Shown one piece after another: positions 1 to 64,000 of a stretch of 64,000 nt of DNA (position 1 is its first letter; every line of letters starts with the position of its first letter). Made by a program: the position numbers and the translations under genes. The DNA is taken from NCBI GenBank assembly GCA_934589525.1, contig CAKTOB010000011.1:1-64000 (forward strand), given 5' to 3'. This DNA comes from an uncultured Oscillospiraceae bacterium (GTDB lineage Bacteria; Bacillota; Clostridia; Oscillospirales; Oscillospiraceae). A model generated the notes under the pieces. It was not told where the DNA came from and searched no databases. It was given only the letters and a program-made list of their open reading frames with translations.

Positions 1-741
1 GAGGGCCAGCTCTTCCTGGAAACCGCCGGACAGGTGGTCTACGAGCTGGAGCTGCTGGAGCAGCGGCTGCGGCGGCAGAGCCGACAGCTCGCCGCCATGA
101 AGATCTCCGTGCCCCGGGCCACCTATATCACCTATGCCTTTACGGAATTCTTCAAATCCATTCAGGACCGGCCCCAGATCCAAATCAGTTTCTCCGAGAC
201 CAACTCCCAGGAGGCCATTGACAACATCTTAAACCAAGGCTACCAGCTGGGCATCATCCGATATCCGGAATTTATGGAGGACCGGGTGCAGCGGCTGCTG
301 ACCCAGAAGCGGCTCCGGGCCAGGCCCATCTGGGAATTTGCCTATATGCTGCTGGTGTCGGAAAAATCCCCTTTGGCAGGAAAAGGTCAGGTCCACCCGA
401 AGGACATGGAGGGCTGGACGGAGCTGGTCCACGGCGACGCGGAAAACACCTTCCTGCCGGAGCGCACCGACGAGCCCGGGGACCGGAAGCGCATCTACCT
501 CTACGAGCGGGGCAGCCAGTTTGACTTCCTCAGCAATGTGCCGGAGACCTATATGTGGGTCTCCCCCCTGCCGGAAAAGGTCCTGCGGCAGCATGGCCTT
601 GTCCAGCTCCCCTGCCCGGAAAACCGGTATCGGTACCGGGACACCCTGATTTTTAACGAAGACCACCCCTTTACTGGGTATTCAAAAGAATTTTACCAAG
701 TGCTGCTCCGGACCAAGGACGCCATCGACGCCTCCCTGTAA
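1..741 (+). CDS. LysR-family transcriptional regulator, 5' end outside window
   Basis: The frame is open from base 1, so the gene begins before the window and its N-terminal winged helix-turn-helix is missing. The visible 246 residues start in the linker helix (Leu/Arg-rich, ELELLEQRLRRQ) and continue into the periplasmic-binding-protein-like effector domain. That domain shows the typical pattern of a first lobe, a hinge near the GYQLGIIRYP segment (the usual D/G-L-x-I position) and a second lobe. Family knowledge says such proteins bind a small effector and control a neighbouring or divergent promoter; the target is not visible here. The effector cannot be told from sequence. Confidence in the family is good, in the role low. 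Confidence 0.85.
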   Translation, partial: EGQLFLETAGQVVYELELLEQRLRRQSRQLAAMKISVPRATYITYAFTEFFKSIQDRPQIQISFSETNSQEAIDNILNQGYQLGIIRYPEFMEDRVQRLLTQKRLRARPIWEFAYMLLVSEKSPLAGKGQVHPKDMEGWTELVHGDAENTFLPERTDEPGDRKRIYLYERGSQFDFLSNVPETYMWVSPLPEKVLRQHGLVQLPCPENRYRYRDTLIFNEDHPFTGYSKEFYQVLLRTKDAIDASL

Positions 742-773
742 GGCCGGGTCGGGGCAGCGGAAAGGACTTTAAA

Positions 774-1115
774 ATGGAAGAAAAGACTGTTTTGCTGCAC
801 CCCGTATGCGCCCTCCACGGCTACGCCATGAACCTGCCCACCGCCGCCGGAAAGCGGACCTACCGCTTCCGCGTCCACGCCGGAGACATTGAGATCCACC
901 ACCTGAGCTTCGACGGCGACATCGGCCTCTGGTCCCTGCCCCCCCAGCCCGGCCAGTGGGAGAAAAAGGTCCTCCACAGCGGCGAGGAAGCCGTGTTCAC
1001 CATCGACAGCCGCATCCACGACTTTGAACCCGACTGCGTGGAGATTTCCAACTGCCACTTTGGAAAGCCCGCAGAGTTTTCCTACACCCTGCTGCCGGAA
1101 GAGCAAGCTTCCTGA
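774..1115 (+). CDS. Hypothetical protein, 113 aa, beta-rich
   Basis: A short frame with a reasonable ribosome binding site (GGAAAGGA, seven bases before ATG), 32 bases after the LysR gene and on the same strand, so possibly co-transcribed with it. There is no signal peptide or membrane segment. The composition is beta-like, with alternating hydrophobics, several His and Trp, and a Cys pair (VEISNCHFGKPAEF and DCVE) near the C-terminus. I do not recognise the family. It could be a small ligand-binding or cupin-like domain, but no cupin metal motif is evident, so no function is assigned. Confidence 0.55.
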   Translation: MEEKTVLLHPVCALHGYAMNLPTAAGKRTYRFRVHAGDIEIHHLSFDGDIGLWSLPPQPGQWEKKVLHSGEEAVFTIDSRIHDFEPDCVEISNCHFGKPAEFSYTLLPEEQAS

Positions 1116-1700
1116 ATAGCCCCCCGGCCCCGGCGGCTCCAAACCACCGGAGGACGGGGGTTTTAAATTGACAATGGACAATTGACAATTTTTCTTTAGT
1201 TGACAGTTGACAGTTATTGGAGGATGGACGTTTCAATAAAATAGGCACCCGAACGCGCGGTACAAGAGCTTCCCTCAGGGGAAGCTGGCAGGGCGTAGCC
1301 CTGACTGATACAAGGGTCAGCGGGGCGGCGTGAAACATTGTACAAACAATGGGCGAATCCGTAAAAACGTGCCCCCATTGTCATTCCGACCGAGCGTCAG
1401 CGAGCGGAGGAATCCACCACGTTGGAATAGGAACCAACACAAGATAAAATTTGCCACTTGAGTAGATTCCTCGGCTCACTTCGTTCGCTCGGAATGACAT
1501 GTCGTTAGGTGGTACCGTTCAACACACAGGTTATATTCGAAACGTGGCGGGCGGCAGGTTGCCGCCCCTACGTCAATGTACCACAGTTTCCGTATTTTTT
1601 CTGGCACGAATCTGCAATAGATTCGCTCAATACACCGAATTTCTGAACAAATTTATTGTAGGGGCGGCAATCTGCCGCCCGCCCTTTTGCGTCCCTTCCG
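1116..1700. repeat. Intergenic block of modular palindromic repeats
   Basis: No gene is seen here. From left to right it holds: an AATTGACAATGGACAATTG-type tract (1165-1190); a truncated copy of the composite repeat found whole at 3650 and 15087 (1259-1372); a pair of inverted sequences at 1377-1415 and 1464-1500 that read GTCATTCCGA..GGAGGAATCC in opposite orientations; a copy of the GGTACCGTTCAAC element (1511-1545); and an inverted pair of GGCGGGCGGCAG..TTGCCGCCCCT sequences at 1548-1571 and 1661-1684. Short frames crossing this block, such as 1499-1732, follow the repeats and are not credible genes. Confidence 0.75.
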
Positions 1701-1703
1701 GTA

Positions 1704-1738
1704 CAAAAAAATCAGGCCATCCTACTGGATGACCTGAT
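1704..1738 (-). terminator. Rho-independent terminator of tRNA-Arg
   Basis: On the minus strand a stem of ATCAGGTCATCC with its near-perfect complement, separated by a three-base loop, is followed by a run of T residues. It lies directly downstream of the tRNA. Confidence 0.85.
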
Positions 1739-1741
1739 CTT

Positions 1742-1818
1742 TGGTACGCCGGAAGGGACTCGAACCCCCGACCTACTGATTCGTAGTCAGTCACTCTATC
1801 CAACTGAGCTACCGGCGC
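1742..1818 (-). tRNA. tRNA-Arg (anticodon ACG), CCA encoded
   Basis: Read on the minus strand it folds as a standard cloverleaf. The acceptor stem is GCGCCGG/CCGGCGT with a G-U closing pair, the D arm contains AGCTCAGTTGGATAGAG, the anticodon stem is ACTGA/TCAGT with loop CTACGAA, and the T arm carries GGTTCGAGTCC. The anticodon is ACG (inosine-modified in most bacteria), so it decodes CGN arginine codons. The 3' CCA is present in the DNA at 1742-1744. Confidence 0.97.
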
Positions 1819-1841
1819 ATACGTTCGCTGAACGCTTAGAT

Positions 1842-1870
1842 ATAGTAGCACAGAGGGGAATGTTTGTCAA
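1842..1870 (-). promoter_or_regulatory. Promoter of tRNA-Arg
   Basis: The minus strand shows TTGACA (complement of 1865-1870) and TACTAT (complement of 1842-1847), 17 bases apart, just upstream of the tRNA 5' end. Confidence 0.8.
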
Positions 1871-1893
1871 GTTCTTTTTTGGTTTTCGAGGAA

Positions 1894-3372
1894 TTATTTT
1901 TTCTTTCGCCATATTCCCAGGAAAATCGCCGCCAGGGCCAGGAGAAGGGCTATGGGGAGGGCGATTTGAGGCAGCAGGGGGTGGGCGTTGGGATCTATGG
2001 GCTGGGGGGCTGGGGAAGCTGTGGGTTCTTCTGCGGTGTTTTCCTGCGCCAGACGTTCTTGTTCCAAGCGTTCCTGTTCCAGGCGTTTTTCTTCCTCCAT
2101 ACGCTCCTGCTCCAGGCGCTGCTGTTCCAGGCGGGCTTGCTCTGTATAAGTGGTCAGGTTTTCGAAGAAGTCGTTTTTCGCCTGGTCCGGGCCTACGGTG
2201 GTGCGGTAGAGGCCGTAGAGGCAGGGGCTGTATTTGGGGATGTCCGCCGCCCGGTCAATGCCGCTCATATACCAGGCAAAGTCCTGGGTCTGGCTTTTGT
2301 GGCAGGGAAAACCCTTGTTTTTGGTGACCTCAAAGGCGGTCATGCCGCCAAAGTGCTCCAAAGGCCTATCCCAGTCCATGGTGATCTGGTTTTCTTCATA
2401 TAAATGCAGATACACCTTGGGGGTGTCCCAGGTGCCGTAGGCCTGGGCGGACTCCGGGAAGCGTTCCGGGTCAGTGGCCAGCTCCACCGCCTGGGTCAGC
2501 AGGTCCGCGTAGAGCATGTGGCCCCCGTGGCCGTATTCTCCGTTTAGATCGTGGCCCACGGCAACCAGGGGCTCAAACCTTCGCAGCTGCTCCACAACGT
2601 AGCCCAGCATTTCCTCCTGCTCCACCCCCATATAGCTGTAGAGGGCCACGGCATCCTTCAGGCTCTTACAATAATAATCGGCAAAGGCCCCGAACACCGG
2701 GTAATTCCTGACGCCCACCGCCCAGAGGCCGTCCAGGGCCTCGTGGCAGCGGAGGTGGCCGTCCTTGGTGATGTTCCGGTGGTTGGTCATATAAACCACC
2801 TGCACCCGGTCCCCCCGCTCTCCGGCGTAATAAGGCAGGACACCGGCGAAAAACAGCTGCTCGTCATCGGCGTGGGTGGAAAACAGCACCAGGTCCGCCC
2901 CGTTTTCAACAGGGCCTTCCCACCGCTGCACCCAATCAGGAACCTTCCCCGAGGTGAAGAGGGTCAGCTCCAGCAATGCCGCGGGGCCGTTTTCAAAGCG
3001 GAAAGTGACGGTTTGGGGACAATAGCCGAAAATCGAATCCAGGTTCAAAAAAGTGTGGAGAAATTCCTCCTCCCCCACGGTTTTGGTTTCCCCGGTATCC
3101 TCATCCGTCACCGTAAAGGCCCCGTATTCCCGGTCGAAGATCAGGTAGGCAGAGCCGAAGCCATCCGGGGATTTCAGGGTCAGGTAGGCCCCGTCCCCGG
3201 TTTTCCGGCCGGAAACCCGGTCCCCGTCAAAAAGGGCGCTGACGCTGGGAATGCCGGAGCTATCCGTCACCAGCTCCGGCCCACTGATGTCCCGGGCAGC
3301 CTCGGCATGGACAGTCAGCGGCAGGCACAGAAGGAACAATGCCGCCAGAATGAATTTTTTGAGTCCCCGCAA
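1894..3372 (-). CDS. PIG-L family deacetylase, secreted and C-terminally anchored
   Basis: The 492-residue protein is placed at a TTG start (3372-3370) because a strong GGAGGGG lies five bases upstream and the next residues form a clean signal peptide (MRGLKKFILAALFLLCLPL). The longer upstream frame has no ribosome binding site. The centre carries the PIG-L zinc motif (STHADDEQL, A-H-x-D-D) and a later HGHGGH segment. Family members remove N-acetyl groups from amino sugars such as GlcNAc conjugates. After the catalytic domain comes a Gln/Glu/Arg-rich coiled coil with QERLEQERL repeats, a Pro/Ala-rich linker, a single transmembrane helix and a final RKKK. The domain therefore probably faces outwards, tethered to the membrane. 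The substrate is unknown. Confidence 0.85.
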   Translation of the reverse strand: MRGLKKFILAALFLLCLPLTVHAEAARDISGPELVTDSSGIPSVSALFDGDRVSGRKTGDGAYLTLKSPDGFGSAYLIFDREYGAFTVTDEDTGETKTVGEEEFLHTFLNLDSIFGYCPQTVTFRFENGPAALLELTLFTSGKVPDWVQRWEGPVENGADLVLFSTHADDEQLFFAGVLPYYAGERGDRVQVVYMTNHRNITKDGHLRCHEALDGLWAVGVRNYPVFGAFADYYCKSLKDAVALYSYMGVEQEEMLGYVVEQLRRFEPLVAVGHDLNGEYGHGGHMLYADLLTQAVELATDPERFPESAQAYGTWDTPKVYLHLYEENQITMDWDRPLEHFGGMTAFEVTKNKGFPCHKSQTQDFAWYMSGIDRAADIPKYSPCLYGLYRTTVGPDQAKNDFFENLTTYTEQARLEQQRLEQERMEEEKRLEQERLEQERLAQENTAEEPTASPAPQPIDPNAHPLLPQIALPIALLLALAAIFLGIWRKKK

Positions 3373-3649
3373 ATGATTCCCCTCCGGTCTTGGTTTTTCG
3401 TTATTATAACCGGAAAAGGCAGGGTTGTAAAGATTTTCCCGCCGGGGGGATGTAACGAATATACCCCGTGTGATTAAATGGCACACCCAATGTAGCGGCG
3501 ATGATTCATCGCCATAAAACGTTGCACATACAACCTGCGTAGATAAACGGTACCACCCATCAGCAAAACCGTAGGGAACGGCCTGTGTGCCGTTCCGGGA
3601 ACCTTCCGGTTATCACGACGTAAGAAATAACCGGTATGCCGCCCGACAC
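3373..3649. repeat. Intergenic repeat fragment
   Basis: No gene is seen. The stretch 3537-3605 contains an inverted-orientation copy of the element found at 4033, 17903 and 18571 (CCGTAGGGAACGGCC then GTGCCGTTCCGGGAA). The remainder holds the upstream region of the deacetylase gene. Confidence 0.6.
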
Positions 3650-3925
3650 GGTACAAAAGCTTCCCTTGGGGGAAGCTGGCTCGCCTGGGCGAGCCTGATG
3701 AGGGCCGCGGGGCTGCGTGAAATGCTCGTGAAACAGTAGGCGAATCCGTAGAAACGCCCCCTTGCCTCTCCCTATGGGAGAGGTGGCCGAGCGCAGCGAG
3801 GACGGAGAGGGTCAACACTGATGATTTAGGTGGACGTTATCATTAAAAAAACGTCGCAAGGCCCTCTCAGTCTCGGCTGCGCCGAGCCAGCTCTCCCAGA
3901 GGGAGAGCCAAGGTTGCCTTTTCGA
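3650..3925 (+). repeat. Composite palindromic repeat, copy 1
   Basis: About 275 bases nearly identical, in the same orientation, to 15087-15369. It has three hairpin modules: AGCTTCCC..GGGAAGCT near the left end; CTCTCCCTATGGGAGAG followed by GCGCAGCGAGGACGGAGAGGG; and GGCCCTCTCAGTCTCGGC..GCCGAG with CTCTCCCAGAGGGAGAG. No protein is encoded. It resembles a REP/MITE-like dispersed element. Confidence 0.8.
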
Positions 3926-3935
3926 TATGTTTTAC

Positions 3936-4227
3936 CTCTGCGCCCATTGTTCCTACAATGCGGAACGTAGTACCGCGCCTCATCCACCGCCTATGGCGGT
4001 CCCCCTTCCCCGAAGGGGAAGGTCTTGCGTAATTCCATTCAACCGCACAGGTTGTATTCGGGAGGTTTCCCGGAACGGCACATAGGCCGTTCCCTACGGT
4101 TTCGCTGATTGGTGTATTCTTTATCCAACGTATTCTGAAAGCGGGCACGTCCGTCCCCCGATAACTGTCATCTGTCAACTATCAGCTCCCCCCAATTGTC
4201 AATTGTCCATTGTCAATTGTCAATTTT
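3936..4227. repeat. Further intergenic repeats before mutY
   Basis: The segment 3936-4022 (GCGCCCATTGTTCCTACAATG onward) recurs at 18656-18730. The segment 4033-4170 (ATTCAACCGCACAGG, then GGAACGGCACATAGG and CCGTTCCCTACGGTTTCGC) recurs at 17903 and 18571. The segment 4193-4227 is a CAATTGTC..CAATTGTC tract also seen at 15404 and 18012, and in opposite orientation at 1165. Confidence 0.7.
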
Positions 4228-4246
4228 AAAAAGGCCTCCGGGGCAC

Positions 4247-4276
4247 TTGACAAATAGCTTATGATAAAGGTATAGA
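4247..4276 (+). promoter_or_regulatory. Promoter of mutY operon
   Basis: TTGACA at 4247-4252 and TATAGA at 4271-4276 are 18 bases apart, about 28 bases before the mutY start. Confidence 0.7.
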
Positions 4277-4303
4277 TTTTATGTTCCAAGAGAGGATGTC
4301 CCC

Positions 4304-5353
4304 ATGGAGGTCAATACGTTGCCTGCCTGTCTTCCGGTGCTGCTGGAGGAGTGGTATGAAGAACACAAGCGGTCTCTGCCCTGGCGGGTGGATCGGGAGG
4401 CTTATCATATTTGGGTGTCGGAGATTATGTTGCAGCAGACCCGGGTAGAGGCAGTGAAGGGCTACTATACCCGGTTTTTGCGGCAGCTGCCGGATGTGCA
4501 GGCCCTGGCAAACTTTGATGACTTACAGCTCCACAAGCTCTGGGAGGGGCTGGGGTATTACAGCCGGGTGCGGAATCTTAAAAAGGCGGCCCGGGTGATC
4601 CTGGAGGACTACGGCGGGCACTTCCCCAAAACCTATGAGGAGGTTCTGGCCCTGCCCGGCATCGGGCCTTACACCGCCGGGGCCATCTGCTCCATTGCCT
4701 ACGATTTGCCCACCCCGGCGGTGGACGGAAACGTTTTGCGTCTGGTTTCCCGGCTGTGGGATGACGAGACCCCCATTGACACCCCCGTGATGAAAAACCG
4801 GGTCACGGAAGCCCTTGCAGCCATCTACCCTAAAAACGCCGGGACCTTTACCCAGGCCCTCATGGAGCTGGGGGCCACGGTCTGCGGGCCGGACCGGGCT
4901 CCGGAGTGCGGCCTTTGCCCCTGTCAGAGCATTTGCCAGGGATACGCCCAGGGGCACCCGGAGCGGCTGCCCAAAAAGAGCCCCAAGCGGGAAAAGCGGC
5001 TGGAGGAGAAGACGGTTTTTATTTTAGAGTGTCAGGGCCTATATGCCCTGGGCCGCCGGGGGGACAAGGGGCTTCTGGCAGGGCTCTGGGAGTTTCCCAA
5101 TGCAGAGGGGCTGCTCTCCCCCCAGCAGGCCCTGGAGCGGCTGGAAGAGTGGGGGCTCCACCCCCGGGATATTCAAAAAATCACAAATCGCAAGCATGTT
5201 TTTACCCACATCATCTGGCAGATGCAGGGGGTCTACGCCAGCGTGGAGGAGCCCCGGGAAGGATTTACCTGGATGACCCCCGAAGAAATCGAAGAGCAGG
5301 CGGCGCTGCCCACGGCCTTCCGCCTGTTCTGGGAGGAATGTGACCATGTTTGA
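4304..5353 (+). CDS. mutY: A/G-specific adenine DNA glycosylase MutY
   Basis: The 349-residue protein has the MutY layout. The helix-hairpin-helix-GPD domain carries the catalytic Glu40 (VSEIMLQQTRVEAV), the hairpin LPGIGPYTAGA near 118-127 and the conserved Asp141 (PAVDGNV). The iron-sulfur loop has cysteines 194, 202, 205 and 211, one residue wider in the first gap than the usual C-x6-C. A C-terminal NUDIX-like domain (FTHIIWQMQGVYA) recognises 8-oxoguanine. The enzyme removes adenine mispaired with 8-oxoguanine. The ATG at 4304 follows GAGAGGATG. It overlaps the next gene, so the two are translationally coupled. Confidence 0.95.
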   Translation: MEVNTLPACLPVLLEEWYEEHKRSLPWRVDREAYHIWVSEIMLQQTRVEAVKGYYTRFLRQLPDVQALANFDDLQLHKLWEGLGYYSRVRNLKKAARVILEDYGGHFPKTYEEVLALPGIGPYTAGAICSIAYDLPTPAVDGNVLRLVSRLWDDETPIDTPVMKNRVTEALAAIYPKNAGTFTQALMELGATVCGPDRAPECGLCPCQSICQGYAQGHPERLPKKSPKREKRLEEKTVFILECQGLYALGRRGDKGLLAGLWEFPNAEGLLSPQQALERLEEWGLHPRDIQKITNRKHVFTHIIWQMQGVYASVEEPREGFTWMTPEEIEEQAALPTAFRLFWEECDHV

Positions 5354-6131
5354 CTATCATATGCACTCGGTCGTCTCCTTTGACGGCCATGACTCTGGGC
5401 GGATGCTTGCCCAGGCCGCCGCGGACCGGGGGCTGAAAGAGATCTGCTTTACGGACCATGTGGACTTTGACCCTCTGGCCCCGGTGCAGACCATGATGTT
5501 TGACGTTGAGGCCTACAGCCGGGAATATGACGGTCTGGAGATCCCCGGGCTGAAGATCCGCCGGGGCATGGAGTTCGGACTGACGGAGGGGAACGAGTCT
5601 CTGCTGCTGCAAAGGCTCAGCCAGCGGCACTATGATTATGTTTTGGGCAGCATCCATTTTGTAGACGGCGTGGATGTGTATTTTAAAGAATACTGGATGG
5701 ATAAAATTCCATTTGATGCCCAGCGGCGATTCCTGGAGACCACATTGCGGCAGGTCCGGGAGCACCGGGATTTTGACGTGCTGGCCCACCTGACCTTTCT
5801 CATGAAGTCCCCCTACAATCCCGTCCGAGCGCCCCTGTCTTTTGACGCCCACCGGGAGGTGCTGGATGAAATTCTAAAAACCCTGGCCCAGAAGGGCAAG
5901 GGCCTGGAAATGAACACCAGCGGCGTGGACCGCAGCGTGGGGTTTCTCCCCACCATCGACTTCTTCCGGCGCTTTAAGGAGCTGGGCGGGGAGATCGTCA
6001 CCGTGGGCTCCGATGCCCACCGGGCGGACCGGGTGGGGCAGTATTGCAGCGATGCCGCCAAAATGCTGGCAGACATCTTCGGCTACGTCTGCACCTTCCA
6101 GGACCGCACCCCCATCTTCCACAAAATGTGA
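5346..6131 (+). CDS. PHP-domain phosphatase, histidinol-phosphatase family
   Basis: The 261-residue protein starts with the PHP metal signature FDYHMHSVVSFDGHDSG, continues with FTDHVDFD, has the central GSIHF and LAHLTF strands, and ends with the GSDAHRADRVGQY metal site. These give the His/Asp ligands of a trinuclear PHP centre. The best-known close family dephosphorylates histidinol phosphate (HisK/HisJ), but no other his gene is present, so the substrate is open. The ATG at 5346 is preferred over the GTG at 5340 because GGGAGGAA lies seven bases before it. It overlaps the end of mutY by eight bases. Confidence 0.85.
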   Translation: MFDYHMHSVVSFDGHDSGRMLAQAAADRGLKEICFTDHVDFDPLAPVQTMMFDVEAYSREYDGLEIPGLKIRRGMEFGLTEGNESLLLQRLSQRHYDYVLGSIHFVDGVDVYFKEYWMDKIPFDAQRRFLETTLRQVREHRDFDVLAHLTFLMKSPYNPVRAPLSFDAHREVLDEILKTLAQKGKGLEMNTSGVDRSVGFLPTIDFFRRFKELGGEIVTVGSDAHRADRVGQYCSDAAKMLADIFGYVCTFQDRTPIFHKM

Positions 6132-6215
6132 TCATCCGATTTGGACAATATTCACAAGCTGTCCGCCGTGCGTGTCTGTTTGCACACTGTATACATACAA
6201 CTTTTCTCTGATTCC

Positions 6216-6244
6216 TTGACAAACAAATTTTTTGAAACTATACT
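6216..6244 (+). promoter_or_regulatory. Promoter of esterase operon
   Basis: TTGACA at 6216-6221 and TATACT at 6239-6244 with a 17-base spacer. A CCGGGG..CCCCGG hairpin (about 6257-6275) lies in the short leader. Confidence 0.8.
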
Positions 6245-6299
6245 AATTAGGAAAATTCCCGGGGCGTTCCCCCGGTAGTTTTCCCGGGAGGCCTGTTTT

Positions 6300-7055
6300 A
6301 TGGTGATTACTTGGGATTTGACCATTCCCCAGCTCTCCGGCGACAATCTGCGCCGGGGCTATGTCTATCTTCCTGATTCCTATGACCGGGAGCCGGAACG
6401 CCGGTACCCCGTCATGTATTTCTTTGACGGACACAACGTCTTTTTTGACCAGGATGCCACCTACGGCACCTCCTGGGGCATGAACGACTACATGGAGCAA
6501 AGCCAAAAAGAGCTGATTTTGGTGGGCATCGAGTGCAACCGGGAGGGCAACGGACGGCTGGAAGAATACGCTCCTTTTCCCTTTGACGCGCCGGAACTGG
6601 GCCATGTGAAAAGTAAGGGAAAGCAGTATATGCAGTGGCTGATCAAGGAACTGAAACCCATGATCGATGGGGAATTCCGGACACTTCCCGACCGGAAGAA
6701 CACCCTAATCGCCGGTTCCTCCATGGGCGGGCTCATGGCCCTTTACGCCGTCACCGCCTTTAACCAGGTTTTCCAGCGGGCGGCCTGCCTCAGCCCCAGC
6801 ATCTGGGTGGCCCCGGGGAAAATGCTGGAACTGATTGCCCGGTCCAACATCCGCCGGGATACCTGCATTTACTTAGACTACGGTGCCAAGGAGATGTTCA
6901 ACCATCCCGCCAACGCCGAGTCCATTTTTTCCACCAGCCACCTGCTCATGACCAAGCGGGTGGACCTGACCATGCGCATCGTCCCCGGGGGCACCCACTG
7001 CGAGGCCAGCTGGGCCCGGCAGGTCCCCATTTTCATGGAGTGCCTGGGGGTATAA
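6300..7055 (+). CDS. Esterase D-like alpha/beta hydrolase
   Basis: The 251-residue protein has the esterase/feruloyl-esterase fold. An N-terminal beta strand segment (RRGYVYLPDSYD) leads to YPVMYFFDGHNVFFD, the oxyanion region. The nucleophile elbow is G-S-S-M-G (IAGSSMGGLMALYAV), and a C-terminal GGTHCEASW supplies the probable catalytic His. There is no signal peptide, so it is cytoplasmic. It is the first gene of a run that continues with a second esterase-like protein and an ATP-grasp ligase, suggesting work on the same ester or amide metabolite. The ATG follows GGGAGG. The substrate is unknown. Confidence 0.8.
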   Translation: MVITWDLTIPQLSGDNLRRGYVYLPDSYDREPERRYPVMYFFDGHNVFFDQDATYGTSWGMNDYMEQSQKELILVGIECNREGNGRLEEYAPFPFDAPELGHVKSKGKQYMQWLIKELKPMIDGEFRTLPDRKNTLIAGSSMGGLMALYAVTAFNQVFQRAACLSPSIWVAPGKMLELIARSNIRRDTCIYLDYGAKEMFNHPANAESIFSTSHLLMTKRVDLTMRIVPGGTHCEASWARQVPIFMECLGV

Positions 7056-7093
7056 AACGTATAAATATACATTCTTAATACGGAGTCTGAATT

Positions 7094-7846
7094 ATGGAAG
7101 TACGAACATTCAAGCATTACAGCAACTGCTTAAACCGGGACATGGAGTTCCAGGTTTTCGGCTCCGGCGGAAAGCCGGTGCTGTTTTTCCCCTGCCAGGG
7201 AGGTAGGTTTTTTGACTTTGGAGGCAACAACATGCCCGCCACCTGGTCTCCCTGGATCGACAGCGGCCGCTGCACCGTCTACTGTGCCGACTCCATTGAC
7301 AATGAAGCCTGGGCGGCCCTGGGCTGTGACAACCGCTGGCGCATCGAAAACCACGAGCGGTGGTATCACTATATTGTAGATGAGCTGGTGCCGGAGATCT
7401 GGCGGCTCCAGACGGAGGCCGGTGCCTGGCAGAAGGGCATCATGACCTTCGGCTGCTCCATGGGGGCCATGCACGCCGCCAACCTCTATTACCGCCGCCC
7501 GGACCTGTTTGACAGCTGCTTCGCCATTTCCGGCCTGTATGACAACAAGGAATTCTTTGGGGACTACTGTGACGACCTGGTTTATAACAACTGCCCGGTA
7601 CTCTACCTCAACAACATGCCCGCCGACCACCCCTATATGGGGCTGTATAACAGCCAGAAATCCCTCATCGTGGTAGGCCAGGGGGCCTGGGAAGATGTGC
7701 TGCTGGAATCCACCCGGCGATTGGACGAGGTGTGCTGCCGGAAGGGCATCCACACCAGGTTTGAATACTGGGGGTATGACGTGAACCACGACTGGCCCTG
7801 GTGGCACAAAATGGTACAGGTCTACCTTCCTTGGCTGCTGGGATAA
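7094..7846 (+). CDS. Second esterase-like alpha/beta hydrolase
   Basis: The 250-residue protein has the same fold as the previous gene but is only distantly similar. Its nucleophile elbow is G-C-S-M-G (MTFGCSMGAMHAANLYY), the oxyanion part is KPVLFFPCQGGRFFDF, and the late D-V-N-H-D-W-P-W contains the likely catalytic His. It has no signal peptide. It lies 38 bases downstream of the first esterase and 33 bases before the ATP-grasp gene, in the same orientation, so one operon is likely. Substrate not determinable. Confidence 0.75.
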   Translation: MEVRTFKHYSNCLNRDMEFQVFGSGGKPVLFFPCQGGRFFDFGGNNMPATWSPWIDSGRCTVYCADSIDNEAWAALGCDNRWRIENHERWYHYIVDELVPEIWRLQTEAGAWQKGIMTFGCSMGAMHAANLYYRRPDLFDSCFAISGLYDNKEFFGDYCDDLVYNNCPVLYLNNMPADHPYMGLYNSQKSLIVVGQGAWEDVLLESTRRLDEVCCRKGIHTRFEYWGYDVNHDWPWWHKMVQVYLPWLLG

Positions 7847-7879
7847 GGAAACTTTAACGAGAAAGAGAGACGATCACAG

Positions 7880-9070
7880 ATGAAAAACTTCATTTTCATT
7901 TCCCCGAATTTCCCCATGACCTACTGGAAATTCTGCGCGGAGCTGAAAAAGAACGGCATGCGGGTCTTAGGCATCGGTGACAGCCCCTATGAAAACCTGC
8001 TGCAAGAGCTCCGGGACAGCCTGGACGAATATTATAAGGTATCGTCCCTGGAAAACTATGACGAGGTCTTCAAGGCCGTGGCCTTCTTCACCTTCAAATA
8101 CGGCAAAATCGACTGGCTGGAATCCAACAACGAATACTGGCTCATGCGGGATGCCCGGCTGCGGACGGAGTTCAACATCACCACCGGCCCCAAAATTCCT
8201 GATATGCGGAAAATCAAGTATAAGTCCGCCATGAAGGAATATTACGCCAAGGCCGGTATCCCCACCGCCCGGTATCATCTGGTGGAGGGGCTGGAAGACA
8301 GCCTGGAGTTTGCCCACACCGTGGGCTACCCCGTGGTGGTGAAGCCAGACGACGGCGTGGGGGCCAACAACACCTACAAGCTCTCCTCCGACGAGGATCT
8401 GGCCTTTTTCTTAGAGCACAAGGACGACCAGGTCTACATCATGGAGGAGTACGTCCGGGGCTATGTCCAGACCTATGACGCCATTGTAGATTCCAAGGGC
8501 CAGCCCCTGTTTGAGTCCGGCAACATCACCCCCTTCTCCCTGATGGACACGGTGAATGACAATCTGGATTCCGTGTACTACCTGGTGAAGGATCTGCCGG
8601 AGAACATCCGCTCCGCCGGTCTGCGGACAGTCCGGGCCTTCGGGGTCAAGAGCCGGTTCATCCACCTGGAGTTTTTCATTCTCTCGGAGGACCAGGAGGG
8701 CCTGGGCAAGGCCGGGGACGTGCTGGGCCTGGAAGTCAACATGCGCCCCGCCGGTGGCTACACCCCGGATATGTACAACTACAGCCAGGAGACGGACGTG
8801 TATAAGATCTGGGCGGACATGGTCTGCTTTGACACAAACACCAAGCCCACGGGCAAGCACCACTTCTGCGCCTTCTACGGCCGCCGGGACGGGAACCGTT
8901 ACCGGCTGGACGACTACGAGATCATGATGAAATACGCAGGACACATCGTCATGAACGGCCGCATTCCCGATGCCCTTTCCGGGGCCATGGCCAACCAGAT
9001 GTATGTGGGCAACTTCGATACGGAAGCGGAAATGCAAGAATTTTACCGGGATCTGTCGGACCGGCTGTAA
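7880..9070 (+). CDS. ATP-grasp ligase, carbamoyl-phosphate-synthase-like
   Basis: The 396-residue protein has an N-terminal pre-ATP-grasp domain (NFIFISPNFPMTYWKFC). The ATP-grasp domain follows, with the lysine strand YPVVVKPDDGVGANNTYKL, the hinge VYIMEEYVRGYVQTYD and the metal-binding GLEVNMRPAGGYTPDMYNY (E and N ligands). Such enzymes join a carboxylate to an amine or thiol through an acyl phosphate. It is positioned between two esterases and a polar amino acid transporter, so a ligase acting on an amino acid or small peptide is a reasonable inference. It starts at ATG 7880 after GAGAAAGAGAGACG. Confidence 0.8.
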   Translation: MKNFIFISPNFPMTYWKFCAELKKNGMRVLGIGDSPYENLLQELRDSLDEYYKVSSLENYDEVFKAVAFFTFKYGKIDWLESNNEYWLMRDARLRTEFNITTGPKIPDMRKIKYKSAMKEYYAKAGIPTARYHLVEGLEDSLEFAHTVGYPVVVKPDDGVGANNTYKLSSDEDLAFFLEHKDDQVYIMEEYVRGYVQTYDAIVDSKGQPLFESGNITPFSLMDTVNDNLDSVYYLVKDLPENIRSAGLRTVRAFGVKSRFIHLEFFILSEDQEGLGKAGDVLGLEVNMRPAGGYTPDMYNYSQETDVYKIWADMVCFDTNTKPTGKHHFCAFYGRRDGNRYRLDDYEIMMKYAGHIVMNGRIPDALSGAMANQMYVGNFDTEAEMQEFYRDLSDRL

Positions 9071-9085
9071 AAAAGGAGGCATTCT

Positions 9086-9754
9086 TTGAACCAGAGACTG
9101 CTGGGAATCCTGCTGGATTCCTTCCCCAAAATTCTGCTGCCGGGGCTTACCATGACGATCCCTTTGACCGTGATTTCCTTTTCTCTGGCCATGGTCATTG
9201 CGGTGGTCACTGCCATGGTGCAGTTTGCCAATGTGAAGGTCCTGAAGCAACTGGCACGATTTTACATCTGGGTGGTCCGGGGAACGCCGCTGCTTGTACA
9301 GCTGTATGTGATTTTTTACGGTCTGCCGAACTTGGGCATTCTCCTGTCCCCCTTCCCCTCGGCGGTGCTGGTGTTTTCCGTCAACGAGGGGGCCTACTGC
9401 GCCGAGACCATCCGGGCAGCTCTGGAATCCGTTCCCAAGGGGCAGCTGGAGGCCGGGTACTGCGTGGGCATGAGCTATATGCAGGTCATGCGGCGCATCG
9501 TCCTGCCCCAGGCCCTGAGGACGGCCTTCCCCTCGCTGTCCAATAACCTGATTTCCATGGTCAAGGACACGTCTTTGGCCGCCAATATTACGGTGATGGA
9601 AATGTTCATGGTGACCCAGCGCATCGCCTCCCGGTATTATGAGCATCTGGCCCTCTACATCGAGGTGGCCCTTATTTATCTGCTGTTCTGCACGGTGCTG
9701 ACCAAGCTGCAAAGCATCGGAGAAAAGAAACTCAATTCCTACGGGGCGGTGTAA
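9086..9754 (+). CDS. Polar amino acid ABC transporter permease
   Basis: The 222-residue membrane protein has about five transmembrane helices and the HisM/GlnP signature. WVVRGTPLLVQLYVIFYGLP is followed by GAYCAETIRAALESVPKGQLEAG, the EAA loop that contacts the ATPase. The start is a TTG at 9086 with AGGAGG seven bases before it. It lies 15 bases after the ATP-grasp gene and 3 bases before the ATPase gene. With the next two genes it forms a complete type I importer. Confidence 0.92.
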   Translation: MNQRLLGILLDSFPKILLPGLTMTIPLTVISFSLAMVIAVVTAMVQFANVKVLKQLARFYIWVVRGTPLLVQLYVIFYGLPNLGILLSPFPSAVLVFSVNEGAYCAETIRAALESVPKGQLEAGYCVGMSYMQVMRRIVLPQALRTAFPSLSNNLISMVKDTSLAANITVMEMFMVTQRIASRYYEHLALYIEVALIYLLFCTVLTKLQSIGEKKLNSYGAV

Positions 9755-9757
9755 GCC

Positions 9758-10531
9758 ATGGCAATGCTGGAAATCAAAAATGTACACAAGGCCTTTGACG
9801 GCCTGGAGGTCCTGAAGGGCGTGAGCCTGGAGGTGAACAAAGGGGACGTGGTGGCCATTCTGGGCAAAAGCGGCTCGGGAAAAACCACCCTTCTGCGGTG
9901 CATCAACTTTTTGGAAACCGCCGACTGTGGGGAGCTGGTCTTTGACGGCCAGGTCTTCCCCCTCCATGGGGCCTCCAAAGGGGACATTGCAAGGCTTCGG
10001 AAGAAAACCGCCTTTGTGTTCCAGAACTACAACCTGTTCCGGAACAAAACCGCCCTGCAAAACGTCACCGAGGGGCTGATCGTAGCCCGGAAGATGCCCA
10101 AGGCCCAGGCCGAGGACCTGGGCATGAAAATGCTTCAAAAGGTGGGCATGGCCGACCGGGCCTCCTTCTATCCCAGTCAGCTCTCCGGCGGCCAGCAGCA
10201 GCGGGTGGCCATCGCCCGGGGTCTTGCCACGGAGCCGGAGATCATCCTCTTTGACGAGCCCACCTCCGCCCTTGACCCGGAGCTGACGGTGGAGGTGCTC
10301 TCCGTCATGCGGCAGCTGGCGAAAGAGGGCATGACCATGCTGGTGGTGACCCACGAAATGCAGTTCGCCAGAAACGTCTCCACCAAGGTGGTCTTTATGG
10401 AGGACGGGGTAATTCTGGAAGAAAGCACCCCGGAGGAATTTTTTGAACACCCCAAGCAGGAGCGCTCCCGGGCCTTCCTGCAAACCATTCTGGGGGAACA
10501 TCCCCAAAAACAACAGGAGGAACCGCAATGA
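9758..10531 (+). CDS. Polar amino acid ABC transporter ATPase
   Basis: The 257-residue ATPase is of the GlnQ/HisP class. Visible motifs are Walker [12 protein letters not shown], the Q-loop FVFQNYNLF, the ABC signature [15 protein letters not shown], Walker [15 protein letters not shown] and the switch His in VVTHEMQF. Closely spaced genes on both sides encode the permease and the binding protein; its stop overlaps the start of the next gene (ATGA). Confidence 0.95.
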
Positions 10532-11322
10532 AAAAGTTGATTCGTCTGGCCGCCCTGGCCCTGTCCGCCGCCGCCCTTCTGGCCGCCTGCGGAAAGAAAG
10601 ACACCACCGCCGACCGGCTGGAGGGTATTCAGGCCAAGGGCGAAATGGTCATTGCATTGGAAGGCAACTGGGCCCCCTGGTCCTTCCACGATGACACAGG
10701 CGCATTGGTGGGCTATGACGTGGAAGTGGGCAAGGCCATTGCCGAAAAGCTGGGCGTGAAAGCCACCTTCGTAGAGGGCGAGTGGGACGGACTTTTGGCC
10801 GGTGTGGAAGCGGGCCGGTATGACATGGTCATCAACGGCGTGGACATTACCGACAGCCGGAAGCAGTCCTATGACTTCTCCACCCCCTACGCCTACATCC
10901 GCACCGCCCTGGTGACCCGGAAGGACAACGACACCATCCATTCCTTTGAGGACCTAAAGGGCAAGACCACCGCCAACTCCATCGGCAGCACCTATATGGA
11001 GCTGGCGGAGCAATACGGCGCCACCTGCTCCGGGGTGGACACCCTGGATGAAACCATCCAGATGGTCCTCCAGGGCCGTGCCGACGCCACCCTGAATGCC
11101 GACGTATCATTCTACGACTACCTGTCCCAGCACCCGGATGCGGACATTCAGATCGTGGCTTTCGCCCCGGACGCCAACGAGATCGCCATCCCCATGCAAA
11201 AGAGCGACTCCGCCACCGCCCTGCGGGAAGCCGTCAACAAGGCCATTGAGGACCTGCGAAATGACGGCACCCTGACGGAGCTTTCGGGCAAGTACTTCGG
11301 CGCAGACATTTCCAGCAAGTAA
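10528..11322 (+). CDS. Amino acid ABC transporter substrate-binding lipoprotein
   Basis: The 264-residue protein has a lipoprotein signal ([20 protein letters not shown]) with the lipobox Cys at about residue 21, then a family-3 binding domain. The pattern [30 protein letters not shown] and [18 protein letters not shown] is that of polar amino acid or cystine binders. It overlaps the ATPase gene by four bases and ends the operon at a strong terminator. The ligand cannot be assigned; the Glu/Asp and Trp-rich first strand differs from classical glutamine binders. Confidence 0.92.
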
Positions 11323-11328
11323 TCATCC

Positions 11329-11362
11329 ATTCCCGGAGGATGTTCCTCCGGGAATTTTTTTC
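11329..11362 (+). terminator. Terminator of the transporter operon
   Basis: The stem ATTCCCGGAGGA pairs with TCCTCCGGGAAT around a short loop and is followed by a run of seven T residues. Confidence 0.9.
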
Positions 11363-11406
11363 AACCGGTTTGCCCTTTCGCACAGGTTCAATTTCGCAGA
11401 AAATAC

Positions 11407-11435
11407 TTGCTATTTCCCATGGCTAGGGATATAAT
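11407..11435 (+). promoter_or_regulatory. Promoter of asparaginase gene
   Basis: TTGCTA at 11407-11412 and TATAAT at 11430-11435 with a 17-base spacer, about 35 bases before the chosen start. Confidence 0.75.
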
Positions 11436-11469
11436 GTTACACAGAGTCTTTCTGTTTGTTGGAGGAATT

Positions 11470-12465
11470 ATGAAAAAACACATTCTGCTGCTGACCACCG
11501 GCGGAACCATTGCCTGTGCTCCTGGGGGCGAGGGGCTGGAGCCCCAGCACAGCGGCATTATGGAGCGGGAGCTGGAGCAGCTTCGGTCTTATTATGACAT
11601 TACCGTAAAAGACGTGATCTGCCTGGATTCCTCCAACATTACTCCGGAGGAATGGCAGCTCATCGCCGGTGCGATTTTTGAAAACCGCAAGGGCTTTGAC
11701 GGCATCGTGGTGTCCCACGGTACCGATACCATGGCCTACACCGCCTCCTCCGTAACCTTTCAGCTGCCGGGGATCGATGTGCCCGTGGTGTTTACCGGCT
11801 CCCAGCTGCCGCTGACGGATTTTCTCTCCGACGGCCCCTCCAATCTGCGGACGGCCTTTGCCATGGCGGCCTCCGGGTATCCCGGGGTGTTTCTGGCCTT
11901 TGACCGGAAGGTCATGCTGGGCTGCCGGGCGGTGAAGGTCCGGGCCTCGGGCTTTTCTGCCTTTGAAAGCATCAACGCCAAATATGTGGCCACGGTATCA
12001 AACCGGGGGCTATTGGTAGACGAAACCGTACTCCGTGACCCCACAGGGGAGCCAAGGCTCGCAACCGCCCTTTGCCGGGACGTGTTCCTTTTAAAGCTGA
12101 CCCCAGGTCTCAACCCGGCGGTGTTTGACATGCTGGCGGCCATGGGCTACCGGGGCATCGTCATTGAGGCCTTCGGTCTCGGCGGGGTCAATGTGCTCCA
12201 CAAGGGCCTGCGGGGCATCCGCCGGGCGGTGGAGGACGGCATTTCCGTGGTGGTCACCACCCAATGCCTCTACGACAGTGCGAACCTTCGGGTCTACCAG
12301 GTGGGCAAGAAGCTCTTGGAGCTGGGGGTCATCCAGGGCCTGGACATGACCTCCGAAGCCGCCTACACCAAGCTCATGTGGGGCCTGGGCCAGGGGCTGG
12401 ACCAGAAGCAGATCACCGCCCTCTTCGCAAAAGATTTGGCCGGGGAGATCACCCTGGAAAAATAA
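11470..12465 (+). CDS. L-asparaginase, type I
   Basis: The 331-residue protein hydrolyses asparagine to aspartate and ammonia. It carries the first catalytic Thr motif LTTGGTIAC near residues 5-13 and the second SHGTDTMAYTASS with the Thr-Asp pair, plus the GSQLPLTDFLSDGPSN segment. There is no signal peptide, as expected for cytoplasmic type I enzymes. The start at 11470 is chosen because GGAGGAATT precedes it and the promoter lies inside the longer upstream frame. It follows an amino acid importer and may use the imported compound, but it has its own promoter. Confidence 0.92.
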   Translation: MKKHILLLTTGGTIACAPGGEGLEPQHSGIMERELEQLRSYYDITVKDVICLDSSNITPEEWQLIAGAIFENRKGFDGIVVSHGTDTMAYTASSVTFQLPGIDVPVVFTGSQLPLTDFLSDGPSNLRTAFAMAASGYPGVFLAFDRKVMLGCRAVKVRASGFSAFESINAKYVATVSNRGLLVDETVLRDPTGEPRLATALCRDVFLLKLTPGLNPAVFDMLAAMGYRGIVIEAFGLGGVNVLHKGLRGIRRAVEDGISVVVTTQCLYDSANLRVYQVGKKLLELGVIQGLDMTSEAAYTKLMWGLGQGLDQKQITALFAKDLAGEITLEK

Positions 12466-12501
12466 CAGGATTTACCTTTGAACCCTTAAAAGGAGGAGAT
12501 T

Positions 12502-14115
12502 ATGGACCCAATTTATGTGACCGGGCACAGAAACCCGGATACCGATTCCATTGTGGCGGCCATGGCCTATGCCGCCCTACGCAACGCTCTGGGAGACCGG
12601 GAATACAAGGCCGCCTGCCTGGGCCGGGTGTCGGACGAGACCCAGCTGGTGCTGGACCGATTCGGCTTTGAGGCCCCCAAGCGCATCAACAGTATGTATA
12701 CCCAGGTCCAGGACCTGGATTTTGATACCCCCCCGGTGCTGGATGCCAACGTGACCGTGGCCCAGGCCTGGAAGACCTTTCAGGCCCAGCCCAGCATTCC
12801 CGCCCTGCCCGTTGCCAATGAGGACGGCACCCTCTACGGCATGCTGTCCCGGGACTACATTGCCACCTACAATATGGATCTGATCGCCGGTGCGGAGCTG
12901 GCGGACGTGCCCCTTTTTAATGTGCTGTCCGTTTTGGAGGGCCGGGTTCTCAACGAAGCCGGAGACCAGGTGGATACCATTTCCGGCAAGGTGACCATTG
13001 CCCTGCCCCAGAACCGGGAGAGCCTGCTGTGGAGCCGGAAGGATTCCATCGTCTTCTGCGGCCATCAGCCGGATATGATCCGCCGGGCCCTGGAAATGAA
13101 CGTCACCGCCGTGGTGCTGTGTCAGGCGGAGCTGGACGAGGAGCTGCGGAACCTGCCCACCACCACCTGCATCATCTCCACCCCCTATGCCGCCTACCGG
13201 GCCACCCGGGTGATCTTCCAGTCCACCCCCATCGGCCGGATCTGCCGGAAGGAGGATCTGGTGTGCTTCCACCTGGAGGACCGGGTGGACGACGTGAAGG
13301 AAACCGTGCTGAAGCACCGGGAATCCTGCTACCCCATTCTGGATGAAAACGAGAAGATCGTAGGCGTCCTCAGCCGGTATCATCTGCTGCGGCCCCGCCG
13401 GAAGCGGGTGGTGCTGGTGGACCACAACGAGGCTGCCCAGTCGGTACCGGGGCTGGACGAGGCGGAGATCTTGGAGATCATCGACCACCACCGTCTGGCG
13501 GATATTCAGACCACCAACCCCATTTACGTCCGCAATGAGCCCGTGGGCTCTACCAATACCATCTTGGCCGGCATGTACCAGGACCGGGGGCTCATGCCCT
13601 CCAAGGGCATGGCGGGCATGATGGCGGCGGCCATCCTCTCGGATACCGTCATGTTCAAATCTCCCACCTGTACGGAGCGGGACCGGAAAATGGCGGAGCG
13701 GCTGGCCCGGATGGCGGACATCTCCCTGGACGAGCTGGGCAAGGCCATTTTCTCCGGTTCTCTGGGCAGCAAAACCGCCCAGGAGCTGCTGTTTACGGAC
13801 TATAAGGAATTTCATATTGCGGGCCACGACTTTGCCGTCTCCCAGATCACCTGTGTGGACAGCCCCAGCATGCTGGAGCGGAAAACCGAGTTCCTGGACC
13901 ACATGAACCGCCAGGCCAAGAAGGAAGGCCTTACCATGGTGATTCTCATGCTGACGGACGTGTTGCTGGAAGGCACCCAGCTGCTCTATGTGGGCGATGA
14001 CGACACCATCCAGCAGGCCTTCGGCGTGACCCCCAAGGACAACACGGTGTTCCTGCCCCGGGTCATGAGCCGGAAGAAGCAGATCATCCCCATGCTCTCC
14101 GCTTTGTGGGGCTAA
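12502..14115 (+). CDS. ppaC: Manganese-dependent inorganic pyrophosphatase with CBS-DRTGG insert
   Basis: The 537-residue family II pyrophosphatase has an N-terminal DHH domain (YVTGHRNPDTDSIVAA). It is split by a regulatory insert of CBS domains and a DRTGG-like domain (residues about 70-300). It resumes with LVDHNEAAQSV and IIDHHRLAD and a C-terminal DHHA2 domain. Plain family II enzymes are about 310 residues; the longer form is known in Clostridia and is regulated by adenine nucleotides and diadenosine polyphosphates. It hydrolyses pyrophosphate in the cytoplasm. A good AGGAGG precedes ATG 12502. Its stop sits three bases before the next start. Confidence 0.93.
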   Translation: MDPIYVTGHRNPDTDSIVAAMAYAALRNALGDREYKAACLGRVSDETQLVLDRFGFEAPKRINSMYTQVQDLDFDTPPVLDANVTVAQAWKTFQAQPSIPALPVANEDGTLYGMLSRDYIATYNMDLIAGAELADVPLFNVLSVLEGRVLNEAGDQVDTISGKVTIALPQNRESLLWSRKDSIVFCGHQPDMIRRALEMNVTAVVLCQAELDEELRNLPTTTCIISTPYAAYRATRVIFQSTPIGRICRKEDLVCFHLEDRVDDVKETVLKHRESCYPILDENEKIVGVLSRYHLLRPRRKRVVLVDHNEAAQSVPGLDEAEILEIIDHHRLADIQTTNPIYVRNEPVGSTNTILAGMYQDRGLMPSKGMAGMMAAAILSDTVMFKSPTCTERDRKMAERLARMADISLDELGKAIFSGSLGSKTAQELLFTDYKEFHIAGHDFAVSQITCVDSPSMLERKTEFLDHMNRQAKKEGLTMVILMLTDVLLEGTQLLYVGDDDTIQQAFGVTPKDNTVFLPRVMSRKKQIIPMLSALWG

Positions 14116-14117
14116 CT

Positions 14118-15071
14118 ATGGGAATGGATACCCTGCTTGGCAACGAGCACATCAAGGAAAATCTGGCCCGCAGCCTGGAAAAGGGCCATATTTCCCACTT
14201 TTACCTGATTTCCGGCCCGGAGGGCTCCGGGAAGCGGACCTTGGCAAAGCTCCTGGCCTCCGCCATCCTCTGCCAGGGAAAAAACAAGCCCTGCGGCTGC
14301 TGCACCCCCTGCCGGAAGGTCCGGGAGGGGCTCCACCCGGATTTTATCACCGTGGATGACCCGGAGAAGAAAACCGTCAGCGTGGATTTGATCCGTCAGG
14401 CCCGGGCGGATATTTACGTCCAGCCCAACGAATCCGAGCATAAGATCTATCTATTTCCAAGAGCCCAGGATATGGGCCTTCCGGGGCAGAACGCCCTTTT
14501 AAAGGTGCTGGAGGAACCTCCCGCCTACGGGGTGTTCCTGCTGCTGACCACCAACGCCGATGCCCTGCTTCCCACGGTCCGCTCCCGGTGTACGGAGCTG
14601 AGAATGCAGCCCCTGCCGAGGCCCCTTCTGGAGGCCGCCCTGACCCGGGAATATCCGGGACAGACCCCGGATGCCATCCAGGCGGCAGCAGAGCGCAGCG
14701 GCGGCTTCCTGGGCCAGGCCAAAGCCCTGCTGGAAGAGGACGGAAAGACCCGGGAGGAGACGGAAAAACTGGTGGAGGCCCTGTGCCGCAAGGACGGCCT
14801 GCTTCTGACCCAGCTGCTGGTGCCCCTGGAAAAGTCCAAGCGGGACCAACTGGCAGACCTTTTGCGGGAGTGGCAGGAACTGATGGAAAACGCCCTCACC
14901 GCCGCCTGCGGCATCCCCACGGTCTCCACCCCCGCCCGCCGTCTGGCCGCCGCCCGGGACAGCCGAAGCCTGTACCGCTATTACGAGATCCTCAAAAAAT
15001 CCCGGGAATACACCCTCTCCAACGTCTCCCCCGCCGCCGTCTGCGGCAATCTGGTCTGGGCGCTGCGGTAG
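14118..15071 (+). CDS. holB: DNA polymerase III delta-prime subunit
   Basis: The 317-residue clamp-loader subunit shows an AAA+ core. Its P-loop-like GPEGSGKRTLAKLL is followed by the zinc module in PCGCCTPCRKV and the LKVLEEPPAYGVFLLLTT Walker B/sensor 1 region with SRC (VRSRCTEL). The start is taken at ATG 14118, just after the ppaC stop; an in-frame GTG at 14106 and ATG 14124 are alternatives and the ribosome binding site is weak. In Firmicutes holB is usually followed by ricT, as here, though 420 bases of repeats intervene. Confidence 0.93.
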   Translation: MGMDTLLGNEHIKENLARSLEKGHISHFYLISGPEGSGKRTLAKLLASAILCQGKNKPCGCCTPCRKVREGLHPDFITVDDPEKKTVSVDLIRQARADIYVQPNESEHKIYLFPRAQDMGLPGQNALLKVLEEPPAYGVFLLLTTNADALLPTVRSRCTELRMQPLPRPLLEAALTREYPGQTPDAIQAAAERSGGFLGQAKALLEEDGKTREETEKLVEALCRKDGLLLTQLLVPLEKSKRDQLADLLREWQELMENALTAACGIPTVSTPARRLAAARDSRSLYRYYEILKKSREYTLSNVSPAAVCGNLVWALR

Positions 15072-15086
15072 CAACGGACGAAAGCA

Positions 15087-15369
15087 CGGTACAAAAGCTT
15101 CCCCTCCGGGGAAGCTGGCTCGGCCAAAGGCCGAGACTGATGAGGGCGGGGCGGCGTGAAACATTCCAGAAACAAAAGGCGAATCCGTAGAAACGTCCCT
15201 CTTGCCTCTCCCTATGGGAGAGGTGGCCGAGCGCAGCGAGGACGGAGAGGGTCTACGTTGAGGATTTTAATGGACGTTATCATTCAAAAGAAACACCGTA
15301 AGGCCCTCTCAGTCTCGGCTCCGCCGAGCCAGCTCTCCCAGAGGGAGAGCCAAGGTCGCCTTTTCGAAA
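15087..15369 (+). repeat. Composite palindromic repeat, copy 2
   Basis: This is the second near-identical copy of the 275-base element at 3650-3925, same orientation and same order of hairpin modules. It lies between holB and ricT. No gene is encoded. Confidence 0.8.
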
Positions 15370-15403
15370 CGTTTCCCTAAAATATAGGCTGTTCAACTAA
15401 GAA

Positions 15404-15437
15404 TAATTGTCAATTGTCCATTGTCAATTGTCAATTT
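15404..15437. repeat. CAATTGTC tract
   Basis: A short self-complementary tract (AATTGTCAATTGTCCATTG) shared with 4193-4227 and 18012-18032, and inverted at 1165-1190. It closes the repeat block before ricT. Confidence 0.7.
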
Positions 15438-15494
15438 CCCCACCGTTCCCTACGGTTTTTATCCATCTTTCAGAATAACAGTTAGGAGCTTATC

Positions 15495-16841
15495 ATGGAA
15501 GAACTCTCCAAAGACACCCCGGAAACGGTTTCCGTGGTGGATATTCAGTTCCGGCCCGGGCAGAAGATCTACTTCTTTGACCCTGCCGGGTTTACCTTGG
15601 CCCAGGGGGACCATGTGATCATGGACACCGCCCGGGGCGAGGAATACGGCATCTGCGCCAGCGGCATTCACCGCATCCCCCAGAAGGACGTGGTGGCCCC
15701 CCTGCGGAAGGTGCTGCGCAAGGCCACGGCCCAGGATGAGCGCATCGTGGCCGACAACCGGGCCAAGGAGGCCAAGGCCCAGGCGGTGTGCATCCAGAAG
15801 ATCCAGACCCACGGCCTGGACATGCAGCTGGTCTGCGCCGAGTGCGCCTTTGACGGCAGCAAGATCCTCTTCTACTTCACCGCCGACGAGCGGGTGGACT
15901 TCCGGGAGCTGGTAAAGGATCTGGCCAGCGTCTTCCATACCCGCATCGAGCTGCGGCAGATCGGTGTCCGGGACAAGGCCAAGATGGTGGGGGGCCTTGG
16001 CATCTGCGGCAGGCCTTTCTGCTGCGCCAGCTTCCTGGACGATTTCCAGCCCGTGTCCATCAAAATGGCCAAATCCCAGAATTTGAGCCTGAACCCCACC
16101 AAGATTTCCGGCACCTGCGGCAGGCTCATGTGCTGCCTCAAATACGAGCAGGATACCTACGAGGCCCTGATCCGCACCAGCCCGAAGCCCGAGTCCTTCG
16201 TGGATACCCCCGAGGGCCGGGGCACGGTGGTTGAGGCGGACATCCTTCGCCAGCGGGTGAAGGTCCGGATGGAGAGCAATCCGGAAACCGTCAGCGTCTT
16301 CCCCAATGAGGAGGTGGCGGTGCTCCGCAGCGGCAAGGCCAAAAAGAGTGACCCCCCCATCCCCAGCGATTTGGCCCCCATTTCGGGCTCCGGCATTCGG
16401 CCAAAGCCCGAGCGGAAAGAGGAGGAGGCCATGGTTCTGGAGCCCATCCGTTTCCGCTACAGCACCGAGTCCCTTGTGGAGGAGTCGGAAGAGCGGCCCC
16501 AGCGGGAGAATACCGAACGACCCCAGCGGGAGACTGGCGAACGGCCCCAGAGGCCCAAGCGGAAGCCCAGAGGCCCCCGGCCCGAGGGAAAGGAGCAACG
16601 GGATGCCAAAGAGGCGCCCCGGCCCGAGGCAAAGCCCCAACCGGACACCGGCGAGCGCCGCCCCGACCGCCGCAGGCCCCGCACCGACCGCCCTCCCAAG
16701 GAAAATCGCCCGGCAGCCCAGGAGGCCCCCCAGGACGGGGAGAAGCGGACGGAGCAAAAGCCTCGCCGCCGTGGAAACTACCGGAATTACCGCAAAAACA
16801 AGGGCACACCCGGAAATAATCAAGGAAATTCTGTGGAATAA
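15495..16841 (+). CDS. ricT: RicT/YaaT PSP1-domain protein with long basic tail
   Basis: The 448-residue protein has the PSP1 core of RicT (stage 0 sporulation protein YaaT). The core is recognised by the cysteine motifs LVCAECAFDG, GGLGICGRPFCCASF and GTCGRLMCCLKYEQ. In Bacillus RicT binds an iron-sulfur cluster with RicA/RicF and helps RNase Y process mRNA, affecting sporulation and competence. The core ends near residue 285; the remaining 160 residues are a disordered Arg/Pro/Glu tail with ERPQRE repeats, far longer than the usual 275-residue family length. It starts at ATG 15495 after TTAGGAGCTTATC. Confidence 0.93.
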   Translation: MEELSKDTPETVSVVDIQFRPGQKIYFFDPAGFTLAQGDHVIMDTARGEEYGICASGIHRIPQKDVVAPLRKVLRKATAQDERIVADNRAKEAKAQAVCIQKIQTHGLDMQLVCAECAFDGSKILFYFTADERVDFRELVKDLASVFHTRIELRQIGVRDKAKMVGGLGICGRPFCCASFLDDFQPVSIKMAKSQNLSLNPTKISGTCGRLMCCLKYEQDTYEALIRTSPKPESFVDTPEGRGTVVEADILRQRVKVRMESNPETVSVFPNEEVAVLRSGKAKKSDPPIPSDLAPISGSGIRPKPERKEEEAMVLEPIRFRYSTESLVEESEERPQRENTERPQRETGERPQRPKRKPRGPRPEGKEQRDAKEAPRPEAKPQPDTGERRPDRRRPRTDRPPKENRPAAQEAPQDGEKRTEQKPRRRGNYRNYRKNKGTPGNNQGNSVE

Positions 16842-16894
16842 GTTGACTCTACCCCCGGTAGAGTCGGGGTAGAGCCGTAGAGTAGAGCGTAGAG

Positions 16895-16926
16895 ACCGTG
16901 CAGTCGAATGGAGACTGCACGGTTTT
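16895..16926 (+). terminator. Terminator of ricT
   Basis: ACCGTGCAGTC pairs perfectly with GACTGCACGGT around a seven-base loop, followed by TTTT. Just upstream are repeated TAGAG units. Confidence 0.85.
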
Positions 16927-16928
16927 CC

Positions 16929-16957
16929 TTGCGTATGGGGCAAAAAAGGCTTATACT
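16929..16957 (+). promoter_or_regulatory. Promoter of degV
   Basis: TTGCGT at 16929-16934 and TATACT at 16952-16957 are 17 bases apart, about 30 bases before the start codon. Confidence 0.6.
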
Positions 16958-16986
16958 GAATAAAAAGAAACTTCGGAGGTAGACCA

Positions 16987-17850
16987 ATGTCTTTTACTGT
17001 ATTTGCTGACGGCAGCGCCAACCTGCCCGCATCCTGCCTGGAGGGCATCACCCTGCTGCCCTGCAACTATTGCGTGGAGGGCGTCCAGAAAGAGTACCTT
17101 GGAGACGTGGACCATTTTGATGCCAAGAGCTACTATGATGCCCTGCGCCAGGGCAGCAAGATCACCACCAGCCTATTAAACACCCATCTGTTCCTGGAGC
17201 ACTTCCGGGAGGTGCTCTCCCAAGGGCAGGACGCCGTATATGTTTCCATGTCCTCCGGCATCAGCGGCACCTATCAGGCGGCCATGAACGCCAAGGAGGA
17301 GCTCTCGGAGGAATTTCCGGACCGGTATGTCCACATCGTGGATTCCCGGGGCTGCGGCTTCGGCAGCGGGATGCTGGCCATGCGGGCCTCGGAGCTGAGC
17401 CGTCAGGGCCTCAGCTCCAAAGAGGCCGGGGCGATCCTTGATGAGGAAGTACCCCACATGTGCCAGTATTTTACCGTAGACGACCTGAATTTCCTCAAGC
17501 GCAGCGGCCGGGTCAGTGGGGCCACCGCCATGATCGGCACGGTGCTGAACATCAAGCCCATCCTCTACGGCACCGCCGACGGCCACATCGTCTCCTGCGG
17601 CAAAGTCCGGGGCCGGAAAAAAGCCATTGAAGCCCTGGCGGAAATGTACGAAAAGAAGCAGGTGGGTGCAGAACACCGGCTGGTGGCCATCTCCCACGGC
17701 GACTGCCCGGAGGAAGCGGAAGCCCTTGCCCAACGCATCCGGTCCATCGCCCAGCCCCAGGAGCTCCTCATCGTCCCCCACGAACCCTTCTCCGGCGCCC
17801 ACGTGGGCCCCGGCATGCTGGCGCTGTTCTTCTACGGCACCGAGCGGTAA
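16987..17850 (+). CDS. DegV family fatty-acid-binding protein
   Basis: The 287-residue protein has the DegV pattern. The N-terminal TVFADGSANLP strand-turn and the ITTSLLNTHLFLEHF segment bind the carboxylate. The SSGISGTYQAA helix and VDSRGCGFGSG follow, and a second domain contains DLNFLKRSGRVSGATAMIG. In Gram-positive bacteria these proteins (FakB-like) present fatty acids to the FakA kinase; which lipid this one binds is unknown, and no fakA is in the window. GGAGG precedes ATG 16987, and a terminator follows directly. Confidence 0.9.
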   Translation: MSFTVFADGSANLPASCLEGITLLPCNYCVEGVQKEYLGDVDHFDAKSYYDALRQGSKITTSLLNTHLFLEHFREVLSQGQDAVYVSMSSGISGTYQAAMNAKEELSEEFPDRYVHIVDSRGCGFGSGMLAMRASELSRQGLSSKEAGAILDEEVPHMCQYFTVDDLNFLKRSGRVSGATAMIGTVLNIKPILYGTADGHIVSCGKVRGRKKAIEALAEMYEKKQVGAEHRLVAISHGDCPEEAEALAQRIRSIAQPQELLIVPHEPFSGAHVGPGMLALFFYGTER

Positions 17851-17856
17851 TTTCAA

Positions 17857-17883
17857 AAGCCCTTCCCCACCGGGGAAGGGCTT
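17857..17883 (+). terminator. Terminator of degV
   Basis: AAGCCCTTCCCC pairs with GGGGAAGGGCTT around a three-base loop. A T-rich stretch follows a few bases on. Confidence 0.8.
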
Positions 17884-17902
17884 GACATTTTTTGCACCAG
17901 GC

Positions 17903-18032
17903 GTGGTTCCATTATCCACACAGGTTATATTCGGACCATTCCCTACGGTTTCGCTGGGTGGTGTATTTTTGAACCAACGTATTACAGAAACGGACACGTC
18001 CGTCGCCCAGATAATTGTCAATTGTCAATTTT
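17903..18032. repeat. Intergenic repeat copy
   Basis: This is a diverged copy of the 4033-4227 module: CACAGGTTATATTCGG, CCGTTCCCTACGG-like, GGGTGGTGTATTTTTGAACC, then the CAATTGTC tract. It lies between the convergent degV and ArsR genes. Confidence 0.7.
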
Positions 18033-18064
18033 CAAACCCTTCCCAGGTTTTTCGGAACGCACCT

Positions 18065-18421
18065 TTACGGGCAGGAGATCTCCATGATCCGTTCGATGGT
18101 CTCGTGGAGGGTTTTGCACTGGGCGGTGTCGGCGGCCCGGTAGTAGACCTCTTTGCCTTCCCGGCGGCTGACGATGAGACCGGCAGCACGGAGGATCTTT
18201 AAGTGGTGGGACACGGCGGGGCTGCTCATTTCCATCAGGGCGGACAGGTTGATGACGCACTCCTCACAGTGGCACAGCAGCCAGAATATCCGCAGACGGC
18301 TGGGGTCGTCCAGCTTTTTGAAAACGTCCGCCACCAGGGAAAAATCTGAGGTGGGGGGCATCTTTTCTCTCTCATGTTCAAAAACGCCCCCATGGTTATG
18401 GGGCACACAGGACTGGCACAC
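18065..18421 (-). CDS. ArsR/SmtB-family transcriptional regulator
   Basis: The 118-residue winged-helix repressor has KLDDPSRLRIFWLLCHCEECVINLSALM, in which the alpha-3 position corresponds to the ELCVCDL metal site of ArsR/SmtB sensors. The recognition helix SSPAVSHHLKILRAAGLI and the beta wing REGKEVYYR follow. The Cys pairs (HCEEC, and CQSC near the N-terminus) and His residues make metal sensing plausible, though the order of ligands is not classical. It starts at GTG 18421 with GGAGGT eleven bases upstream and has its own strong promoter. It appears monocistronic, so its target is elsewhere or itself. Confidence 0.88.
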   Translation of the reverse strand: MCQSCVPHNHGGVFEHEREKMPPTSDFSLVADVFKKLDDPSRLRIFWLLCHCEECVINLSALMEMSSPAVSHHLKILRAAGLIVSRREGKEVYYRAADTAQCKTLHETIERIMEISCP

Positions 18422-18454
18422 CTTGAAGACACCTCCGTAGGTTGTTATTGCTCC

Positions 18455-18483
18455 ATTATAACGTTCCTCCGCCCATTTTGCAA
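18455..18483 (-). promoter_or_regulatory. Promoter of the ArsR-family gene
   Basis: On the minus strand TTGCAA (18483-18478) and a perfect TATAAT (18460-18455) are separated by 17 bases, 35 bases before the start codon. Confidence 0.85.
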
Positions 18484-18570
18484 CACCGGTCCTTGTTTTT
18501 CCAAGAAAATGCCGCGGCAGAAGTTTAACCGCCGCCGGGGCCGGAAGGCGTCGTCGCCGCTACATTGAGT

Positions 18571-18730
18571 GGTACCGTTCAACCATACGGGTTCTATTTG
18601 CCACGTTCCCGGAACGGCACGCAGGCCGTTCCCTACGGTTTCTCTGGGTGGTTCTACTTCTGCGCCCATTGTTCCTACAATGTGGAACGTGATACCGCTC
18701 CTCATCCACCGCCATGAGGGGCTTCCCATG
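18571..18730. repeat. Intergenic repeat copy
   Basis: The segment 18571-18655 repeats the GGTACCGTTCAACC / CGGAACGGCACGCAGG / CCGTTCCCTACGG module. The segment 18656-18730 repeats the GCGCCCATTGTTCCTACAATG module of 3936-4022. Confidence 0.7.
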
Positions 18731-18777
18731 TTTTGACATTTTCAATTAAAAATGTACTTAATCCTACAATTCCTTTA

Positions 18778-18806
18778 TTGACAGACCGAATAAACTATGC
18801 AATAAT
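18778..18806 (+). promoter_or_regulatory. Promoter of the cobalamin-riboswitch operon
   Basis: TTGACA at 18778-18783 and AATAAT at 18801-18806 with a 17-base spacer, just upstream of the riboswitch. Confidence 0.65.
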
Positions 18807-18841
18807 AATAAAAAGTTCACAAAGTCGGCCTTTGGCCGCTG

Positions 18842-18993
18842 AAAATAAGTTCGGGCGTTTGCCCGATGAAAAGGGAAGCCGGTGTGATTCCGGGACGATC
18901 CCGTCACTGTGATAGCCAGGATGCAGCATGATGCCACTGATTTTTTGGGAAGGCGCTGCGGACGTAACTTAAGTCAGGAGACCTGCTTATTTT
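18842..18993 (+). promoter_or_regulatory. Cobalamin riboswitch
   Basis: The closing stem AAAATAAG (18842-18849) pairs with CTTATTTT (18986-18993). Inside are the conserved AAGGGAAGCCGGTG segment, TCCCGTCACTGTGA, AGCCAGGATG, a GCCACTG box and the terminal AGTCAGGAGACCTGC, which together define the B12 riboswitch consensus. Binding of an adenosyl- or other cobalamin normally reduces expression of the downstream genes. Here a separate terminator follows at 19081, so control is probably by transcription termination. The regulated genes are the ABC transporter and MATE exporter that follow. Confidence 0.95.
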
Positions 18994-19080
18994 TGAGAAT
19001 GCACTTGCGTCGGACAGGGATCATTCTGCAAAATGTAGCTGTTGCCATTTTTGGTGGCGTCTCCTTTGCGTATGTTTTTT

Positions 19081-19106
19081 AGTCGGACGGAAGTCCGGCT
19101 TTTTTT
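19081..19106 (+). terminator. Riboswitch expression-platform terminator
   Basis: AGTCGGAC pairs with GTCCGGCT (one G-U pair) over a four-base loop and is followed by seven T residues. It lies between the riboswitch and the first gene, as expected of an attenuator. Confidence 0.8.
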
Positions 19107-19147
19107 GCGCCGTATTTTGGGAACAAATTATGAAAGGATGAACAGGT

Positions 19148-20716
19148 ATGAAACATGGGAAAACATGGTTGGCGCTGGTTCTGTGCGCCGTGCTGGTGCT
19201 CTCCGGCTGTGCCGGGAAGCAGGGAGAGGCTAAAGGGGACGCATCCCAAAAGGTCCTGAATTTCGGCTGTCAGATGTACGATGACGGGTCTGTCAACACG
19301 GCCATAGCCATCAGCTCCTCCTGGAACTGCATGCGCTATGGCATCAGTGAAGCGCTGTTTAAATTTGACGACAATATGAATGTAGAGCCCTGGCTGGCGG
19401 AGAGCTATACGGTGAACGATGAGCACACCCAGTGGGTCATCACCCTGAAAAAGGACATCCAATTCTCCGACGGCTGTCCCCTGACCCCCTCCAGCGTCAA
19501 GGCCTATTTTGATTACCTGAAGGAAGTGGGCCCCGGCGGCTCTGCCAAGCCCCAGAAATACCTGGAGTATGAGGCGGAGGTCACCGCCGATGACGCTGCC
19601 AATACCGTCACCATTGTGACCTCCAAGCCCTACGCCAATCTGCCGGGTCAGCTGGCTTATCCTGTCATGGCGATCCTGGATGTGGAGCATATCACGGATT
19701 TTGACAACGGCGCCATCGGCACCGGCCCCTATATGATCGACAAATTCAACGGCGTGGGTGTGGGCTACGACATGAAGGCCAACCCCAACTACCGGGAAAA
19801 GGTGCCCTATGACAAGGTCCACATTCTCTTTATGGGTGACGCTTCCGCCAAGACCATGGCGCTGCAAAGCGGCCAGGTGGACCTGGTGGAGAACATCACC
19901 AATGTTTCCGACATCCAGAACTTCCAGCAAAGCGCGGATTACACCGTGGACATTGCCTCCGGTGTGCGCTGCGGCTTCAGCTGGATGAACCTGAACGGCG
20001 TTCTTGGCAACAAGACCCTCCGGCAGGCCATCCTCATGGGCATTGACAATGACACCATCTGCTCCTCCAAGACCATTGGGGGGCTCTACACCGCCGGTTT
20101 CTCCGTTCTGCCCTCTACCCTGAACTATGGCTACGACAAGCTGGTAAACCCCTATAAGTATGACCCGGAGGGGGCCAAGAAATTGCTTGACGACGCGGGC
20201 ATCGTGGACTCCGACGGCGACGGCTTCCGGGAATTGGACGGAAAGAAAATCGACCTGCGCTATGTTTCCTATGAAAACCGGATGCTCAATGATTTTTCCA
20301 ATGCGCATATGCAGTATCTGGCGGAAATCGGCATTGCCTGCACCGCGGATTTCGGCAGCTCGGACGACCAGTGGAGCAAGCTGGCCGCGGGAGAATACGA
20401 TCTCAGCAACAACAACTGGACCACGGTGGGCACCGGCGACCCCTTTGAGTATATGGCCAACTGGACAACAGACGGCACCTACTGCGGCTACAGCAACCCC
20501 CAATACGATGCCCTCTATGAGCAGCTCAAGGGCGAAATGGATGTTGAAAAGCGGGCAGAGCTGATCCGTCAGATGCAGCAGATCGTCATCGACAACGCCC
20601 TGGTCATTGTGGACGGCTACTACAACTCCTCCATGATCTACTCCAAGAAGGTAGGCTACGCCCACATCCATACGGCGGACTACTACTGGCTGACCACGGA
20701 GATCGTCCCCGCATAA
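19148..20716 (+). CDS. Family-5 extracellular solute-binding lipoprotein
   Basis: The 522-residue protein has a lipoprotein signal with lipobox VLSGC at about residue 20. The family-5 (DppA/NikA/OppA) fold follows: LAESYTVNDEHTQWVITLKKDIQFSDGCPLT, the GTGPYMI motif and a C-terminal WTTDGTYCGYSNPQYDALY. The family binds peptides, nickel or metal chelates and other solutes; sequence alone does not show which. Control by a B12 riboswitch suggests a corrinoid, cobalt or precursor as ligand. It is the first gene of a full importer. ATG 19148 follows GAAAGGATGAACAGGT. Confidence 0.92.
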   Translation: MKHGKTWLALVLCAVLVLSGCAGKQGEAKGDASQKVLNFGCQMYDDGSVNTAIAISSSWNCMRYGISEALFKFDDNMNVEPWLAESYTVNDEHTQWVITLKKDIQFSDGCPLTPSSVKAYFDYLKEVGPGGSAKPQKYLEYEAEVTADDAANTVTIVTSKPYANLPGQLAYPVMAILDVEHITDFDNGAIGTGPYMIDKFNGVGVGYDMKANPNYREKVPYDKVHILFMGDASAKTMALQSGQVDLVENITNVSDIQNFQQSADYTVDIASGVRCGFSWMNLNGVLGNKTLRQAILMGIDNDTICSSKTIGGLYTAGFSVLPSTLNYGYDKLVNPYKYDPEGAKKLLDDAGIVDSDGDGFRELDGKKIDLRYVSYENRMLNDFSNAHMQYLAEIGIACTADFGSSDDQWSKLAAGEYDLSNNNWTTVGTGDPFEYMANWTTDGTYCGYSNPQYDALYEQLKGEMDVEKRAELIRQMQQIVIDNALVIVDGYYNSSMIYSKKVGYAHIHTADYYWLTTEIVPA

Positions 20717-20734
20717 AGAAAAACAGTTCTCGCA

Positions 20735-20762
20735 CAGCCGGGGCTTCGGCCCTGGCTGTGTA
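20735..20762 (+). terminator. Hairpin after the binding-protein gene
   Basis: CACAGCCGGGGC pairs with GCCCTGGCTGTG around TTCG. No T run follows, so it is more likely an mRNA-stabilising or partial-termination hairpin that raises binding-protein over permease expression. Confidence 0.5.
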
Positions 20763-20785
20763 TGTAAGAGAGAGGAGGATGGGCC

Positions 20786-21733
20786 TTGAAGAAGAAAAAA
20801 CTGGCCCTTCGGCTGGCGCAGATCCTGGTGGTGCTGGTGGGAATCAGCTTTGTGACCTTTTTGCTGACCTACCTGTCCCCGGGAGACCCCGTGCGCAATA
20901 TGTATACCGCCGCGGGGATCATGCCCACGGAGGAACTGGTGGCGGAGACCCGGCAGGAGCTGGGCCTTAACGATCCGCTGCCGACCCAGTATCTCCGCTG
21001 GCTGCGGAACTGCCTGCGGGGGGACTTCGGAAAATCCTATACGCTGAACAAGCCGGTGACGGAGCTGCTTCTGGGGCGGCTTTGGCCCACGGTGAAGCTG
21101 ACATTGCTCTCCATGGGGCTGATGCTGCTTCTGGCGGTGCCCCTTGGGATGCTCTCCGCGGTCTATAAGGACCGTTGGATCGATTACCTGGTCCGGGGGC
21201 TGACCTTTGTGGGCTGCGCCATGCCCAATTTCTGGGTGGGCCTGCTGCTGATGCTGGCCTTCTGCGTCCATATCAAGGTCTTTCCCGTCATCAGCTCTGC
21301 CGGGGATCTGCGCAGTATTTTCCTGCCGGCCCTGACCCTGGCCCTGGCCATGTCCTCCAAATATACCCGGCAGGTCCGCACGGCGGTGCTGGAGGAGCTG
21401 AACCAGGACTATGTGGTAGGGGCCCGGGCCAGAGGGGTTCGGGAATCCGTGATTTTGTGGCGGAACGTGTTCCCCAACGCCCTGCTGCCCCTCATCACCA
21501 TGTTCGGGCTGTCCATTGGCAGTCTGCTGGGCGGCACCAGCGTGGTGGAAGTGATTTTTTCCTATCCCGGCCTGGGCAATCTGGCGGTTTCGGCCATCAC
21601 CTCCAGCGACTACAATCTGATCCAGGGCTACGTTTTGTGGCTGGCCCTGATTTACATGGTCATCAATCTTCTGGTGGATGCCTCCTATGGGGCGGTAGAC
21701 CCCAGAATGCGGGCAAAGGAGCATACAAAATGA
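20786..21733 (+). CDS. ABC transporter permease, DppB/NikB type
   Basis: The 315-residue membrane protein has six predicted helices. The N-terminal LVGISFVTFLLTYLSPGDPV is the hallmark of DppB/OppB proteins. The EAA-type loop (ELNQDYVVGARARGVRES) contacts the ATPases. The start is TTG 20786 with GAGAGGAGG about nine bases upstream. Its stop overlaps the next start (ATGA). Confidence 0.93.
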   Translation: MKKKKLALRLAQILVVLVGISFVTFLLTYLSPGDPVRNMYTAAGIMPTEELVAETRQELGLNDPLPTQYLRWLRNCLRGDFGKSYTLNKPVTELLLGRLWPTVKLTLLSMGLMLLLAVPLGMLSAVYKDRWIDYLVRGLTFVGCAMPNFWVGLLLMLAFCVHIKVFPVISSAGDLRSIFLPALTLALAMSSKYTRQVRTAVLEELNQDYVVGARARGVRESVILWRNVFPNALLPLITMFGLSIGSLLGGTSVVEVIFSYPGLGNLAVSAITSSDYNLIQGYVLWLALIYMVINLLVDASYGAVDPRMRAKEHTK

Positions 21734-22557
21734 AAAAGAAAAATTTTTTCCTTGCCCATAAGCAGTTTACGGTTTTTCTGATTCTCGCGGTGCTGATCAT
21801 CCTGGGGGCTGTCTTTGCCCCGGTGGTGACCGGCGGCGCAGATCCGCTGAAGGGCTCTTTGACAGAGGCCCTGGAGGCCCCCAGCCGGGCCCATATTTTC
21901 GGTACCGATAAAATGGGCCGGGACATCTTTACCCGGGTCATTTACGGCGCAAGGGCATCTCTCAGCGCGACCTTCGGCGTGGTGGCTCTGATTTTCCTGG
22001 TGGGCACCGCGGCGGGGGTGACGGCGGGGTATTTTGGGGGCTGGGTGGACGCGGTCATTATGCGTATCGCGGATATGATGCTGGCCTTCCCCGGCCTGGT
22101 GCTGGCGCTGGCCGTTGCCGGTATTATGGGTGCGGGCAGCCGGAACGCCATCATTGCCATTGCCCTGGTCAACTGGACAAAATACGCCAGACTCGCCAGA
22201 AGCCTGGTCCTGAAGATCCGGGACCGGGATTATGTGTCCGCGGCCATCGTAACGGGCTCCAAAGCAAGGCATCTGCTGTTTTCCTATATGCTCCCCAATG
22301 CCCTGCCTACGCTGATCATTACGGCCACCACGGACTTAGGCGGCATGATGCTGGAGCTGGCGGCCCTGTCCTTCCTGGGCTTCGGTACCAAGCCCCCCGC
22401 GCCGGAATGGGGCTATATGCTGAACGAAGGCCGTGCCTGTATGCAGTCCGCCCCCTGGATGATGATCTTCCCGGGGCTGGCCATTTTCCTGGTGGTGGTG
22501 GTTTTTAACATGCTGGGAGATTCCGTCCGGGATATTCTTGACCCCAAGGAGGCGTAA
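21730..22557 (+). CDS. ABC transporter permease, DppC/NikC type
   Basis: The 275-residue membrane protein begins with a single helix (FTVFLILAVLIILGAVFAPVV) and the conserved HIFGTDKMGRDIFTRVIYGAR segment. The membrane domain follows, with the EAA loop RDRDYVSAAIVTGSKARH. It pairs with the preceding permease as the heterodimeric channel. The start at 21730 is chosen because it gives an ATGA overlap and removes a long, unsupported N-terminal extension. Confidence 0.93.
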   Translation: MKKKNFFLAHKQFTVFLILAVLIILGAVFAPVVTGGADPLKGSLTEALEAPSRAHIFGTDKMGRDIFTRVIYGARASLSATFGVVALIFLVGTAAGVTAGYFGGWVDAVIMRIADMMLAFPGLVLALAVAGIMGAGSRNAIIAIALVNWTKYARLARSLVLKIRDRDYVSAAIVTGSKARHLLFSYMLPNALPTLIITATTDLGGMMLELAALSFLGFGTKPPAPEWGYMLNEGRACMQSAPWMMIFPGLAIFLVVVVFNMLGDSVRDILDPKEA

Positions 22558-22560
22558 AAA

Positions 22561-23343
22561 ATGCTGGAACTGGACCATGTAACCATCACCTACGGGGAAA
22601 CCCGGGCTGTGGAGGATTTTTCTTTGCGTATGGAGCCCGGCCAGATCGTCAGTCTGGTGGGCGAAAGCGGCAGCGGGAAGACCAGCGTGATCCGCGCCAT
22701 CCTGGGGTTGCTTCCGGGAGGCGGTGCCGTTACTGAAGGAGCCATCCGATTTGACGGAAAGGATCTTCTGAATCTGACAAAGGATCAGTGGCGGGCCATC
22801 CGGGGCCGGGAGATCTCCATGATTTTTCAGGACAGCGGGGCCATGATGAACCCCACCCGGAAAATCGGCACCGTTTTTGCCGAATATCTACAGACCCATG
22901 AGAAGCTGACAAAAAAAGAGGCCTGGGAAAAAGGAACCCGGATGCTTGCCAGAATGCGGCTGCCAAGCCCCGAGAATATCATGCGCTCCTACCCCTTCCA
23001 GCTCTCCGGCGGCATGCAGCAGCGGGTGGGCATTGCCATGGGCATGAGCTATGAGCCCAAGCTGCTGTTGGCGGATGAGCCCACCTCCGCCCTGGATGTG
23101 ACGACCCAGGCCCAGATCGTGGGAGAAATGGCCAGGCTCCGCCGGGATTACGGAACGGCCATTCTGCTGGTCACCCATAATCTGGGGGTTGCCGCCTATT
23201 TGTCGGACCGGATTCTCGTAATGCGCCAGGGAAAAATCGAGGAGGCGGGAGACCGGGACACCATTCTCCGCGCTTCTGCCAATGCCTACACAAAAAGTCT
23301 GCTGGAATCCGTTCCCACCATGGGAGGTGTGCGTTATGTCTGA
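22561..23343 (+). CDS. ABC transporter ATPase, DppD/NikD type
   Basis: The 260-residue ATPase has Walker A VGESGSGKTSVIRAI, Q-loop MIFQDSGAMMNP, signature LSGGMQQRVGIAMGM, Walker [14 protein letters not shown] and switch LVTHNLGV. It lacks the cysteine-containing C-terminal extension found in many DppD proteins. It lies three bases after the permease gene and overlaps the next ATPase gene by eight bases. Confidence 0.93.
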   Translation: MLELDHVTITYGETRAVEDFSLRMEPGQIVSLVGESGSGKTSVIRAILGLLPGGGAVTEGAIRFDGKDLLNLTKDQWRAIRGREISMIFQDSGAMMNPTRKIGTVFAEYLQTHEKLTKKEAWEKGTRMLARMRLPSPENIMRSYPFQLSGGMQQRVGIAMGMSYEPKLLLADEPTSALDVTTQAQIVGEMARLRRDYGTAILLVTHNLGVAAYLSDRILVMRQGKIEEAGDRDTILRASANAYTKSLLESVPTMGGVRYV

Positions 23344-24301
23344 ACCGGAAGTGATTCTGGAGGCCCTGCATGTTTGCAAAAGCTATCCCGCCGCCGACGG
23401 CCGGTGGCTCCGTGCCAATGACGATGTATCCTTGCAGCTGGTGAAAGGGAGAACCCTGGGCCTGGTGGGGGAATCCGGCTGCGGCAAAAGCACATTGATG
23501 CGATTTTTGGTGGCCCTGGACCGGCCGGACAGCGGGCAGGTCCTCTATAGGGGCCAGGATATTACGGTCCTTCGGGGCGAGCGGCTGCGGCAGACACGGC
23601 GGCACATTCAGATGGTGTTCCAAGACCCCGGTGCCTCCTTCAACCCCAAAATGAAGGTCCGGGACATCGTCTGTGAGCCCTTGCGGAATTTTGGTCTGAT
23701 TTCCTCAAAAGAAAAGGATGCGGTGTGCCGAAGGCTTCTGGAAACGGTGGAGCTGCCGGGAGATTTTGCGGACCGGTATCCCCACAGCATGAGCGGCGGC
23801 CAGCGTCAGCGGGTCGCCATCGCCCGGGCCCTGGCCCTCCGGCCTGAAATCCTGATCCTGGATGAGGCCACGGCGGCACTGGATGTATCCGTGCAGAAAA
23901 ACATCATGGAGCTGATCGTCCGGCTTCAGCGGGAGCAGGGGCTCACCATGGGCTTTATCTGCCATGACATTGCTTTGGTCCAGAGCGTGGCCCATCAGGT
24001 GGCGGTCATGTATCTGGGAAGCCTCGTAGAGGTGCTGCCCGGTGCGCAGCTGCGGAGCAATGCCCGGCATCCCTATACCCGGGCGCTGATCGACGCGGTG
24101 CTGGACCTGGACACAGACCCCAAAAAGCCCATCACCGTCATAGACGCAGAGCCCCCCAGCCCCCTGAATGTTCCGGCGGGCTGCCCCTTCCGGGACCGCT
24201 GCGACCGGTGCTTTGAACGCTGTGCCCGGGAAAAACCGGAGATGCGCTGGCTATCCAAAGACCACGGAGTGGCCTGTCATCTGTTTCCCGAAGAAGGGTA
24301 G
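23336..24301 (+). CDS. ABC transporter ATPase, DppF/NikE type
   Basis: The 321-residue ATPase carries Walker A VGESGCGKSTLMRFL, signature MSGGQRQRVAIARAL, Walker B LILDEATAALDVS and switch ICHDIAL. The oligopeptide/dipeptide C-terminal extension follows, with PAGCPFRDRCDRCFERCA, whose clustered Cys can carry an iron-sulfur cluster in DppD/DppF-type ATPases. The start at 23336 follows GGGAGGTG by six bases; the longer frame overlapping the previous gene lacks support. Confidence 0.93.
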   Translation: MSEPEVILEALHVCKSYPAADGRWLRANDDVSLQLVKGRTLGLVGESGCGKSTLMRFLVALDRPDSGQVLYRGQDITVLRGERLRQTRRHIQMVFQDPGASFNPKMKVRDIVCEPLRNFGLISSKEKDAVCRRLLETVELPGDFADRYPHSMSGGQRQRVAIARALALRPEILILDEATAALDVSVQKNIMELIVRLQREQGLTMGFICHDIALVQSVAHQVAVMYLGSLVEVLPGAQLRSNARHPYTRALIDAVLDLDTDPKKPITVIDAEPPSPLNVPAGCPFRDRCDRCFERCAREKPEMRWLSKDHGVACHLFPEEG

Positions 24302-24307
24302 GCTGCC

Positions 24308-25651
24308 GTGAAGAAAAACGAAAGTCTCATTTCCGGTTCCATCGGCCCGGCGCTGCTGGCCTTTGTGGTGCCGCTGATGCTAAGCTCTCTCGTGCAGCAG
24401 CTGTATGTGACGGCGGACGCGGTGATCGTCGGGCGCATTGCGGGCAAAAGCGCATTGGCGGCCATTGATTCTGTCCATACCCTCTTCCGTTTTCCCATTA
24501 ATTTCATGAACGGCCTTGCCGCCGGGGCCACGATCCTGATTTCCCGGCACTTTGGCGCCGAGAACCGGGATGGCCTGCGCTCGTGTATGCTCTCCGCGGT
24601 CGCCCTGGCGGCGCTGCTTGGAATCCTGTGCGCCGTCGGAGGCGTGCTGCTGACCCCCAGGCTGCTGCAGCTCATGCAGGTGCCGGAAGAGATTTACGGC
24701 CAGACCCTGGGCTATACAAGAATCTATTTTGGGGGCCTCTGGGCCATGATTTTATACAACATGGCCTCCGGCGTCCTGCGGGCCTTCGGAAACTCCAGAA
24801 GCCCCCTGTATATCCTGCTGGTCAGTTCGCTGATCAATATTGTGGGAGACCTTCTGCTGGTGGGTGCCCTGGACCTGGGAACCGAAGGCGCGGCGATCGC
24901 TACGGTGTTTGCCCAGACGGTCAGCGCGGCCGTGGCTGTGTGGATGGTTTGGAAAATACTTCCGAACCGACAGGGCCTCCGGCAGCCCCGGCGGTGGCTG
25001 GAGCACCTGTGGGATATGGTGCGCCTCGGCATCCCGCTGGCCCTGCAATCGGTGCTGTTCCCGGTGGCCAACTCCATTGTCCAGGCGGCGGTGAACACCA
25101 TGGGCACCGATACCATTGCGGCCTGGGGCATCTGCGACAAGCTGGATATGCTCATCTGGCTCCTGGCGGATTCCATGGGCCCGGCGCTGACCACCTACAC
25201 CGCCCAGAATATCGGCGCGGGCCGCTGGGACCGGGTCTGCGCGGGCAACCGCATCGGCGCCGCCATGTCCGGGGCAGCGGTGGCCGCGGTCAGCCTGGGC
25301 CTGTATTTCCTGACGGCCCCCCTGGGCGGCCTGTTCGTCCCCGCAACGGACGCTCCGGCGGTGGTCCCCCTGGCGGTGGCCTTCATGCGCCGCATGGCCC
25401 CGTTTTTCTTCTTTTACGCCCTGGCCGAAAGCTTTTCCGGCGCCTGCTGCGGAACGGGCGACACAGTAAGGCCCATGCTCCTGACGCTTCTAACCATCTG
25501 CCTCCTCCGCGTCCTGGGCATCCTCCTGCTGCTTCCCAGACAGCATACCATGGAATGTATCATCGACATCTACATCGCCTCCTGGCTCGCCGCGGGAATC
25601 GGCTTTTTGATGCTGTGGCAGTGGGAGAAAAAAAGAGTCCAAAGGACGTAA
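24308..25651 (+). CDS. MATE family efflux transporter
   Basis: The 447-residue protein has twelve predicted transmembrane helices in two MatE halves (LAFVVPLMLSSLVQQLYVTADAVIVGRIAGK marks the first, residues about 15-45). Such proteins are Na+ or H+ antiporters exporting cationic organic compounds, though many lack a known substrate. The start is GTG 24308, six bases after the transporter ATPase, so it belongs to the riboswitch-controlled operon. A link to cobalamin handling is inferred only from that. Confidence 0.88.
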   Translation: MKKNESLISGSIGPALLAFVVPLMLSSLVQQLYVTADAVIVGRIAGKSALAAIDSVHTLFRFPINFMNGLAAGATILISRHFGAENRDGLRSCMLSAVALAALLGILCAVGGVLLTPRLLQLMQVPEEIYGQTLGYTRIYFGGLWAMILYNMASGVLRAFGNSRSPLYILLVSSLINIVGDLLLVGALDLGTEGAAIATVFAQTVSAAVAVWMVWKILPNRQGLRQPRRWLEHLWDMVRLGIPLALQSVLFPVANSIVQAAVNTMGTDTIAAWGICDKLDMLIWLLADSMGPALTTYTAQNIGAGRWDRVCAGNRIGAAMSGAAVAAVSLGLYFLTAPLGGLFVPATDAPAVVPLAVAFMRRMAPFFFFYALAESFSGACCGTGDTVRPMLLTLLTICLLRVLGILLLLPRQHTMECIIDIYIASWLAAGIGFLMLWQWEKKRVQRT

Positions 25652-25712
25652 ACAAGGCCCTCTCAAACCAGGAACCGGGGGCGTATGGCTGCCCTTGGCG
25701 GTAAAAAAGGAA

Positions 25713-25797
25713 GCGCTCAGCAACCACCTCACTTATAAAACAGGCAGGCCCCACACCTCTGGGTCTGCCTGTTTTATAGGTGGGTGGTTATTGAGCG
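25713..25797. repeat. Long hairpin between convergent genes, bidirectional terminator
   Basis: The left arm 25713-25747 and right arm 25765-25797 are imperfect inverted repeats of about 33-35 bases. Their inner part AAAACAGGCAG/CTGCCTGTTTT is perfect, with T-rich flanks on both strands. The core can end the MATE transcript and, in reverse, the GntR transcript. The arms are longer than a normal terminator needs. Confidence 0.75.
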
Positions 25798-25812
25798 TTT
25801 GCGACATATTCC

Positions 25813-25864
25813 AAAAAGAGAGGCTGCCTCGAATGGTTTTGAAAAATCATTTTGAGACAGCCCC
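25813..25864 (-). terminator. Terminator of the GntR gene
   Basis: On the minus strand GGGGCTGTCTC and GAGGCAGCCTC form a stem over an AT-rich loop, followed by TCTTTTTGG, immediately after the GntR stop codon. Confidence 0.75.
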
Positions 25865-25865
25865 T

Positions 25866-26609
25866 TTATGATTTGGGTTCGTTTTTGGGAAAGCCCCCGT
25901 CCTCGTTCACATAGCCGGAACTGCCAAACAGGCAGCCATATTCCGGCAGTAGATAGCGCAGGGCATAGGCGATCCGCTTTCCGCTGCGCTCGATCATCAG
26001 GCGTCGTATCAATAGTAGCGGTGTTTTTTCCACACACTGCAAAAGTTCCGCCTGTTTTCCCACGGCAGAAGCTGCAGAAATCGTGAATTCTGTGTAATAA
26101 GCATAGGGTGTTACATGAGGCATGGTAATGTCCGGGAACACCGCAAAACGCATTTCGCTTTCAACGGACGGGTAGGACCGTCGGTAAGGCATGTATTTTA
26201 CATCTATGCCCACCGGTGTTCCCTCTGCACTGCGGATCAACTGCGTAAATTCCAGTACCTTGCTGTTTTCACTTAGACCCAGCGCTTCCTGTACTTCTCT
26301 GTCCGGCACCCTGCCGTTAATATCCAGATAGGAGGTCGTACACCCGGGAATGGCCTCTGGAAAGCGCAAGGCCACGTCTGCATGTTTTGGGGAACAGACA
26401 AAATAGCCAATTTTGGGCCGGACAAATACCAGTCCCTCTTTTTCCAGCTCCTGTAAACTTTTCCGGGCCGTATCCCGGCTGATTCCGTATTCGCTGCACA
26501 GACTGCTCTCTGATGGCAGCATATCCCCCGGGTTCAGGTTGCCGCTTACAATTTTTTCCCGGAACTGTCCGGCGATTTGGAGATATACCGGAAGCTTTCC
26601 TTTACTCAC
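25866..26609 (-). CDS. GntR-family (HutC/UTRA) transcriptional regulator
   Basis: The 247-residue protein has an N-terminal GntR winged helix (PVYLQIAGQFREKIVSGNLN, then LPSESSLCSEYGISRDTARKSLQELEKEGLV). A UTRA effector domain follows, with KVLEFTQLIRSAEGTPVGIDV and a C-terminal ERSGKRIAYALRYL. It should sense a small molecule linked to the methyl-transfer pathway and release DNA. The start is placed at GTG 26609, which overlaps the end of the corrinoid gene (GTGAGTAA) and has AAAGGGG upstream; a TTG at 26630 is the alternative. It is co-transcribed with that corrinoid gene and divergent from the methyltransferase operon. Confidence 0.88.
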   Translation of the reverse strand: MSKGKLPVYLQIAGQFREKIVSGNLNPGDMLPSESSLCSEYGISRDTARKSLQELEKEGLVFVRPKIGYFVCSPKHADVALRFPEAIPGCTTSYLDINGRVPDREVQEALGLSENSKVLEFTQLIRSAEGTPVGIDVKYMPYRRSYPSVESEMRFAVFPDITMPHVTPYAYYTEFTISAASAVGKQAELLQCVEKTPLLLIRRLMIERSGKRIAYALRYLLPEYGCLFGSSGYVNEDGGFPKNEPKS

Positions 26610-27249
26610 CGGTTCCACGCCCCTTTGCAATAGCGTTTATGCAAAATTGTAGTGTATCGATCGGATCAGAGTAAGCGGCATCTGCCCCTACCAGCACAGC
26701 GGTGGTTTCACGGACTGCGCCACCGCCTACCGCAATGGCAAGATGGTCTCGCAGACCGTCTTCCTCCAATAGCCAGATCACTGTGCGCATACATTCCAGT
26801 GTACAGTTCATCAGACCACTGATAAGCAGAATATTGGGCCTGTAGTTCTTTACTGCGTACACAAACCTGCTGGGTTTCACATCCACACCAAGATCAATTA
26901 CCTCGAACCCCTCGACCCGAAGAATGCTGGTTACAATGTCCTTGCCGATATCGTGAATATCTCCTTCAGCTACACCGATCACGACACGGCCCAGACAGTT
27001 TGCGGTCGCCACATGAGGCTTTGAGGGCAGTAGAGAGATGATCGTTCGAACCAGCATGCCGGAAACAATCAGATCCCCAATAAAGAACTCACCGGTGGCA
27101 AACTTATTGCCCACCAATGCAACGCCCCTGCTGACCAGAGGAAAAATCTCTTCTGCGGTCGCCCCGGCCGCCACCAGAGCCTCCGTAATAGAGATGCAGC
27201 GGCTTTCATCCAGAGCAGCGATCGCTTCTATCAACTCATTTTGTAGCAT
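26602..27249 (-). CDS. Corrinoid protein of a methyltransferase system
   Basis: The 215-residue protein has the MtaC/MttC/MtgC layout. A helical cap (residues 1-80, MLQNELIEAIAALDE) leads to a Rossmann B12-binding domain with D97-x-H99-x-x-G102 (GDIHDIGKDIV), whose His is the lower cobalt ligand. The downstream SGL and GGG motifs hold the nucleotide tail. It shuttles methyl groups between two methyltransferases. ATG 27249 is preceded by GGAGGGG, and a perfect sigma-A promoter lies 20 bases further up. It may serve the same pathway as the second corrinoid protein at 28317, or a separate substrate. Confidence 0.92.
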   Translation of the reverse strand: MLQNELIEAIAALDESRCISITEALVAAGATAEEIFPLVSRGVALVGNKFATGEFFIGDLIVSGMLVRTIISLLPSKPHVATANCLGRVVIGVAEGDIHDIGKDIVTSILRVEGFEVIDLGVDVKPSRFVYAVKNYRPNILLISGLMNCTLECMRTVIWLLEEDGLRDHLAIAVGGGAVRETTAVLVGADAAYSDPIDTLQFCINAIAKGRGTGE

Positions 27250-27268
27250 AATTTCCCCTCCTAATGAT

Positions 27269-27297
27269 ATTATAGGAGGTCCGACGGGATTAGTCAA
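27269..27297 (-). promoter_or_regulatory. Promoter of corrinoid protein and GntR genes
   Basis: The minus strand has TTGACT (27297-27292) and TATAAT (27274-27269) with a 17-base spacer. Confidence 0.85.
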
Positions 27298-27390
27298 GAA
27301 AGGATTCTTTACACATTTCGTTAAAACGCACAAAAATATTGACATGATTTTTTATAAAATGTAGAACTTTTTGATTTTTCACTTTTCTCA

Positions 27391-27419
27391 TTGACGAATG
27401 ACTTTGATTGATTTACAAT
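27391..27419 (+). promoter_or_regulatory. Promoter of the methyltransferase operon
   Basis: TTGACG at 27391-27396 and TACAAT at 27414-27419, spacer 17 bases, pointing away from the GntR promoter. Confidence 0.75.
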
Positions 27420-27422
27420 CTT

Positions 27423-27436
27423 CTTGTACGGACAAG
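27423..27436 (+). promoter_or_regulatory. Candidate operator for the GntR regulator
   Basis: CTTGT and ACAAG form a 5+5 inverted repeat around ACGG, placed at the expected transcription start just downstream of the -10 box. A repressor bound here would block the methyltransferase operon. The link to the divergent GntR protein is inference. Confidence 0.45.
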
Positions 27437-27490
27437 TTGTTCGTTCAAGATGTTTGACTATATTGAATTGCATACCAGGGAGTGATAGAA

Positions 27491-28303
27491 ATGATAATCA
27501 TTGGCGAAAAGCTGAATGGCGCTATTCCCATTGTCAAGACCGCCATTTCCGAACGAAACAGTGAGCTGATACGAACCCGGGCAAAGGCCCAGGCGGATGC
27601 CGGTTCCCATTTTCTGGATTGTGCTCCCAGCACTTCTCCGGAGGAGGAATACGATGCCATGGTCTGGATGATCCGGGAGATCCAAGCTGTTACTGAGGTC
27701 CCTATTTGTATCGATAGCCCCAACGCCATGCTGTTGGCCCGAATCCTGGAGGAGGGACACGTTTTAAGACCCGGAATGGTAAACTCCGTCAACGAGGAAG
27801 GAACAAAGTGCGAGACGATTTTTCCTATTATTGCCGGAACGGATTGGAGCGTGGTAGGACTGACCTGCGACCGGAACGGCATTCCCGCCGATCCTCAGAA
27901 AAAATTGGACATTGCTAAACGGATCATTGACAAAGCGGTTCGCTACGGCGTCAAGCTTTCCAATCTGCATATCGACCCCTGCGTCATGGCACTGTCCACC
28001 ACTCCCTCCGCTATGAAGGATTTTGAGGCCTGCATTGCCGGCATTCATGCTTATGCTCCAGAAGTCAAGGTTACCGGTGCCATTTCCAACATCAGTTTTG
28101 AGATGCCTGCACGGAAGTACATCAATGCCAACTGTATGGCCTATGCCATTGCCGCTGGCTTGGATTCTGCAATCTTAGATCCCTGCAATGTGGACATGAT
28201 GAGTACCATTTATGCCTGTGAGGCCCTCTGTATGAAGGACAAGGGCGGAAGGAAATACAATCGTGCATACCGCGCCGGAAAAATCGGCGTGAAAAAAGGA
28301 TAA
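27491..28303 (+). CDS. Methyltetrahydrofolate:corrinoid methyltransferase, MtgA-like
   Basis: The 270-residue protein is a pterin-binding TIM barrel of the AcsE/MtgA/MtvA type. It begins IIIGEKLNGAIPIV and has the pterin-site segments SHFLDCAPST, VPICIDSPNA and VGLTCDRNGIP. It later has LHIDPCVMAL and GAISNISFEMPAR. The family moves a methyl group from a corrinoid protein to tetrahydrofolate (or back). ATG 27491 is preferred over GTG 27482 because CAGGGAGTG lies upstream. It is the first gene of the rightward operon, followed 13 bases later by a corrinoid protein. Confidence 0.92.
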   Translation: MIIIGEKLNGAIPIVKTAISERNSELIRTRAKAQADAGSHFLDCAPSTSPEEEYDAMVWMIREIQAVTEVPICIDSPNAMLLARILEEGHVLRPGMVNSVNEEGTKCETIFPIIAGTDWSVVGLTCDRNGIPADPQKKLDIAKRIIDKAVRYGVKLSNLHIDPCVMALSTTPSAMKDFEACIAGIHAYAPEVKVTGAISNISFEMPARKYINANCMAYAIAAGLDSAILDPCNVDMMSTIYACEALCMKDKGGRKYNRAYRAGKIGVKKG

Positions 28304-28316
28304 GGAGGCCTTTATT

Positions 28317-28955
28317 ATGGTAGATTTTAAAGCATTGGCAGCCGCTATGGGAGATCTGGACGAAGATACTGTTATGGAAACTCTACGCCAGGTGATGGAG
28401 GAAGGCGGAAAAAATGCGCCTCAGGCCATGGAGGCCTGCCAGAAGGGCATGGAGTTGGTGGGTGCCCAGTATGAGAGCGGTGCGTATTTTGTAGGGGATC
28501 TGATTTATGCGGGCGAGCTTATGACCGAGGCTGTGGATATCCTGAAGTCTGCCCTGGTCAGCAGCGAAAGCAGCGGTCAGAAGACCCGGATGATTCTGTG
28601 TACCGTCAAAGATGATCTGCATGACATTGGCAAGAATATTGTTCGCTCCATGCTGGAGGCTGGCGGTTTTGAAGTGCTGGATCTGGGAATTGATACCCCC
28701 GTGGAGAAAATAGTGGATACAGTCAAGGAGGAAAATATCAAAATTGTGGCGCTCTCCGGCGTCTTGACATTGGCCATCGATTCTATGAAAGCCACTGTTG
28801 ACGCACTAAGGGCAGCAGGATTGGACGATGTAAAGGTCATTATTGGCGGTGCGCCCGTCAGTGAAGCTGCATGCCAGCTCACTGGGGCGGACGAGTGGGC
28901 TCACAGTCCCCAGAAGACCGTTCAGGTATGCCGAGCGTGGGCTGACGGAAAATAA
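28317..28955 (+). CDS. Second corrinoid protein
   Basis: The 212-residue protein has the same two-domain layout as the 26602 protein. A helical cap leads to D100-x-H102-x-x-G105 (DDLHDIGKNIV), then LSGVLTLAID and IIGGAPVSE for the cobalamin tail. Encoded 13 bases after the MtgA-like enzyme, it is its probable partner. AAGGAGGCC precedes ATG 28317. The UroD-family protein downstream would be the enzyme that first methylates this corrinoid from the substrate. Confidence 0.93.
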   Translation: MVDFKALAAAMGDLDEDTVMETLRQVMEEGGKNAPQAMEACQKGMELVGAQYESGAYFVGDLIYAGELMTEAVDILKSALVSSESSGQKTRMILCTVKDDLHDIGKNIVRSMLEAGGFEVLDLGIDTPVEKIVDTVKEENIKIVALSGVLTLAIDSMKATVDALRAAGLDDVKVIIGGAPVSEAACQLTGADEWAHSPQKTVQVCRAWADGK

Positions 28956-28988
28956 GATTTCTGCCAGAATAGGAGGGAGAAGTAAATT

Positions 28989-30437
28989 ATGAAAACCAAA
29001 TCGAAACAAATCCATATTCTGATTGCAGTACTGGTATTTCTGGTCTTTCGTCTGATTTTGGGGAACTGTCTGGATATGGGGTTGACAGCCGCCGGTGCTT
29101 CTGCGTTGTCGCTGTTCATTGCCACCATCTACTTGTGGATCACCTATGGCTCCGGGTGGACCAGCATGCTTTCCATTGGCCTATTAGCTTTTACAGGAAT
29201 AGCTCCTGCCAATACCATTCTTGGAAATTCCTTCGGCAACTCCACCGCTGTAATTGTCATCGGTACACTGATTCTGTGCGTCGCCTTGGAAGAAAACGGT
29301 GTTACCAAGCTTATTGCGAACTGGTTTATCAGCCGGAGCATTGTCAGCAAGCGTCCCTATATGTTTCTGTTTATGTTCCTGCTGGCCAATCTGCTCATCA
29401 CCTACTTTATGGAAGCTACCGCTGTGGCGATTATCTTTTGGGCGTTGGCAAAATCCATTCTGGACAGCCTGGGTTATACCAAAGAGGACCGATTCTCCAA
29501 ATCACTGTACCTGGGTGTACTGTGGGTAACTTGCGTGGGTAATGCTGCTACGCCGATCGGTCATCCCGTTCCCTTGCTGATGCTGAACTCCATGGCGAAG
29601 ATCACGGAGCAGCCCGTTTCCTGGCTGCGCTATATGGCAATTGGCATTCCCCTTTCTCTGGTCACGTTGGGGCTGACGCTGCTGATTATTCGCTTTGTTA
29701 TCAAGCCCGACTGCGCCAAATTTGACGCCTATGATGTAGGGGAGCGCCGCAAGGAATTGCAGCCGTTAAGCGCCAAAGGTAAGATATCCCTAACCGTCTA
29801 TATCGCACTGATCATATTTTGGTTGCTGCCAGATTTTCTCGGGCCCTTCCCAGAGCTTGCTGCTAAATTCAAGGCCGTAGGCGCTTCCGTGCCCTCCCTT
29901 ATTGCTGTAGCCGTTGTCTGCGCCATTACTGTAGACGGTGAGCCTGTGCTGAAGTATGAAAGCGCTATTAAAAAAATCCACTGGTCAACCGTTATTTTCA
30001 TCGCCTGCATTTTCCTGTACGCCTCTGTTTTCAGCATGGAATCCGGCGGCATCAACGTCTTCCTGAAAGCACTGGTAGCCCCGCTGACGGACAGCCTTTC
30101 TGCTGGCGTTCTGGCGGCAGTGTTCCTGTTCCTGGTTATTTTTGCAACAAATTTTGTTTCCAACGGTGTTACGGGTATCGTAGGCATTACCGTCTGCGTT
30201 CCGGCACTACTGAGCATTTCCTCTGTTGGCTATGTCACTGCCTACGGCGTTCTGGTGGCTATGCTCTGCAACATGGGCATTGCGACCCCCGGTGGCTCCG
30301 GCTTTGTTGCCCTGGCACAGAAGGACGGCGTTGTCACCGGCAGCGAAACCATGAAATACAGTTTGCTGTTGATCCTGATGATGTATCTCAGCGTTATGCT
30401 GATTTTCTGGCCTATGGCTCAGTTGCTATTCCGCTGA
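28989..30437 (+). CDS. SLC13/DASS-type anion transporter
   Basis: The 482-residue protein has about twelve membrane helices. It matches the divalent-anion:Na+ symporter/ArsB-like superfamily: an early GNSFGNSTAVIV, the GNAATPIGHPVPLL re-entrant loop resembling the SNxT sodium/anion site, and a second-half loop FATNFVSNGVTGIVG. The family carries dicarboxylates, sulfate and similar anions. Its position inside a methyltransferase operon suggests uptake of an anionic methylated (O-, N- or S-methyl) substrate, or export of the demethylated acid. AGGAGGGAG precedes ATG 28989. Confidence 0.82.
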   Translation: MKTKSKQIHILIAVLVFLVFRLILGNCLDMGLTAAGASALSLFIATIYLWITYGSGWTSMLSIGLLAFTGIAPANTILGNSFGNSTAVIVIGTLILCVALEENGVTKLIANWFISRSIVSKRPYMFLFMFLLANLLITYFMEATAVAIIFWALAKSILDSLGYTKEDRFSKSLYLGVLWVTCVGNAATPIGHPVPLLMLNSMAKITEQPVSWLRYMAIGIPLSLVTLGLTLLIIRFVIKPDCAKFDAYDVGERRKELQPLSAKGKISLTVYIALIIFWLLPDFLGPFPELAAKFKAVGASVPSLIAVAVVCAITVDGEPVLKYESAIKKIHWSTVIFIACIFLYASVFSMESGGINVFLKALVAPLTDSLSAGVLAAVFLFLVIFATNFVSNGVTGIVGITVCVPALLSISSVGYVTAYGVLVAMLCNMGIATPGGSGFVALAQKDGVVTGSETMKYSLLLILMMYLSVMLIFWPMAQLLFR

Positions 30438-30476
30438 TCCCGTCCATTTTTTCCATGTAAGAAAGGAGATATCCCT

Positions 30477-30626
30477 ATGGCAGAAATTGCTGATTCCCTG
30501 AAGGGCGATACCTTGAAAGCTTTTGAAACCGCCGCAAAGCAGATCGCCCAAGAAAAGGGTATTGAAGAAGAGGCCGTTATGAAAACCATGAAGAAGCTGA
30601 TCTACCTGATCATCACTCGAATCTGA
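30477..30626 (+). CDS. Small 49-residue protein in the methyltransferase operon
   Basis: ATG 30477 sits seven bases after a very good GAAAGGAGA, and the frame ends at TGA 30626, sixteen bases before the UroD-family gene. The product is a charged helical peptide beginning MAEIADSLKGDTLKAFETAA and ending IYLIITRI. It has no signal peptide, no Cys and no known motif. The strong ribosome binding site and operon position argue that it is expressed. It could be a subunit or assembly factor of the methyltransferase; I cannot assign a family. Confidence 0.65.
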   Translation: MAEIADSLKGDTLKAFETAAKQIAQEKGIEEEAVMKTMKKLIYLIITRI

Positions 30627-30642
30627 AAGGGAGTGTGACCGC

Positions 30643-31812
30643 ATGAATACGGAAAAACTTTACGAGCAGCGTTTGACTCGCTTTGACGATGTGCTTAGCC
30701 GCAGGATTCCTGACCGGGTTCCGATCATCCCCAACATGAACACCTGGATGTATCACTATGCGGACATCAGCATTAAAAAGGCCTTTGTGGAAGAGCCGGA
30801 TGCAATTTTCCAGGCTGCGAAGCACCTGAATGACAATGTCCCTATGGACGGCTTACTGAGTACATCCAACACGCTGCCCATTCGTATGGCTGAAAAAATT
30901 GGTGAGGGTATCTATACCGTTTCTGACAAAGGCGTACAGATCAAGGGGGGCCACGGCCATCTGATGGAGCCTCAGGAATACCCCCTGCTGGCAGAAAACC
31001 CTATGGAATTCTTCGCAAACGTTCTTATCCCCCGGAAGTTTTCCGTCTTCCAGGCTCCCATTGAAAAAAAGGTTGACATCATCAAGCAGGCATACAGGGA
31101 CTACATGGACTACATTAAGTACAACAACTCTGCCAATTCCCGCATCGAAAAGGAGCTGGGATTGCCCATCATCGTCCGAGGCACAAACTTCCTGGCCCCT
31201 GACATCGTGCTGGACTATCTCCGGGATTTCGTAGGCATTTCCCTGGATGTGCGTCGCCACTCCGATGAGCTGCTTGCCGCCTGCATGTCGCTGTATGATT
31301 TTGTACTGGAGATGTTTGATGATACAGCCACACCGCCGAACCGCAAGGTCCTGTTCTCCCCACTGCACCTGCCCACCTATCTGCGGCCTAAAGATTTCCA
31401 GAAGCTCTATCTGCCTTTCATGAAGAAATATGTGGAGGAAATGGCTGTAAAGCGTGGATATTCCCTATATTTCTTTATGGAGAACGACTGGATGCCGTAT
31501 CTGGAACTGGTGCAGGAGCTCCCGGAGAACGCGAAGGTTGTGGGCTTGTTTGAGAAAGGTGATTTGGTCAAGATCAAGCAGAGCATCGGCAAGCAGATGG
31601 TCATTATGGGAGGCATGCCCGTGGAGTTGCTCTTGCTGGGCACCCGGGATCAGGTCATCGATAAATGTAAGGAACTGCTGGACACCCTGGCCCCTGGCGG
31701 AAACTACATTTTCTCTACGGATAAGACCCTGATGTCCTTTAGCGATGGCACACCTGAGAATATGATTGTATCTTGCGAATATATTGCTCAGAATGGCTGG
31801 TATTCAAAATAA
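30643..31812 (+). CDS. Divergent UroD-family methyltransferase
   Basis: The 389-residue protein belongs to the uroporphyrinogen decarboxylase superfamily that includes the MtaA/CmuA and O-demethylase methyltransferases. It starts with RFDDVLSRRIPDRVPIIPNM and later has VFQAPIEKK, PLHLPTYLRPKDFQKLYLPF and MVIMGGMPVELLLLGT. It should take a methyl group from the substrate and give it to the corrinoid protein. The usual His-containing and C-terminal Cys zinc positions seem replaced (FFMENDW and IFSTDK), so its chemistry may differ. It is followed directly by a terminator. Which substrate is used cannot be read from sequence. Confidence 0.82.
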   Translation: MNTEKLYEQRLTRFDDVLSRRIPDRVPIIPNMNTWMYHYADISIKKAFVEEPDAIFQAAKHLNDNVPMDGLLSTSNTLPIRMAEKIGEGIYTVSDKGVQIKGGHGHLMEPQEYPLLAENPMEFFANVLIPRKFSVFQAPIEKKVDIIKQAYRDYMDYIKYNNSANSRIEKELGLPIIVRGTNFLAPDIVLDYLRDFVGISLDVRRHSDELLAACMSLYDFVLEMFDDTATPPNRKVLFSPLHLPTYLRPKDFQKLYLPFMKKYVEEMAVKRGYSLYFFMENDWMPYLELVQELPENAKVVGLFEKGDLVKIKQSIGKQMVIMGGMPVELLLLGTRDQVIDKCKELLDTLAPGGNYIFSTDKTLMSFSDGTPENMIVSCEYIAQNGWYSK

Positions 31813-31814
31813 TT

Positions 31815-31852
31815 CCGGCGAAAACCCCTTGACACGGTCGGGGGTTTTCGTA
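31815..31852 (+). terminator. Terminator overlapping the next promoter
   Basis: CGAAAACCCC pairs with GGGGTTTTCG. The -35 box of the following promoter lies inside the loop and the -10 box directly after the stem. Confidence 0.7.
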
Positions 31853-31859
31853 CTATAAT
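31829..31859 (+). promoter_or_regulatory. Promoter of the DUF1638 gene
   Basis: TTGACA (31829-31834) and TATAAT (31854-31859) are perfect but 19 bases apart, and they overlap the terminator hairpin of the upstream operon. Confidence 0.65.
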
Positions 31860-31887
31860 GATGTAAAAATCAATTTGGAGGTTCTTC

Positions 31888-32547
31888 ATGCGTCAGCAAA
31901 TCGTGGCCTGCCAAACACTGCAGGATGAAATCAATGCCATTCTCGCCCAAAAGCAGATACAACTGCCCATTACCTTGATACCCTCTGGTCTTCACAATAT
32001 TCCCGCAAAGCTGACCCGTACCGTACAGGAAACGCTGGACAACTTGCCTCCTACGGACCAGGTCCTGATGGCTATGGCTTACTGTGGTAACGCACTGGCG
32101 GGCGTGCGAACCGGAGACTATAGTCTGGTCATTCCCAGAATGGATGACTGCATCTCACTGTTGCTGGGATCTTCCGCCGTTCATAACCGACAGTACCGGG
32201 GCATCTACTTCATGACCGCAGGCTGGATTCGGGGAGAACGAAACTTGATGACGGAATACAGGTATACCCAGGAGAAATACGGAGCAAAGCTCGGGCAGGA
32301 GATTTTTAATACCATGTTTAAGCATTATACCGATGTGGCCCTGCTGAATACCGGGTGCTTCGATCTCCGGGAAGCTGAAGAGGAAACCCGGCGCACAGCC
32401 GAGGCGCTGCACCTGGGTTATCAGGAGGTCCCGGCCACCCTTTCCGTCCTCGCTGGCCTATTTTCTCAGACCCATCCGGATGATCACTATCTGACCGTTC
32501 CGCCCCGCACGGAGATCACCAATGAGATGCTGGTCCTGGCGGAATAG
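31888..32547 (+). CDS. DUF1638 family protein
   Basis: The 219-residue protein matches DUF1638, a family found mostly next to corrinoid methyltransferase genes. Visible features are an N-terminal IVACQTLQDEINAIL, a central MAMAYCGNALAG followed by IPRMDDCISLLLG, and YFMTAGWIRGE. Conserved Cys, Asp and His residues (YCGN, DDC) suggest a metal or cofactor site. The function is unknown; genomic company suggests a part in corrinoid or methyl-group metabolism. It has its own promoter and terminator. GGAGG precedes ATG 31888. Confidence 0.8.
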   Translation: MRQQIVACQTLQDEINAILAQKQIQLPITLIPSGLHNIPAKLTRTVQETLDNLPPTDQVLMAMAYCGNALAGVRTGDYSLVIPRMDDCISLLLGSSAVHNRQYRGIYFMTAGWIRGERNLMTEYRYTQEKYGAKLGQEIFNTMFKHYTDVALLNTGCFDLREAEEETRRTAEALHLGYQEVPATLSVLAGLFSQTHPDDHYLTVPPRTEITNEMLVLAE

Positions 32548-32607
32548 AGAATACGCCCCCCTGTCACAAAGGGCATGCCTATCGAGAGAAGCACAACCTT
32601 GGAAATT

Positions 32608-32653
32608 GAAAAACGCCTCCGCAGATCATAATCGGACTGCGGAAGGCGTTTTT
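32608..32653. terminator. Bidirectional terminator
   Basis: AAAACGCCTCCGCAG pairs with CTGCGGAAGGCGTTTT, with A/T runs on both sides. It ends the DUF1638 transcript and, on the other strand, the polysaccharide operon. Confidence 0.85.
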
Positions 32654-32670
32654 GTATTGTGGAGGAGTGT

Positions 32671-34200
32671 TTACGCAGATGCGCCGTCAGACGCCTCCAG
32701 CATGCCGGAGATCAGCATGAAGGCCAGGGAGGTGAATTGGACGTCGAAGAGGGGTTCGCCGATGCTGTAGATCAGGAGGCTCGCCAGGAGGATGGGGTAG
32801 ATTTTTCGGCAGAGGGGGTGCTTTCCCCGGTAGATGCGGAGGGCGGAGCGGATCTGGAGGAACAGGAAGGCCAGCATGACGATGAGGCCGATGATGCCGC
32901 TGAGGGCCAGGACCTGGAGGAGGGCGTTATGGGTATGGCCCACCACCCGGTCCATGTCGCCGTAGTAGAGCATGTTCATGGTGATCATGTCCACGCTCTG
33001 GCCCAGAAGCAGGAATTTCTTTCGGCGCAGCACCACCCGGAGGCAGGCGGCCCAGATCTCTGTGCGGGAGGTAAAGGTCAGCAGGTCCCGGAGGAAATTC
33101 CGGTTGTCGGCCACGCCGACCTCTGCTGCGGGTTCTTCCGTGGGGGTCTCCGCGGGAATTTCCGCGGGAGCTTCTGTCGCTGCTTCTGTCGTGGTCTCTG
33201 CTTCAGTCTCCGCCGGGCCCTCTACCGCGGTCTCCGCTTCGGTTTCTGCCGGGGCAGTTTCCTCGGGGAGGACGTCGGGCTGGGGGGCTTCTTCGGCGGG
33301 CTGGGCGGCGTCCAGGGTCTCCTGGGCGGCGGGGCGGGCCAACTGGGCCGCCAGGGTGTTGCACAGGCCGAAGCCCTTATAGGAGACAAAGGTGGTGGCA
33401 GCGGCCAGGAGCAGAATGCAGAGGGTCTTCACGGCCTTCTTTTGGATGGGCAGCCGGTCCTTTGTCAGAAGGAGGGTCAGCAGGCCCACGCCCACGCTGA
33501 AGGAGACGTAAATGGAGCGGCAGTGCTGCATGGCCATGGTCGTGTACATCATGGCGGCAAACAGAGCAAGCACCGCCCGGAGCCATTTTTTAGGGGTGCG
33601 GAGGAACTGGGCCACCGCCAGCCACAGGGCGATCATAAACCAGGAGGCTGTGGCGTTTCTGTGGAGGTTAAAGTAGCTCAGGGAGCGGAGCATCCCGGTG
33701 CTTTGGGGCTCCAGGGCGATGAAGATGTACTCATCCCCAATGCGGATCTTGGGAACCATATTGAGGACCACCAGGAAGCCCAGTATGGACAATACCGCCA
33801 GCACGGGGAAGAGCACGCCGCAGAACCAGCCGGAGAGACGCCCCCTGCCCCGGGCATCCAGGGAGCGGGTCAGGTAGAAGACGGCGCACAGGACACCGGC
33901 CCGGGTGATCTCATTGGGGAGGGCATCGGACAGACCGCCTACCAGCAGCCGGGCGATCATCAGCCAGATCCAGTAGACCGCCAGCAGCAGCGCCCCGGTG
34001 CGGCCGGCGTTTTTGGGCAGCCGGGCCAGAACCAGGCTCAGCAGGGAAAAGCAGAGCACCCGGCGGAGGGTCAGAAATTCCCGCTGAAGGTCCCAGGGGA
34101 TCATGGGCAGCAGCACGTCACTCATGAGAATGAAGACGCACAGGCAGATCAGCACGGCCTGGGTGCTGCGGCGCATTTGGGTTTCACGGTTCTCGATCAT
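32671..34200 (-). CDS. O-antigen ligase/polymerase-like membrane protein
   Basis: The 509-residue protein has about ten to twelve membrane helices. A large extracytoplasmic loop is followed by VGHTHNALLQVLALSG (HTHN at about 422-425), the signature of the Wzy_C/WaaL superfamily. It would polymerise or ligate the polysaccharide repeat units at the outer face of the membrane. Residues about 292-360 are an unusual Glu/Thr/Ala/Pro-rich low-complexity stretch with PAETEAET-type repeats, placed in the loop just before the active site. It is the last gene of the leftward locus. The ATG is preceded by AAAGGA ten bases away. Confidence 0.82.
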   Translation of the reverse strand: MIENRETQMRRSTQAVLICLCVFILMSDVLLPMIPWDLQREFLTLRRVLCFSLLSLVLARLPKNAGRTGALLLAVYWIWLMIARLLVGGLSDALPNEITRAGVLCAVFYLTRSLDARGRGRLSGWFCGVLFPVLAVLSILGFLVVLNMVPKIRIGDEYIFIALEPQSTGMLRSLSYFNLHRNATASWFMIALWLAVAQFLRTPKKWLRAVLALFAAMMYTTMAMQHCRSIYVSFSVGVGLLTLLLTKDRLPIQKKAVKTLCILLLAAATTFVSYKGFGLCNTLAAQLARPAAQETLDAAQPAEEAPQPDVLPEETAPAETEAETAVEGPAETEAETTTEAATEAPAEIPAETPTEEPAAEVGVADNRNFLRDLLTFTSRTEIWAACLRVVLRRKKFLLLGQSVDMITMNMLYYGDMDRVVGHTHNALLQVLALSGIIGLIVMLAFLFLQIRSALRIYRGKHPLCRKIYPILLASLLIYSIGEPLFDVQFTSLAFMLISGMLEASDGASA

Positions 34201-34230
34201 CCGAATTTGTTCCTTTCTGAGGGAATGAGG

Positions 34231-35628
34231 TCACTTGCCAGTGGCAATGGTCTCTTGGTTCATAAAGCCGCCGGTGACGGTGCGCCAGAGGATCTCCACG
34301 TCCAGGCGGACGCACCAGTTGTGGATGTACCACAGGTCCAGCTCGATGCGTTTTTTCATGTCGGTGTTGCCACGGTAGCCGTGGATCTGGGCCCAGCCGG
34401 TGATGCCGGGGCGGACCTGCTGGCGGACCAGGTAGCTGGGGACCTCCTCTTGCAGGTGCTCCACATGATAGGGGATCTCCGGCCGGGGGCCTACCAGGCT
34501 CATTTGGCCTACCAGGACGTTGAAGAGCTGGGGCAGCTCGTCCATGCTGGTTTTGCGGATGAAGCTGCCGAAAACGGTCTTTCGGGGGTCGGAATTGGTG
34601 GTCCAGGCGGTGTCGCTGTCGGCGTTCACCCGCATGCTGCGGAATTTCAGCATGGGGAAGACCTTTTTGTTCCGACCGATGCGCTCCTGGACGAAGAACA
34701 CGGGGCCGGGGCTGCTGAGCTTGACACCGATGGCGATGGCCACCATCAGGGGGCTGGCGATGAGGATGCCCAGAAGGGAGAGCACAATGTCCATCAGCCG
34801 CTTCACCCCGGCGTTCACCAGGTTATCCAAGGGGGAGGCGTTCAAATCAATGAGCTTGATGTCCCCCAAAACGTCGATGCGGGGGTTGGAGGGGATGTAG
34901 TCGTTGTACAAAGGGATGATCTTGGCCCGGATGCCAAACCGGTTGGCGGCATCTACCAGGGGGTGGAGATAATCCTGCTCCCTGCCGGAGAGGGCAATGA
35001 CCAGCTCGTCAATGTCCCCGTGCCGCTCCAGGATCTCATGGACCTGAGACAGCTCCCCCAACCAGGGCCCCAGGGTGTCGCCGCGTTTTTCTCCGATGTA
35101 GCCGTCGATGCAGAAGCCCATTTTGGCGTTGGACAGGACATTTTGGGCGTATTCCCTTGCCAGGCGGCCGTCACCGGCCAGGATCACATGGCGCTTGTTG
35201 AAGCCCATGCCCCGGACATAGCGCATAAAGCAGCGGACGGCCAGGTGCTTGGCGCAGATCAGGAAGGTGCTCAGGCCATAGAACCAGGCCATCATCACCC
35301 GGGAGACATCGTGGATGTGGCGTATGTACAGCCAGGCCATTACCAGCAACAGGCACAGGGCGTTTACATAAACCACGGCAAAGAGCTCCTGTCGGAGCTT
35401 GCGGTAGCGCTGGGGCACATAGACTCCCAGCATGTACAGCAGCAGCAGCTGAGCGAAGCAGTAGGCCAGGATGATTTGAAGAAATTCCGGGCTCAGCAGG
35501 TTCACGGACCAGATGCCGTCCAGCAGCCGGAAGCGGATCTCGACGGCGGCAAAGTAGGAAAGAAAGGTCAGAACCACGTCGCTGAGCAGATTCAGGATAT
35601 TTAAGATTCTTTGATTTTGTTTGATCAT
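34231..35628 (-). CDS. Priming glycosyl-1-phosphate transferase, WcaJ-like
   Basis: The 465-residue polyprenyl-phosphate sugar phosphotransferase has four N-terminal helices and a CoA-binding-like Rossmann domain (RHVILAGDGRLAREYAQNV). The catalytic domain is C-terminal, with VKRLMDIVLSLLGILIASPL, SPGPVFFVQERIGRN, KFRSMRVNAD, TSMDELPQLFNVLVGQMSLV and RPGITGWAQIHGYRG. It attaches the first sugar phosphate to undecaprenyl phosphate and so starts each repeat unit. Its ATG overlaps the stop of the previous gene (ATGA). The sugar (often glucose or galactose) is not predictable. Confidence 0.92.
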   Translation of the reverse strand: MIKQNQRILNILNLLSDVVLTFLSYFAAVEIRFRLLDGIWSVNLLSPEFLQIILAYCFAQLLLLYMLGVYVPQRYRKLRQELFAVVYVNALCLLLVMAWLYIRHIHDVSRVMMAWFYGLSTFLICAKHLAVRCFMRYVRGMGFNKRHVILAGDGRLAREYAQNVLSNAKMGFCIDGYIGEKRGDTLGPWLGELSQVHEILERHGDIDELVIALSGREQDYLHPLVDAANRFGIRAKIIPLYNDYIPSNPRIDVLGDIKLIDLNASPLDNLVNAGVKRLMDIVLSLLGILIASPLMVAIAIGVKLSSPGPVFFVQERIGRNKKVFPMLKFRSMRVNADSDTAWTTNSDPRKTVFGSFIRKTSMDELPQLFNVLVGQMSLVGPRPEIPYHVEHLQEEVPSYLVRQQVRPGITGWAQIHGYRGNTDMKKRIELDLWYIHNWCVRLDVEILWRTVTGGFMNQETIATGK

Positions 35629-36395
35629 GATCTGCCACCACCCAGCTTTCGCAGTAAAAAGGTTCCGCCCTTTTTCAGCCAGTTCTGACGCTCCAGGTTT
35701 ACCACCGGCAACTCCCGGTAGGTAATGCCGTTGGTCTCCAGCCAGGCATCCAGAAGGCGCTCCGACAGGTATCCGAATACCCGGCGGTTTCTGGCATCGT
35801 AGCCGGAAATGTCCACTTGGGCCTCAAGCCTAAAGAGGATGTCAAAAAGCCAGTCGCAGTACCGGTCCATCAGGTCCCGGCGCATGATGAACATATTGAA
35901 CCGGTGGCCGGAGCGCTGGGCCATATTCCGGTCAAAGGCGGGCAGATACTCCGGGTACCGCTCCTCCAGCAGAGCCCGGGTCTTGTCCAGGTCCTCTTTG
36001 TGGTGGGCGTGAGCATACTGGGAATAGTTGGTCTCGATCCAGTAGTGCCGCTTTTTAGGCAGAATGACATCGGTGGTTTCCAGGAGCTTTTGGAGGGTTT
36101 TCTCCGTTAAAATCCGCTTTTTCCTACTTCCAAAGGGCTTTTCGGAAAAATACCGCCGATAGTGGCAGAGCCCTAAATACTCGCAGTCCAGATTTTTCCA
36201 GGCCCAGTACAGGCCGGTAAGCTCACAAAAGCTTTCGTTCTTGGGGGAAATATGGCTTCCCGTGTTGTCATGAAGAAACCCGTCCATAGGCCGCTGCCGC
36301 AGGGCCGTGCCCACTTCTACATATCGATACATCGGCTCCTCGCTCCGCCAATAGGGCTTGTGACAGGCGACAATGATTTGGATTTTTTTATTCAT
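35625..36395 (-). CDS. DUF4422 capsular polysaccharide glycosyltransferase
   Basis: The 256-residue protein begins KKIQIIVACHKPYW, then LTGLYWAWKNLDCEYLGLCHYRRYF, the DUF4422 signature found in capsule biosynthesis glycosyltransferases. It has no membrane segment. The ATG at 36395 follows AAGGAGACCCCCT; the longer frame starts in a region without a ribosome binding site. It is coupled to the priming transferase gene by a four-base overlap. Confidence 0.85.
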   Translation of the reverse strand: MNKKIQIIVACHKPYWRSEEPMYRYVEVGTALRQRPMDGFLHDNTGSHISPKNESFCELTGLYWAWKNLDCEYLGLCHYRRYFSEKPFGSRKKRILTEKTLQKLLETTDVILPKKRHYWIETNYSQYAHAHHKEDLDKTRALLEERYPEYLPAFDRNMAQRSGHRFNMFIMRRDLMDRYCDWLFDILFRLEAQVDISGYDARNRRVFGYLSERLLDAWLETNGITYRELPVVNLERQNWLKKGGTFLLRKLGGGRS

Positions 36396-36483
36396 AGGGG
36401 GTCTCCTTGGGGGCCATATTCCGATAAGATAATTGCCGGGAATCACCTTTTGTTCGGAAATACAAGACCGTATATCGATTGGC

Positions 36484-36526
36484 TAAACCCGGCAATGCCG
36501 ATTTTGCCTGGTCATTACCGGGTTCA
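36484..36526 (-). terminator. Hairpin between rfbB and DUF4422 genes
   Basis: AACCCGGCAATG and CATTACCGGGTT form an imperfect stem in the 166-base gap. The minus strand lacks a long T run, so it may only partly terminate transcription. Confidence 0.4.
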
Positions 36527-36561
36527 ATAATTCTGAATTCTTTCTAATAGAGCTGGTTCAC

Positions 36562-37581
36562 TCAGCGGTTGCCATACATCTTTTCGTAGTAGTTCTGATA
36601 CTCCCCGGAGATGATGGTCTGCCACCAGTCCTTATTGTCCAGGTACCAGCGAATGGTCTTTTTGATGCCGTCCTCAAACTTGGTTTCCGGCAGCCAGCCC
36701 AGCTCATTGTGGATTTTGGTGGGGTCGATGGCGTAGCGCATATCGTGGCCCTTCCGGTCCCCAACATGGGTGATGAGGGATTCGGGCTTGCCCAGCTCTT
36801 TGCAGATGATCTTCACGATTTCAATGTTCTGCTTCTCGTTGTGGCCGCCTACGTTGTAAACCTCTCCTACCCGGCCCTTGTGGATGATCAGGTCGATGGC
36901 CTTGCAGTGGTCTTCCACATACAGCCAGTCCCGGACGTTCAGGCCTTCGCCGTAGACGGGCAGGGGCTTGTCCGCCAGGGCGTTGGCGATCATCAGGGGG
37001 ATCAGCTTCTCGGGGAAGTGATAGGGGCCGTAGTTATTAGAGCAGCGGGAAATGGTCACGGGCAGACCGTAGGTCCGGTGGTAGGCCATGACCAGCAGGT
37101 CCGCGGCAGCCTTGGAGGAGGAGTAGGGGGAGCTGGTGTGGATGGGGGTCTCCTCGGTGAAGAACAGGTCCGGCCGGTCCAGGGGCAGGTCGCCGTAGAC
37201 CTCGTCGGTGGAGACCTGGTGGTAGCGGGTGATGCCGTACTTCCGGCAGGCATCCATCAGGGTGGCGGTGCCCATGATGTTGGTCTGCAGGAAGATGCCG
37301 GGGTCTTCAATGGAGCGGTCCACATGGCTCTCTGCGGCGAAGTTCACCAGGATGTCCGGGTGCTCCTCTTCAAAGAGCTTGTAGACCCCTTCCCGGTCGC
37401 AGATGTCCAGCTTCACGAAGCGGAAGTTGGGGTTGTCCATCACGGGGGCCAGGGTGCTGAGGTTTCCGGCGTAGGTCAGCTTGTCCAGGCAGACAATGCG
37501 GTAGTCCGGGTACTTGTTCAGCATATGGAATACAAAGTTGCTTCCGATAAATCCGGCGCCGCCGGTAACAATAATGGTCAT
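36562..37581 (-). CDS. rfbB: dTDP-glucose 4,6-dehydratase
   Basis: The 339-residue short-chain dehydrogenase has the NAD motif VTGGAGFIGSNFVFHML, the HQVSTDEVYGDLP segment with catalytic Asp-Glu, and YSSSKAAADLLVMAYHRTYG with Tyr-x3-Lys. It turns dTDP-glucose into dTDP-4-keto-6-deoxyglucose. The start 37581 follows GGAGGCAATT. There are no rmlC or rmlD genes next to it, so the product is not dTDP-rhamnose; the FdtA-like and aminotransferase genes at 44-45.6 kb fit instead. The base composition is GC-rich, unlike the neighbouring rfbA. Confidence 0.95.
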   Translation of the reverse strand: MTIIVTGGAGFIGSNFVFHMLNKYPDYRIVCLDKLTYAGNLSTLAPVMDNPNFRFVKLDICDREGVYKLFEEEHPDILVNFAAESHVDRSIEDPGIFLQTNIMGTATLMDACRKYGITRYHQVSTDEVYGDLPLDRPDLFFTEETPIHTSSPYSSSKAAADLLVMAYHRTYGLPVTISRCSNNYGPYHFPEKLIPLMIANALADKPLPVYGEGLNVRDWLYVEDHCKAIDLIIHKGRVGEVYNVGGHNEKQNIEIVKIICKELGKPESLITHVGDRKGHDMRYAIDPTKIHNELGWLPETKFEDGIKKTIRWYLDNKDWWQTIISGEYQNYYEKMYGNR

Positions 37582-37612
37582 AATTGCCTCCAATTCCACC
37601 TATGTAAAAAAT

Positions 37613-38503
37613 TTATTTGTAACGAACCTTACCTTCAGATACAGCCCGCAGATGAGCCCCGTACGGGCTCTTCCCATATCGATCAGCAGCCGTAAGCAGC
37701 TTCTCCTGCGAAATCCATCCATTTTTATATCCGATTTCTTCCGGAGCAGAAATGGTAATTCCTTGACGTTTTTCCATCATGCGAATAAAATCAGCTGCCT
37801 CCACCAGACTTTCCATAGTACCGGTATCCAGCCAAGCAAAGCCACGGCCAAGTAACTGCACATCCAGCCGCTCTTGCTTTAAATACATCTCATTTAGCGT
37901 GGTTATTTCCAACTCACCCCGGGCTGACGGAACTACGTCATGTGCCATTTGAGAAACGCCCTGGGGATAGAAGTATAAACCAGTGATTGCATAATTACTT
38001 TTGGGATTCTGTGGTTTTTCCTCAACTGAAAGAACTTTGCCAGTATCGTCAAACTCCACTATGCCAAATCGTTCAGGGTCATTGACATAATACCCAAAAA
38101 CAGTTGCACGAAGGTTGTTTTCCGCATTTTGAACTGCCTCTTTCAGCACAGTGCTAAAGCCGTTCCCATAGAAAATATTATCTCCAAGCACCATAGCGCA
38201 GGCATCGTCACCGATGAACTTCTCTCCCAGCAAAAATGCCTGGGCTAACCCATCAGGGCTAGGTTGCACCTTATAACTCAGATGAATTCCAAACTGACTT
38301 CCATCTCCCAGCATTGCCTCAAACCGTGGTGTATCGGTAGGCGTAGAAATAATCAGAATGTCCCTGATTCCCGCCAGCATCAATGTTGACAGCGGATAAT
38401 AAATCATAGGTTTATCGTACACAGGTAGGAGCTGCTTGGATGTAACCAGCGTCAAAGGATATAGCCGAGTTCCAGCTCCACCCGCAAGAATAATACCCTT
38501 CAT
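37613..38503 (-). CDS. rfbA: Glucose-1-phosphate thymidylyltransferase
   Basis: The 296-residue nucleotidyltransferase starts [20 protein letters not shown], then [32 protein letters not shown] and the ALOSTERIC-type C-terminal [15 protein letters not shown] typical of RmlA. It makes dTDP-glucose from glucose-1-phosphate and dTTP, the entry step of the pathway. It uses AT-rich codons, unlike rfbB, and marks one edge of the AT-rich island. AAAGGATTC precedes the ATG. Confidence 0.94.
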
Positions 38504-38527
38504 GAAAATTGAATCCTTTCTATAGTT

Positions 38528-39694
38528 TTATCCAAGGGCTATTGTCTCTCGTGGGAATCTTTGGATTTTACGTTTGATTATTCTGACACCATTCATCATG
38601 GACAGCAGTACATAGCAGCAAAAGAATGTCCAGGAAACTGCAGAAAGAAATCCTGCCATTGAAAATGAAAATGCCTGCAAAAACATCAGATTAATAAGGT
38701 CTTTGGTAATACATAATAATACAAATAACCTAAGAAATACATAGCGCTGCGCTTCAAGCGCCTTAAAATCATTTTTGATAAAATATAAGAACCGGTATAC
38801 GAATGCTCGAAGGCCACTTTCATGATTGTCACGCCGCAAACTCATATCCAGCCACAGAATGTCCTTCATCCATCGACGACGATACTTTTTCTTTTCCTGC
38901 GGCGACAATGCCTCCAACATTGGCATGAGAAGTTCTTTATCCATTTTAAGTAAATCTGAATAATACATTCTAGCAGACGCTGATAGCGTATCACTCTGAC
39001 CATGACTGATTCCGCCATCCCGATGCCTAATAGTTACATGATTCACATAATGAATAATGTAGTTTTCATTTGCCAGACGACAATGCATCGGAAAATCCTC
39101 GACCAAATTATAGTCTTCGTCAAAGTCGCCAAAACAATCGAAGAAGGTTCTTTTGAAACAAGTGCTTGTAGTTGGCAAACACGCACCATAGCGGGCTAAC
39201 ATTTTTTTTAGAGAATCAGTGCTGACTGCTGTTTCCATCAAGGCTTTTTGAACGGGCAATGTCATGTAATAGCTCATAACCTTACGGAGTTTCTGATCGC
39301 ACATGGCTGTTTGTGCCATTTCAATGCCACATTCCTCAGGTGCCTCCATAAACCCATCATGATAATGGTGCAAAACCTGCGTATTATATAATGCATCGTC
39401 TCCAGCGAGGAAAATGATGTAATCACCGCTACAGCAGGCCTTTACATGATTAAGATGTTTAACGGTCCCGACATTTTTAGGTTCCTGCCGTATGATAACT
39501 GATTGAATATTCTCTTTCTTATGCTTCTCAATATAGTTTCTAATTTTCTCAGATGGGAAGTTAGGTGAACCATCATCGGATACAATCAGTTCAATATTAT
39601 CGTAATCCTGAGAAAGCACAGAATCAACTGCTGCTTTGAGATGTTCGAAGTGTCGGTATACTAAAACAACAACCGAAAACAGAGGACTAGCCAT
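38528..39694 (-). CDS. Family 2 glycosyltransferase with C-terminal helices
   Basis: The 388-residue protein has a GT-A domain: SVVVLVYRHFEHLKAAVDSVLSQDY, ELIVSDDGSPN and the FLAGDDALYN DxD-type motif, then EDFPMHCRL in the acceptor region. The last 90 residues contain two hydrophobic helices (FSMAGFLSAVSWTFFCCYVLL), so it is membrane-attached. It is adjacent to and similar in architecture to the next gene upstream. The transferred sugar is unknown. AAAGGAGGG precedes the ATG. Confidence 0.85.
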   Translation of the reverse strand: MASPLFSVVVLVYRHFEHLKAAVDSVLSQDYDNIELIVSDDGSPNFPSEKIRNYIEKHKKENIQSVIIRQEPKNVGTVKHLNHVKACCSGDYIIFLAGDDALYNTQVLHHYHDGFMEAPEECGIEMAQTAMCDQKLRKVMSYYMTLPVQKALMETAVSTDSLKKMLARYGACLPTTSTCFKRTFFDCFGDFDEDYNLVEDFPMHCRLANENYIIHYVNHVTIRHRDGGISHGQSDTLSASARMYYSDLLKMDKELLMPMLEALSPQEKKKYRRRWMKDILWLDMSLRRDNHESGLRAFVYRFLYFIKNDFKALEAQRYVFLRLFVLLCITKDLINLMFLQAFSFSMAGFLSAVSWTFFCCYVLLSMMNGVRIIKRKIQRFPRETIALG

Positions 39695-39696
39695 AA

Positions 39697-41058
39697 TTAC
39701 AAATCCCTCCTTTCCTTAAGTGACAAGGAAACAGTCATAACACAAGAAACTAAACGAAGCAACACGTATCCACCCGCCGCAACCGCAAACAGCACAGCCC
39801 ATAGCAATGAAGCATTATGTATTGGCAATATTCTCACCTGTATCCCATAAAACAGGAAACACAATGTATACACAGCGTTCAAACTCGGTGAGGTTTTTTT
39901 CTTGTATAGCCAAAAATACAACAAAACTACCGCACTAATAAGGGTGGTTAACAGTCTCATTTCCGGAATTTGCTGGGCAAAATAAAACAGCAAAAGTACT
40001 AATAACAGCGTCACTAAAGTGCGATTGTCATATTTAATTTTAAACCCACTTGCATGCTGACGATAGAATTTTGACTGCAGTAAAAATCGTAGATGCTTGA
40101 CTTTCCACATCAAGCGGTCATAATACGACATATACTCCCATTCGAATTCGCTTACAATTCTCGCTCGAATCGCTTCCGTGCAATGCCTGCACTTTTTCAA
40201 ATTCTTCTTGTCCCGATTTTTTTGCAGTTCCGGTATGGAAATGTTCTCCAGCATACGAACACACTCTTCATAGTGCTGTATGCCCAATGTTTCATTGATG
40301 TTGCTGAGACTGTTCGATATGCCACCATACCGGTAAATCGTTACAGTATCGTCAATACAAGTAATCTTTGTTCCTCTCTGTGTGATTAAAAGCCATGTGG
40401 GCCAATCTTCTGTAAATTTATATTCTGCATCAAATCCGCCTATTTCGTCGTATAACTCTCTTGTCCAAAACACAGCTGGTGCATTGATATGTTCGCACCA
40501 CGCCTGCGTACTCAATAAGTTGAACTGTCCAACACAGTTACTAGACTGCATCTTCTGAATAGACTGAACGCTAGGATAATAATCTGTCGTCAATACGCCT
40601 TCCTGAGTACAAGCCACCGACCGCCCCGCAATAATCCGTATATTCTCATCTCGTAAAAAGCGACGTGCAATGCTACTCACAGTCGATGACTTATAAAGCA
40701 TATCATCACCCGCATGGAGTTTAAAGATTTTTCCAGACGATAGTGCAATACCCTTCATTGCATTGCTTGTTGTTCCAACATTTTCTTCCTGTTGAAACAC
40801 AACATAGTTCTTTAGATTCGGCTGTTTCAATTCTTCGATCAACTTTATTGTTTTTTCTACATCAAAATCTTGGCTCGCATCATCGCACACAATTAGCTCA
40901 AGATAAGGGTAGTCTTGCTTTAAAATTGACTTGAGGCAGGGCCTTAAAAACTCCTGCTGGTTATAAGTCAAAACGATTATAGAAACCAGCGGATATTTTC
41001 TTTTGCCTACCTTAACTATCTGATTTGACATTCTATCGAAACTATTTTCTTTTATCAT
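39697..41058 (-). CDS. Family 2 glycosyltransferase with C-terminal helices
   Basis: The 453-residue protein has a GT-A domain (VSIIVLTYNQQEFLRPCLKS, LELIVCDDASQDF, KLHAGDDMLYK as the DxD-like motif, FTEDWPTWLL). It ends with three hydrophobic segments. It is followed after two bases by the other family 2 enzyme, and the two probably add successive sugars. It is AT-rich. GGGGAAAA precedes the ATG at close spacing. Confidence 0.85.
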   Translation of the reverse strand: MIKENSFDRMSNQIVKVGKRKYPLVSIIVLTYNQQEFLRPCLKSILKQDYPYLELIVCDDASQDFDVEKTIKLIEELKQPNLKNYVVFQQEENVGTTSNAMKGIALSSGKIFKLHAGDDMLYKSSTVSSIARRFLRDENIRIIAGRSVACTQEGVLTTDYYPSVQSIQKMQSSNCVGQFNLLSTQAWCEHINAPAVFWTRELYDEIGGFDAEYKFTEDWPTWLLITQRGTKITCIDDTVTIYRYGGISNSLSNINETLGIQHYEECVRMLENISIPELQKNRDKKNLKKCRHCTEAIRARIVSEFEWEYMSYYDRLMWKVKHLRFLLQSKFYRQHASGFKIKYDNRTLVTLLLVLLLFYFAQQIPEMRLLTTLISAVVLLYFWLYKKKTSPSLNAVYTLCFLFYGIQVRILPIHNASLLWAVLFAVAAGGYVLLRLVSCVMTVSLSLKERRDL

Positions 41059-41140
41059 TTTTCCCCGTTCTCTTATTCTTTCATTACAATGCTACTTCTA
41101 TACAGTCATAACCTACGTCGCTTACTAAGAATTACGTGCC

Positions 41141-42007
41141 TTATTTATCCACGTTGGACGGATGTTTTCCGTCCAGGTCATACACATAGAATCCTTTTCC
41201 AGTTTTGATTCCCAGCCATCCGCCTCGAACCATCTTTCTCAGCAAAGGATGAGGGCGATACTTGGTATCTCCAGTTTCAGACTGCAAGACCTCCATAATT
41301 GCGAGGCAAATATCCAGTCCTATCATATCCCCAAGCTCCAACGGCCCCATAGGATAATTTGCACCCAACTTCATAGCCGAATCAATGCAATCCGCAGAAG
41401 TAATTCCATCTGCATATAAGCCGATTGCCTCATTAATCATAGGGATCAGCACCCGATTCACAACAAAACCGGAATGATCCTTCACTTCTATCGGGCATTT
41501 ACCCAGTTCCCGTGCTATCTGGATAATTCTATTAACTATTTCACGAGAGGTATTCAGAGAAGGAGCAACCTCAACCAGCTTCATAACTGGCGCTGGATTG
41601 AAGAAATGCATTCCAATAACACTATGCTGAATACCATTTGCAATTTCAGTAATCGACAATGATGATGTATTTGTAGCGAATATGCACTTCTCCTGGCAAA
41701 CGGCATCAAGTTGTCTGAACAATTGTTGCTTTGCCACTAGAGATTCTTCAATGGATTCAATGACAAGTTCACACTCTGTGAGTTCATCATATGTCCCAAT
41801 TGTAATGTTGGACAACACCGAAGTCATATCCTCTTGGGTCATTTTTCCTTTTTTTACTCTGCTAGAAAGCCGCTTTGAAATAACTATTTTTCCTTTTTCG
41901 GCAGATGCTTTTGAGCGGCTACACAGAATCACGTTAAAATCATGCTGTGCAAAAATCTGAGCTATTCCACTCCCCATTGTACCTGCGCCAACAATGCCTA
42001 CATTCAT
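41141..42007 (-). CDS. 3-hydroxybutyryl-CoA dehydrogenase
   Basis: The 288-residue enzyme is full length. NVGIVGAGTMGSGIAQIFAQ is the NAD site, SSLSITEIA and GMHFFNPAPVMKLVEV contain the catalytic region, and SGFVVNRVLIPMINEAI the C-terminal domain. It reduces acetoacetyl-CoA to (S)-3-hydroxybutyryl-CoA. It overlaps the thiolase gene (ATGA) and has AGGAGACGA upstream of the chosen start, 42007. Such genes usually lie in butyrate operons with crotonase and acyl-CoA dehydrogenase; here it is inside a sugar locus with neither, suggesting it supplies 3-hydroxybutyryl-CoA for acylation. Confidence 0.93.
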   Translation of the reverse strand: MNVGIVGAGTMGSGIAQIFAQHDFNVILCSRSKASAEKGKIVISKRLSSRVKKGKMTQEDMTSVLSNITIGTYDELTECELVIESIEESLVAKQQLFRQLDAVCQEKCIFATNTSSLSITEIANGIQHSVIGMHFFNPAPVMKLVEVAPSLNTSREIVNRIIQIARELGKCPIEVKDHSGFVVNRVLIPMINEAIGLYADGITSADCIDSAMKLGANYPMGPLELGDMIGLDICLAIMEVLQSETGDTKYRPHPLLRKMVRGGWLGIKTGKGFYVYDLDGKHPSNVDK

Positions 42008-43191
42008 TTGTCGTCTCCTCTCTTTACAATCACAGAACAGCCCATCCCGCCTCCAATACACAGCGTGGCCAGTCCAAAAGTTGCATTTCGTCTCTTCATT
42101 TCGTACAACAATGTAACTAGAATACGGCAACCCGAGGCTCCTACCGGATGTCCCAATGCGATTGCACCACCGTTGACGTTTAATTTATCCTCAGGGAAAT
42201 TCAATTCCCGTGCAACAGCTATAGACTGGGCTGCGAACGCTTCGTTTGCCTCAATAAGATCTAAGTCTTCTACCGTCATATCAAGTTTATCCAGGATTTT
42301 CCTTGTTGATGCCACTGGTCCGATTCCCATAATTTCCGGGGCCACCCCTCCTAAAGCACCGCCTAACCACTCTGCCATAGGTGTTAGTTCCAGTTCGCGA
42401 AGCTTTTCTTCACTCACCAATACTACCGCTGCAGCACCGTCATTAATAGTAGAGGAATTTCCAGCTGTCACCAGACCATTTTCCTGAAAGGCTGGACGTA
42501 AACGCCCCAGTGCATCTTCTGTAGTACCAAAGCGAATTCCCTCGTCAGCATCGAATACAACAGTCTGCTTCTTCTGCTTAATTACAACGGGGACAATCTC
42601 ATCCTTGAAGCGTCCATCTAGCACCGCCGCTTCTGCCTTACTTTGACTCTTCGCAGCAAATTCGTCTAATTCTTTTCGGGACAGATTCCACTTTTTGCAC
42701 ACATTTTCGGCAGTCACGCCCATGTGATAATCATTAAAGGCTTCCCACAGCGCATCATTTACCATAGCATCCATCATTGAAGCATTTCCCATGCGATAGC
42801 CATAGCGAGCCTGCTTTAAAAGATACGGAGCCGAAGACATGTTCTCCACACCGCCCGCAACAACGATGTCCGCATCTCCGCATCGAATCATCCTTGCGGC
42901 ATTATTTACACTATCCAATCCGGAGCCACAGACAACGTTAATGGTTTCTGCGGTTGTCTCAACCGGCAAACCCGCTTTGATTGATGCCTGTCTAGCAATA
43001 TTCTGTCCAAGCCCAGCCTGAATCACGCAACCCATAAATACATGATCTACCTCTTCTGGGCTTATTCCTGCCCGGGCTACAGACTCTTTGATGACCAAGG
43101 CTCCCATTTCAGCTGCAGGCACTCCGCTTAGACTGCCTCCCATTTTACCGATTGGCGTCCTACATGCACTTACTAAATATACTTTCTTCAT
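42004..43191 (-). CDS. Acetyl-CoA C-acetyltransferase (thiolase)
   Basis: The 395-residue thiolase has all catalytic parts: the active Cys in NVVCGSGLDSV near residue 88, NEAFAAQSI, GGAIALGHPVGASG with the active His, and CIGGGMG with the second Cys. It condenses two acetyl-CoA into acetoacetyl-CoA. The start 43191 follows GGAGGATTGAC. Together with the next gene it gives a two-step route to 3-hydroxybutyryl-CoA. It lies two bases after the acyltransferase gene, in the same operon. Confidence 0.94.
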   Translation of the reverse strand: MKKVYLVSACRTPIGKMGGSLSGVPAAEMGALVIKESVARAGISPEEVDHVFMGCVIQAGLGQNIARQASIKAGLPVETTAETINVVCGSGLDSVNNAARMIRCGDADIVVAGGVENMSSAPYLLKQARYGYRMGNASMMDAMVNDALWEAFNDYHMGVTAENVCKKWNLSRKELDEFAAKSQSKAEAAVLDGRFKDEIVPVVIKQKKQTVVFDADEGIRFGTTEDALGRLRPAFQENGLVTAGNSSTINDGAAAVVLVSEEKLRELELTPMAEWLGGALGGVAPEIMGIGPVASTRKILDKLDMTVEDLDLIEANEAFAAQSIAVARELNFPEDKLNVNGGAIALGHPVGASGCRILVTLLYEMKRRNATFGLATLCIGGGMGCSVIVKRGDDK

Positions 43192-43192
43192 G

Positions 43193-44053
43193 TCAATCCT
43201 CCAAATCGTCAATATGGAATTTTTCTCTTTGCGGAATGTTCAAACTTTCATACCATGTTTTAAAATCGCTCTCAGACCAGGGCATATAATGAAAAAAGTG
43301 ATTCCGCCAAGGGTACGCAGCCTCCCCCGTGATTTTATGCTTCAGTTTTCTGACGTCCGTAACTACTTTTCCGGGGTTTCCCACCACAACGGCATAAGAG
43401 GGGACATTTTTTGTAACATTTGAACATGCACCAATCAGTGCATCCTGTCCTATCTCAACGCCAGGCATAACAACAGTCCCAGTTGCGACTACCGCAAATG
43501 GCTTAATATGTACTCCTATAAAATGGTCCGAAGGAGGTGTTGGGTCATTTGTTAGGACAACATAAGGAAATATCCAGACAAAATCCTCAACTGTGGACAG
43601 CTGGCCAATATGGACATTACTGTGCATTCTAACATAATTCCCGATTCTGCAATTTCCCTGAATATCGGACAGCGTGCCAACACTTACATGATCACCAATT
43701 TCAGAGCACTCACGGACTGTAACTCTGTGACCAGTTTGGAATTCATTGCCAATGGTCGATCCAGCATATAGAATGGAGCCACTGCGAATCAAGGCATTAC
43801 TGCCAATCGTCAAGGGATGCGCATGAGCAGTTCGCTCCAAGCAAAAATCCATCCAATACTCACCAAGAATGCAATTGGAACCCACAAACGAATCATCTCC
43901 CAATGTAACGTGGCTACGAATAATTGAATTGCTGTCAATATACACGTTGTTTCCAATCGATACGTTATCTTCAACAATTACATTATGCCCCAGAACCACG
44001 CCTTCACCAAAGGTTACTCGTTCTCCAATATTACAGTTATTTCCTTTTTGCAT
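43193..44053 (-). CDS. Left-handed beta-helix acyltransferase
   Basis: The 286-residue protein is built of hexapeptide repeats (IGERVTFGEGVVLGHNVIV onward, I/V-G-x-x-x-x units through residue 225), with a late PGVEIGQDALIGACSNV and a helical C-terminus. The family includes the dTDP-3-amino-3,6-dideoxyhexose N-acetyltransferases (FdtC/QdtC) and WbbJ-like enzymes. Encoded right after the aminotransferase and right before the thiolase, it probably acylates the 3-amino group. The acyl donor may be acetyl-CoA or the 3-hydroxybutyryl-CoA made next door. AAAGGAGGCC precedes the ATG. Confidence 0.85.
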   Translation of the reverse strand: MQKGNNCNIGERVTFGEGVVLGHNVIVEDNVSIGNNVYIDSNSIIRSHVTLGDDSFVGSNCILGEYWMDFCLERTAHAHPLTIGSNALIRSGSILYAGSTIGNEFQTGHRVTVRECSEIGDHVSVGTLSDIQGNCRIGNYVRMHSNVHIGQLSTVEDFVWIFPYVVLTNDPTPPSDHFIGVHIKPFAVVATGTVVMPGVEIGQDALIGACSNVTKNVPSYAVVVGNPGKVVTDVRKLKHKITGEAAYPWRNHFFHYMPWSESDFKTWYESLNIPQREKFHIDDLED

Positions 44054-44070
44054 AAATGGCCTCCTTTGTT

Positions 44071-45177
44071 TTATTTGAACTGATTTATAGCGTCAATCAC
44101 ATAGCTGATTTGCTCATCCGTCATACCATAGAACATAGGTAGACTTAACACCGTATTACTTATTTTTTCTGCCAGCGGTAGTGCTCCCTTATGGATATTT
44201 AGCGATTCATAACAGGGCTGCATGTGCATGGGAACCGGATAATGAATCACAGTTGCGATTCCCTTTTCTTTCAAATAAGTCTCCAGCGCATTCCGCTTAT
44301 CACAGCGAATGACGAAGACATGATAAATATGGTCAAAAACTTCATCCACAGGCAAGGGGAGCTGAATCAAAGGGTTGGTAATCTCACTGAGATAGCGTGC
44401 TGCAATTCTCTTCCGGTCATTGTTCCAGGCATCCAGGTGCGGCAACTTCACCCGAAGCAGCGCTGCCTGCATTTCATCCAGTCGGCTGTTAGTGCCCTGG
44501 TAGATATGATGATACTTGCGATCGCTACCATAGTTTCCAAGCGCTCGAACTCTATCCGCAATCTCTTTATTATTGGTTACAACGCAGCCCGCATCCCCCA
44601 TAGCTCCTAGATTCTTGCCGGGATAGAAGCTAAAAGCGGCAGCATCACTCAACGTTCCGATTTTCCGTCCCTTGTATCGTACACCATGGGCCTGGGCAGC
44701 ATCTTCAACGACCCTCAGATGATAACGGGCTGCAAGCTCGTTAATTGGATCCATATCAGCAGCACGCCCCTGTAGGTGAACGGCAATGATTGCCTTCGTT
44801 CTGGGTGTGATTTTTTCTTCGATTCGTGCCGGATCAATGTTATAGGTTTCCAGGATTGGCTCTACAAATACAGGAGTTGCTCCACAATAAGTCACTGCCA
44901 GTGCCGTAGCGATAAAGGTATTACTAGGAACAATTACTTCATCTCCCTGCCCAATATCCATGGCACGCAAAATCAAGAAAATTGCATCCAGTCCAGTTGC
45001 AACACCAACGCAATGTTTTGCCTGGCAATAGTCAGCGAACTCTTTTTCAAAAGCCGCACACTCCGGTCCCTGAATGAAGGAACTGTTATCTACAACTCTA
45101 ACAAACGCCTCATTCAATTCAGAACGGAGCTCATTGTGCATAGGTTTGAAATCAGCAAATGGAACATTCATTTTCAT
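44071..45177 (-). CDS. dTDP-keto-sugar aminotransferase, FdtB/QdtB-like
   Basis: The 368-residue DegT/DnrJ/EryC1/StrS enzyme shows NVPFADFKPMH, VGVATGLDAIFLILRAM, DEVIVPSNTFIATALAV, VEDAAQAHG and the PLP lysine in SFYPGKNLGAMGDAG. With the FdtA-like isomerase it would make dTDP-3-amino-3,6-dideoxygalactose or -glucose. The start 45177 (MKMN) has ATGGAGGTAATA upstream. Whether the product is the galacto or gluco form depends on the isomerase and is not clear. Confidence 0.92.
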   Translation of the reverse strand: MKMNVPFADFKPMHNELRSELNEAFVRVVDNSSFIQGPECAAFEKEFADYCQAKHCVGVATGLDAIFLILRAMDIGQGDEVIVPSNTFIATALAVTYCGATPVFVEPILETYNIDPARIEEKITPRTKAIIAVHLQGRAADMDPINELAARYHLRVVEDAAQAHGVRYKGRKIGTLSDAAAFSFYPGKNLGAMGDAGCVVTNNKEIADRVRALGNYGSDRKYHHIYQGTNSRLDEMQAALLRVKLPHLDAWNNDRKRIAARYLSEITNPLIQLPLPVDEVFDHIYHVFVIRCDKRNALETYLKEKGIATVIHYPVPMHMQPCYESLNIHKGALPLAEKISNTVLSLPMFYGMTDEQISYVIDAINQFK

Positions 45178-45191
45178 TATTACCTCCATTA

Positions 45192-45611
45192 TTATGTGTG
45201 CTGGTTTAATACAGCCTCATAGTCAAATACATAGTCGTTCTTATCGTATTTCTTGTCCACAATGGCAAGTAAAACGGTATTTGGAGAAAAATTAGACATT
45301 TCTCGCCAGACAAATGAATGAATATAAATTCCATCATTTGGCTTGTCCAAATGAACACATTTTCTCTCCTTCCCGTTATCGACTAAGATATCACAGCTAC
45401 CATTTAGGCACAGTAACACTTGATGCAAGTCCTTGTGAGCATGTCTTCCCCTGGTTACCTCTGGAGAAACATTATAGATATAATAAATACGATTTATTTG
45501 AAACGGAATTCCATTTCCTTCCTCAATGGCCACAAGATTCCCTCGTTCGTCCCCGTGGACAGCCATGGTAATTCGATCAACACCGTTTATCAGTGGACTC
45601 AGTACTGCCAT
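45192..45611 (-). CDS. dTDP-4-keto-6-deoxyglucose 3,4-ketoisomerase, FdtA/QdtA-like
   Basis: The 139-residue single cupin domain carries GRHAHKDLHQVLLCLNGSC and the later YIHSFVWREMSNFSPNTVLL, as in FdtA, QdtA and WxcM. It moves the keto group from C4 to C3, so that an aminotransferase can place nitrogen at C3. ATG 45611 has AAGGGGG at good spacing although it overlaps the end of the preceding glycosyltransferase by 35 bases. It is AT-rich like its neighbours. Confidence 0.9.
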   Translation of the reverse strand: MAVLSPLINGVDRITMAVHGDERGNLVAIEEGNGIPFQINRIYYIYNVSPEVTRGRHAHKDLHQVLLCLNGSCDILVDNGKERKCVHLDKPNDGIYIHSFVWREMSNFSPNTVLLAIVDKKYDKNDYVFDYEAVLNQHT

Positions 45612-46539
45612 TTTGTACCCCCTTACTATTCTTCATCTGTCGAATTATATTTTCTGGGTAAATCAAATATAACGCTAATCGACTGTACCATTTAGTAGTA
45701 CAAGAAAGCTTAGATAGAAATCTCCCATATCTTACTGTTTTTATCTTCCATCCCCAGTGTAAGAGTCGAACTCTCCAACATTTTGAGCAATAAGGAAGTA
45801 TTTCTCTCCGGAAAATACGCTCATTTTCTTCCATCAATTTTAGAATTTTCCCAGGCGAGCTAACTCCGTTTGACTGGCAACACACTACTTCCTCCGAGAA
45901 AAAATCCAACCTTACTCCGCTTCGTAATAGTTTCATAACTCTGGGATAGTCTTCTGTCAATCGATAGGATTCATCATAAAAACCGTATGTCTCAAAGCTG
46001 CTCCAACTCTGTGCTGTGGCAGCACCAAATACATAATTGGTCACCGCCAAATCATCAAACAGTTCTTGTGGCGTTAATGTCTTAATTTTCTTTACTTCCC
46101 ATAATTCTGGTTTGCACTGAGCTCCCCCTACAGCGTTGCTAGTAATCAGCTGTCGTTTAGCTGTGCAAATCACAGATTGGCTTTTAACCATATATGCAGT
46201 CCAGCCCGAAAGAACTTCCGGTCCCATAAAAACATCATCATCTGCCAGATTGAATACAAAATCTCCTCTTGTTTCTGCAAGAGCAGCATTCAAAGCCCTT
46301 ACAGTGCCCACATTTTCTTTCAGAGCAATAATACTCCAATGCACATTTTCCCGGGAATGAGAATCTAAATACTCCCTGATTTTCTCCGGAGAGAAGCCAA
46401 CATCGCCATCTACAACGATGATATATTGAACATTCGGGTAGGACTGCATCAAAACCGAATCGACAGAGCAAAAAAGTGTTTTACTCTCATAGTGAGGTGT
46501 TATAACCGTAATCAAAGGGGATTTATCCATGTTACCCAT
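45577..46539 (-). CDS. Family 2 glycosyltransferase
   Basis: The 320-residue GT-A protein has LITVITPHYESKTLFCSVDS, QYIIVVDGDVGFSP and the metal-binding FNLADDDVFMG, with YRLTEDYPRVMKLL in the second half. It is smaller than the other two family 2 enzymes and lacks obvious C-terminal helices. ATG 46539 or 46530 could start it; both overlap or touch the ABC ATPase stop. The 3' end overlaps the FdtA-like gene. Confidence 0.85.
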   Translation of the reverse strand: MGNMDKSPLITVITPHYESKTLFCSVDSVLMQSYPNVQYIIVVDGDVGFSPEKIREYLDSHSRENVHWSIIALKENVGTVRALNAALAETRGDFVFNLADDDVFMGPEVLSGWTAYMVKSQSVICTAKRQLITSNAVGGAQCKPELWEVKKIKTLTPQELFDDLAVTNYVFGAATAQSWSSFETYGFYDESYRLTEDYPRVMKLLRSGVRLDFFSEEVVCCQSNGVSSPGKILKLMEENERIFRREILPYCSKCWRVRLLHWGWKIKTVRYGRFLSKLSCTTKWYSRLALYLIYPENIIRQMKNSKGVQNGSTESTDKRC

Positions 46540-47275
46540 TGGCCTGTCGATACATTCTAAAAGCATCTTCCGAGGGCATGAAGCACATTAGCTTACCATG
46601 GTCTAACCAAGCTGCTTTCTGGCATAATTCCTTTACCTGCTCCTCACTGTGACTTACAAACAGGAGCGTGGTGCCTCCCTCCATCATATACGCCATACGT
46701 TCCTTGCATTTTTGCTGAAAACGATAGTCGCCAACAGACAAAATTTCGTCCACAACGAGGATATCTGCACGGACCTCCGTAGCAATGGCAAAGCCTAACC
46801 GCGCCACCATACCGCTAGAGAAATTCTTCACAGGCACATCAATAAACTCCCAGAGCTCCGCAAAATCCACAATGCTCCGAAAATGGGCATCCATGAACTT
46901 TCGGTCATGGCCCAGCACCGCACCATTCAGATAGATATTTTCCCGTGCCGTCAAATCGGGGTCAAAACCGGCGCCAAGCTCAATCAAGGGCGCAATGCTT
47001 CCATGAACCTTGACGCTTCCAGAACTGGGATACAGCACTCCTGCCATGCATTTCAGCAGAGTACTTTTGCCACTCCCGTTGGCACCGATCAAGGCTACGG
47101 ATTCCCCCCTGTTGACGGTCAGGTTTACACCCTTTAATGCGTAGAATTCGTTGAACATCAGTTGACGTTTCACAAGCTTGACAAGATATTCTTTAAAAGT
47201 ATCGGTTTTTTCCTTTGCCAGATTAAAGCGCATGGACACATTCTTTACTTCAATAATGGGTTCTGTTTTCTGCAT
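46532..47275 (-). CDS. Polysaccharide ABC exporter ATPase, short Wzt/TagH type
   Basis: The 247-residue ATPase has Walker A LIGANGSGKSTLLKCM, signature NFSSGMVARLGFAIA (degenerate, as in Wzt/TagH), Walker B ILVVDEILSVGD and switch LLFVSHSEEQV. It lacks the C-terminal carbohydrate-binding domain of O9a-type Wzt, so export should not depend on a chain-cap modification. ATG 47275 has GGGAGGAAAG upstream. The permease is encoded just before it in the operon. Confidence 0.94.
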   Translation of the reverse strand: MQKTEPIIEVKNVSMRFNLAKEKTDTFKEYLVKLVKRQLMFNEFYALKGVNLTVNRGESVALIGANGSGKSTLLKCMAGVLYPSSGSVKVHGSIAPLIELGAGFDPDLTARENIYLNGAVLGHDRKFMDAHFRSIVDFAELWEFIDVPVKNFSSGMVARLGFAIATEVRADILVVDEILSVGDYRFQQKCKERMAYMMEGGTTLLFVSHSEEQVKELCQKAAWLDHGKLMCFMPSEDAFRMYRQANG

Positions 47276-47289
47276 ATACTTTCCTCCCA

Positions 47290-48066
47290 TTAGATATACA
47301 AAATGAAGTTGCGCTGCATTTTGCGGAAGACCAGCATTCCCGCAGCCAGAGCCGCCACGCTGACCCAAATACATCGCCACCACATAGCTGCCTCCGGCAC
47401 CGTGCCATAGAGCACCAGCTCCCGGAAGAACGTAATATAGGAGCACATGGGATTTGCCTGAACCACAGGTATGATTTCCTCCGGCAAGGCATTGACCGGA
47501 TAGAAAATCGGAGTCAGATACATCCAGGCCAAGGTCAGCACTCCATACAAGTGGGTAATGTCCCGGAAATAGACGCTAAGGGCGGACAGCACCATCCCAA
47601 TACCCATAGAAAACAGCAGCAGAAACAGCAGCGGCATAGGGAACAGCAGAATTGTCCAATAAAACGGTGCTTTTGTAAACAGCATGACGATGACGATTGC
47701 CGCCAAGGAAAAGCTCATGGTCACAAAGCTGGAAAGTACCCGGCTGATGGGGAAAATGAACTTGGGGATATATACCTTTTTGATCAAGCTGCCGTTCTGC
47801 AAGACAGAATACATGCTCATATTGGTGCTTTCATTGAAAAATGCCCATAGCGTTTGTCCAGTGATCAGGTACAACGGGAAATTTGGAATGTCAAACCGGA
47901 ACATATAGCTGAATACTACCGTCATCACGGACATCATCAACAACGGATTCAAAAGGCTCCACACATAGCCCAGAAGGCTTCTGCGGTATTTTACTTTTAA
48001 ATCCCGCCCGACCAACTCCTTCAGGAGGGGCTTATATTGCAGGAAGTGCTGCCATGCTTCTTTCAT
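47290..48066 (-). CDS. Polysaccharide ABC exporter permease, Wzm/TagG type
   Basis: The 258-residue membrane protein has six helices and the ABC-2 pattern: an amphipathic N-terminus (LLKELVGRDLKVKYRRSLLGYVWSLLNPL is one segment, residues 14-42), then PLYLITGQTLWAFF, LSALSVYFRDITHL and NPMCSYITFFRELV. With the ATPase it moves lipid-linked glycan across the membrane. Its ATG overlaps the stop of the upstream glycosyltransferase. Confidence 0.93.
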   Translation of the reverse strand: MKEAWQHFLQYKPLLKELVGRDLKVKYRRSLLGYVWSLLNPLLMMSVMTVVFSYMFRFDIPNFPLYLITGQTLWAFFNESTNMSMYSVLQNGSLIKKVYIPKFIFPISRVLSSFVTMSFSLAAIVIVMLFTKAPFYWTILLFPMPLLFLLLFSMGIGMVLSALSVYFRDITHLYGVLTLAWMYLTPIFYPVNALPEEIIPVVQANPMCSYITFFRELVLYGTVPEAAMWWRCIWVSVAALAAGMLVFRKMQRNFILYI

Positions 48067-48980
48067 TTTTGTTCCTCATTTCGATTCAGATATTCTATAC
48101 GGGGCCGGAAAAAAGCCCCGGCCCAAGTTCCCCGGGCCAAAGCCCCAAATCTCGGGAGCCTGGGTTTGCCGTTTTTCATGATCCGCAAAAAATCTCTACC
48201 ACGTTTTGCGAAACAATACAATCGGCCTTTCATCCCCTCCTGCCGGTAGAGATAGGCTTCATTTCGGAAAGCATAAAAATAGCGGCCGATCCGCTCCGGT
48301 GCGTCCAGGGCCACGTTGGAGCCCTCGTTGTTTTTGGTTGCGTGGACCACCTGGCTTTGGCCTGCAAGGAAACAGGGCATCTTCCCCCGGATCGCAATGC
48401 GGCGGGTGAATTCCAGGTCGTCGCCCCAGATAAAGAACTCGGTGATGGGCAGCCCAAACCGGCATATCACGTCCGACCGCAGGAACAGGGAGACAAAGGT
48501 CGCCTGTTTTGCCCGAACAAGGCCATTTCTCAAAAGGCTCTTATTTTCACAGCAATTCTTTTCGAGCTTCTGTCGGTTCATTTTGCACTCGCCGCCATCG
48601 GTCCACAAGGCCACGCTGCTGAGCCAGCCGTAGTTTCCGCCCAGGGCCCGGTCTGCTTCCAGGAGTTTTTCCAGGGCCTGGGGCTCAGGCAGGGTGTCAT
48701 CATCCATGACCCAGACGAACTCATAGCCTGCCTCCACCGCCCAGCGCATGCCCCGGTTGAAGCCTCCGGCGCCGCCCAGGTTGCTGCCGGTATTCCGGTA
48801 ACGGCAATCCTGCTGCCCGGCGGCCCACTGGGCCGTACCGTCCGTGCTGGCGTTATCCACGATCAGAATGTCACACCCCGCACTCTGGCCCCGCAGAGCT
48901 TCCACGCACTGCTTCAAAAGCTCCAAGCGGTTATAGGTGACCACCACCGCGCAAACGCCGTGTTTTTTCTCCTCTTGCAT
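48063..48980 (-). CDS. Family 2 glycosyltransferase, galactofuranosyltransferase-like
   Basis: The 305-residue GT-A protein has CAVVVTYNRLELLKQCVEAL, DILIVDNASTDGTAQW, NLGGAGGFNRGMRWAVEAG and the FVWVMDDDTLPEPQAL metal site. The later FFIWGDDLEFTRRI is typical of GlfT2-type and rhamnosyl transferases. It is the first gene of the leftward locus. ATG 48980 and 48992 are both possible; GGAGG touches the first and is 12 bases from the second. Confidence 0.88.
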   Translation of the reverse strand: MQEEKKHGVCAVVVTYNRLELLKQCVEALRGQSAGCDILIVDNASTDGTAQWAAGQQDCRYRNTGSNLGGAGGFNRGMRWAVEAGYEFVWVMDDDTLPEPQALEKLLEADRALGGNYGWLSSVALWTDGGECKMNRQKLEKNCCENKSLLRNGLVRAKQATFVSLFLRSDVICRFGLPITEFFIWGDDLEFTRRIAIRGKMPCFLAGQSQVVHATKNNEGSNVALDAPERIGRYFYAFRNEAYLYRQEGMKGRLYCFAKRGRDFLRIMKNGKPRLPRFGALARGTWAGAFFRPRIEYLNRNEEQK

Positions 48981-48992
48981 CCGGCCGCCCAT

Positions 48993-49115
48993 CCTCCTTC
49001 AAGCCTTTCCCCCCGAAAAAACAGAAGCCCTCCGGGAGTTTTCATCAAAATAGCTAATTCCAAGCAGTATTTTCTACCTTTTTTGCACTTTTAAGGTCAT
49101 ACTGTCAGTAGTGCC
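48993..49115 (-). promoter_or_regulatory. Untranslated leader of the polysaccharide operon
   Basis: About 120 bases of transcribed leader lie between the promoter and the first gene. A CCCGGAGGG-type hairpin is followed by TTCTGTTTTTT (minus strand, near 49030), which could act as a conditional terminator. This is suggested by sequence only. Confidence 0.4.
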
Positions 49116-49144
49116 ATTATACCACACCGCTCCCGCTTTTGCAA
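49116..49144 (-). promoter_or_regulatory. Promoter of the polysaccharide locus
   Basis: Minus-strand TTGCAA (49144-49139) and perfect TATAAT (49121-49116) with a 17-base spacer. It is the only strong promoter seen upstream of the 16-kb locus. Confidence 0.8.
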
Positions 49145-49366
49145 CCCAAAAAGCATCACATTTGTCGTTCTGTCGCAAAATATAGAATGCGGCCGGCCTG
49201 GATCTGTTCAAGGAGCACCTCATGCCCTCCACACTTGCTGACTATTATTCTGGCGCATTATGTACAGTTTATCATCCACCAGGTACTTGTAATTTGTTTG
49301 TCAAATAGCTATAATAGAAAGCGCATATATCATCTGTTTTTTGTGCGGTTAGCAAACTGTGCTTTT
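49145..49366. other. Gap with no gene
   Basis: No frame with a ribosome binding site is seen. A rightward promoter-like pair TTGTAA (49287-49292) and TATAAT (49310-49315), 17 bases apart, points into the 3' end of the recombinase gene and would give an antisense transcript. Confidence 0.4.
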
Positions 49367-49957
49367 TCATCCGTTGCATTCCTTCGCCCACCGCAAAAAG
49401 GTACTGTGGGTGATTCCCAGCTGCTTGGCTGCCGCCCTGGCGGATATTTTCCGGTCTTGCCACTGCTTTTGGATTTCGCAAAATGCCGCGGGCCGTTCTT
49501 TGGGTTTTCTGCCGAAGCGAACACCGTTTCGCTTTGCCGCGGCGATCCCCTCCGCCTGGCGCTGCCGGATAAACTCCCGCTCCGTCTGGGCAACATAGGA
49601 CAGAAGCTGCAAAACAATGTCCGCGATCAGCGTTCCGGTCAGGTCCCGGTTTTGCCTGGTGTCAAGCAACGGCATATCCAGCACCACAATGGCCGCCTGT
49701 TTTTCTTTTGTGATGATCCGCCACTGCTCCAGGATCTCCTCATAATTCCGCCCCAGCCGGTCGATGCTCTTTACTACCAGGGTATCGTCCTTTTTCAGCT
49801 TCCGGACCATCCTCTTGTAGTTTTTCCGCTCAAAGTCCTTCCCGGATTGCTTATCCATGTAGATCCGGTTTCGGGGGATTCCAAACTCCTGCATTGCAAG
49901 AAACTGCCGCTGTTCGTTTTGTTCTCTTGTAGAAACACGGATATACCCATATTCCAT
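49367..49957 (-). CDS. Small serine recombinase (resolvase/invertase family)
   Basis: The 196-residue protein has the resolvase catalytic domain. The nucleophile Ser is in GYIRVSTREQNEQRQ near residue 8. The VKSIDRLGRNYEEIL arginine motif and the LLSYVAQTEREFIRQRQAEG E-helix follow. A C-terminal helix-turn-helix ends it (ISARAAAKQLGITHSTFLRWA). All catalytic parts seem intact. Such enzymes resolve or invert DNA between short crossover sites. ATG 49957 has GGAGGTTTG upstream. It lies just upstream of the polysaccharide promoter and next to a tRNA-derived repeat, either of which may be its target. Confidence 0.92.
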   Translation of the reverse strand: MEYGYIRVSTREQNEQRQFLAMQEFGIPRNRIYMDKQSGKDFERKNYKRMVRKLKKDDTLVVKSIDRLGRNYEEILEQWRIITKEKQAAIVVLDMPLLDTRQNRDLTGTLIADIVLQLLSYVAQTEREFIRQRQAEGIAAAKRNGVRFGRKPKERPAAFCEIQKQWQDRKISARAAAKQLGITHSTFLRWAKECNG

Positions 49958-49970
49958 AATACAAACCTCC

Positions 49971-49994
49971 AATTTATCGGTATCCGGATAAATT
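49971..49994. repeat. Inverted repeat upstream of recombinase
   Basis: AATTTATC and GATAAATT arms surround GGTATCCG. The position directly before the recombinase ribosome binding site suits an autoregulatory operator or a crossover site. Confidence 0.55.
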
Positions 49995-50024
49995 GTAATA
50001 CAGTATGAAATATCTCTGATATAA

Positions 50025-50066
50025 ACAAAAACCCGAACCCATCCCCACAGGGAGGAAGTTCGGATT
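50025..50066 (-). terminator. Terminator after the cloverleaf element
   Basis: On the minus strand CCGAAC..GTTCGG with an inner CC/GG-rich extension is followed by GTTTTTGTTT. Confidence 0.65.
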
Positions 50067-50075
50067 TCTTATGTT

Positions 50076-50209
50076 TGGTGGGGGAAGGTGGATTCGATAG
50101 CTTGCTTTGCATGGCAAAGCAATAAGGAGAAAACCAGTTTGCGAACTGGTTTTTCAAACAGGCCACTGGCCTGTTTGATTTAATTGGGTTCGAATCCACC
50201 TTTCACCAA
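50076..50209 (-). repeat. Cloverleaf-like element made from tRNA-Tyr 3' pieces
   Basis: The outer arms GGTGGATTCGA (50087-50097) and TCGAATCCACC (50190-50200) are perfect complements and copy the T-arm/acceptor region of the adjacent tRNA-Tyr. The copy extends through the encoded CCA end at 50076. Between them are three perfect hairpins: TTGCTTTGC-ATG-GCAAAGCAA (50102-50122), AAAACCAGTT-TGCG-AACTGGTTTT (50130-50153) and TCAAACAGGCC-ACT-GGCCTGTTTGA (50154-50178). It is not a tRNA gene because it has no anticodon arm or acceptor stem of tRNA type. Confidence 0.75.
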
Positions 50210-50210
50210 C

Positions 50211-50240
50211 AAAAAAAACACCGCCTTTGGCGGTGTCTTT
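50211..50240 (-). terminator. Terminator of the tRNA operon
   Basis: ACACCGCC and GGCGGTGT pair around a three-base loop, with eight T residues after it on the minus strand. Confidence 0.9.
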
Positions 50241-50244
50241 TTGT

Positions 50245-50329
50245 TGGTGGGGGAAGGTGGATTCGAACCACCGAAGCTATAAGCAGCAGATTTACAGTCT
50301 GTCCCCTTTGGCCACTCGGGAATTCCCCC
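50245..50329 (-). tRNA. tRNA-Tyr (anticodon GTA), CCA encoded
   Basis: The minus strand folds into an 85-base class II tRNA. The acceptor is GGGGGAA/TTCCCCC, the anticodon loop CTGTAAA with GTA, a long variable arm (GCTTATAGC) follows, and the T arm has GGTTCGAATCC. CCA is in the DNA at the 3' end. Confidence 0.97.
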
Positions 50330-50350
50330 ATGTTTACTTTTGCCTTCGTG

Positions 50351-50426
50351 TGGAGCCGGTAGACGGACTCGAACCCCCGACCTGCTGATTACAAATCAGC
50401 TGCTCTACCAACTGAGCTATACCGGC
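50351..50426 (-). tRNA. tRNA-Thr (anticodon TGT), CCA encoded
   Basis: Acceptor GCCGGTA/TACCGGC, D arm AGCTCAGTTGGTAGAGC, anticodon stem GCTGA/TCAGC with loop TTTGTAA, and T arm GGTTCGAGTCC give a standard 76-base threonine tRNA. It is transcribed with tRNA-Tyr. Confidence 0.97.
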
Positions 50427-50454
50427 AGGCGTTCCGCTCACTGAAAGCCCCTGT

Positions 50455-50482
50455 ATTATACCATGGATTCGGCAAAAGTCAA
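50455..50482 (-). promoter_or_regulatory. Promoter of the tRNA-Thr/tRNA-Tyr operon
   Basis: Minus-strand TTGACT (50482-50477) and TATAAT (50460-50455), spacer 16 bases. Confidence 0.85.
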
Positions 50483-50509
50483 GTGGTTTTTGTAAAAAAG
50501 CAGACTTCT

Positions 50510-50689
50510 CTAATTGTCCACCACCACCAGGAAAACGCCGATGAGCACCAGGACGATTCCCATGGTGCGGTTCAGGCGCAGCAGCACCGCCTCGTCTTCC
50601 CGGTCTTTGCCCAGGATGGATGTCAGCAGCTCCGGGAACAGCAGACACACCAGTCCCAAAAAGCCCATGATGAGGCCTCTGATTTTCAT
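50510..50689 (-). CDS. Small membrane protein, 59 aa
   Basis: It begins MKIRGLIMGFLGLVCLLFPE, has a charged middle (GKDREDEAVLLRLNRTMG) and a second hydrophobic helix ending in VVVDN, so it has two transmembrane segments. GAAGGAGCGAGGAT precedes ATG 50689. It is the last gene of the hypB operon, 54 bases after hypA. I do not recognise a named family. Confidence 0.6.
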   Translation of the reverse strand: MKIRGLIMGFLGLVCLLFPELLTSILGKDREDEAVLLRLNRTMGIVLVLIGVFLVVVDN

Positions 50690-50743
50690 ATCCTCGCTCC
50701 TTCTTCTGGCGCACCGCCCGGTTTCGGGCGGTGCGCTCAACGC

Positions 50744-51088
50744 TTATTCTACGGCAATTTCCTTGATCTCCAGCTCGTTTCCCTGCTGCAAATAGGTCCG
50801 GTCGCTGCCGCAATGGGGGCAGATCTTGCCCTGGGGCACCGTATCGTAGGTTTTTCCGCAGCTTTCGCAATAGGTTACGGCATGGATGGGCTCCCAAAGA
50901 AGCTGGCAGCCTTCCAGCATGGGGGTCCGCTTACAATTCCAGTTCCACACGTCGATGAGGTAATCGGGGATCACGGTGGAGACCTCTCCGATCATCAGTG
51001 TCACCCGGCAGACCCGGCTGGCCTGGTTTTCCTCCGCGATCTTGACCACCTTGTCCGCAATGTGGAATACAACGCCCAGCTCGTGCAT
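50744..51088 (-). CDS. hypA: Hydrogenase nickel incorporation protein HypA
   Basis: The 114-residue protein begins with the nickel-binding MHEL and has an N-terminal helix pair. The zinc ribbon is YCESCGKTYDTV and ICPHCGSDRTYLQQGNELEI. It hands nickel to metalloenzymes together with HypB. Its start overlaps the stop of the flavoprotein gene by one base (TGATG), so the longer upstream frame is rejected. No hydrogenase genes occur in the window. Confidence 0.94.
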   Translation of the reverse strand: MHELGVVFHIADKVVKIAEENQASRVCRVTLMIGEVSTVIPDYLIDVWNWNCKRTPMLEGCQLLWEPIHAVTYCESCGKTYDTVPQGKICPHCGSDRTYLQQGNELEIKEIAVE

Positions 51089-53958
51089 CAGTCTTTCTTT
51101 CCGCCAAGCTTGGTGACGATGGTCTGGCCCAGGCGCTTTCCGGCCATGGGCAGGATGCCCTTGATCTTGTCCTCGGCCTTCATCATCTTGGAGCACTCCG
51201 GGTGGTCCCGCTTCAGGTGGATGGCATCAAAGACGCACTTGGTGGTACACACACCGCAGCCGATGCACTTATTGGGGTCTACCCAGCTGGCGCCGCAGCC
51301 CAGGCACCGGGCGGTTTCGATTTTCACCTGCTCGGCGGTCAATGTCTTGTGGGCATCCCGGAAGGAATGCTTGGGGATGCGCTCATCCAGCCCCGCCTCC
51401 TGACGGCCGGCGTGGTCGTAGCACTCCACATAGAAATTGTCCTTATCCAGCATGATGAAGTCCCGACGGTTCCGGCCGATCTTCAAATCCGCGCCCTTAT
51501 GGACATACCGATGCAGGGACTCGGCGGCGCACTTGCCCTCCTCGATGGCATCAATGGCAAACTTGGGTCCGTGGTACACGTCGCCGCCTACAAAGATGTC
51601 CGGCTCGGCGGTCTGATAGGTCAGGGGGTCCGCCACAGGATAATTTCCTCTATGGAATTCCACCTTGGTCCCCTCCAGGAGGTCGCCCCACTGGATGGCC
51701 TGGCCGATGGCGAAGACCACATGGTCCGCTTTCAGCTCCATGGTTTCGTTTTCATCGTAAATGGGTGCAAAGCGGCCGGTTTCCGGCTCGATGGTCCGCA
51801 GGCACTTCTTAAAGACGATGGCGCTGACGCGGCCCTGTTCGTCCACCTTCAGCTCCTTGGGGCCCCAGCTGTTTTGGATGTCGATGCCCTCTTCCAGGGT
51901 CTCGGCAATTTCGTTGCCGGAGGCGGGCATGGTGGCCCGGTCTTCCAGGCAGACCATGCAAACTCCGGCAGCACCGAAACGCTTGGCAGTCTTGGCGCAG
52001 TCCACGGCCACGTTGCCGCCGCCGACTACCACCACGTCCCCTTCCATGGTCTGGTGCTCGTCTTCCAGGGCCTTGTGGAGGAATTCCACGGCGATGGAGG
52101 TGCCCAGGGCCTGGTCATTGGCCACGCCGGGACGGCGGCCGCCCTGGCAGCCGATAGCGATATAAAAGGCCTCAAAGCCCTGATCCCGCAGCTGCTGGAT
52201 GGTCACGTCCTTGCCCACTTCCACGCCGCAGCGGATCTCCACGCCCAGCTCCCGGATGACCTGGATCTCGGCGTCGATGATGTTCTTTTCCAGCTTGAAG
52301 GATGGAATGCCGTAGGTCAGCATGCCGCCGGGCTTCCGGCTCTTTTCAAACACCGTGGGCTTGTAGCCCTTGGTGGCCAGATAGTAGGCGGCGGACAGGC
52401 CCGCGGGGCCGGAGCCGATAATGGCGATCTTCTGGGCCCATTGTTCCAGGCGGCTGGAGGCGATGACCACCGGGGGAATGTAGCGGGTTTCCGCATTCAA
52501 ATCCTGTTCCGCCAGGAACTTCTTGACGGCATCAATGGCCACGGCCTCATCAATGGTGCCCCGGGTGCAGGCTTCCTCGCAGCGCTTGTTGCAGATCCGG
52601 CCGCAGACCGCCGGGAAGGGGTTGTCCTTTTTGATCAGGGCCAGGGCCTCCTGATACTTGCCCTGGGCCGCCAGCTTCAGGTAGCCCTGGACTGCCACAT
52701 GGGCGGGGCAGGCGGTCTTACAGGGGGCGGTGCCCTTGTCATAGCAGTTCTTCCGGTTGTTGTCCCGGTAGTCCGGGTCCCAATGCTCCGGGCCCCAGGA
52801 AATGGCGTTGGGCAGCTCGTGCTTGGGGTACTCCACGGTGTTCCCCTGCTTGTCGCAGAGCTTCTGACCCAGCTTCACGGCACCGGCGGGGCAATACTCC
52901 ACGCACTTGCCGCAGGCCACGCACTTGCTGCGCTCTACCTCCGCGGTATAGGCGGACCGGGACAGGTTGGGGGTGTTGAACAGCTGAGAGGTTCGCAGGG
53001 CGTTGCAGATCTGCACATTGCAGTTGCAGATGCCGAAAATCTTATTCTCGCCGTCAATATTGGTGATCTGGTGGACAAATCCGTTTTCCTCGGCTTTCCG
53101 CAGGATCTCCATGGCCTCTTCATAAGTAATGTCGTGGCCCTTGCCGGTTTCCCGGCAGTAGTCGGCAAAGTCGCCGACACCGATGCACCAGGAGGCGGGG
53201 TCATCGGCACAGCCTTCTCCCATAACGCCCCGGCTGGCCCGGCAGGAGCACTGGGCAACACCGATGTGGCCCTCGTACTTTTTAAGCCAGTAGGACAGAT
53301 GCTCAATATCCAGGCTCTCGTTTTCCATGGGAATGGCCTTCTCCACCGGGATGACATGCATACCCACGCCGCCGCCACCGGGGGGCATCAGGTGGGTCTT
53401 GCCCGCCAGGGGGATGTAGGTCATGCGCTCAAAGAAGGTGGCCAGCTCCGGATGGTCCTGGAGCCGCTTGTTATAGGGGATCTCTCCCCGCTCGTCATAG
53501 CAGGGGATCTCACCGCTGCCGCTTTGGTCAATGTTCAGCAGCTCCGCGGAGCCGGGGACGAACATGGGCACAAAGTACCGCCGCTCGGACTGGGGGGCGG
53601 TGCGGCCGTTGTGGTCATAGTGGTAGCCGTAGTCATATTCCAGCAGGCCCAGGAAGGCCAGTTCATCCAGGACTTCCTGGAAATGCGCCTTGTCTTCCTC
53701 CTGAACCTTGCACATTTTCCACAGCTCCGGGACGGTGTGGGGCTTGCGGACCTTCATGGCCAGCATGATGTCGCACATTTCGTCGGTGAGGATTGCCTCC
53801 AGGCCCCAGTATTCCGGGTCATTGGAGCTGACGCTTCCCAGCTTGTGGGCCACCACGTCGGTGATCATTTTCCCGACCTTCAATACCTTTTCCCGGGGAG
53901 CGGGGTCACCCTTGGCCTTGGGCTCAAAGGCCCGGCGTTTCAGTTCCTGATCGATCAT
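51088..53958 (-). CDS. Large iron-sulfur flavoprotein, GltD-like NAD(P)H oxidoreductase
   Basis: The 956-residue protein is a fusion. Residues 1-330 form a winged-helix-like start and a Cys-rich domain (CSCRASRGVMGEGC at 237-250, CIGVGDFADYC, CNCNVQIC). A ferredoxin cluster site follows (CVACGKCVEYCP, 346-357). A GltD-type domain has CKTACPAHVAVQGY and CGRICNKRCEEAC cluster cysteines, FAD motif IGSGPAGLSAAYYL at 514-527 and NAD(P) motif VVVVGGGNVAVDCAKTA. The C-terminal ferredoxin is CIGCGVCTTKCVFDAI. It should move electrons between NAD(P)H and ferredoxin or a partner. It sits between hypB and hypA, which suggests a link to a nickel enzyme. AGGAGA-like GGGAGA precedes the ATG. Confidence 0.88.
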   Translation of the reverse strand: MIDQELKRRAFEPKAKGDPAPREKVLKVGKMITDVVAHKLGSVSSNDPEYWGLEAILTDEMCDIMLAMKVRKPHTVPELWKMCKVQEEDKAHFQEVLDELAFLGLLEYDYGYHYDHNGRTAPQSERRYFVPMFVPGSAELLNIDQSGSGEIPCYDERGEIPYNKRLQDHPELATFFERMTYIPLAGKTHLMPPGGGGVGMHVIPVEKAIPMENESLDIEHLSYWLKKYEGHIGVAQCSCRASRGVMGEGCADDPASWCIGVGDFADYCRETGKGHDITYEEAMEILRKAEENGFVHQITNIDGENKIFGICNCNVQICNALRTSQLFNTPNLSRSAYTAEVERSKCVACGKCVEYCPAGAVKLGQKLCDKQGNTVEYPKHELPNAISWGPEHWDPDYRDNNRKNCYDKGTAPCKTACPAHVAVQGYLKLAAQGKYQEALALIKKDNPFPAVCGRICNKRCEEACTRGTIDEAVAIDAVKKFLAEQDLNAETRYIPPVVIASSRLEQWAQKIAIIGSGPAGLSAAYYLATKGYKPTVFEKSRKPGGMLTYGIPSFKLEKNIIDAEIQVIRELGVEIRCGVEVGKDVTIQQLRDQGFEAFYIAIGCQGGRRPGVANDQALGTSIAVEFLHKALEDEHQTMEGDVVVVGGGNVAVDCAKTAKRFGAAGVCMVCLEDRATMPASGNEIAETLEEGIDIQNSWGPKELKVDEQGRVSAIVFKKCLRTIEPETGRFAPIYDENETMELKADHVVFAIGQAIQWGDLLEGTKVEFHRGNYPVADPLTYQTAEPDIFVGGDVYHGPKFAIDAIEEGKCAAESLHRYVHKGADLKIGRNRRDFIMLDKDNFYVECYDHAGRQEAGLDERIPKHSFRDAHKTLTAEQVKIETARCLGCGASWVDPNKCIGCGVCTTKCVFDAIHLKRDHPECSKMMKAEDKIKGILPMAGKRLGQTIVTKLGGKKD

Positions 53959-53990
53959 AAATTTCTCCCATTTAATCCTTTTTTATTGTC

Positions 53991-54662
53991 TTATTTCTGC
54001 TTCCAATCCTCAATGCGCTGCCGGAGCCACTGGGCCAGAGCCTCCACGCCCTCGCCGGTTTTGGCGCTGATGGGGAAGATTTGGATATTGGGGTTTCTCC
54101 GTCTGGCAAACTCCGTGACCTTGTCCATGTCGAAATCAAAGTAGGGCAGTACGTCGATTTTATTGACGATCATGGCATCACAGACCTGGAACACCAGGGG
54201 GTACTTGAGGGGCTTGTCGTGGCCCTCCGGCACGGAGAGGATCATCATGTTCATAGCGGCGCCGGTGTCAAATTCCGCAGGGCACACCAGATTGCCCACG
54301 TTTTCCAGCACCACCAGATCCAGCTCCTCGGTGCCCAGCTGGCGGATACCCTGCCGGGTCATGTCCGCATCCAGGTGACACATGCCGCCGGTATGGAGCT
54401 GGATGACCTTGGTGCCGGTGGCCGCAATGGTCTCGGCATCCACATCGGAGTCAATGTCCGCCTCCATAATGCCCACCCGCAGGTCCTCCGGCAAGGCCTT
54501 CAGAAGCTTTGTCAGGGTGGTGGTTTTTCCGGAACCGGGGGAGGACATGAGGTTTACAAGGAAGGTTCCCTGCACTTTTAATTCCCGGCGCAGCTTGTCC
54601 GCGTCCTGATTGTTGTCGGCAAAGACGCTCTGCTTTACCTCAATAATACGGTATGGGTCCAT
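53991..54662 (-). CDS. hypB: Hydrogenase nickel incorporation GTPase HypB
   Basis: The 223-residue SIMIBI GTPase shows the P-loop NLMSSPGSGKTTTLTKLL, GIMEADIDSDVDAE, the metal-site HTGGMCHLDADM and VNKIDVLPY. It powers nickel insertion with HypA. It lacks the His-rich or CxxCGC N-terminal nickel store of some homologues. ATG 54662 follows AAAGGAGACTCCT. It is first in the operon, with its own promoter. Confidence 0.95.
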   Translation of the reverse strand: MDPYRIIEVKQSVFADNNQDADKLRRELKVQGTFLVNLMSSPGSGKTTTLTKLLKALPEDLRVGIMEADIDSDVDAETIAATGTKVIQLHTGGMCHLDADMTRQGIRQLGTEELDLVVLENVGNLVCPAEFDTGAAMNMMILSVPEGHDKPLKYPLVFQVCDAMIVNKIDVLPYFDFDMDKVTEFARRRNPNIQIFPISAKTGEGVEALAQWLRQRIEDWKQK

Positions 54663-54724
54663 AGGAGTCTCCTTTTCCGGGCTTTCTCCGGGAAAACTCC
54701 GGGAAATACCCTCTTTTATACATC

Positions 54725-54753
54725 ACTATACACGAGATTTTTTCAAATGTCAA
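54725..54753 (-). promoter_or_regulatory. Promoter of the hypB operon
   Basis: Minus-strand TTGACA (54753-54748) and TATAGT (54730-54725) with a 17-base spacer. Confidence 0.85.
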
Positions 54754-54810
54754 TTGCGCAACCATAGGGGCTCTGCCCAAAATTGCATATAAACTGACGA
54801 ATTGTAGTGG

Positions 54811-54824
54811 TTAGCACAAGCTAA
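54811..54824 (+). promoter_or_regulatory. Candidate iron-regulator operator before feoA
   Basis: TTAGC and GCTAA form an inverted repeat around ACAA. This resembles half of a DtxR/IdeR-type site and lies between the divergent hypB and feo operons. The downstream 54890-54960 stretch can fold into nested stems (AATGCC..GGCAT and TGTCACC..GGTGGCA). Assignment is tentative. Confidence 0.35.
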
Positions 54825-54981
54825 TCTTTGTGAACAGTGCAAGAATACCCCTTGCTGCCGAAGTAGAGCCGCTGTTTTTGTATTCGAACCATTCATACCG
54901 AATGCCCCAAGGCCGGAATCTGTCACCCCGGTGGTGGCAGAGGCATAGAATGGGAAAAATTCCGAACTTGAGGTGTTGTAT

Positions 54982-55215
54982 ATGGTTCGTTTGGATGAGC
55001 TTTTACCGGGGGAGCATTGCCGTGTCACGCAACTCCAAACCCTGGGGCCCATGCGGCGGCGGCTGCGGGAGCTGGGGCTGGTGGAGGACACCGCCGTGAC
55101 CTGCCTGGGCTTTTCTCCTCTGGGGGACCCGGGGGCCTATGAGGTCCTGGGGGCCGTCATAGCCCTGCGAAAAAGGGATGGGGCCGGCGTCCTTGTGGAA
55201 AGGACACCGGCTTGA
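54982..55215 (+). CDS. feoA: Ferrous iron transport protein A
   Basis: The 77-residue SH3-like FeoA protein shows RLDELLPGEHCRVTQLQTLG, then MRRRLRELGLVEDTAV and YEVLGAVIALRKRDG. It binds FeoB and modulates iron uptake. ATG 54982 has GAGGTG upstream. Its stop overlaps the possible TTG start of feoB. Confidence 0.9.
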   Translation: MVRLDELLPGEHCRVTQLQTLGPMRRRLRELGLVEDTAVTCLGFSPLGDPGAYEVLGAVIALRKRDGAGVLVERTPA

Positions 55216-57242
55216 GGAGGCCGGACTCTTCCCGGGGGCCCATGGACGGCACGGTGATGGCCCTGGCCGGGAATCCCAATGTGGGAAAAACCACCCTGTT
55301 TAACAGTCTCACCGGCATGCGGCAGCACACAGGCAACTGGCCCGGAAAAACCGTGGGCCTGGCCCAGGGGAGGTGCCGGGGCCGGGACGTGACCCTGGTG
55401 GACCTGCCCGGGACCTACTCCCTGCTGTCCCATTCCCCGGAGGAGCAGGTGGCCCGAAGCTTTCTGTGCCGGGGGCTGGCCCAGCAGGTCCTGGTGGTCT
55501 GCGACGGCAGCACCCTGGCCCGGAATCTGGTGCTGGTGCTGCAAATTCTGGAGATCACCCCCCATGTGACGGTCTGCGTCAATCTATTAGAGGAAGCCCG
55601 GCGCAGAGGGCGAAAATTGGATTTGGAGCTGCTTTCCCAACGGCTGGGCATCCCGGTATACGCCGTGGAGGCCCGGAGCCGGGACAGCGCCCGGGCCCTG
55701 ATGGATGCCATAGAGACTTCTTCATTCGAGGCCCACCCCGCAGCCATCGCCTACCCCGGGGATGTGGAGCGGGCCTTGGAGCCCATTGAGGCGGCGCTGC
55801 CCCCTGGCCCCCTCCCCCGGCGGTTTTTGGCCCTGAAGCTTCTGGAAGGGGACCCGGAGTTGCTGCAAGAATTGGAGGCCTATGTGACGGAAGATGCAAA
55901 AAAAGCCGCCCGTCAGGCCCAACAGACCCTGGAGGAGACCCTGGGCCCCGGGAAGCTGCCGGATGTGTTTACTTCCGCCGCCCTGTCCACCGCCCAGGCC
56001 CTGACCCAGGGGGTGGTCACTCAAACCGCCGCCCCGGGAGCCCGGCGGGACCGGCGGATGGACCGGCTGCTGACCTCCCGGCTGCTGGGCTACCCCATGA
56101 TGATGCTGCTTCTGGCCCTGGTGTTCTGGCTCACCATTGTGGGCACCAATTCCATTTCCGATGGGCTCCAATGGGTCTTGAATCAAGGGGAAGCCGGGCT
56201 TCTATGGCTGTTTTCCCGATTCAGGGCTCCCCAGTGGCTCACGGGGCTGCTGGTGCTGGGAGCCTACCGCACCACCGCCTGGGTCTGCGCCGTGATGCTG
56301 CCGCCCATGGCCGTGTTTTTTCCCCTGTTCACGTTGCTGGAGGATGTGGGCTATCTTCCCCGGGTGGCCTTTTTGTTGGATCGGCCCTTTGCCCTGTGCC
56401 ACGGCTGCGGCAAGCAGGCCCTCAGCATGTGCATGGGCCTGGGCTGCAACGCCGCCGGGGTGGTGGGCTGCCGGATCATCGACTCCCCCAGGGAGCGTCT
56501 ACTGGCCATCCTCACCAACAGCTTGATGCCCTGCAACGGCCGCTTTCCCCTGATCATCACCCTTTTGACCCTGTTCTTTTCCCACACTTTGGGCTCCTTC
56601 TCTCTGGCCCTGCTGCTCACGGGGGCCATTCTCTTTGCGGTGGTCATGACCTTCGCCGTGACCTGGCTGTTGAGCCGCACAGTGCTCCGGGGGGAGCCCT
56701 CGGCCTTTGCCCTGGAGCTGCCCCCTTACCGGATGCCCCAGGTGGGAAGCGTATTGCTGCGGTCATTGCTGGACCGGACGGTATTCGTCCTGGGTCGGGC
56801 TCTGGCGGTGGCCTGCCCCACAGGGATGCTTCTTTGGTGTCTGGCCAACTGTTCCGTTGGTGGCGGGAACCTGCTGCAATGGCTGTCGGCGGCTCTGAAC
56901 CCTCTGGGCCACGCCCTGGGGCTTGATGGGGTGCTGCTGCTTTCCTTTCTCCTGGGCTTCCCCGCCAACGAGATCGTGCTGCCCATTGCCCTGATGACCT
57001 ATCAGGCCCAAGGGGCCCTGACCCCTCTGGATCTGGGCTCCCTCTTGCCCATTCTCCTCTCCCAGGGCTGGACTGCCCGGCGGGCGGTGTGTATGCTGCT
57101 GTTCACCCTGTTCCACTGGCCCTGCTCCACCACCCTGCTGACGGTCCGCAAGGAAACCGGCAGCCCCCTGTGGACCACCCTGGCCTTCCTGGTCCCCACA
57201 GCGGTCGGTGCGGCGCTGTGCTGGGTGGTGCATTTGTTATAG
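55212..57242 (+). CDS. feoB: Ferrous iron transporter FeoB
   Basis: The 676-residue protein has an N-terminal G domain (G1 GNPNVGKTTLFNSLTG near residue 20, then VDLPGTYSL) and a helical linker. The membrane domain has Gate motifs (CHGCGKQALSMCMGLGCNAAG and the later FHWPCSTTLLTV). It imports Fe2+ in anaerobic conditions. The TTG at 55212 overlaps the feoA stop and has GGAAAGGA upstream; an internal ATG at 55242 is the other possible start. The gene has the normal family length and no frameshift. Confidence 0.94.
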   Translation: MRRPDSSRGPMDGTVMALAGNPNVGKTTLFNSLTGMRQHTGNWPGKTVGLAQGRCRGRDVTLVDLPGTYSLLSHSPEEQVARSFLCRGLAQQVLVVCDGSTLARNLVLVLQILEITPHVTVCVNLLEEARRRGRKLDLELLSQRLGIPVYAVEARSRDSARALMDAIETSSFEAHPAAIAYPGDVERALEPIEAALPPGPLPRRFLALKLLEGDPELLQELEAYVTEDAKKAARQAQQTLEETLGPGKLPDVFTSAALSTAQALTQGVVTQTAAPGARRDRRMDRLLTSRLLGYPMMMLLLALVFWLTIVGTNSISDGLQWVLNQGEAGLLWLFSRFRAPQWLTGLLVLGAYRTTAWVCAVMLPPMAVFFPLFTLLEDVGYLPRVAFLLDRPFALCHGCGKQALSMCMGLGCNAAGVVGCRIIDSPRERLLAILTNSLMPCNGRFPLIITLLTLFFSHTLGSFSLALLLTGAILFAVVMTFAVTWLLSRTVLRGEPSAFALELPPYRMPQVGSVLLRSLLDRTVFVLGRALAVACPTGMLLWCLANCSVGGGNLLQWLSAALNPLGHALGLDGVLLLSFLLGFPANEIVLPIALMTYQAQGALTPLDLGSLLPILLSQGWTARRAVCMLLFTLFHWPCSTTLLTVRKETGSPLWTTLAFLVPTAVGAALCWVVHLL

Positions 57243-57303
57243 ATCGTCCACGCCGGACCATGCAGATGAAGCAGCAGCAACCTTGCCGATAAAATCACAA
57301 AGT

Positions 57304-57343
57304 GATCGCCCCCGGCTTGCAGTGCGCAAAACCGGGGGCGATC
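57304..57343. terminator. Bidirectional terminator
   Basis: GATCGCCCCCGG pairs with CCGGGGGCGATC over a sixteen-base loop. It separates the convergent feoB and glycan operons. Confidence 0.8.
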
Positions 57344-57345
57344 CT

Positions 57346-59301
57346 TTATTGGACTTCCTGCATTTCCTTGGCCTGGGCGGCCTTGGCATTGACCTCTTCC
57401 GGGTCCTGGTAGGTTTCTACCGCCTGTTTCAGAGCCCGGCGGCAGACTTCGTCGTCGTTGGTTTCCAGGGCCTCCGAGAGGATGGCCAGCTTCCGGGCGA
57501 TGGCCTCCGGAGGCAGGGGCTTGTCCCGTTCCACGAAAATCTGGTCGTTTTCCGTTTTATCCAGCTCCTCGGATTTGACCAGCAGCTCCTCGTACAGCTT
57601 TTCTCCGGGGCGCAGGCCGGTTTCAACGATGTCGATGTCCTTATAGGGCTCGAAGCCGCTGAGGCGGATCATGTTTTCCGCCAGTTCCAGAATGTGGACG
57701 GGCTTGCCCATGTCCAGTACATAGAGCTCTCCGTTGCCCGCAAAGGCCCCGGAGGTCAGCACCAGCTGGGCCGCCTCAGGGATGGTCATGAAGTAGCGGA
57801 TGATCCGCTTGTCTGTCAGTGTCACCGGGCCGCCGTACTGGATCTGCCGCTTGAACAGTGGGATCACGCTGCCGTTGCTGCCTAATACGTTTCCAAACCG
57901 GGTGGCGGAGCAGCGCATATTGCCCCGGTGGCCCAGAACCTCCAGTTCGCACATCCGCTTGGTGGCCCCCATGACGTTGGTGGGGTTCACAGCCTTATCG
58001 GTGGAGACCATGATGAACTTGCCGCAGCCGTGGGTCTCTGCCGCCTCCAGCAGGTTCCGGGTGCCGAAGACGTTGTTTTTGATGGCCTCGCAGCAGTTGG
58101 TCTCCATCAGGGGGACGTGCTTGTGGGCGGCGGCGTGGATCACCAGGTCCGGCCGGTGGCGCCCAAAGATCCGGTCCAGCTCTCCCCGGTCGGTAATGGT
58201 GGCGATCTCCACCTTCAGGTCCAGCTCCGGGTGCTTGATGTGAAGCTCCTGCTGCACATCGTAGGCGTTGTTTTCGTACACGTCCAGAATTACCAGTCGC
58301 TTGGGGCCGATTTTGGCGATCTGGCGGCTGAGCTCTCCGCCGATGGAGCCGCCGCCGCCGGAGATCAATACGGTCTTCCCCCGGTAATAGGCCTTGGTCT
58401 CCTCCGTGAGGATCTCCGTGGCCTGGCGGAACAGCAGCTCCTCCGGGTTAAAGTCCCGCAAGCTCCGCTTGCCGCCCACGGCCTGGGTGGTGGGGAAGTC
58501 ATAGGTTTTCAGCTTGCAGCCGGTTTTCTGGTACCGGGTATACAGTTCCTTTTTCCGCTCCGCCGTGGCGCCGGGGATGGCGAAGACCACCTCCTGGATG
58601 TGGTAATCCCGGAAGACCCGGTCGTCGGCCTCCTGGGCGGAGAACACCGGCACGCCGTTGATGGAGCGGCCGATCTTGTTCCGGTCGATGTCCACGAAAA
58701 ACCGGGCGGTATAGGCCGCCTGGGGATTGCTGGCCAGGTCCGTCGCCAAGCCCGCTCCCACCCGGCCCGCGCCGATGATGGCAATGTTGATGCGCCGATC
58801 CAGCTGGGCTTTGTCCAGAGGCTCCACCCGGATGCCGGTGAGCTTCTGGGTCACCAGCCGCAAGGCGTCTGCCACCTTAGAGCCCCGGCTGTTGGCGTCG
58901 TAGAGGTATTGGTAGATCTGCCGCATGAGAATGTCTCCCAGCAGGTTCAGGGAGAACAGGGTCACCGCCCGGAGGAATTCCACGTCCCGCAGAGGCAGAA
59001 GCCGCTGGAGCACAAAGTAGACCCCACCGGCCAGAACATCCCAGCAAATGAGATTGACGTAGAGGTTGCTGCCGCCGTAGCGCCAGACGTTGTTATAGGA
59101 GTTCCCCAGGGCCCGGGCCATGAGCATGCAGGCCGCCGCCAGCAAAAAATGCAGCAGGGCCTCCACCTTGGTGATGGGGTAGTAGCTGCTGGGATAAAAG
59201 AACAGCAGCAGCACCGAAACCAGGGCCAGCATCACCAGGTCATAGCCCATGAGCATCAGTGCATGGGTGCCTACGGGCACCCCCGTATTCCGTTTCTTCA
59301 T
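57346..59301 (-). CDS. Nucleotide-sugar 4,6-dehydratase, CapD/PglF-like
   Basis: The 651-residue protein has four N-terminal transmembrane helices and a first Rossmann domain (INIAIIGAGRVGAGLATDLAS). The catalytic short-chain dehydrogenase domain has TVLISGGGGSIGGELSRQIA, AAHKHVPLMETNCCEAIKNN and SRFGNVLGSNGSVI-like GNVLGSNGSV, plus MVSTDKAVNPTNVMGATK. Members make UDP-4-keto-6-deoxy-GlcNAc, the precursor of bacillosamine and related sugars. It ends the second glycan operon. GAGAGGACC precedes the ATG. Confidence 0.92.
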   Translation of the reverse strand: MKKRNTGVPVGTHALMLMGYDLVMLALVSVLLLFFYPSSYYPITKVEALLHFLLAAACMLMARALGNSYNNVWRYGGSNLYVNLICWDVLAGGVYFVLQRLLPLRDVEFLRAVTLFSLNLLGDILMRQIYQYLYDANSRGSKVADALRLVTQKLTGIRVEPLDKAQLDRRINIAIIGAGRVGAGLATDLASNPQAAYTARFFVDIDRNKIGRSINGVPVFSAQEADDRVFRDYHIQEVVFAIPGATAERKKELYTRYQKTGCKLKTYDFPTTQAVGGKRSLRDFNPEELLFRQATEILTEETKAYYRGKTVLISGGGGSIGGELSRQIAKIGPKRLVILDVYENNAYDVQQELHIKHPELDLKVEIATITDRGELDRIFGRHRPDLVIHAAAHKHVPLMETNCCEAIKNNVFGTRNLLEAAETHGCGKFIMVSTDKAVNPTNVMGATKRMCELEVLGHRGNMRCSATRFGNVLGSNGSVIPLFKRQIQYGGPVTLTDKRIIRYFMTIPEAAQLVLTSGAFAGNGELYVLDMGKPVHILELAENMIRLSGFEPYKDIDIVETGLRPGEKLYEELLVKSEELDKTENDQIFVERDKPLPPEAIARKLAILSEALETNDDEVCRRALKQAVETYQDPEEVNAKAAQAKEMQEVQ

Positions 59302-59325
59302 ATGGTCCTCTCTTGTCTTGTGGGT

Positions 59326-60144
59326 TTACAGGCCCAGCAATATCCGCAGGTAGGGGGTAAGGCTGCTCTTTACCGCGGTGACGAGGCCAAAATGCTTTTT
59401 GAGATAATAAAACCAGGGGCCCACCGGGTCGCCCTTGACCTGCTCCTTTTTCCGGAGCCGCTCTTTCCGTGGAAGAGTTCTGTCATGCCAGGTGCCCGTG
59501 GGGGGATTGTCGGCGCACAGGCCTACGTATTCTTCCGACACATAGAGCTTTCCACCGGCCCGGCCCAGGGCGAAGCCGTAGTCAAAGTCCCCCAGGGAGT
59601 GGTGATAATGGGGGTCCATGCCTCCGGTCTTCCGGAAGAGGGCGTAGGGGATCAGGACGCAGTTGGCGTTCATGGTGTCGGCGGGAGTGGTTTCTCCCGG
59701 CATCTGGAAGCGGTAGTGGATGCCTTTTTCATAGACGATGCCGCTGTAGCTGAGTTTCCCATCCGGGTCCCGGGTGGCCCCTATAATGACTGCGTCCCCC
59801 CTTTTTTGGCTCTGGACCGCCATGGACTGGATGCACCCCGGGAAAAAGGCCACATCGTCATTCATCATCAGCAAATAGTCATATTGGGTGTCGCTTTTTA
59901 AAAGAGCCTCCATGCCGAGACCCATGCCCCGGGAGTAAAAGAGGCTTCCGTCGCCATGAAGCACCCGAATGTCCGCCCCAAAGTCCCCGGTTTCCAGCAT
60001 TTGGCCGGTGCCGTCGGTGCTGCCGTCGTCCACCACCAGGAAGGAAAACCGGATGTCAGGGTTTCCCGACACCAGGGTCTTGATGGCCTGACAGGTCTTT
60101 TCTTTTCGGTTAAAGCAGGTAAACAATGCCAAAACAGTCGTCAT
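59326..60144 (-). CDS. Family 2 glycosyltransferase
   Basis: The 272-residue GT-A protein has VLALFTCFNRKEKTCQAIKT, FLVVDDGSTDGTGQML and the metal motif YLLMMNDDVAFFPG. SLGDFDYGFALGRAGGKLYV in the acceptor half follows. ATG 60144 follows GAAGGACCCGT. It lies between the deacetylase and the dehydratase in a four-gene operon. Confidence 0.88.
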   Translation of the reverse strand: MTTVLALFTCFNRKEKTCQAIKTLVSGNPDIRFSFLVVDDGSTDGTGQMLETGDFGADIRVLHGDGSLFYSRGMGLGMEALLKSDTQYDYLLMMNDDVAFFPGCIQSMAVQSQKRGDAVIIGATRDPDGKLSYSGIVYEKGIHYRFQMPGETTPADTMNANCVLIPYALFRKTGGMDPHYHHSLGDFDYGFALGRAGGKLYVSEEYVGLCADNPPTGTWHDRTLPRKERLRKKEQVKGDPVGPWFYYLKKHFGLVTAVKSSLTPYLRILLGL

Positions 60145-60160
60145 ACGGGTCCTTCTTTCT

Positions 60161-60850
60161 TTACAGGCCAAACATGGCCCGGGTGTCCTCCTCTACGGAT
60201 TCCCGGGGGAAGGCGTAGGGGCCCTGATCGAAGCGCCGGTTCAGGGGCCGGCCCGCCACGGCAAAGGCCATGCGGTAGCCGGCGTAGGCCGTCAGCTTCC
60301 GGACGGTATCGTTGTACTGGCCGTGGGAATAGGCAAAAAGGTCGCAGGGCTTTCCCACCAGGCGTTCCAGAATTTCCTTGCTTTTAAAAATCTCCTCCGC
60401 CTGGTCCTCCGGGCCGCATTCCGTTAAGATGCGGTGCCGGGAGCCGTGGACGCCGACGGTCACCAGGGGGTCCGCCGCCAGCTCCTGAAGCTGCTGCCGG
60501 GTGAGATACCCGGGCGTTCCCACCATATGGCTCAGCACAAACACCGTAAAGGGGATGCTGCGCTGCTTCAAAATGGGGTAGGCCAGGGTGTAGGTGTCCT
60601 CCAGGCCGTCGTCAAAGGTGATGGCCGAAAGCCTCCCGTAGCTTTTGTCCAGGGCCACCTGCTCCAGAGTGGCATAGGGGCCGTGGCTGTCCAAAAATTT
60701 TTCAAAGGCGGCGGTGTCCAGCTTGCAGCAGCTCCGCTCCACCGCCGGGTGCAATGTCACATGGTGGAACATATAAATATCGCTGCAAGGGGGAATGTGC
60801 CACAGAATGTTCAGCAGGCCCTTGATCCTGGCTTTCAGTTTGGGGTTCAT
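60161..60850 (-). CDS. Polysaccharide deacetylase family protein
   Basis: The 229-residue NodB-fold protein has LSAITFDDGLEDTYTLAYPI (the T-F-D-D metal motif), VGVHGSRHRILTE (the H-x4-H metal motif) and FAYSHGQYND. It lacks a signal peptide, so it probably acts in the cytoplasm on a lipid-linked or nucleotide sugar rather than on the finished wall. GGGAGGACGCC precedes ATG 60850. Confidence 0.87.
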   Translation of the reverse strand: MNPKLKARIKGLLNILWHIPPCSDIYMFHHVTLHPAVERSCCKLDTAAFEKFLDSHGPYATLEQVALDKSYGRLSAITFDDGLEDTYTLAYPILKQRSIPFTVFVLSHMVGTPGYLTRQQLQELAADPLVTVGVHGSRHRILTECGPEDQAEEIFKSKEILERLVGKPCDLFAYSHGQYNDTVRKLTAYAGYRMAFAVAGRPLNRRFDQGPYAFPRESVEEDTRAMFGL

Positions 60851-60861
60851 GGCGTCCTCCC

Positions 60862-62304
60862 TTACATGCTGCCCTCGTGCTTTAATACCACCAGCACGGT
60901 CTTGACCAATATCTTGAGATCCAGCCCCAGGGACCACTGGTCGATGTACTGGGTGTCCAGCCGGACGATCTCTTCAAAATCCGTAATGTTGCTTCTGCCG
61001 GAAACCTGCCACATGCCGGTAATGCCCGGGCGCATGGCCATTCTGGCCCGGTGGTGGTCTTCATAGATGGCCCACTCGTCCTTCGTAGGAGGCCGGGTGC
61101 CCACCAGGCTCATATCGCCCTTCAGAACGTTCAAGAACTGGGGAAATTCATCCAGGCTGGTTTTGCGGATCAACTCCCCGATGCCGGTTTTCTTGGTGCC
61201 GTCGGGCAGAACCTTGTTGCCGATGATCCGGGGGTCCCAGTCCAGTTTAAACATATAGCCGCCGGAAACCCGGTTTTCCTTCATATACTGCTGCTTGATG
61301 GCATCGGCGTTGGTGACCATGCTGCGGAACTTGTACATTTTAAAAATCTTGCCATTGCGGCCGATGCGCTCCTGGGTGTAGAAAATGGGGCCGGGAGAGG
61401 AAATATAAATGGCCGGACCGATGAAGAGGGTCAGCACCGCCGTAATGACGCAGCCCACCAGGCCGCCCAAAATGTCCGTCACCCGCTTGATGGCGGCGGC
61501 GCCGAAGCCAATGCGGTTGCGGAAGGAGGTCAGCACGTCATAGCCCCCCAGCTCTTCCACGGTCTTGTTGCCGCCGAAGAGGTTTCGCAGATAGTCCAGG
61601 TTCAGGTGTACCGTAATGCCCATGGAAGACACGGCCTTGGCAAGGTCTAAAACCTGTTCCTCCGGAGGCAGCAAAATCAGCACCTCGTCCACCCAGTTTT
61701 TCCGGATCCAGCTGTCGGCATCATCGTAGGCGGTTACCACAGAAAGGTCCGTATCGGCCTGGGTTCCGTCGGTGAGGATCACGCCTGCCAGCCGGTAGGT
61801 GCTGTACTGGCCCTGCCGCACCCGCTTTTCCAGCTCCGGCAGGTCCTTCTTTGCCGCCACCACCAGCAGGGATGTGCCGTTTTTGGGGACGATGTGTTTT
61901 ACATAATACCACTTGTACAGGCACCGGGTCACAAAGCTTACCACAAAGTAAATGGAGCAGGAGTACAGGAAATTCTTCCGGGAGTAAAACCCGCCCATTT
62001 TCACCACGAAGAACAGCAGGGCCTCCACGGCGAAGACCACGGCGGTGTTTTTGATGCTCTCGCAGAACTCCGCGAAAAGTCCCCGCTTCTGCACCCCGTC
62101 CATGGTGCTGCTCAGCACGATGACCACAAAGTCCAGTAGCGGCATGCCGAAGAGCAGCAGCAGATACTCCGGGCTGCCGGTGAGCTTAAAGTCCGTAGGG
62201 ATATAGACATAATAGGCCGCAATGAGGGACAGGAACATAGAGGCCATATCCAAGAGGATAAAGTCCCAATATTTGGTCCAGGGCAGTCCAGACTTCTGAT
62301 ACAT
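60862..62304 (-). CDS. Second priming glycosyl-1-phosphate transferase
   Basis: The 480-residue protein has the same architecture as the 34231 enzyme: N-terminal helices, a soluble middle domain (NGTSLLVVAAKKDLPELEKR) and a C-terminal catalytic domain. The catalytic domain includes KRVTDILGGLVGCVITAVL, SPGPIFYTQERIGRNGKIFK, TSLDEFPQFLNVLKGDMSLV and RPGITGMWQVSGRS. It starts a second, separate glycan. ATG 62304 follows GGAAGGAGAAGCT. Confidence 0.92.
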   Translation of the reverse strand: MYQKSGLPWTKYWDFILLDMASMFLSLIAAYYVYIPTDFKLTGSPEYLLLLFGMPLLDFVVIVLSSTMDGVQKRGLFAEFCESIKNTAVVFAVEALLFFVVKMGGFYSRKNFLYSCSIYFVVSFVTRCLYKWYYVKHIVPKNGTSLLVVAAKKDLPELEKRVRQGQYSTYRLAGVILTDGTQADTDLSVVTAYDDADSWIRKNWVDEVLILLPPEEQVLDLAKAVSSMGITVHLNLDYLRNLFGGNKTVEELGGYDVLTSFRNRIGFGAAAIKRVTDILGGLVGCVITAVLTLFIGPAIYISSPGPIFYTQERIGRNGKIFKMYKFRSMVTNADAIKQQYMKENRVSGGYMFKLDWDPRIIGNKVLPDGTKKTGIGELIRKTSLDEFPQFLNVLKGDMSLVGTRPPTKDEWAIYEDHHRARMAMRPGITGMWQVSGRSNITDFEEIVRLDTQYIDQWSLGLDLKILVKTVLVVLKHEGSM

Positions 62305-62354
62305 AGCTTCTCCTTCCATATCGCAAAAATGCGCAAAAACCCATAATTTTGCTC

Positions 62355-62383
62355 ATTATACCAAATACCGGAAAAGAAAGCAA
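62355..62383 (-). promoter_or_regulatory. Promoter of the second glycan operon
   Basis: Minus-strand TTGCTT (62383-62378) and TATAAT (62360-62355) with a 17-base spacer. Confidence 0.8.
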
Positions 62384-62473
62384 GAGAGCCGCCGGGATTT
62401 TACCGCCGCCGGGCAAAAAGCCGCATATTTTCCGGCAAGAAGGCCATACTGAAAGGGAAAAGGCGGTGCTTGG

Positions 62474-63556
62474 ATGGAAGAATTTGTGTTCAGAACCAAG
62501 ATCGCGGCAGGGCCCGGGGCCGTTGCCGCCCTGAAAAGCTTAAGGGCCCATCGGCTTTTTCTGGTGACGGAAGCCCCCTTTTCAGAAAACGGCAGGGCCC
62601 AAAAAGTCATTGAAGCGGCGGGCAGCCGGGAGGCGGAGATTTATGATGCCGTCACCCCGGAGCCCACCGTAACGCTGGCGGCGGAGGTCACGGCCCGATG
62701 CGCCGCCTTCGGCCCGGACCTGCTGGTAGCCCTGGGAAGCGCCGGCGCTATCGACTGCGCCAAGGCCGCACTGTACTTTGGAGGCCTGGACATTCCCTTT
62801 GTCACCATTTCCGGAACCTTTGGCTCCGGCACCCAGGTCACGGATCTCCTGGAGCTGACCCACGAGCACCACAGCTATACCCTGGAAAGCCCCCGGCTCC
62901 AACCGACTCTCACCGTTCTGGAAGAGGATTTTCTGGAGGAGCCCTCCCCGGCCCTGGCGGGGGAAGCGGGTTTTATGCTGCTGGCCCACGCCCTGGAGAG
63001 CTACACCGCCCGGAACGCCGGGACTCTTCCTTCCATTTTCGCCCGGGAGGCCTTCCGGACGGCCTACGCCTGTCTCCCCGCCGCCTTTGCCGGGGACGCT
63101 TCCGTGGGGCCCCGGCTTCTGATGGCATCCACCCTGGCGGGCATGGCCTACGGTTCCACCGGTCTGGGGCTGTGCCATGCCCTGTCCAAGGCGCTGGGGG
63201 CCCGGTTCTCCCTGTCCCAGGGGCGGCTCAGCGCCGTTTTGCTTCCGGCGGTCATCGGCAGCAACGGCCAGGCCGCCGGAAGCCGGTATGCCCGGCTGGC
63301 CCGATTCGGCGGCCTGGGGGGCAGCACCGACACATTGGCCCTGGGGAATCTGAAAAAAGGGCTTGTACGGCTGCGCCGGGATCTGGGGCTGCCCCAAACC
63401 CTTTCCCAGGCGGGCATCTCCCCGGGGTCTTTGTGGTCCCAGACCGGGGAGATCGTGGCAGCGGTCCTAAAAGACCCCTGCTGCAGAACGAACCCTCTGG
63501 AAGTGGAGGATTTTCAGATCCGCAGAATCTTAGAGGAGGTGGCCAGGCCGGGGTAG
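62474..63556 (+). CDS. Iron-alcohol-dehydrogenase-like protein with altered metal site
   Basis: The 360-residue protein has the Fe-ADH fold: nucleotide loop ALGSAGAIDCAKAA, ISGTFGSGTQVTD, and the HALESY and GLCHALSKALGARF helices. Two of the four usual metal ligands look replaced. The Asp four residues before HALE is Met (GFMLLAHALE), and the His of the PHG motif is Gln (SLSQGRLSAVLLP). The two remaining His are kept. It may use no metal, a different metal or be inactive. It is followed 44 bases later by a microcompartment protein, so an aldehyde/alcohol role linked to a shell is likely. Confidence 0.8.
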   Translation: MEEFVFRTKIAAGPGAVAALKSLRAHRLFLVTEAPFSENGRAQKVIEAAGSREAEIYDAVTPEPTVTLAAEVTARCAAFGPDLLVALGSAGAIDCAKAALYFGGLDIPFVTISGTFGSGTQVTDLLELTHEHHSYTLESPRLQPTLTVLEEDFLEEPSPALAGEAGFMLLAHALESYTARNAGTLPSIFAREAFRTAYACLPAAFAGDASVGPRLLMASTLAGMAYGSTGLGLCHALSKALGARFSLSQGRLSAVLLPAVIGSNGQAAGSRYARLARFGGLGGSTDTLALGNLKKGLVRLRRDLGLPQTLSQAGISPGSLWSQTGEIVAAVLKDPCCRTNPLEVEDFQIRRILEEVARPG

Positions 63557-63600
63557 TGCGTGTTGACCGTTATTTTTGAAGGAACATTTGGAGGGAAGCT

Positions 63601-63846
63601 ATGAAAATCGGAAAAGTAGTCACGGCTCTTAAGGTTTCCAAACGGGCCCCCTGCCTGGGGGACCGGCCCCTGCTTCTGGTGCGTACCCCCACGGAGGAGC
63701 TGGTGGCGGCGGACCTGGTGGGGGCGGCCCCGGGAGAGGCGGTGCTGCTCCTGACCGGACCAGCCGCCGCGGAACTTGCCATGGATGCCCCGGCAGATGC
63801 CGCGGCGGTGGCGGTAATGGACGGAAATCAATTTGATTTCCCTTGA
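63601..63846 (+). CDS. EutN/CcmL-type microcompartment vertex protein
   Basis: The 81-residue protein starts MKIGKVVTALKVSKRAPCLG, the EutN/CcmL pentamer signature, with LLLVRTP and a VMDGNQ-type end. Such proteins cap the vertices of bacterial microcompartments. GGAGGGAAGCT precedes ATG 63601. No hexameric BMC shell gene is in the window. Confidence 0.85.
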   Translation: MKIGKVVTALKVSKRAPCLGDRPLLLVRTPTEELVAADLVGAAPGEAVLLLTGPAAAELAMDAPADAAAVAVMDGNQFDFP

Positions 63847-63872
63847 CAAAAGGGTGCTTTTGTGCATATAAT
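63843..63872 (+). promoter_or_regulatory. Promoter of the T-box transcript
   Basis: TTGACA (63843-63848) and TATAAT (63867-63872) with an 18-base spacer. The -35 box overlaps the end of the EutN gene. Confidence 0.8.
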
Positions 63873-63879
63873 AAGTGGT

Positions 63880-64000
63880 CAAACCGGCAATGAAGAGAAG
63901 AGTACGCCCGGATACCGGTCAGAGAGCCCCAGTTGGTGGGAAGGGGTGCGGATGGAAAGGCGGAACATGGTCTCGGAGCCGTTGGGTCGATAGGTAGGCC
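63880..64000 (+). promoter_or_regulatory. T-box riboswitch leader, cut by window edge
   Basis: The segment has the T-box stem I landmarks in order: AGAGAG near 63922, CAGTTGGTGGG (distal loop), then GGCGGAACATGGTCTCGGAGC with the GAAC preceding a likely specifier ATG (methionine) and the closing GGAGC. The antiterminator and the regulated gene lie beyond the window. Methionyl-tRNA synthetase or a methionine-related gene would be expected downstream if the specifier is right. Confidence 0.75.

Follow-up and report, generated by a model that had tools for sequence, protein, structure and literature searches.

The window (the whole 64-kb stretch of DNA analysed here) carries on its minus strand a run of five genes in which two predicted enzymes of CoA thioester metabolism directly follow putative enzymes for an N-acylated amino sugar. 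In transcription order, these genes and their surroundings are:

45577..48066, minus strand: GT2 glycosyltransferase and Wzt/Wzm-like ABC exporter genes, upstream of FdtA (PF00535, PF00005, PF01061)
45192..45611, minus strand: FdtA/QdtA-type dTDP-4-keto-6-deoxyglucose 3,4-ketoisomerase (PF05523, 151 bits; solved relatives include FdtA, 2pa7, and QdtA, 4o9e)
44071..45189, minus strand: FdtB/QdtB-type 3-aminotransferase (PF01041, 394 bits; named from its position beside FdtA and AcT)
43193..44053, minus strand: AcT, QdtC-family beta-helix N-acyltransferase, proposed 3-hydroxybutyryltransferase (PF00132; similarity to QdtC, 3fs8)
42004..43191, minus strand: thiolase of the biosynthetic type, proposed to make acetoacetyl-CoA from two acetyl-CoA (PF00108, 343 bits; PF02803)
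41141..42007, minus strand: HBD, 3-hydroxybutyryl-CoA dehydrogenase (PF02737 and PF00725)
38528..41058, minus strand: two GT2 glycosyltransferases, between HBD and rfbA (PF00535)
37613..38503, minus strand: rfbA-like glucose-1-phosphate thymidylyltransferase (PF00483, 252 bits)
36562..37599, minus strand: rfbB-like dTDP-glucose 4,6-dehydratase (PF16363, 299 bits)

The original prediction described the order FdtA, FdtB, AcT, thiolase, HBD, and this order holds: the five frames are open, co-directional and contained within 4.5 kb, with gaps of +2 bp (FdtA/FdtB), +17 bp (FdtB/AcT), +1 bp (AcT/thiolase) and -4 bp (thiolase/HBD), and all five proteins exceed the cut-offs in a Pfam scan. FdtB reached no NCBIfam cut-off. 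For HBD, the 329-aa frame from a TTG start was dismissed as a mechanical extension, and the ATG at 42007 (288 aa) was taken instead. The rfbA- and rfbB-like genes were likewise found where described, further downstream on the same strand, after the two GT2 genes. The accompanying claim that rmlC and rmlD are missing is confirmed for the stretch between 26.6 and 54.7 kb, where neither was found among 25 Pfam-scanned proteins; rfbB does match RmlD_sub_bind, but it is a dehydratase and this match is a weaker one. GC content falls to 41-46% between 38 and 48 kb and is about 50% between 26 and 32 kb; most of the remaining window has 53-63%.

The best solved matches of the thiolase are acetyl-CoA acetyltransferases, and the solved relatives of HBD are 3-hydroxyacyl- or 3-hydroxybutyryl-CoA dehydrogenases. 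Aligned to these relatives, the thiolase retains its Cys/His/Cys motifs and HBD its Ser, His/Glu and Asn motifs, which we take to be catalytic. From these homologies we infer the substrates and products of a complete route. RfbA, RfbB, FdtA and FdtB would yield a dTDP-3-amino-3,6-dideoxyhexose; the thiolase would form acetoacetyl-CoA from two acetyl-CoA, and HBD would convert it to (S)-3-hydroxybutyryl-CoA; AcT would then acylate the 3-amino group of the sugar nucleotide with 3-hydroxybutyryl, and the glycosyltransferases and Wzm/Wzt exporter may bring the acylated sugar into a surface glycan. By gene content, the putative donor-making genes stand in the sugar operon, as in operon-borne acyl-donor synthesis. 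Members of the 3-hydroxyacyl-CoA dehydrogenase family, to which HBD belongs, have CoA thioesters as substrates, and this makes it very unlikely that AcT instead moves an acetoacetyl group whose keto function is reduced later, on the sugar nucleotide. Such a late reduction is what the scheme for Pseudomonas syringae implies for VioR, with dTDP-N-acetoacetylviosamine named as the precursor (excerpt of PMC3927599).

Among solved structures, QdtC (3fs8) is the sole close relative of AcT (309 bits, the next distinct match scoring 61 bits); with profile A1, AcT scores 367 bits. QdtC is an acetyl-CoA enzyme (excerpt of PMC2943079), and AcT could accordingly be a plain acetyltransferase, with the thiolase and HBD carried in the island as a passenger fragment from butyrate metabolism. 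The active site argues against the first part of this explanation. The QdtC residues His134, Asn159 and Asp160 are kept in AcT and in every one of 119 listed relatives, but His123 and Glu141 are not: the window AcT has Gly133 and Gln151 there, and the same two-position departure is found in all 119. We therefore do not claim AcT as a QdtC-like acetyltransferase. These relatives were not chosen by the TLSDIQGN motif or the second pattern that loci L001-L022 had to match, so that the Gly at QdtC position 123 is partly selected in those loci.

The passenger explanation draws on the likeness of the window enzymes to those of a butyrate operon in genome G007, to which the thiolase is 67% and HBD 55% identical. 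The crotonase, acyl-CoA dehydrogenase and Etf-like proteins of that operon (the latter two named by eye) gave no tblastn match in the 64-kb window (E<=1e-3), which bears out the reported absence of crotonase and acyl-CoA dehydrogenase. With no match to these partners in the window, and none to crotonase in the nine genomes described below, butyrate metabolism is unsupported as the function of the pair.

A comparison of other copies of the locus for neighbouring CoA genes, which the original prediction had called for, did find them. Of the 27 AcT loci that could be read, 9 (8 of the 22 loci of the main set, and a ninth, G383, from an independent search) have HBD' and THL' immediately behind AcT; these are a 3-hydroxyacyl-CoA dehydrogenase and a thiolase that belong to branches other than those of the window pair. 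The same gene logic is therefore realised with non-orthologous enzymes at the two kinds of locus. In these nine genomes HBD' is the only PF00725 (3HCDH) match and crotonase (PF00378) has no match. The route therefore seems to stop at 3-hydroxybutyryl-CoA, and this counts against butyrate metabolism and, given that a pair from other branches occupies the same place, against a passenger fragment. FdtA and FdtB were not seen in the examined DNA of five of the nine loci (L004, L005, L011, L013 and L016). Three more HBD'/THL' pairs lie in sugar loci with an acyltransferase of the NeuD/PglD family, an LpxD-like one and a GNAT one. The recurrence of adjacent pairs supports the earlier proposal that the cell supplies its own donor and bears an N-(3-hydroxybutyryl) sugar, with the acyl group, its (S) configuration and the sugar as predicted elements. 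It is quite unlikely that the pair makes another 3-hydroxyacyl-CoA, or that the acyl group goes to another acceptor, for example a glycan hydroxyl. The branch to which THL' belongs may accept other chain lengths, and a Shewanella polysaccharide mixes 3-hydroxy-3-methylbutyrate with 3-hydroxybutyrate (excerpt of PMC3210612); against this stand the solved matches of the window pair given above and, for the acceptor, the QdtC-like AcT directly behind FdtA and FdtB.

If the pair supplies AcT with its donor, the rest of the genome is informative as well. We call an HBD canonical if it matches PF00725 strongly; in the genomes counted as having one, E values ran from 8e-40 to 1e-33. Of the 17 AcT genomes tested that lack an adjacent pair, 12 encode such an HBD elsewhere, and none of the 12 AcT genomes in which a canonical HBD was found has the adjacent pair, again at odds with a passenger fragment. 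This complementarity gives a Fisher p=0.0007, which treats the genomes as independent though they are not; they are drafts, partly near-identical (L001/L002), and G1183 is omitted from the p-values. G006 is counted as lacking the adjacent pair, with a broken HBD' remnant behind AcT and two pairs elsewhere; L019, with about 60 bases visible behind AcT, is counted as pair-free because its genome's only HBD lies on another contig with crotonase. G010 has the same AcT type, with Gln141, yet no HBD and no crotonase were found in it, and AcT occurs without any HBD in G805 and G986. Taken together, the combination of a plain acetyltransferase with a passenger pair appears unlikely.

Relatives of the window's AcT (P0002), HBD (P0121) and thiolase (P0242) each lie on a contig of 54783 bases, and the shared figure suggests a second window-type trio on one contig, at 85-88% identity. 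No window-type pair was found in the AcT-positive genomes from three samples (2 of 396, 4 of 396 and 1 of 22 genomes), the centre genome being among the matches in both 396-genome samples and not in the 22-genome sample.

Based upon the contiguity of the five genes, the nine HBD'/THL' loci, the complementarity with HBD elsewhere, the loci with other acyltransferases, the presumed second trio and the precedent in P. syringae, we propose, with a probability of roughly 78%, that the locus makes a dTDP-3-amino-3,6-dideoxyhexose together with its own (S)-3-hydroxybutyryl-CoA donor and N-acylates dTDP-Fuc3N or Qui3N. Against this count the use of acetyl-CoA by QdtC, the three genomes whose AcT has no HBD, and the five loci where FdtA and FdtB went unseen. 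The two extra enzymes in the sugar cluster thus probably make the acid that is attached to the sugar, and related clusters carry unrelated enzymes for seemingly the same job. A broader proposal, to which we give even odds, is that acyl-donor synthesis serves surface-glycan loci as a plug-in module, present in two unrelated thiolase/HBD makes behind QdtC-type acyltransferases, one of which also serves PglD-like, LpxD-like and GNAT enzymes. HBD'/THL' would be kept where the host has no other source of 3-hydroxybutyryl-CoA, whereas the AcT of butyrate producers would tap the fermentation intermediate. In this way butyrate metabolism would supply the (S)-3-hydroxybutyryl groups that decorate the coats of gut bacteria, and a Gln at QdtC position 141 would be the mark of such acyltransferases. 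Locus L008, from Lachnospiraceae bacterium C6A11, has Gln141 in a genome with a canonical HBD and crotonase, and 3-hydroxybutyryl is predicted for its surface glycan; L018, from Succinimonas amylolytica DSM 2873, has Pro at this position in a genome where no HBD was found, and the group is predicted to be absent there. For a gene annotated as an "acetyltransferase", the acyl group on a surface sugar of gut or rumen bacteria can now be predicted in a way open to testing, with the adjacent thiolase/HBD as a context marker and the Gln as a candidate residue marker for 3-hydroxybutyryl versus acetyl. If true, common gut Firmicutes share an intermediate between the butyrate pathway and surface-glycan decoration.

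The dTDP-Qui3NAc pathway, known from the S-layer glycan of T. thermosaccharolyticum, resembles the window in its succession of ketoisomerase, aminotransferase and beta-helix acyltransferase (QdtA, QdtB, QdtC), but it has acetyl-CoA as donor and His123/Glu141 where the window has Gly/Gln and two CoA genes behind AcT. The anthrose operon antABCD, like the window, combines sugar genes with a gene of CoA metabolism that serves the acyl group, antA encoding a hydratase; anthrose differs in being a 4-amino sugar with a 3-hydroxy-3-methylbutyryl group (an excerpt names the CoA ester) made by other enzymes, compared with a predicted 3-amino sugar here. FdhC/QdhC of E. coli O103, Acinetobacter Sv23 and Hafnia place 3-hydroxybutanoyl on Fuc3N or Qui3N (excerpts of PMC4869667 and PMC3726653); their product is described as (R), whereas we propose (S), and the excerpts do not address the origin of the acyl donor for the Hafnia and Acinetobacter loci. 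At the O103:H2 locus no thiolase or HBD is annotated within the 8.6 kb examined, and its acyltransferase, presumably FdhC from its place, is a GNAT protein (PF13302), unlike the beta-helix AcT (PF00132), so that AcT was rejected as an FdhC on fold family. In the capsule/LPS region of Vibrio cholerae O31 NRT36S, ORF14 is annotated as a 3-hydroxybutyryl-CoA dehydrogenase two genes from ORF12, a probable acetyltransferase; the paper (PMC1847822) nowhere uses the word thiolase, and its excerpts give no role for ORF14.

Our literature search found no precedent for the thiolase/HBD form of operon-borne donor synthesis, but such synthesis is already known from the viosamine island of P. syringae pv. 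tabaci (vioA, vioB, vioT, vioM, vioS, vioR, acp), where deletion of vioR abolished modified viosamine (excerpt of PMC3927599). As we propose for the window, that island itself encodes the synthase and the reductase that provide an N-(3-hydroxybutyryl) group. It differs in using an ACP-linked synthase III and reductase for a 4-amino sugar, whereas the window would use a CoA-linked thiolase and HBD for a 3-amino sugar.

The five genes are all open and co-directional, separated by +2, +17, +1 and -4 bp, and the originally described gene order is confirmed:

45611-41141, minus strand, in this order: FdtA-like ketoisomerase, FdtB-like aminotransferase, beta-helix acyltransferase (AcT), thiolase, 3-hydroxybutyryl-CoA dehydrogenase (HBD).

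They are preceded by one GT2 gene and Wzt/Wzm-like genes, and followed by two GT2 genes, rfbA, rfbB, a DUF4422 gene and a sugar transferase. The GC content is 41-46% at 38-48 kb versus 53-63% across most of the window, which would fit an exchanged polysaccharide island. A PF00239 resolvase-family gene (49367-49972) adjoins this region, with tRNA-Tyr and tRNA-Thr next door (50245-50426), and the site is a possible integration point. The window rfbB (36562-37599) is 94% identical to its counterpart in locus L003 and, over two separate segments, 91-95% identical to the one in L004; the sugar genes of these loci are much less similar (AcT, 65-66%), as if the history of rfbB differed from theirs. 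Elsewhere, 26602-32547 (GC about 50%) looks like a corrinoid methyltransferase cluster, with two B12-binding proteins, a pterin-binding protein, a URO-D-family protein, a CitMHS transporter and DUF1638.

AcT is related to QdtC (309 bits against the solved structure 3fs8). The top solved matches of the thiolase are acetyl-CoA acetyltransferases and those of HBD are 3-hydroxyacyl- or 3-hydroxybutyryl-CoA dehydrogenases, and both carry the expected motifs. When compared with the butyrate operon of genome G007, the window matched only the thiolase (67% identity) and HBD (55%). The operon's crotonase, acyl-CoA dehydrogenase and Etf-like proteins had no match in the window, in line with the original claim that the first two are absent.

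The closest relatives apart from self-matches, P0002 for AcT (88%), P0121 for HBD (85%) and P0242 for the thiolase (87%), are listed with the same longest contig size, and this single size, 54,783 bases, common to the top relatives of all three, is what suggests a second trio of the window type. Among the best 120 relatives of each, counting exact sizes of at least 3 kb against shifted sizes as a control, the AcT and thiolase lists had 5 sizes in common (control mean 0.39, maximum 2), AcT and HBD 1 (0.22, maximum 2; three matches under 3 kb left out) and HBD and thiolase 2 (0.27, maximum 3); by number alone, the latter two counts are within chance.

The original proposal had called for a comparison of many genomes for the thiolase/HBD pair beside fdtABC-like genes. 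A scan of genome contigs yielded 22 AcT loci (L001-L022), and in eight (L001-L005, L011, L013, L016) AcT is directly followed by a dehydrogenase (HBD') and then a thiolase (THL') of other branches. HBD' (~437 aa) shares 29% identity with the window HBD, and its Ser, His/Glu and Asn motifs are intact. THL' (~415 aa) is 27% identical to the window thiolase over 169 residues and has an HDCF motif, typical of SCP2-type thiolases. A separate search gave a ninth locus, in G383 (AcT 50% identical), where contig L035 has the order FdtB-AcT-HBD'-THL' and, further along, rfbA-rfbB-GT-FdtA. FdtA and FdtB lie within the fetched DNA of four of the nine pair loci (L001, L002, L003, L035), as distant, weak matches on the opposite strand in L001 and L002, and were not seen in that of the other five (L004, L005, L011, L013, L016).

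The HBD'/THL' pair also goes with other ACYLTRANSFERASES than AcT. In G006, one pair lies directly behind a NeuD/PglD-family acyltransferase (TIGR03570, above cut-off) in locus L025, where deacetylase, formyltransferase and LegC-like aminotransferase genes also occur, and a second lies beside an LpxD-like acyltransferase scoring under the LpxD cut-off (L026). In locus L034 of G430, a genome with no PF00378 match, the pair precedes genes for a polysaccharide deacetylase, a GNAT protein, a DegT aminotransferase and a protein that matches the sugar transferase of the window. All 12 pairs read are directly behind AcT or in loci with acyltransferase and sugar genes. HBD' is rare, being found in 2 of the 391 class-level genomes searched, one of them the centre genome G006.

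What is of interest is that unrelated enzyme pairs occupy the same place, and that the pair complements ordinary HBD genes. In all nine genomes with HBD'/THL' behind AcT, HBD' is the sole PF00725 match and the crotonase family (PF00378) has no match; in the eight searched with PF00108, THL' is the top match, and additional weaker matches (24-37 bits) in G003, G004 and G011 are, by size, taken as ketoacyl synthases. Among the 17 other AcT genomes tested, canonical HBD (a strong PF00725 match) was found in 12 (G007, G008, G009, G012, G014, G015, G017, G019, G020-G022, G1102) and a crotonase-family match in these and G018. Canonical HBD was not found in G006, G010, G018, G805 and G986; G006 has its two intact pairs elsewhere and, directly behind AcT, an HBD' remnant with a stop (L006, 10858-11112). 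For these draft genomes of unstated completeness, not independent of one another, Fisher p for the adjacent pair is 0.0007 against canonical HBD (0.0017 without G018 and G020-G022) and 0.0005 against crotonase. L011, which has the pair, groups in the AcT tree as sister (support 98/82) to L012, which lacks it and whose genome encodes a canonical HBD, and thus the pair state changes among close AcTs.

PMC2943079 describes QdtC as an acetyltransferase that depends on CoA and acts on Qui3N and Fuc3N; its active site includes His123, His134, Glu141, Asn159 and Asp160. The window AcT and 119/119 relatives among the matches listed keep His134, Asn159 and Asp160, whereas their residues at positions 123 and 141 are Gly and Gln. 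Gln141 is found in 23 of 27 genome loci, and some HBD is present for 21 of the 22 whose genome was searched (exception, G010); at the other four (L018 Pro, L022 Ala, L041 Glu, L042 Glu), HBD is present in one (G022). For this comparison p=0.006. We hypothesize that positions 123 and 141 play a role in donor choice. An acyltransferase close to QdtC by eye (L049, 9169-9978) has Gly/Gln there and no adjacent pair, and the His/Glu of QdtC may be a local exception. In E. coli X14-3 (L043, NZ_CP084055.1, 5473-8965), rfbA, a sugar 3,4-ketoisomerase, a QdtC-like acyltransferase (42% to AcT, Gln at 141) and a MaoC-family dehydratase precede an aminotransferase; this MaoC protein may serve as a further donor enzyme, yielding (R)-3-hydroxyacyl-CoA. 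At least 80% of this stretch is present in 3 of 5426 E. coli genomes.

The best-supported explanation is the one originally proposed, that the cell has its own supply of 3-hydroxybutyryl-CoA for N-acylation of the sugar, to which we assign a probability of roughly 0.78. HBD-family enzymes yield (S)-3-hydroxyacyl-CoA, and therefore the window sugar amide is predicted to be (S)-configured. Among the matches listed from the open-licence PMC literature, available in part, there is no description of a thiolase and HBD as the donor module of an amino-sugar locus. In P. syringae, PMC3927599 places vioS, vioR and acp within a viosamine island, and modified viosamine is lost upon vioR deletion. Sugars of the bacillosamine type are known to carry (S)-3-hydroxybutanoyl amides (PMC8074265, PMC3210612); for Fuc3N and Qui3N, the reported group is (R)-3-hydroxybutanoyl (PMC4869667, PMC3726653).
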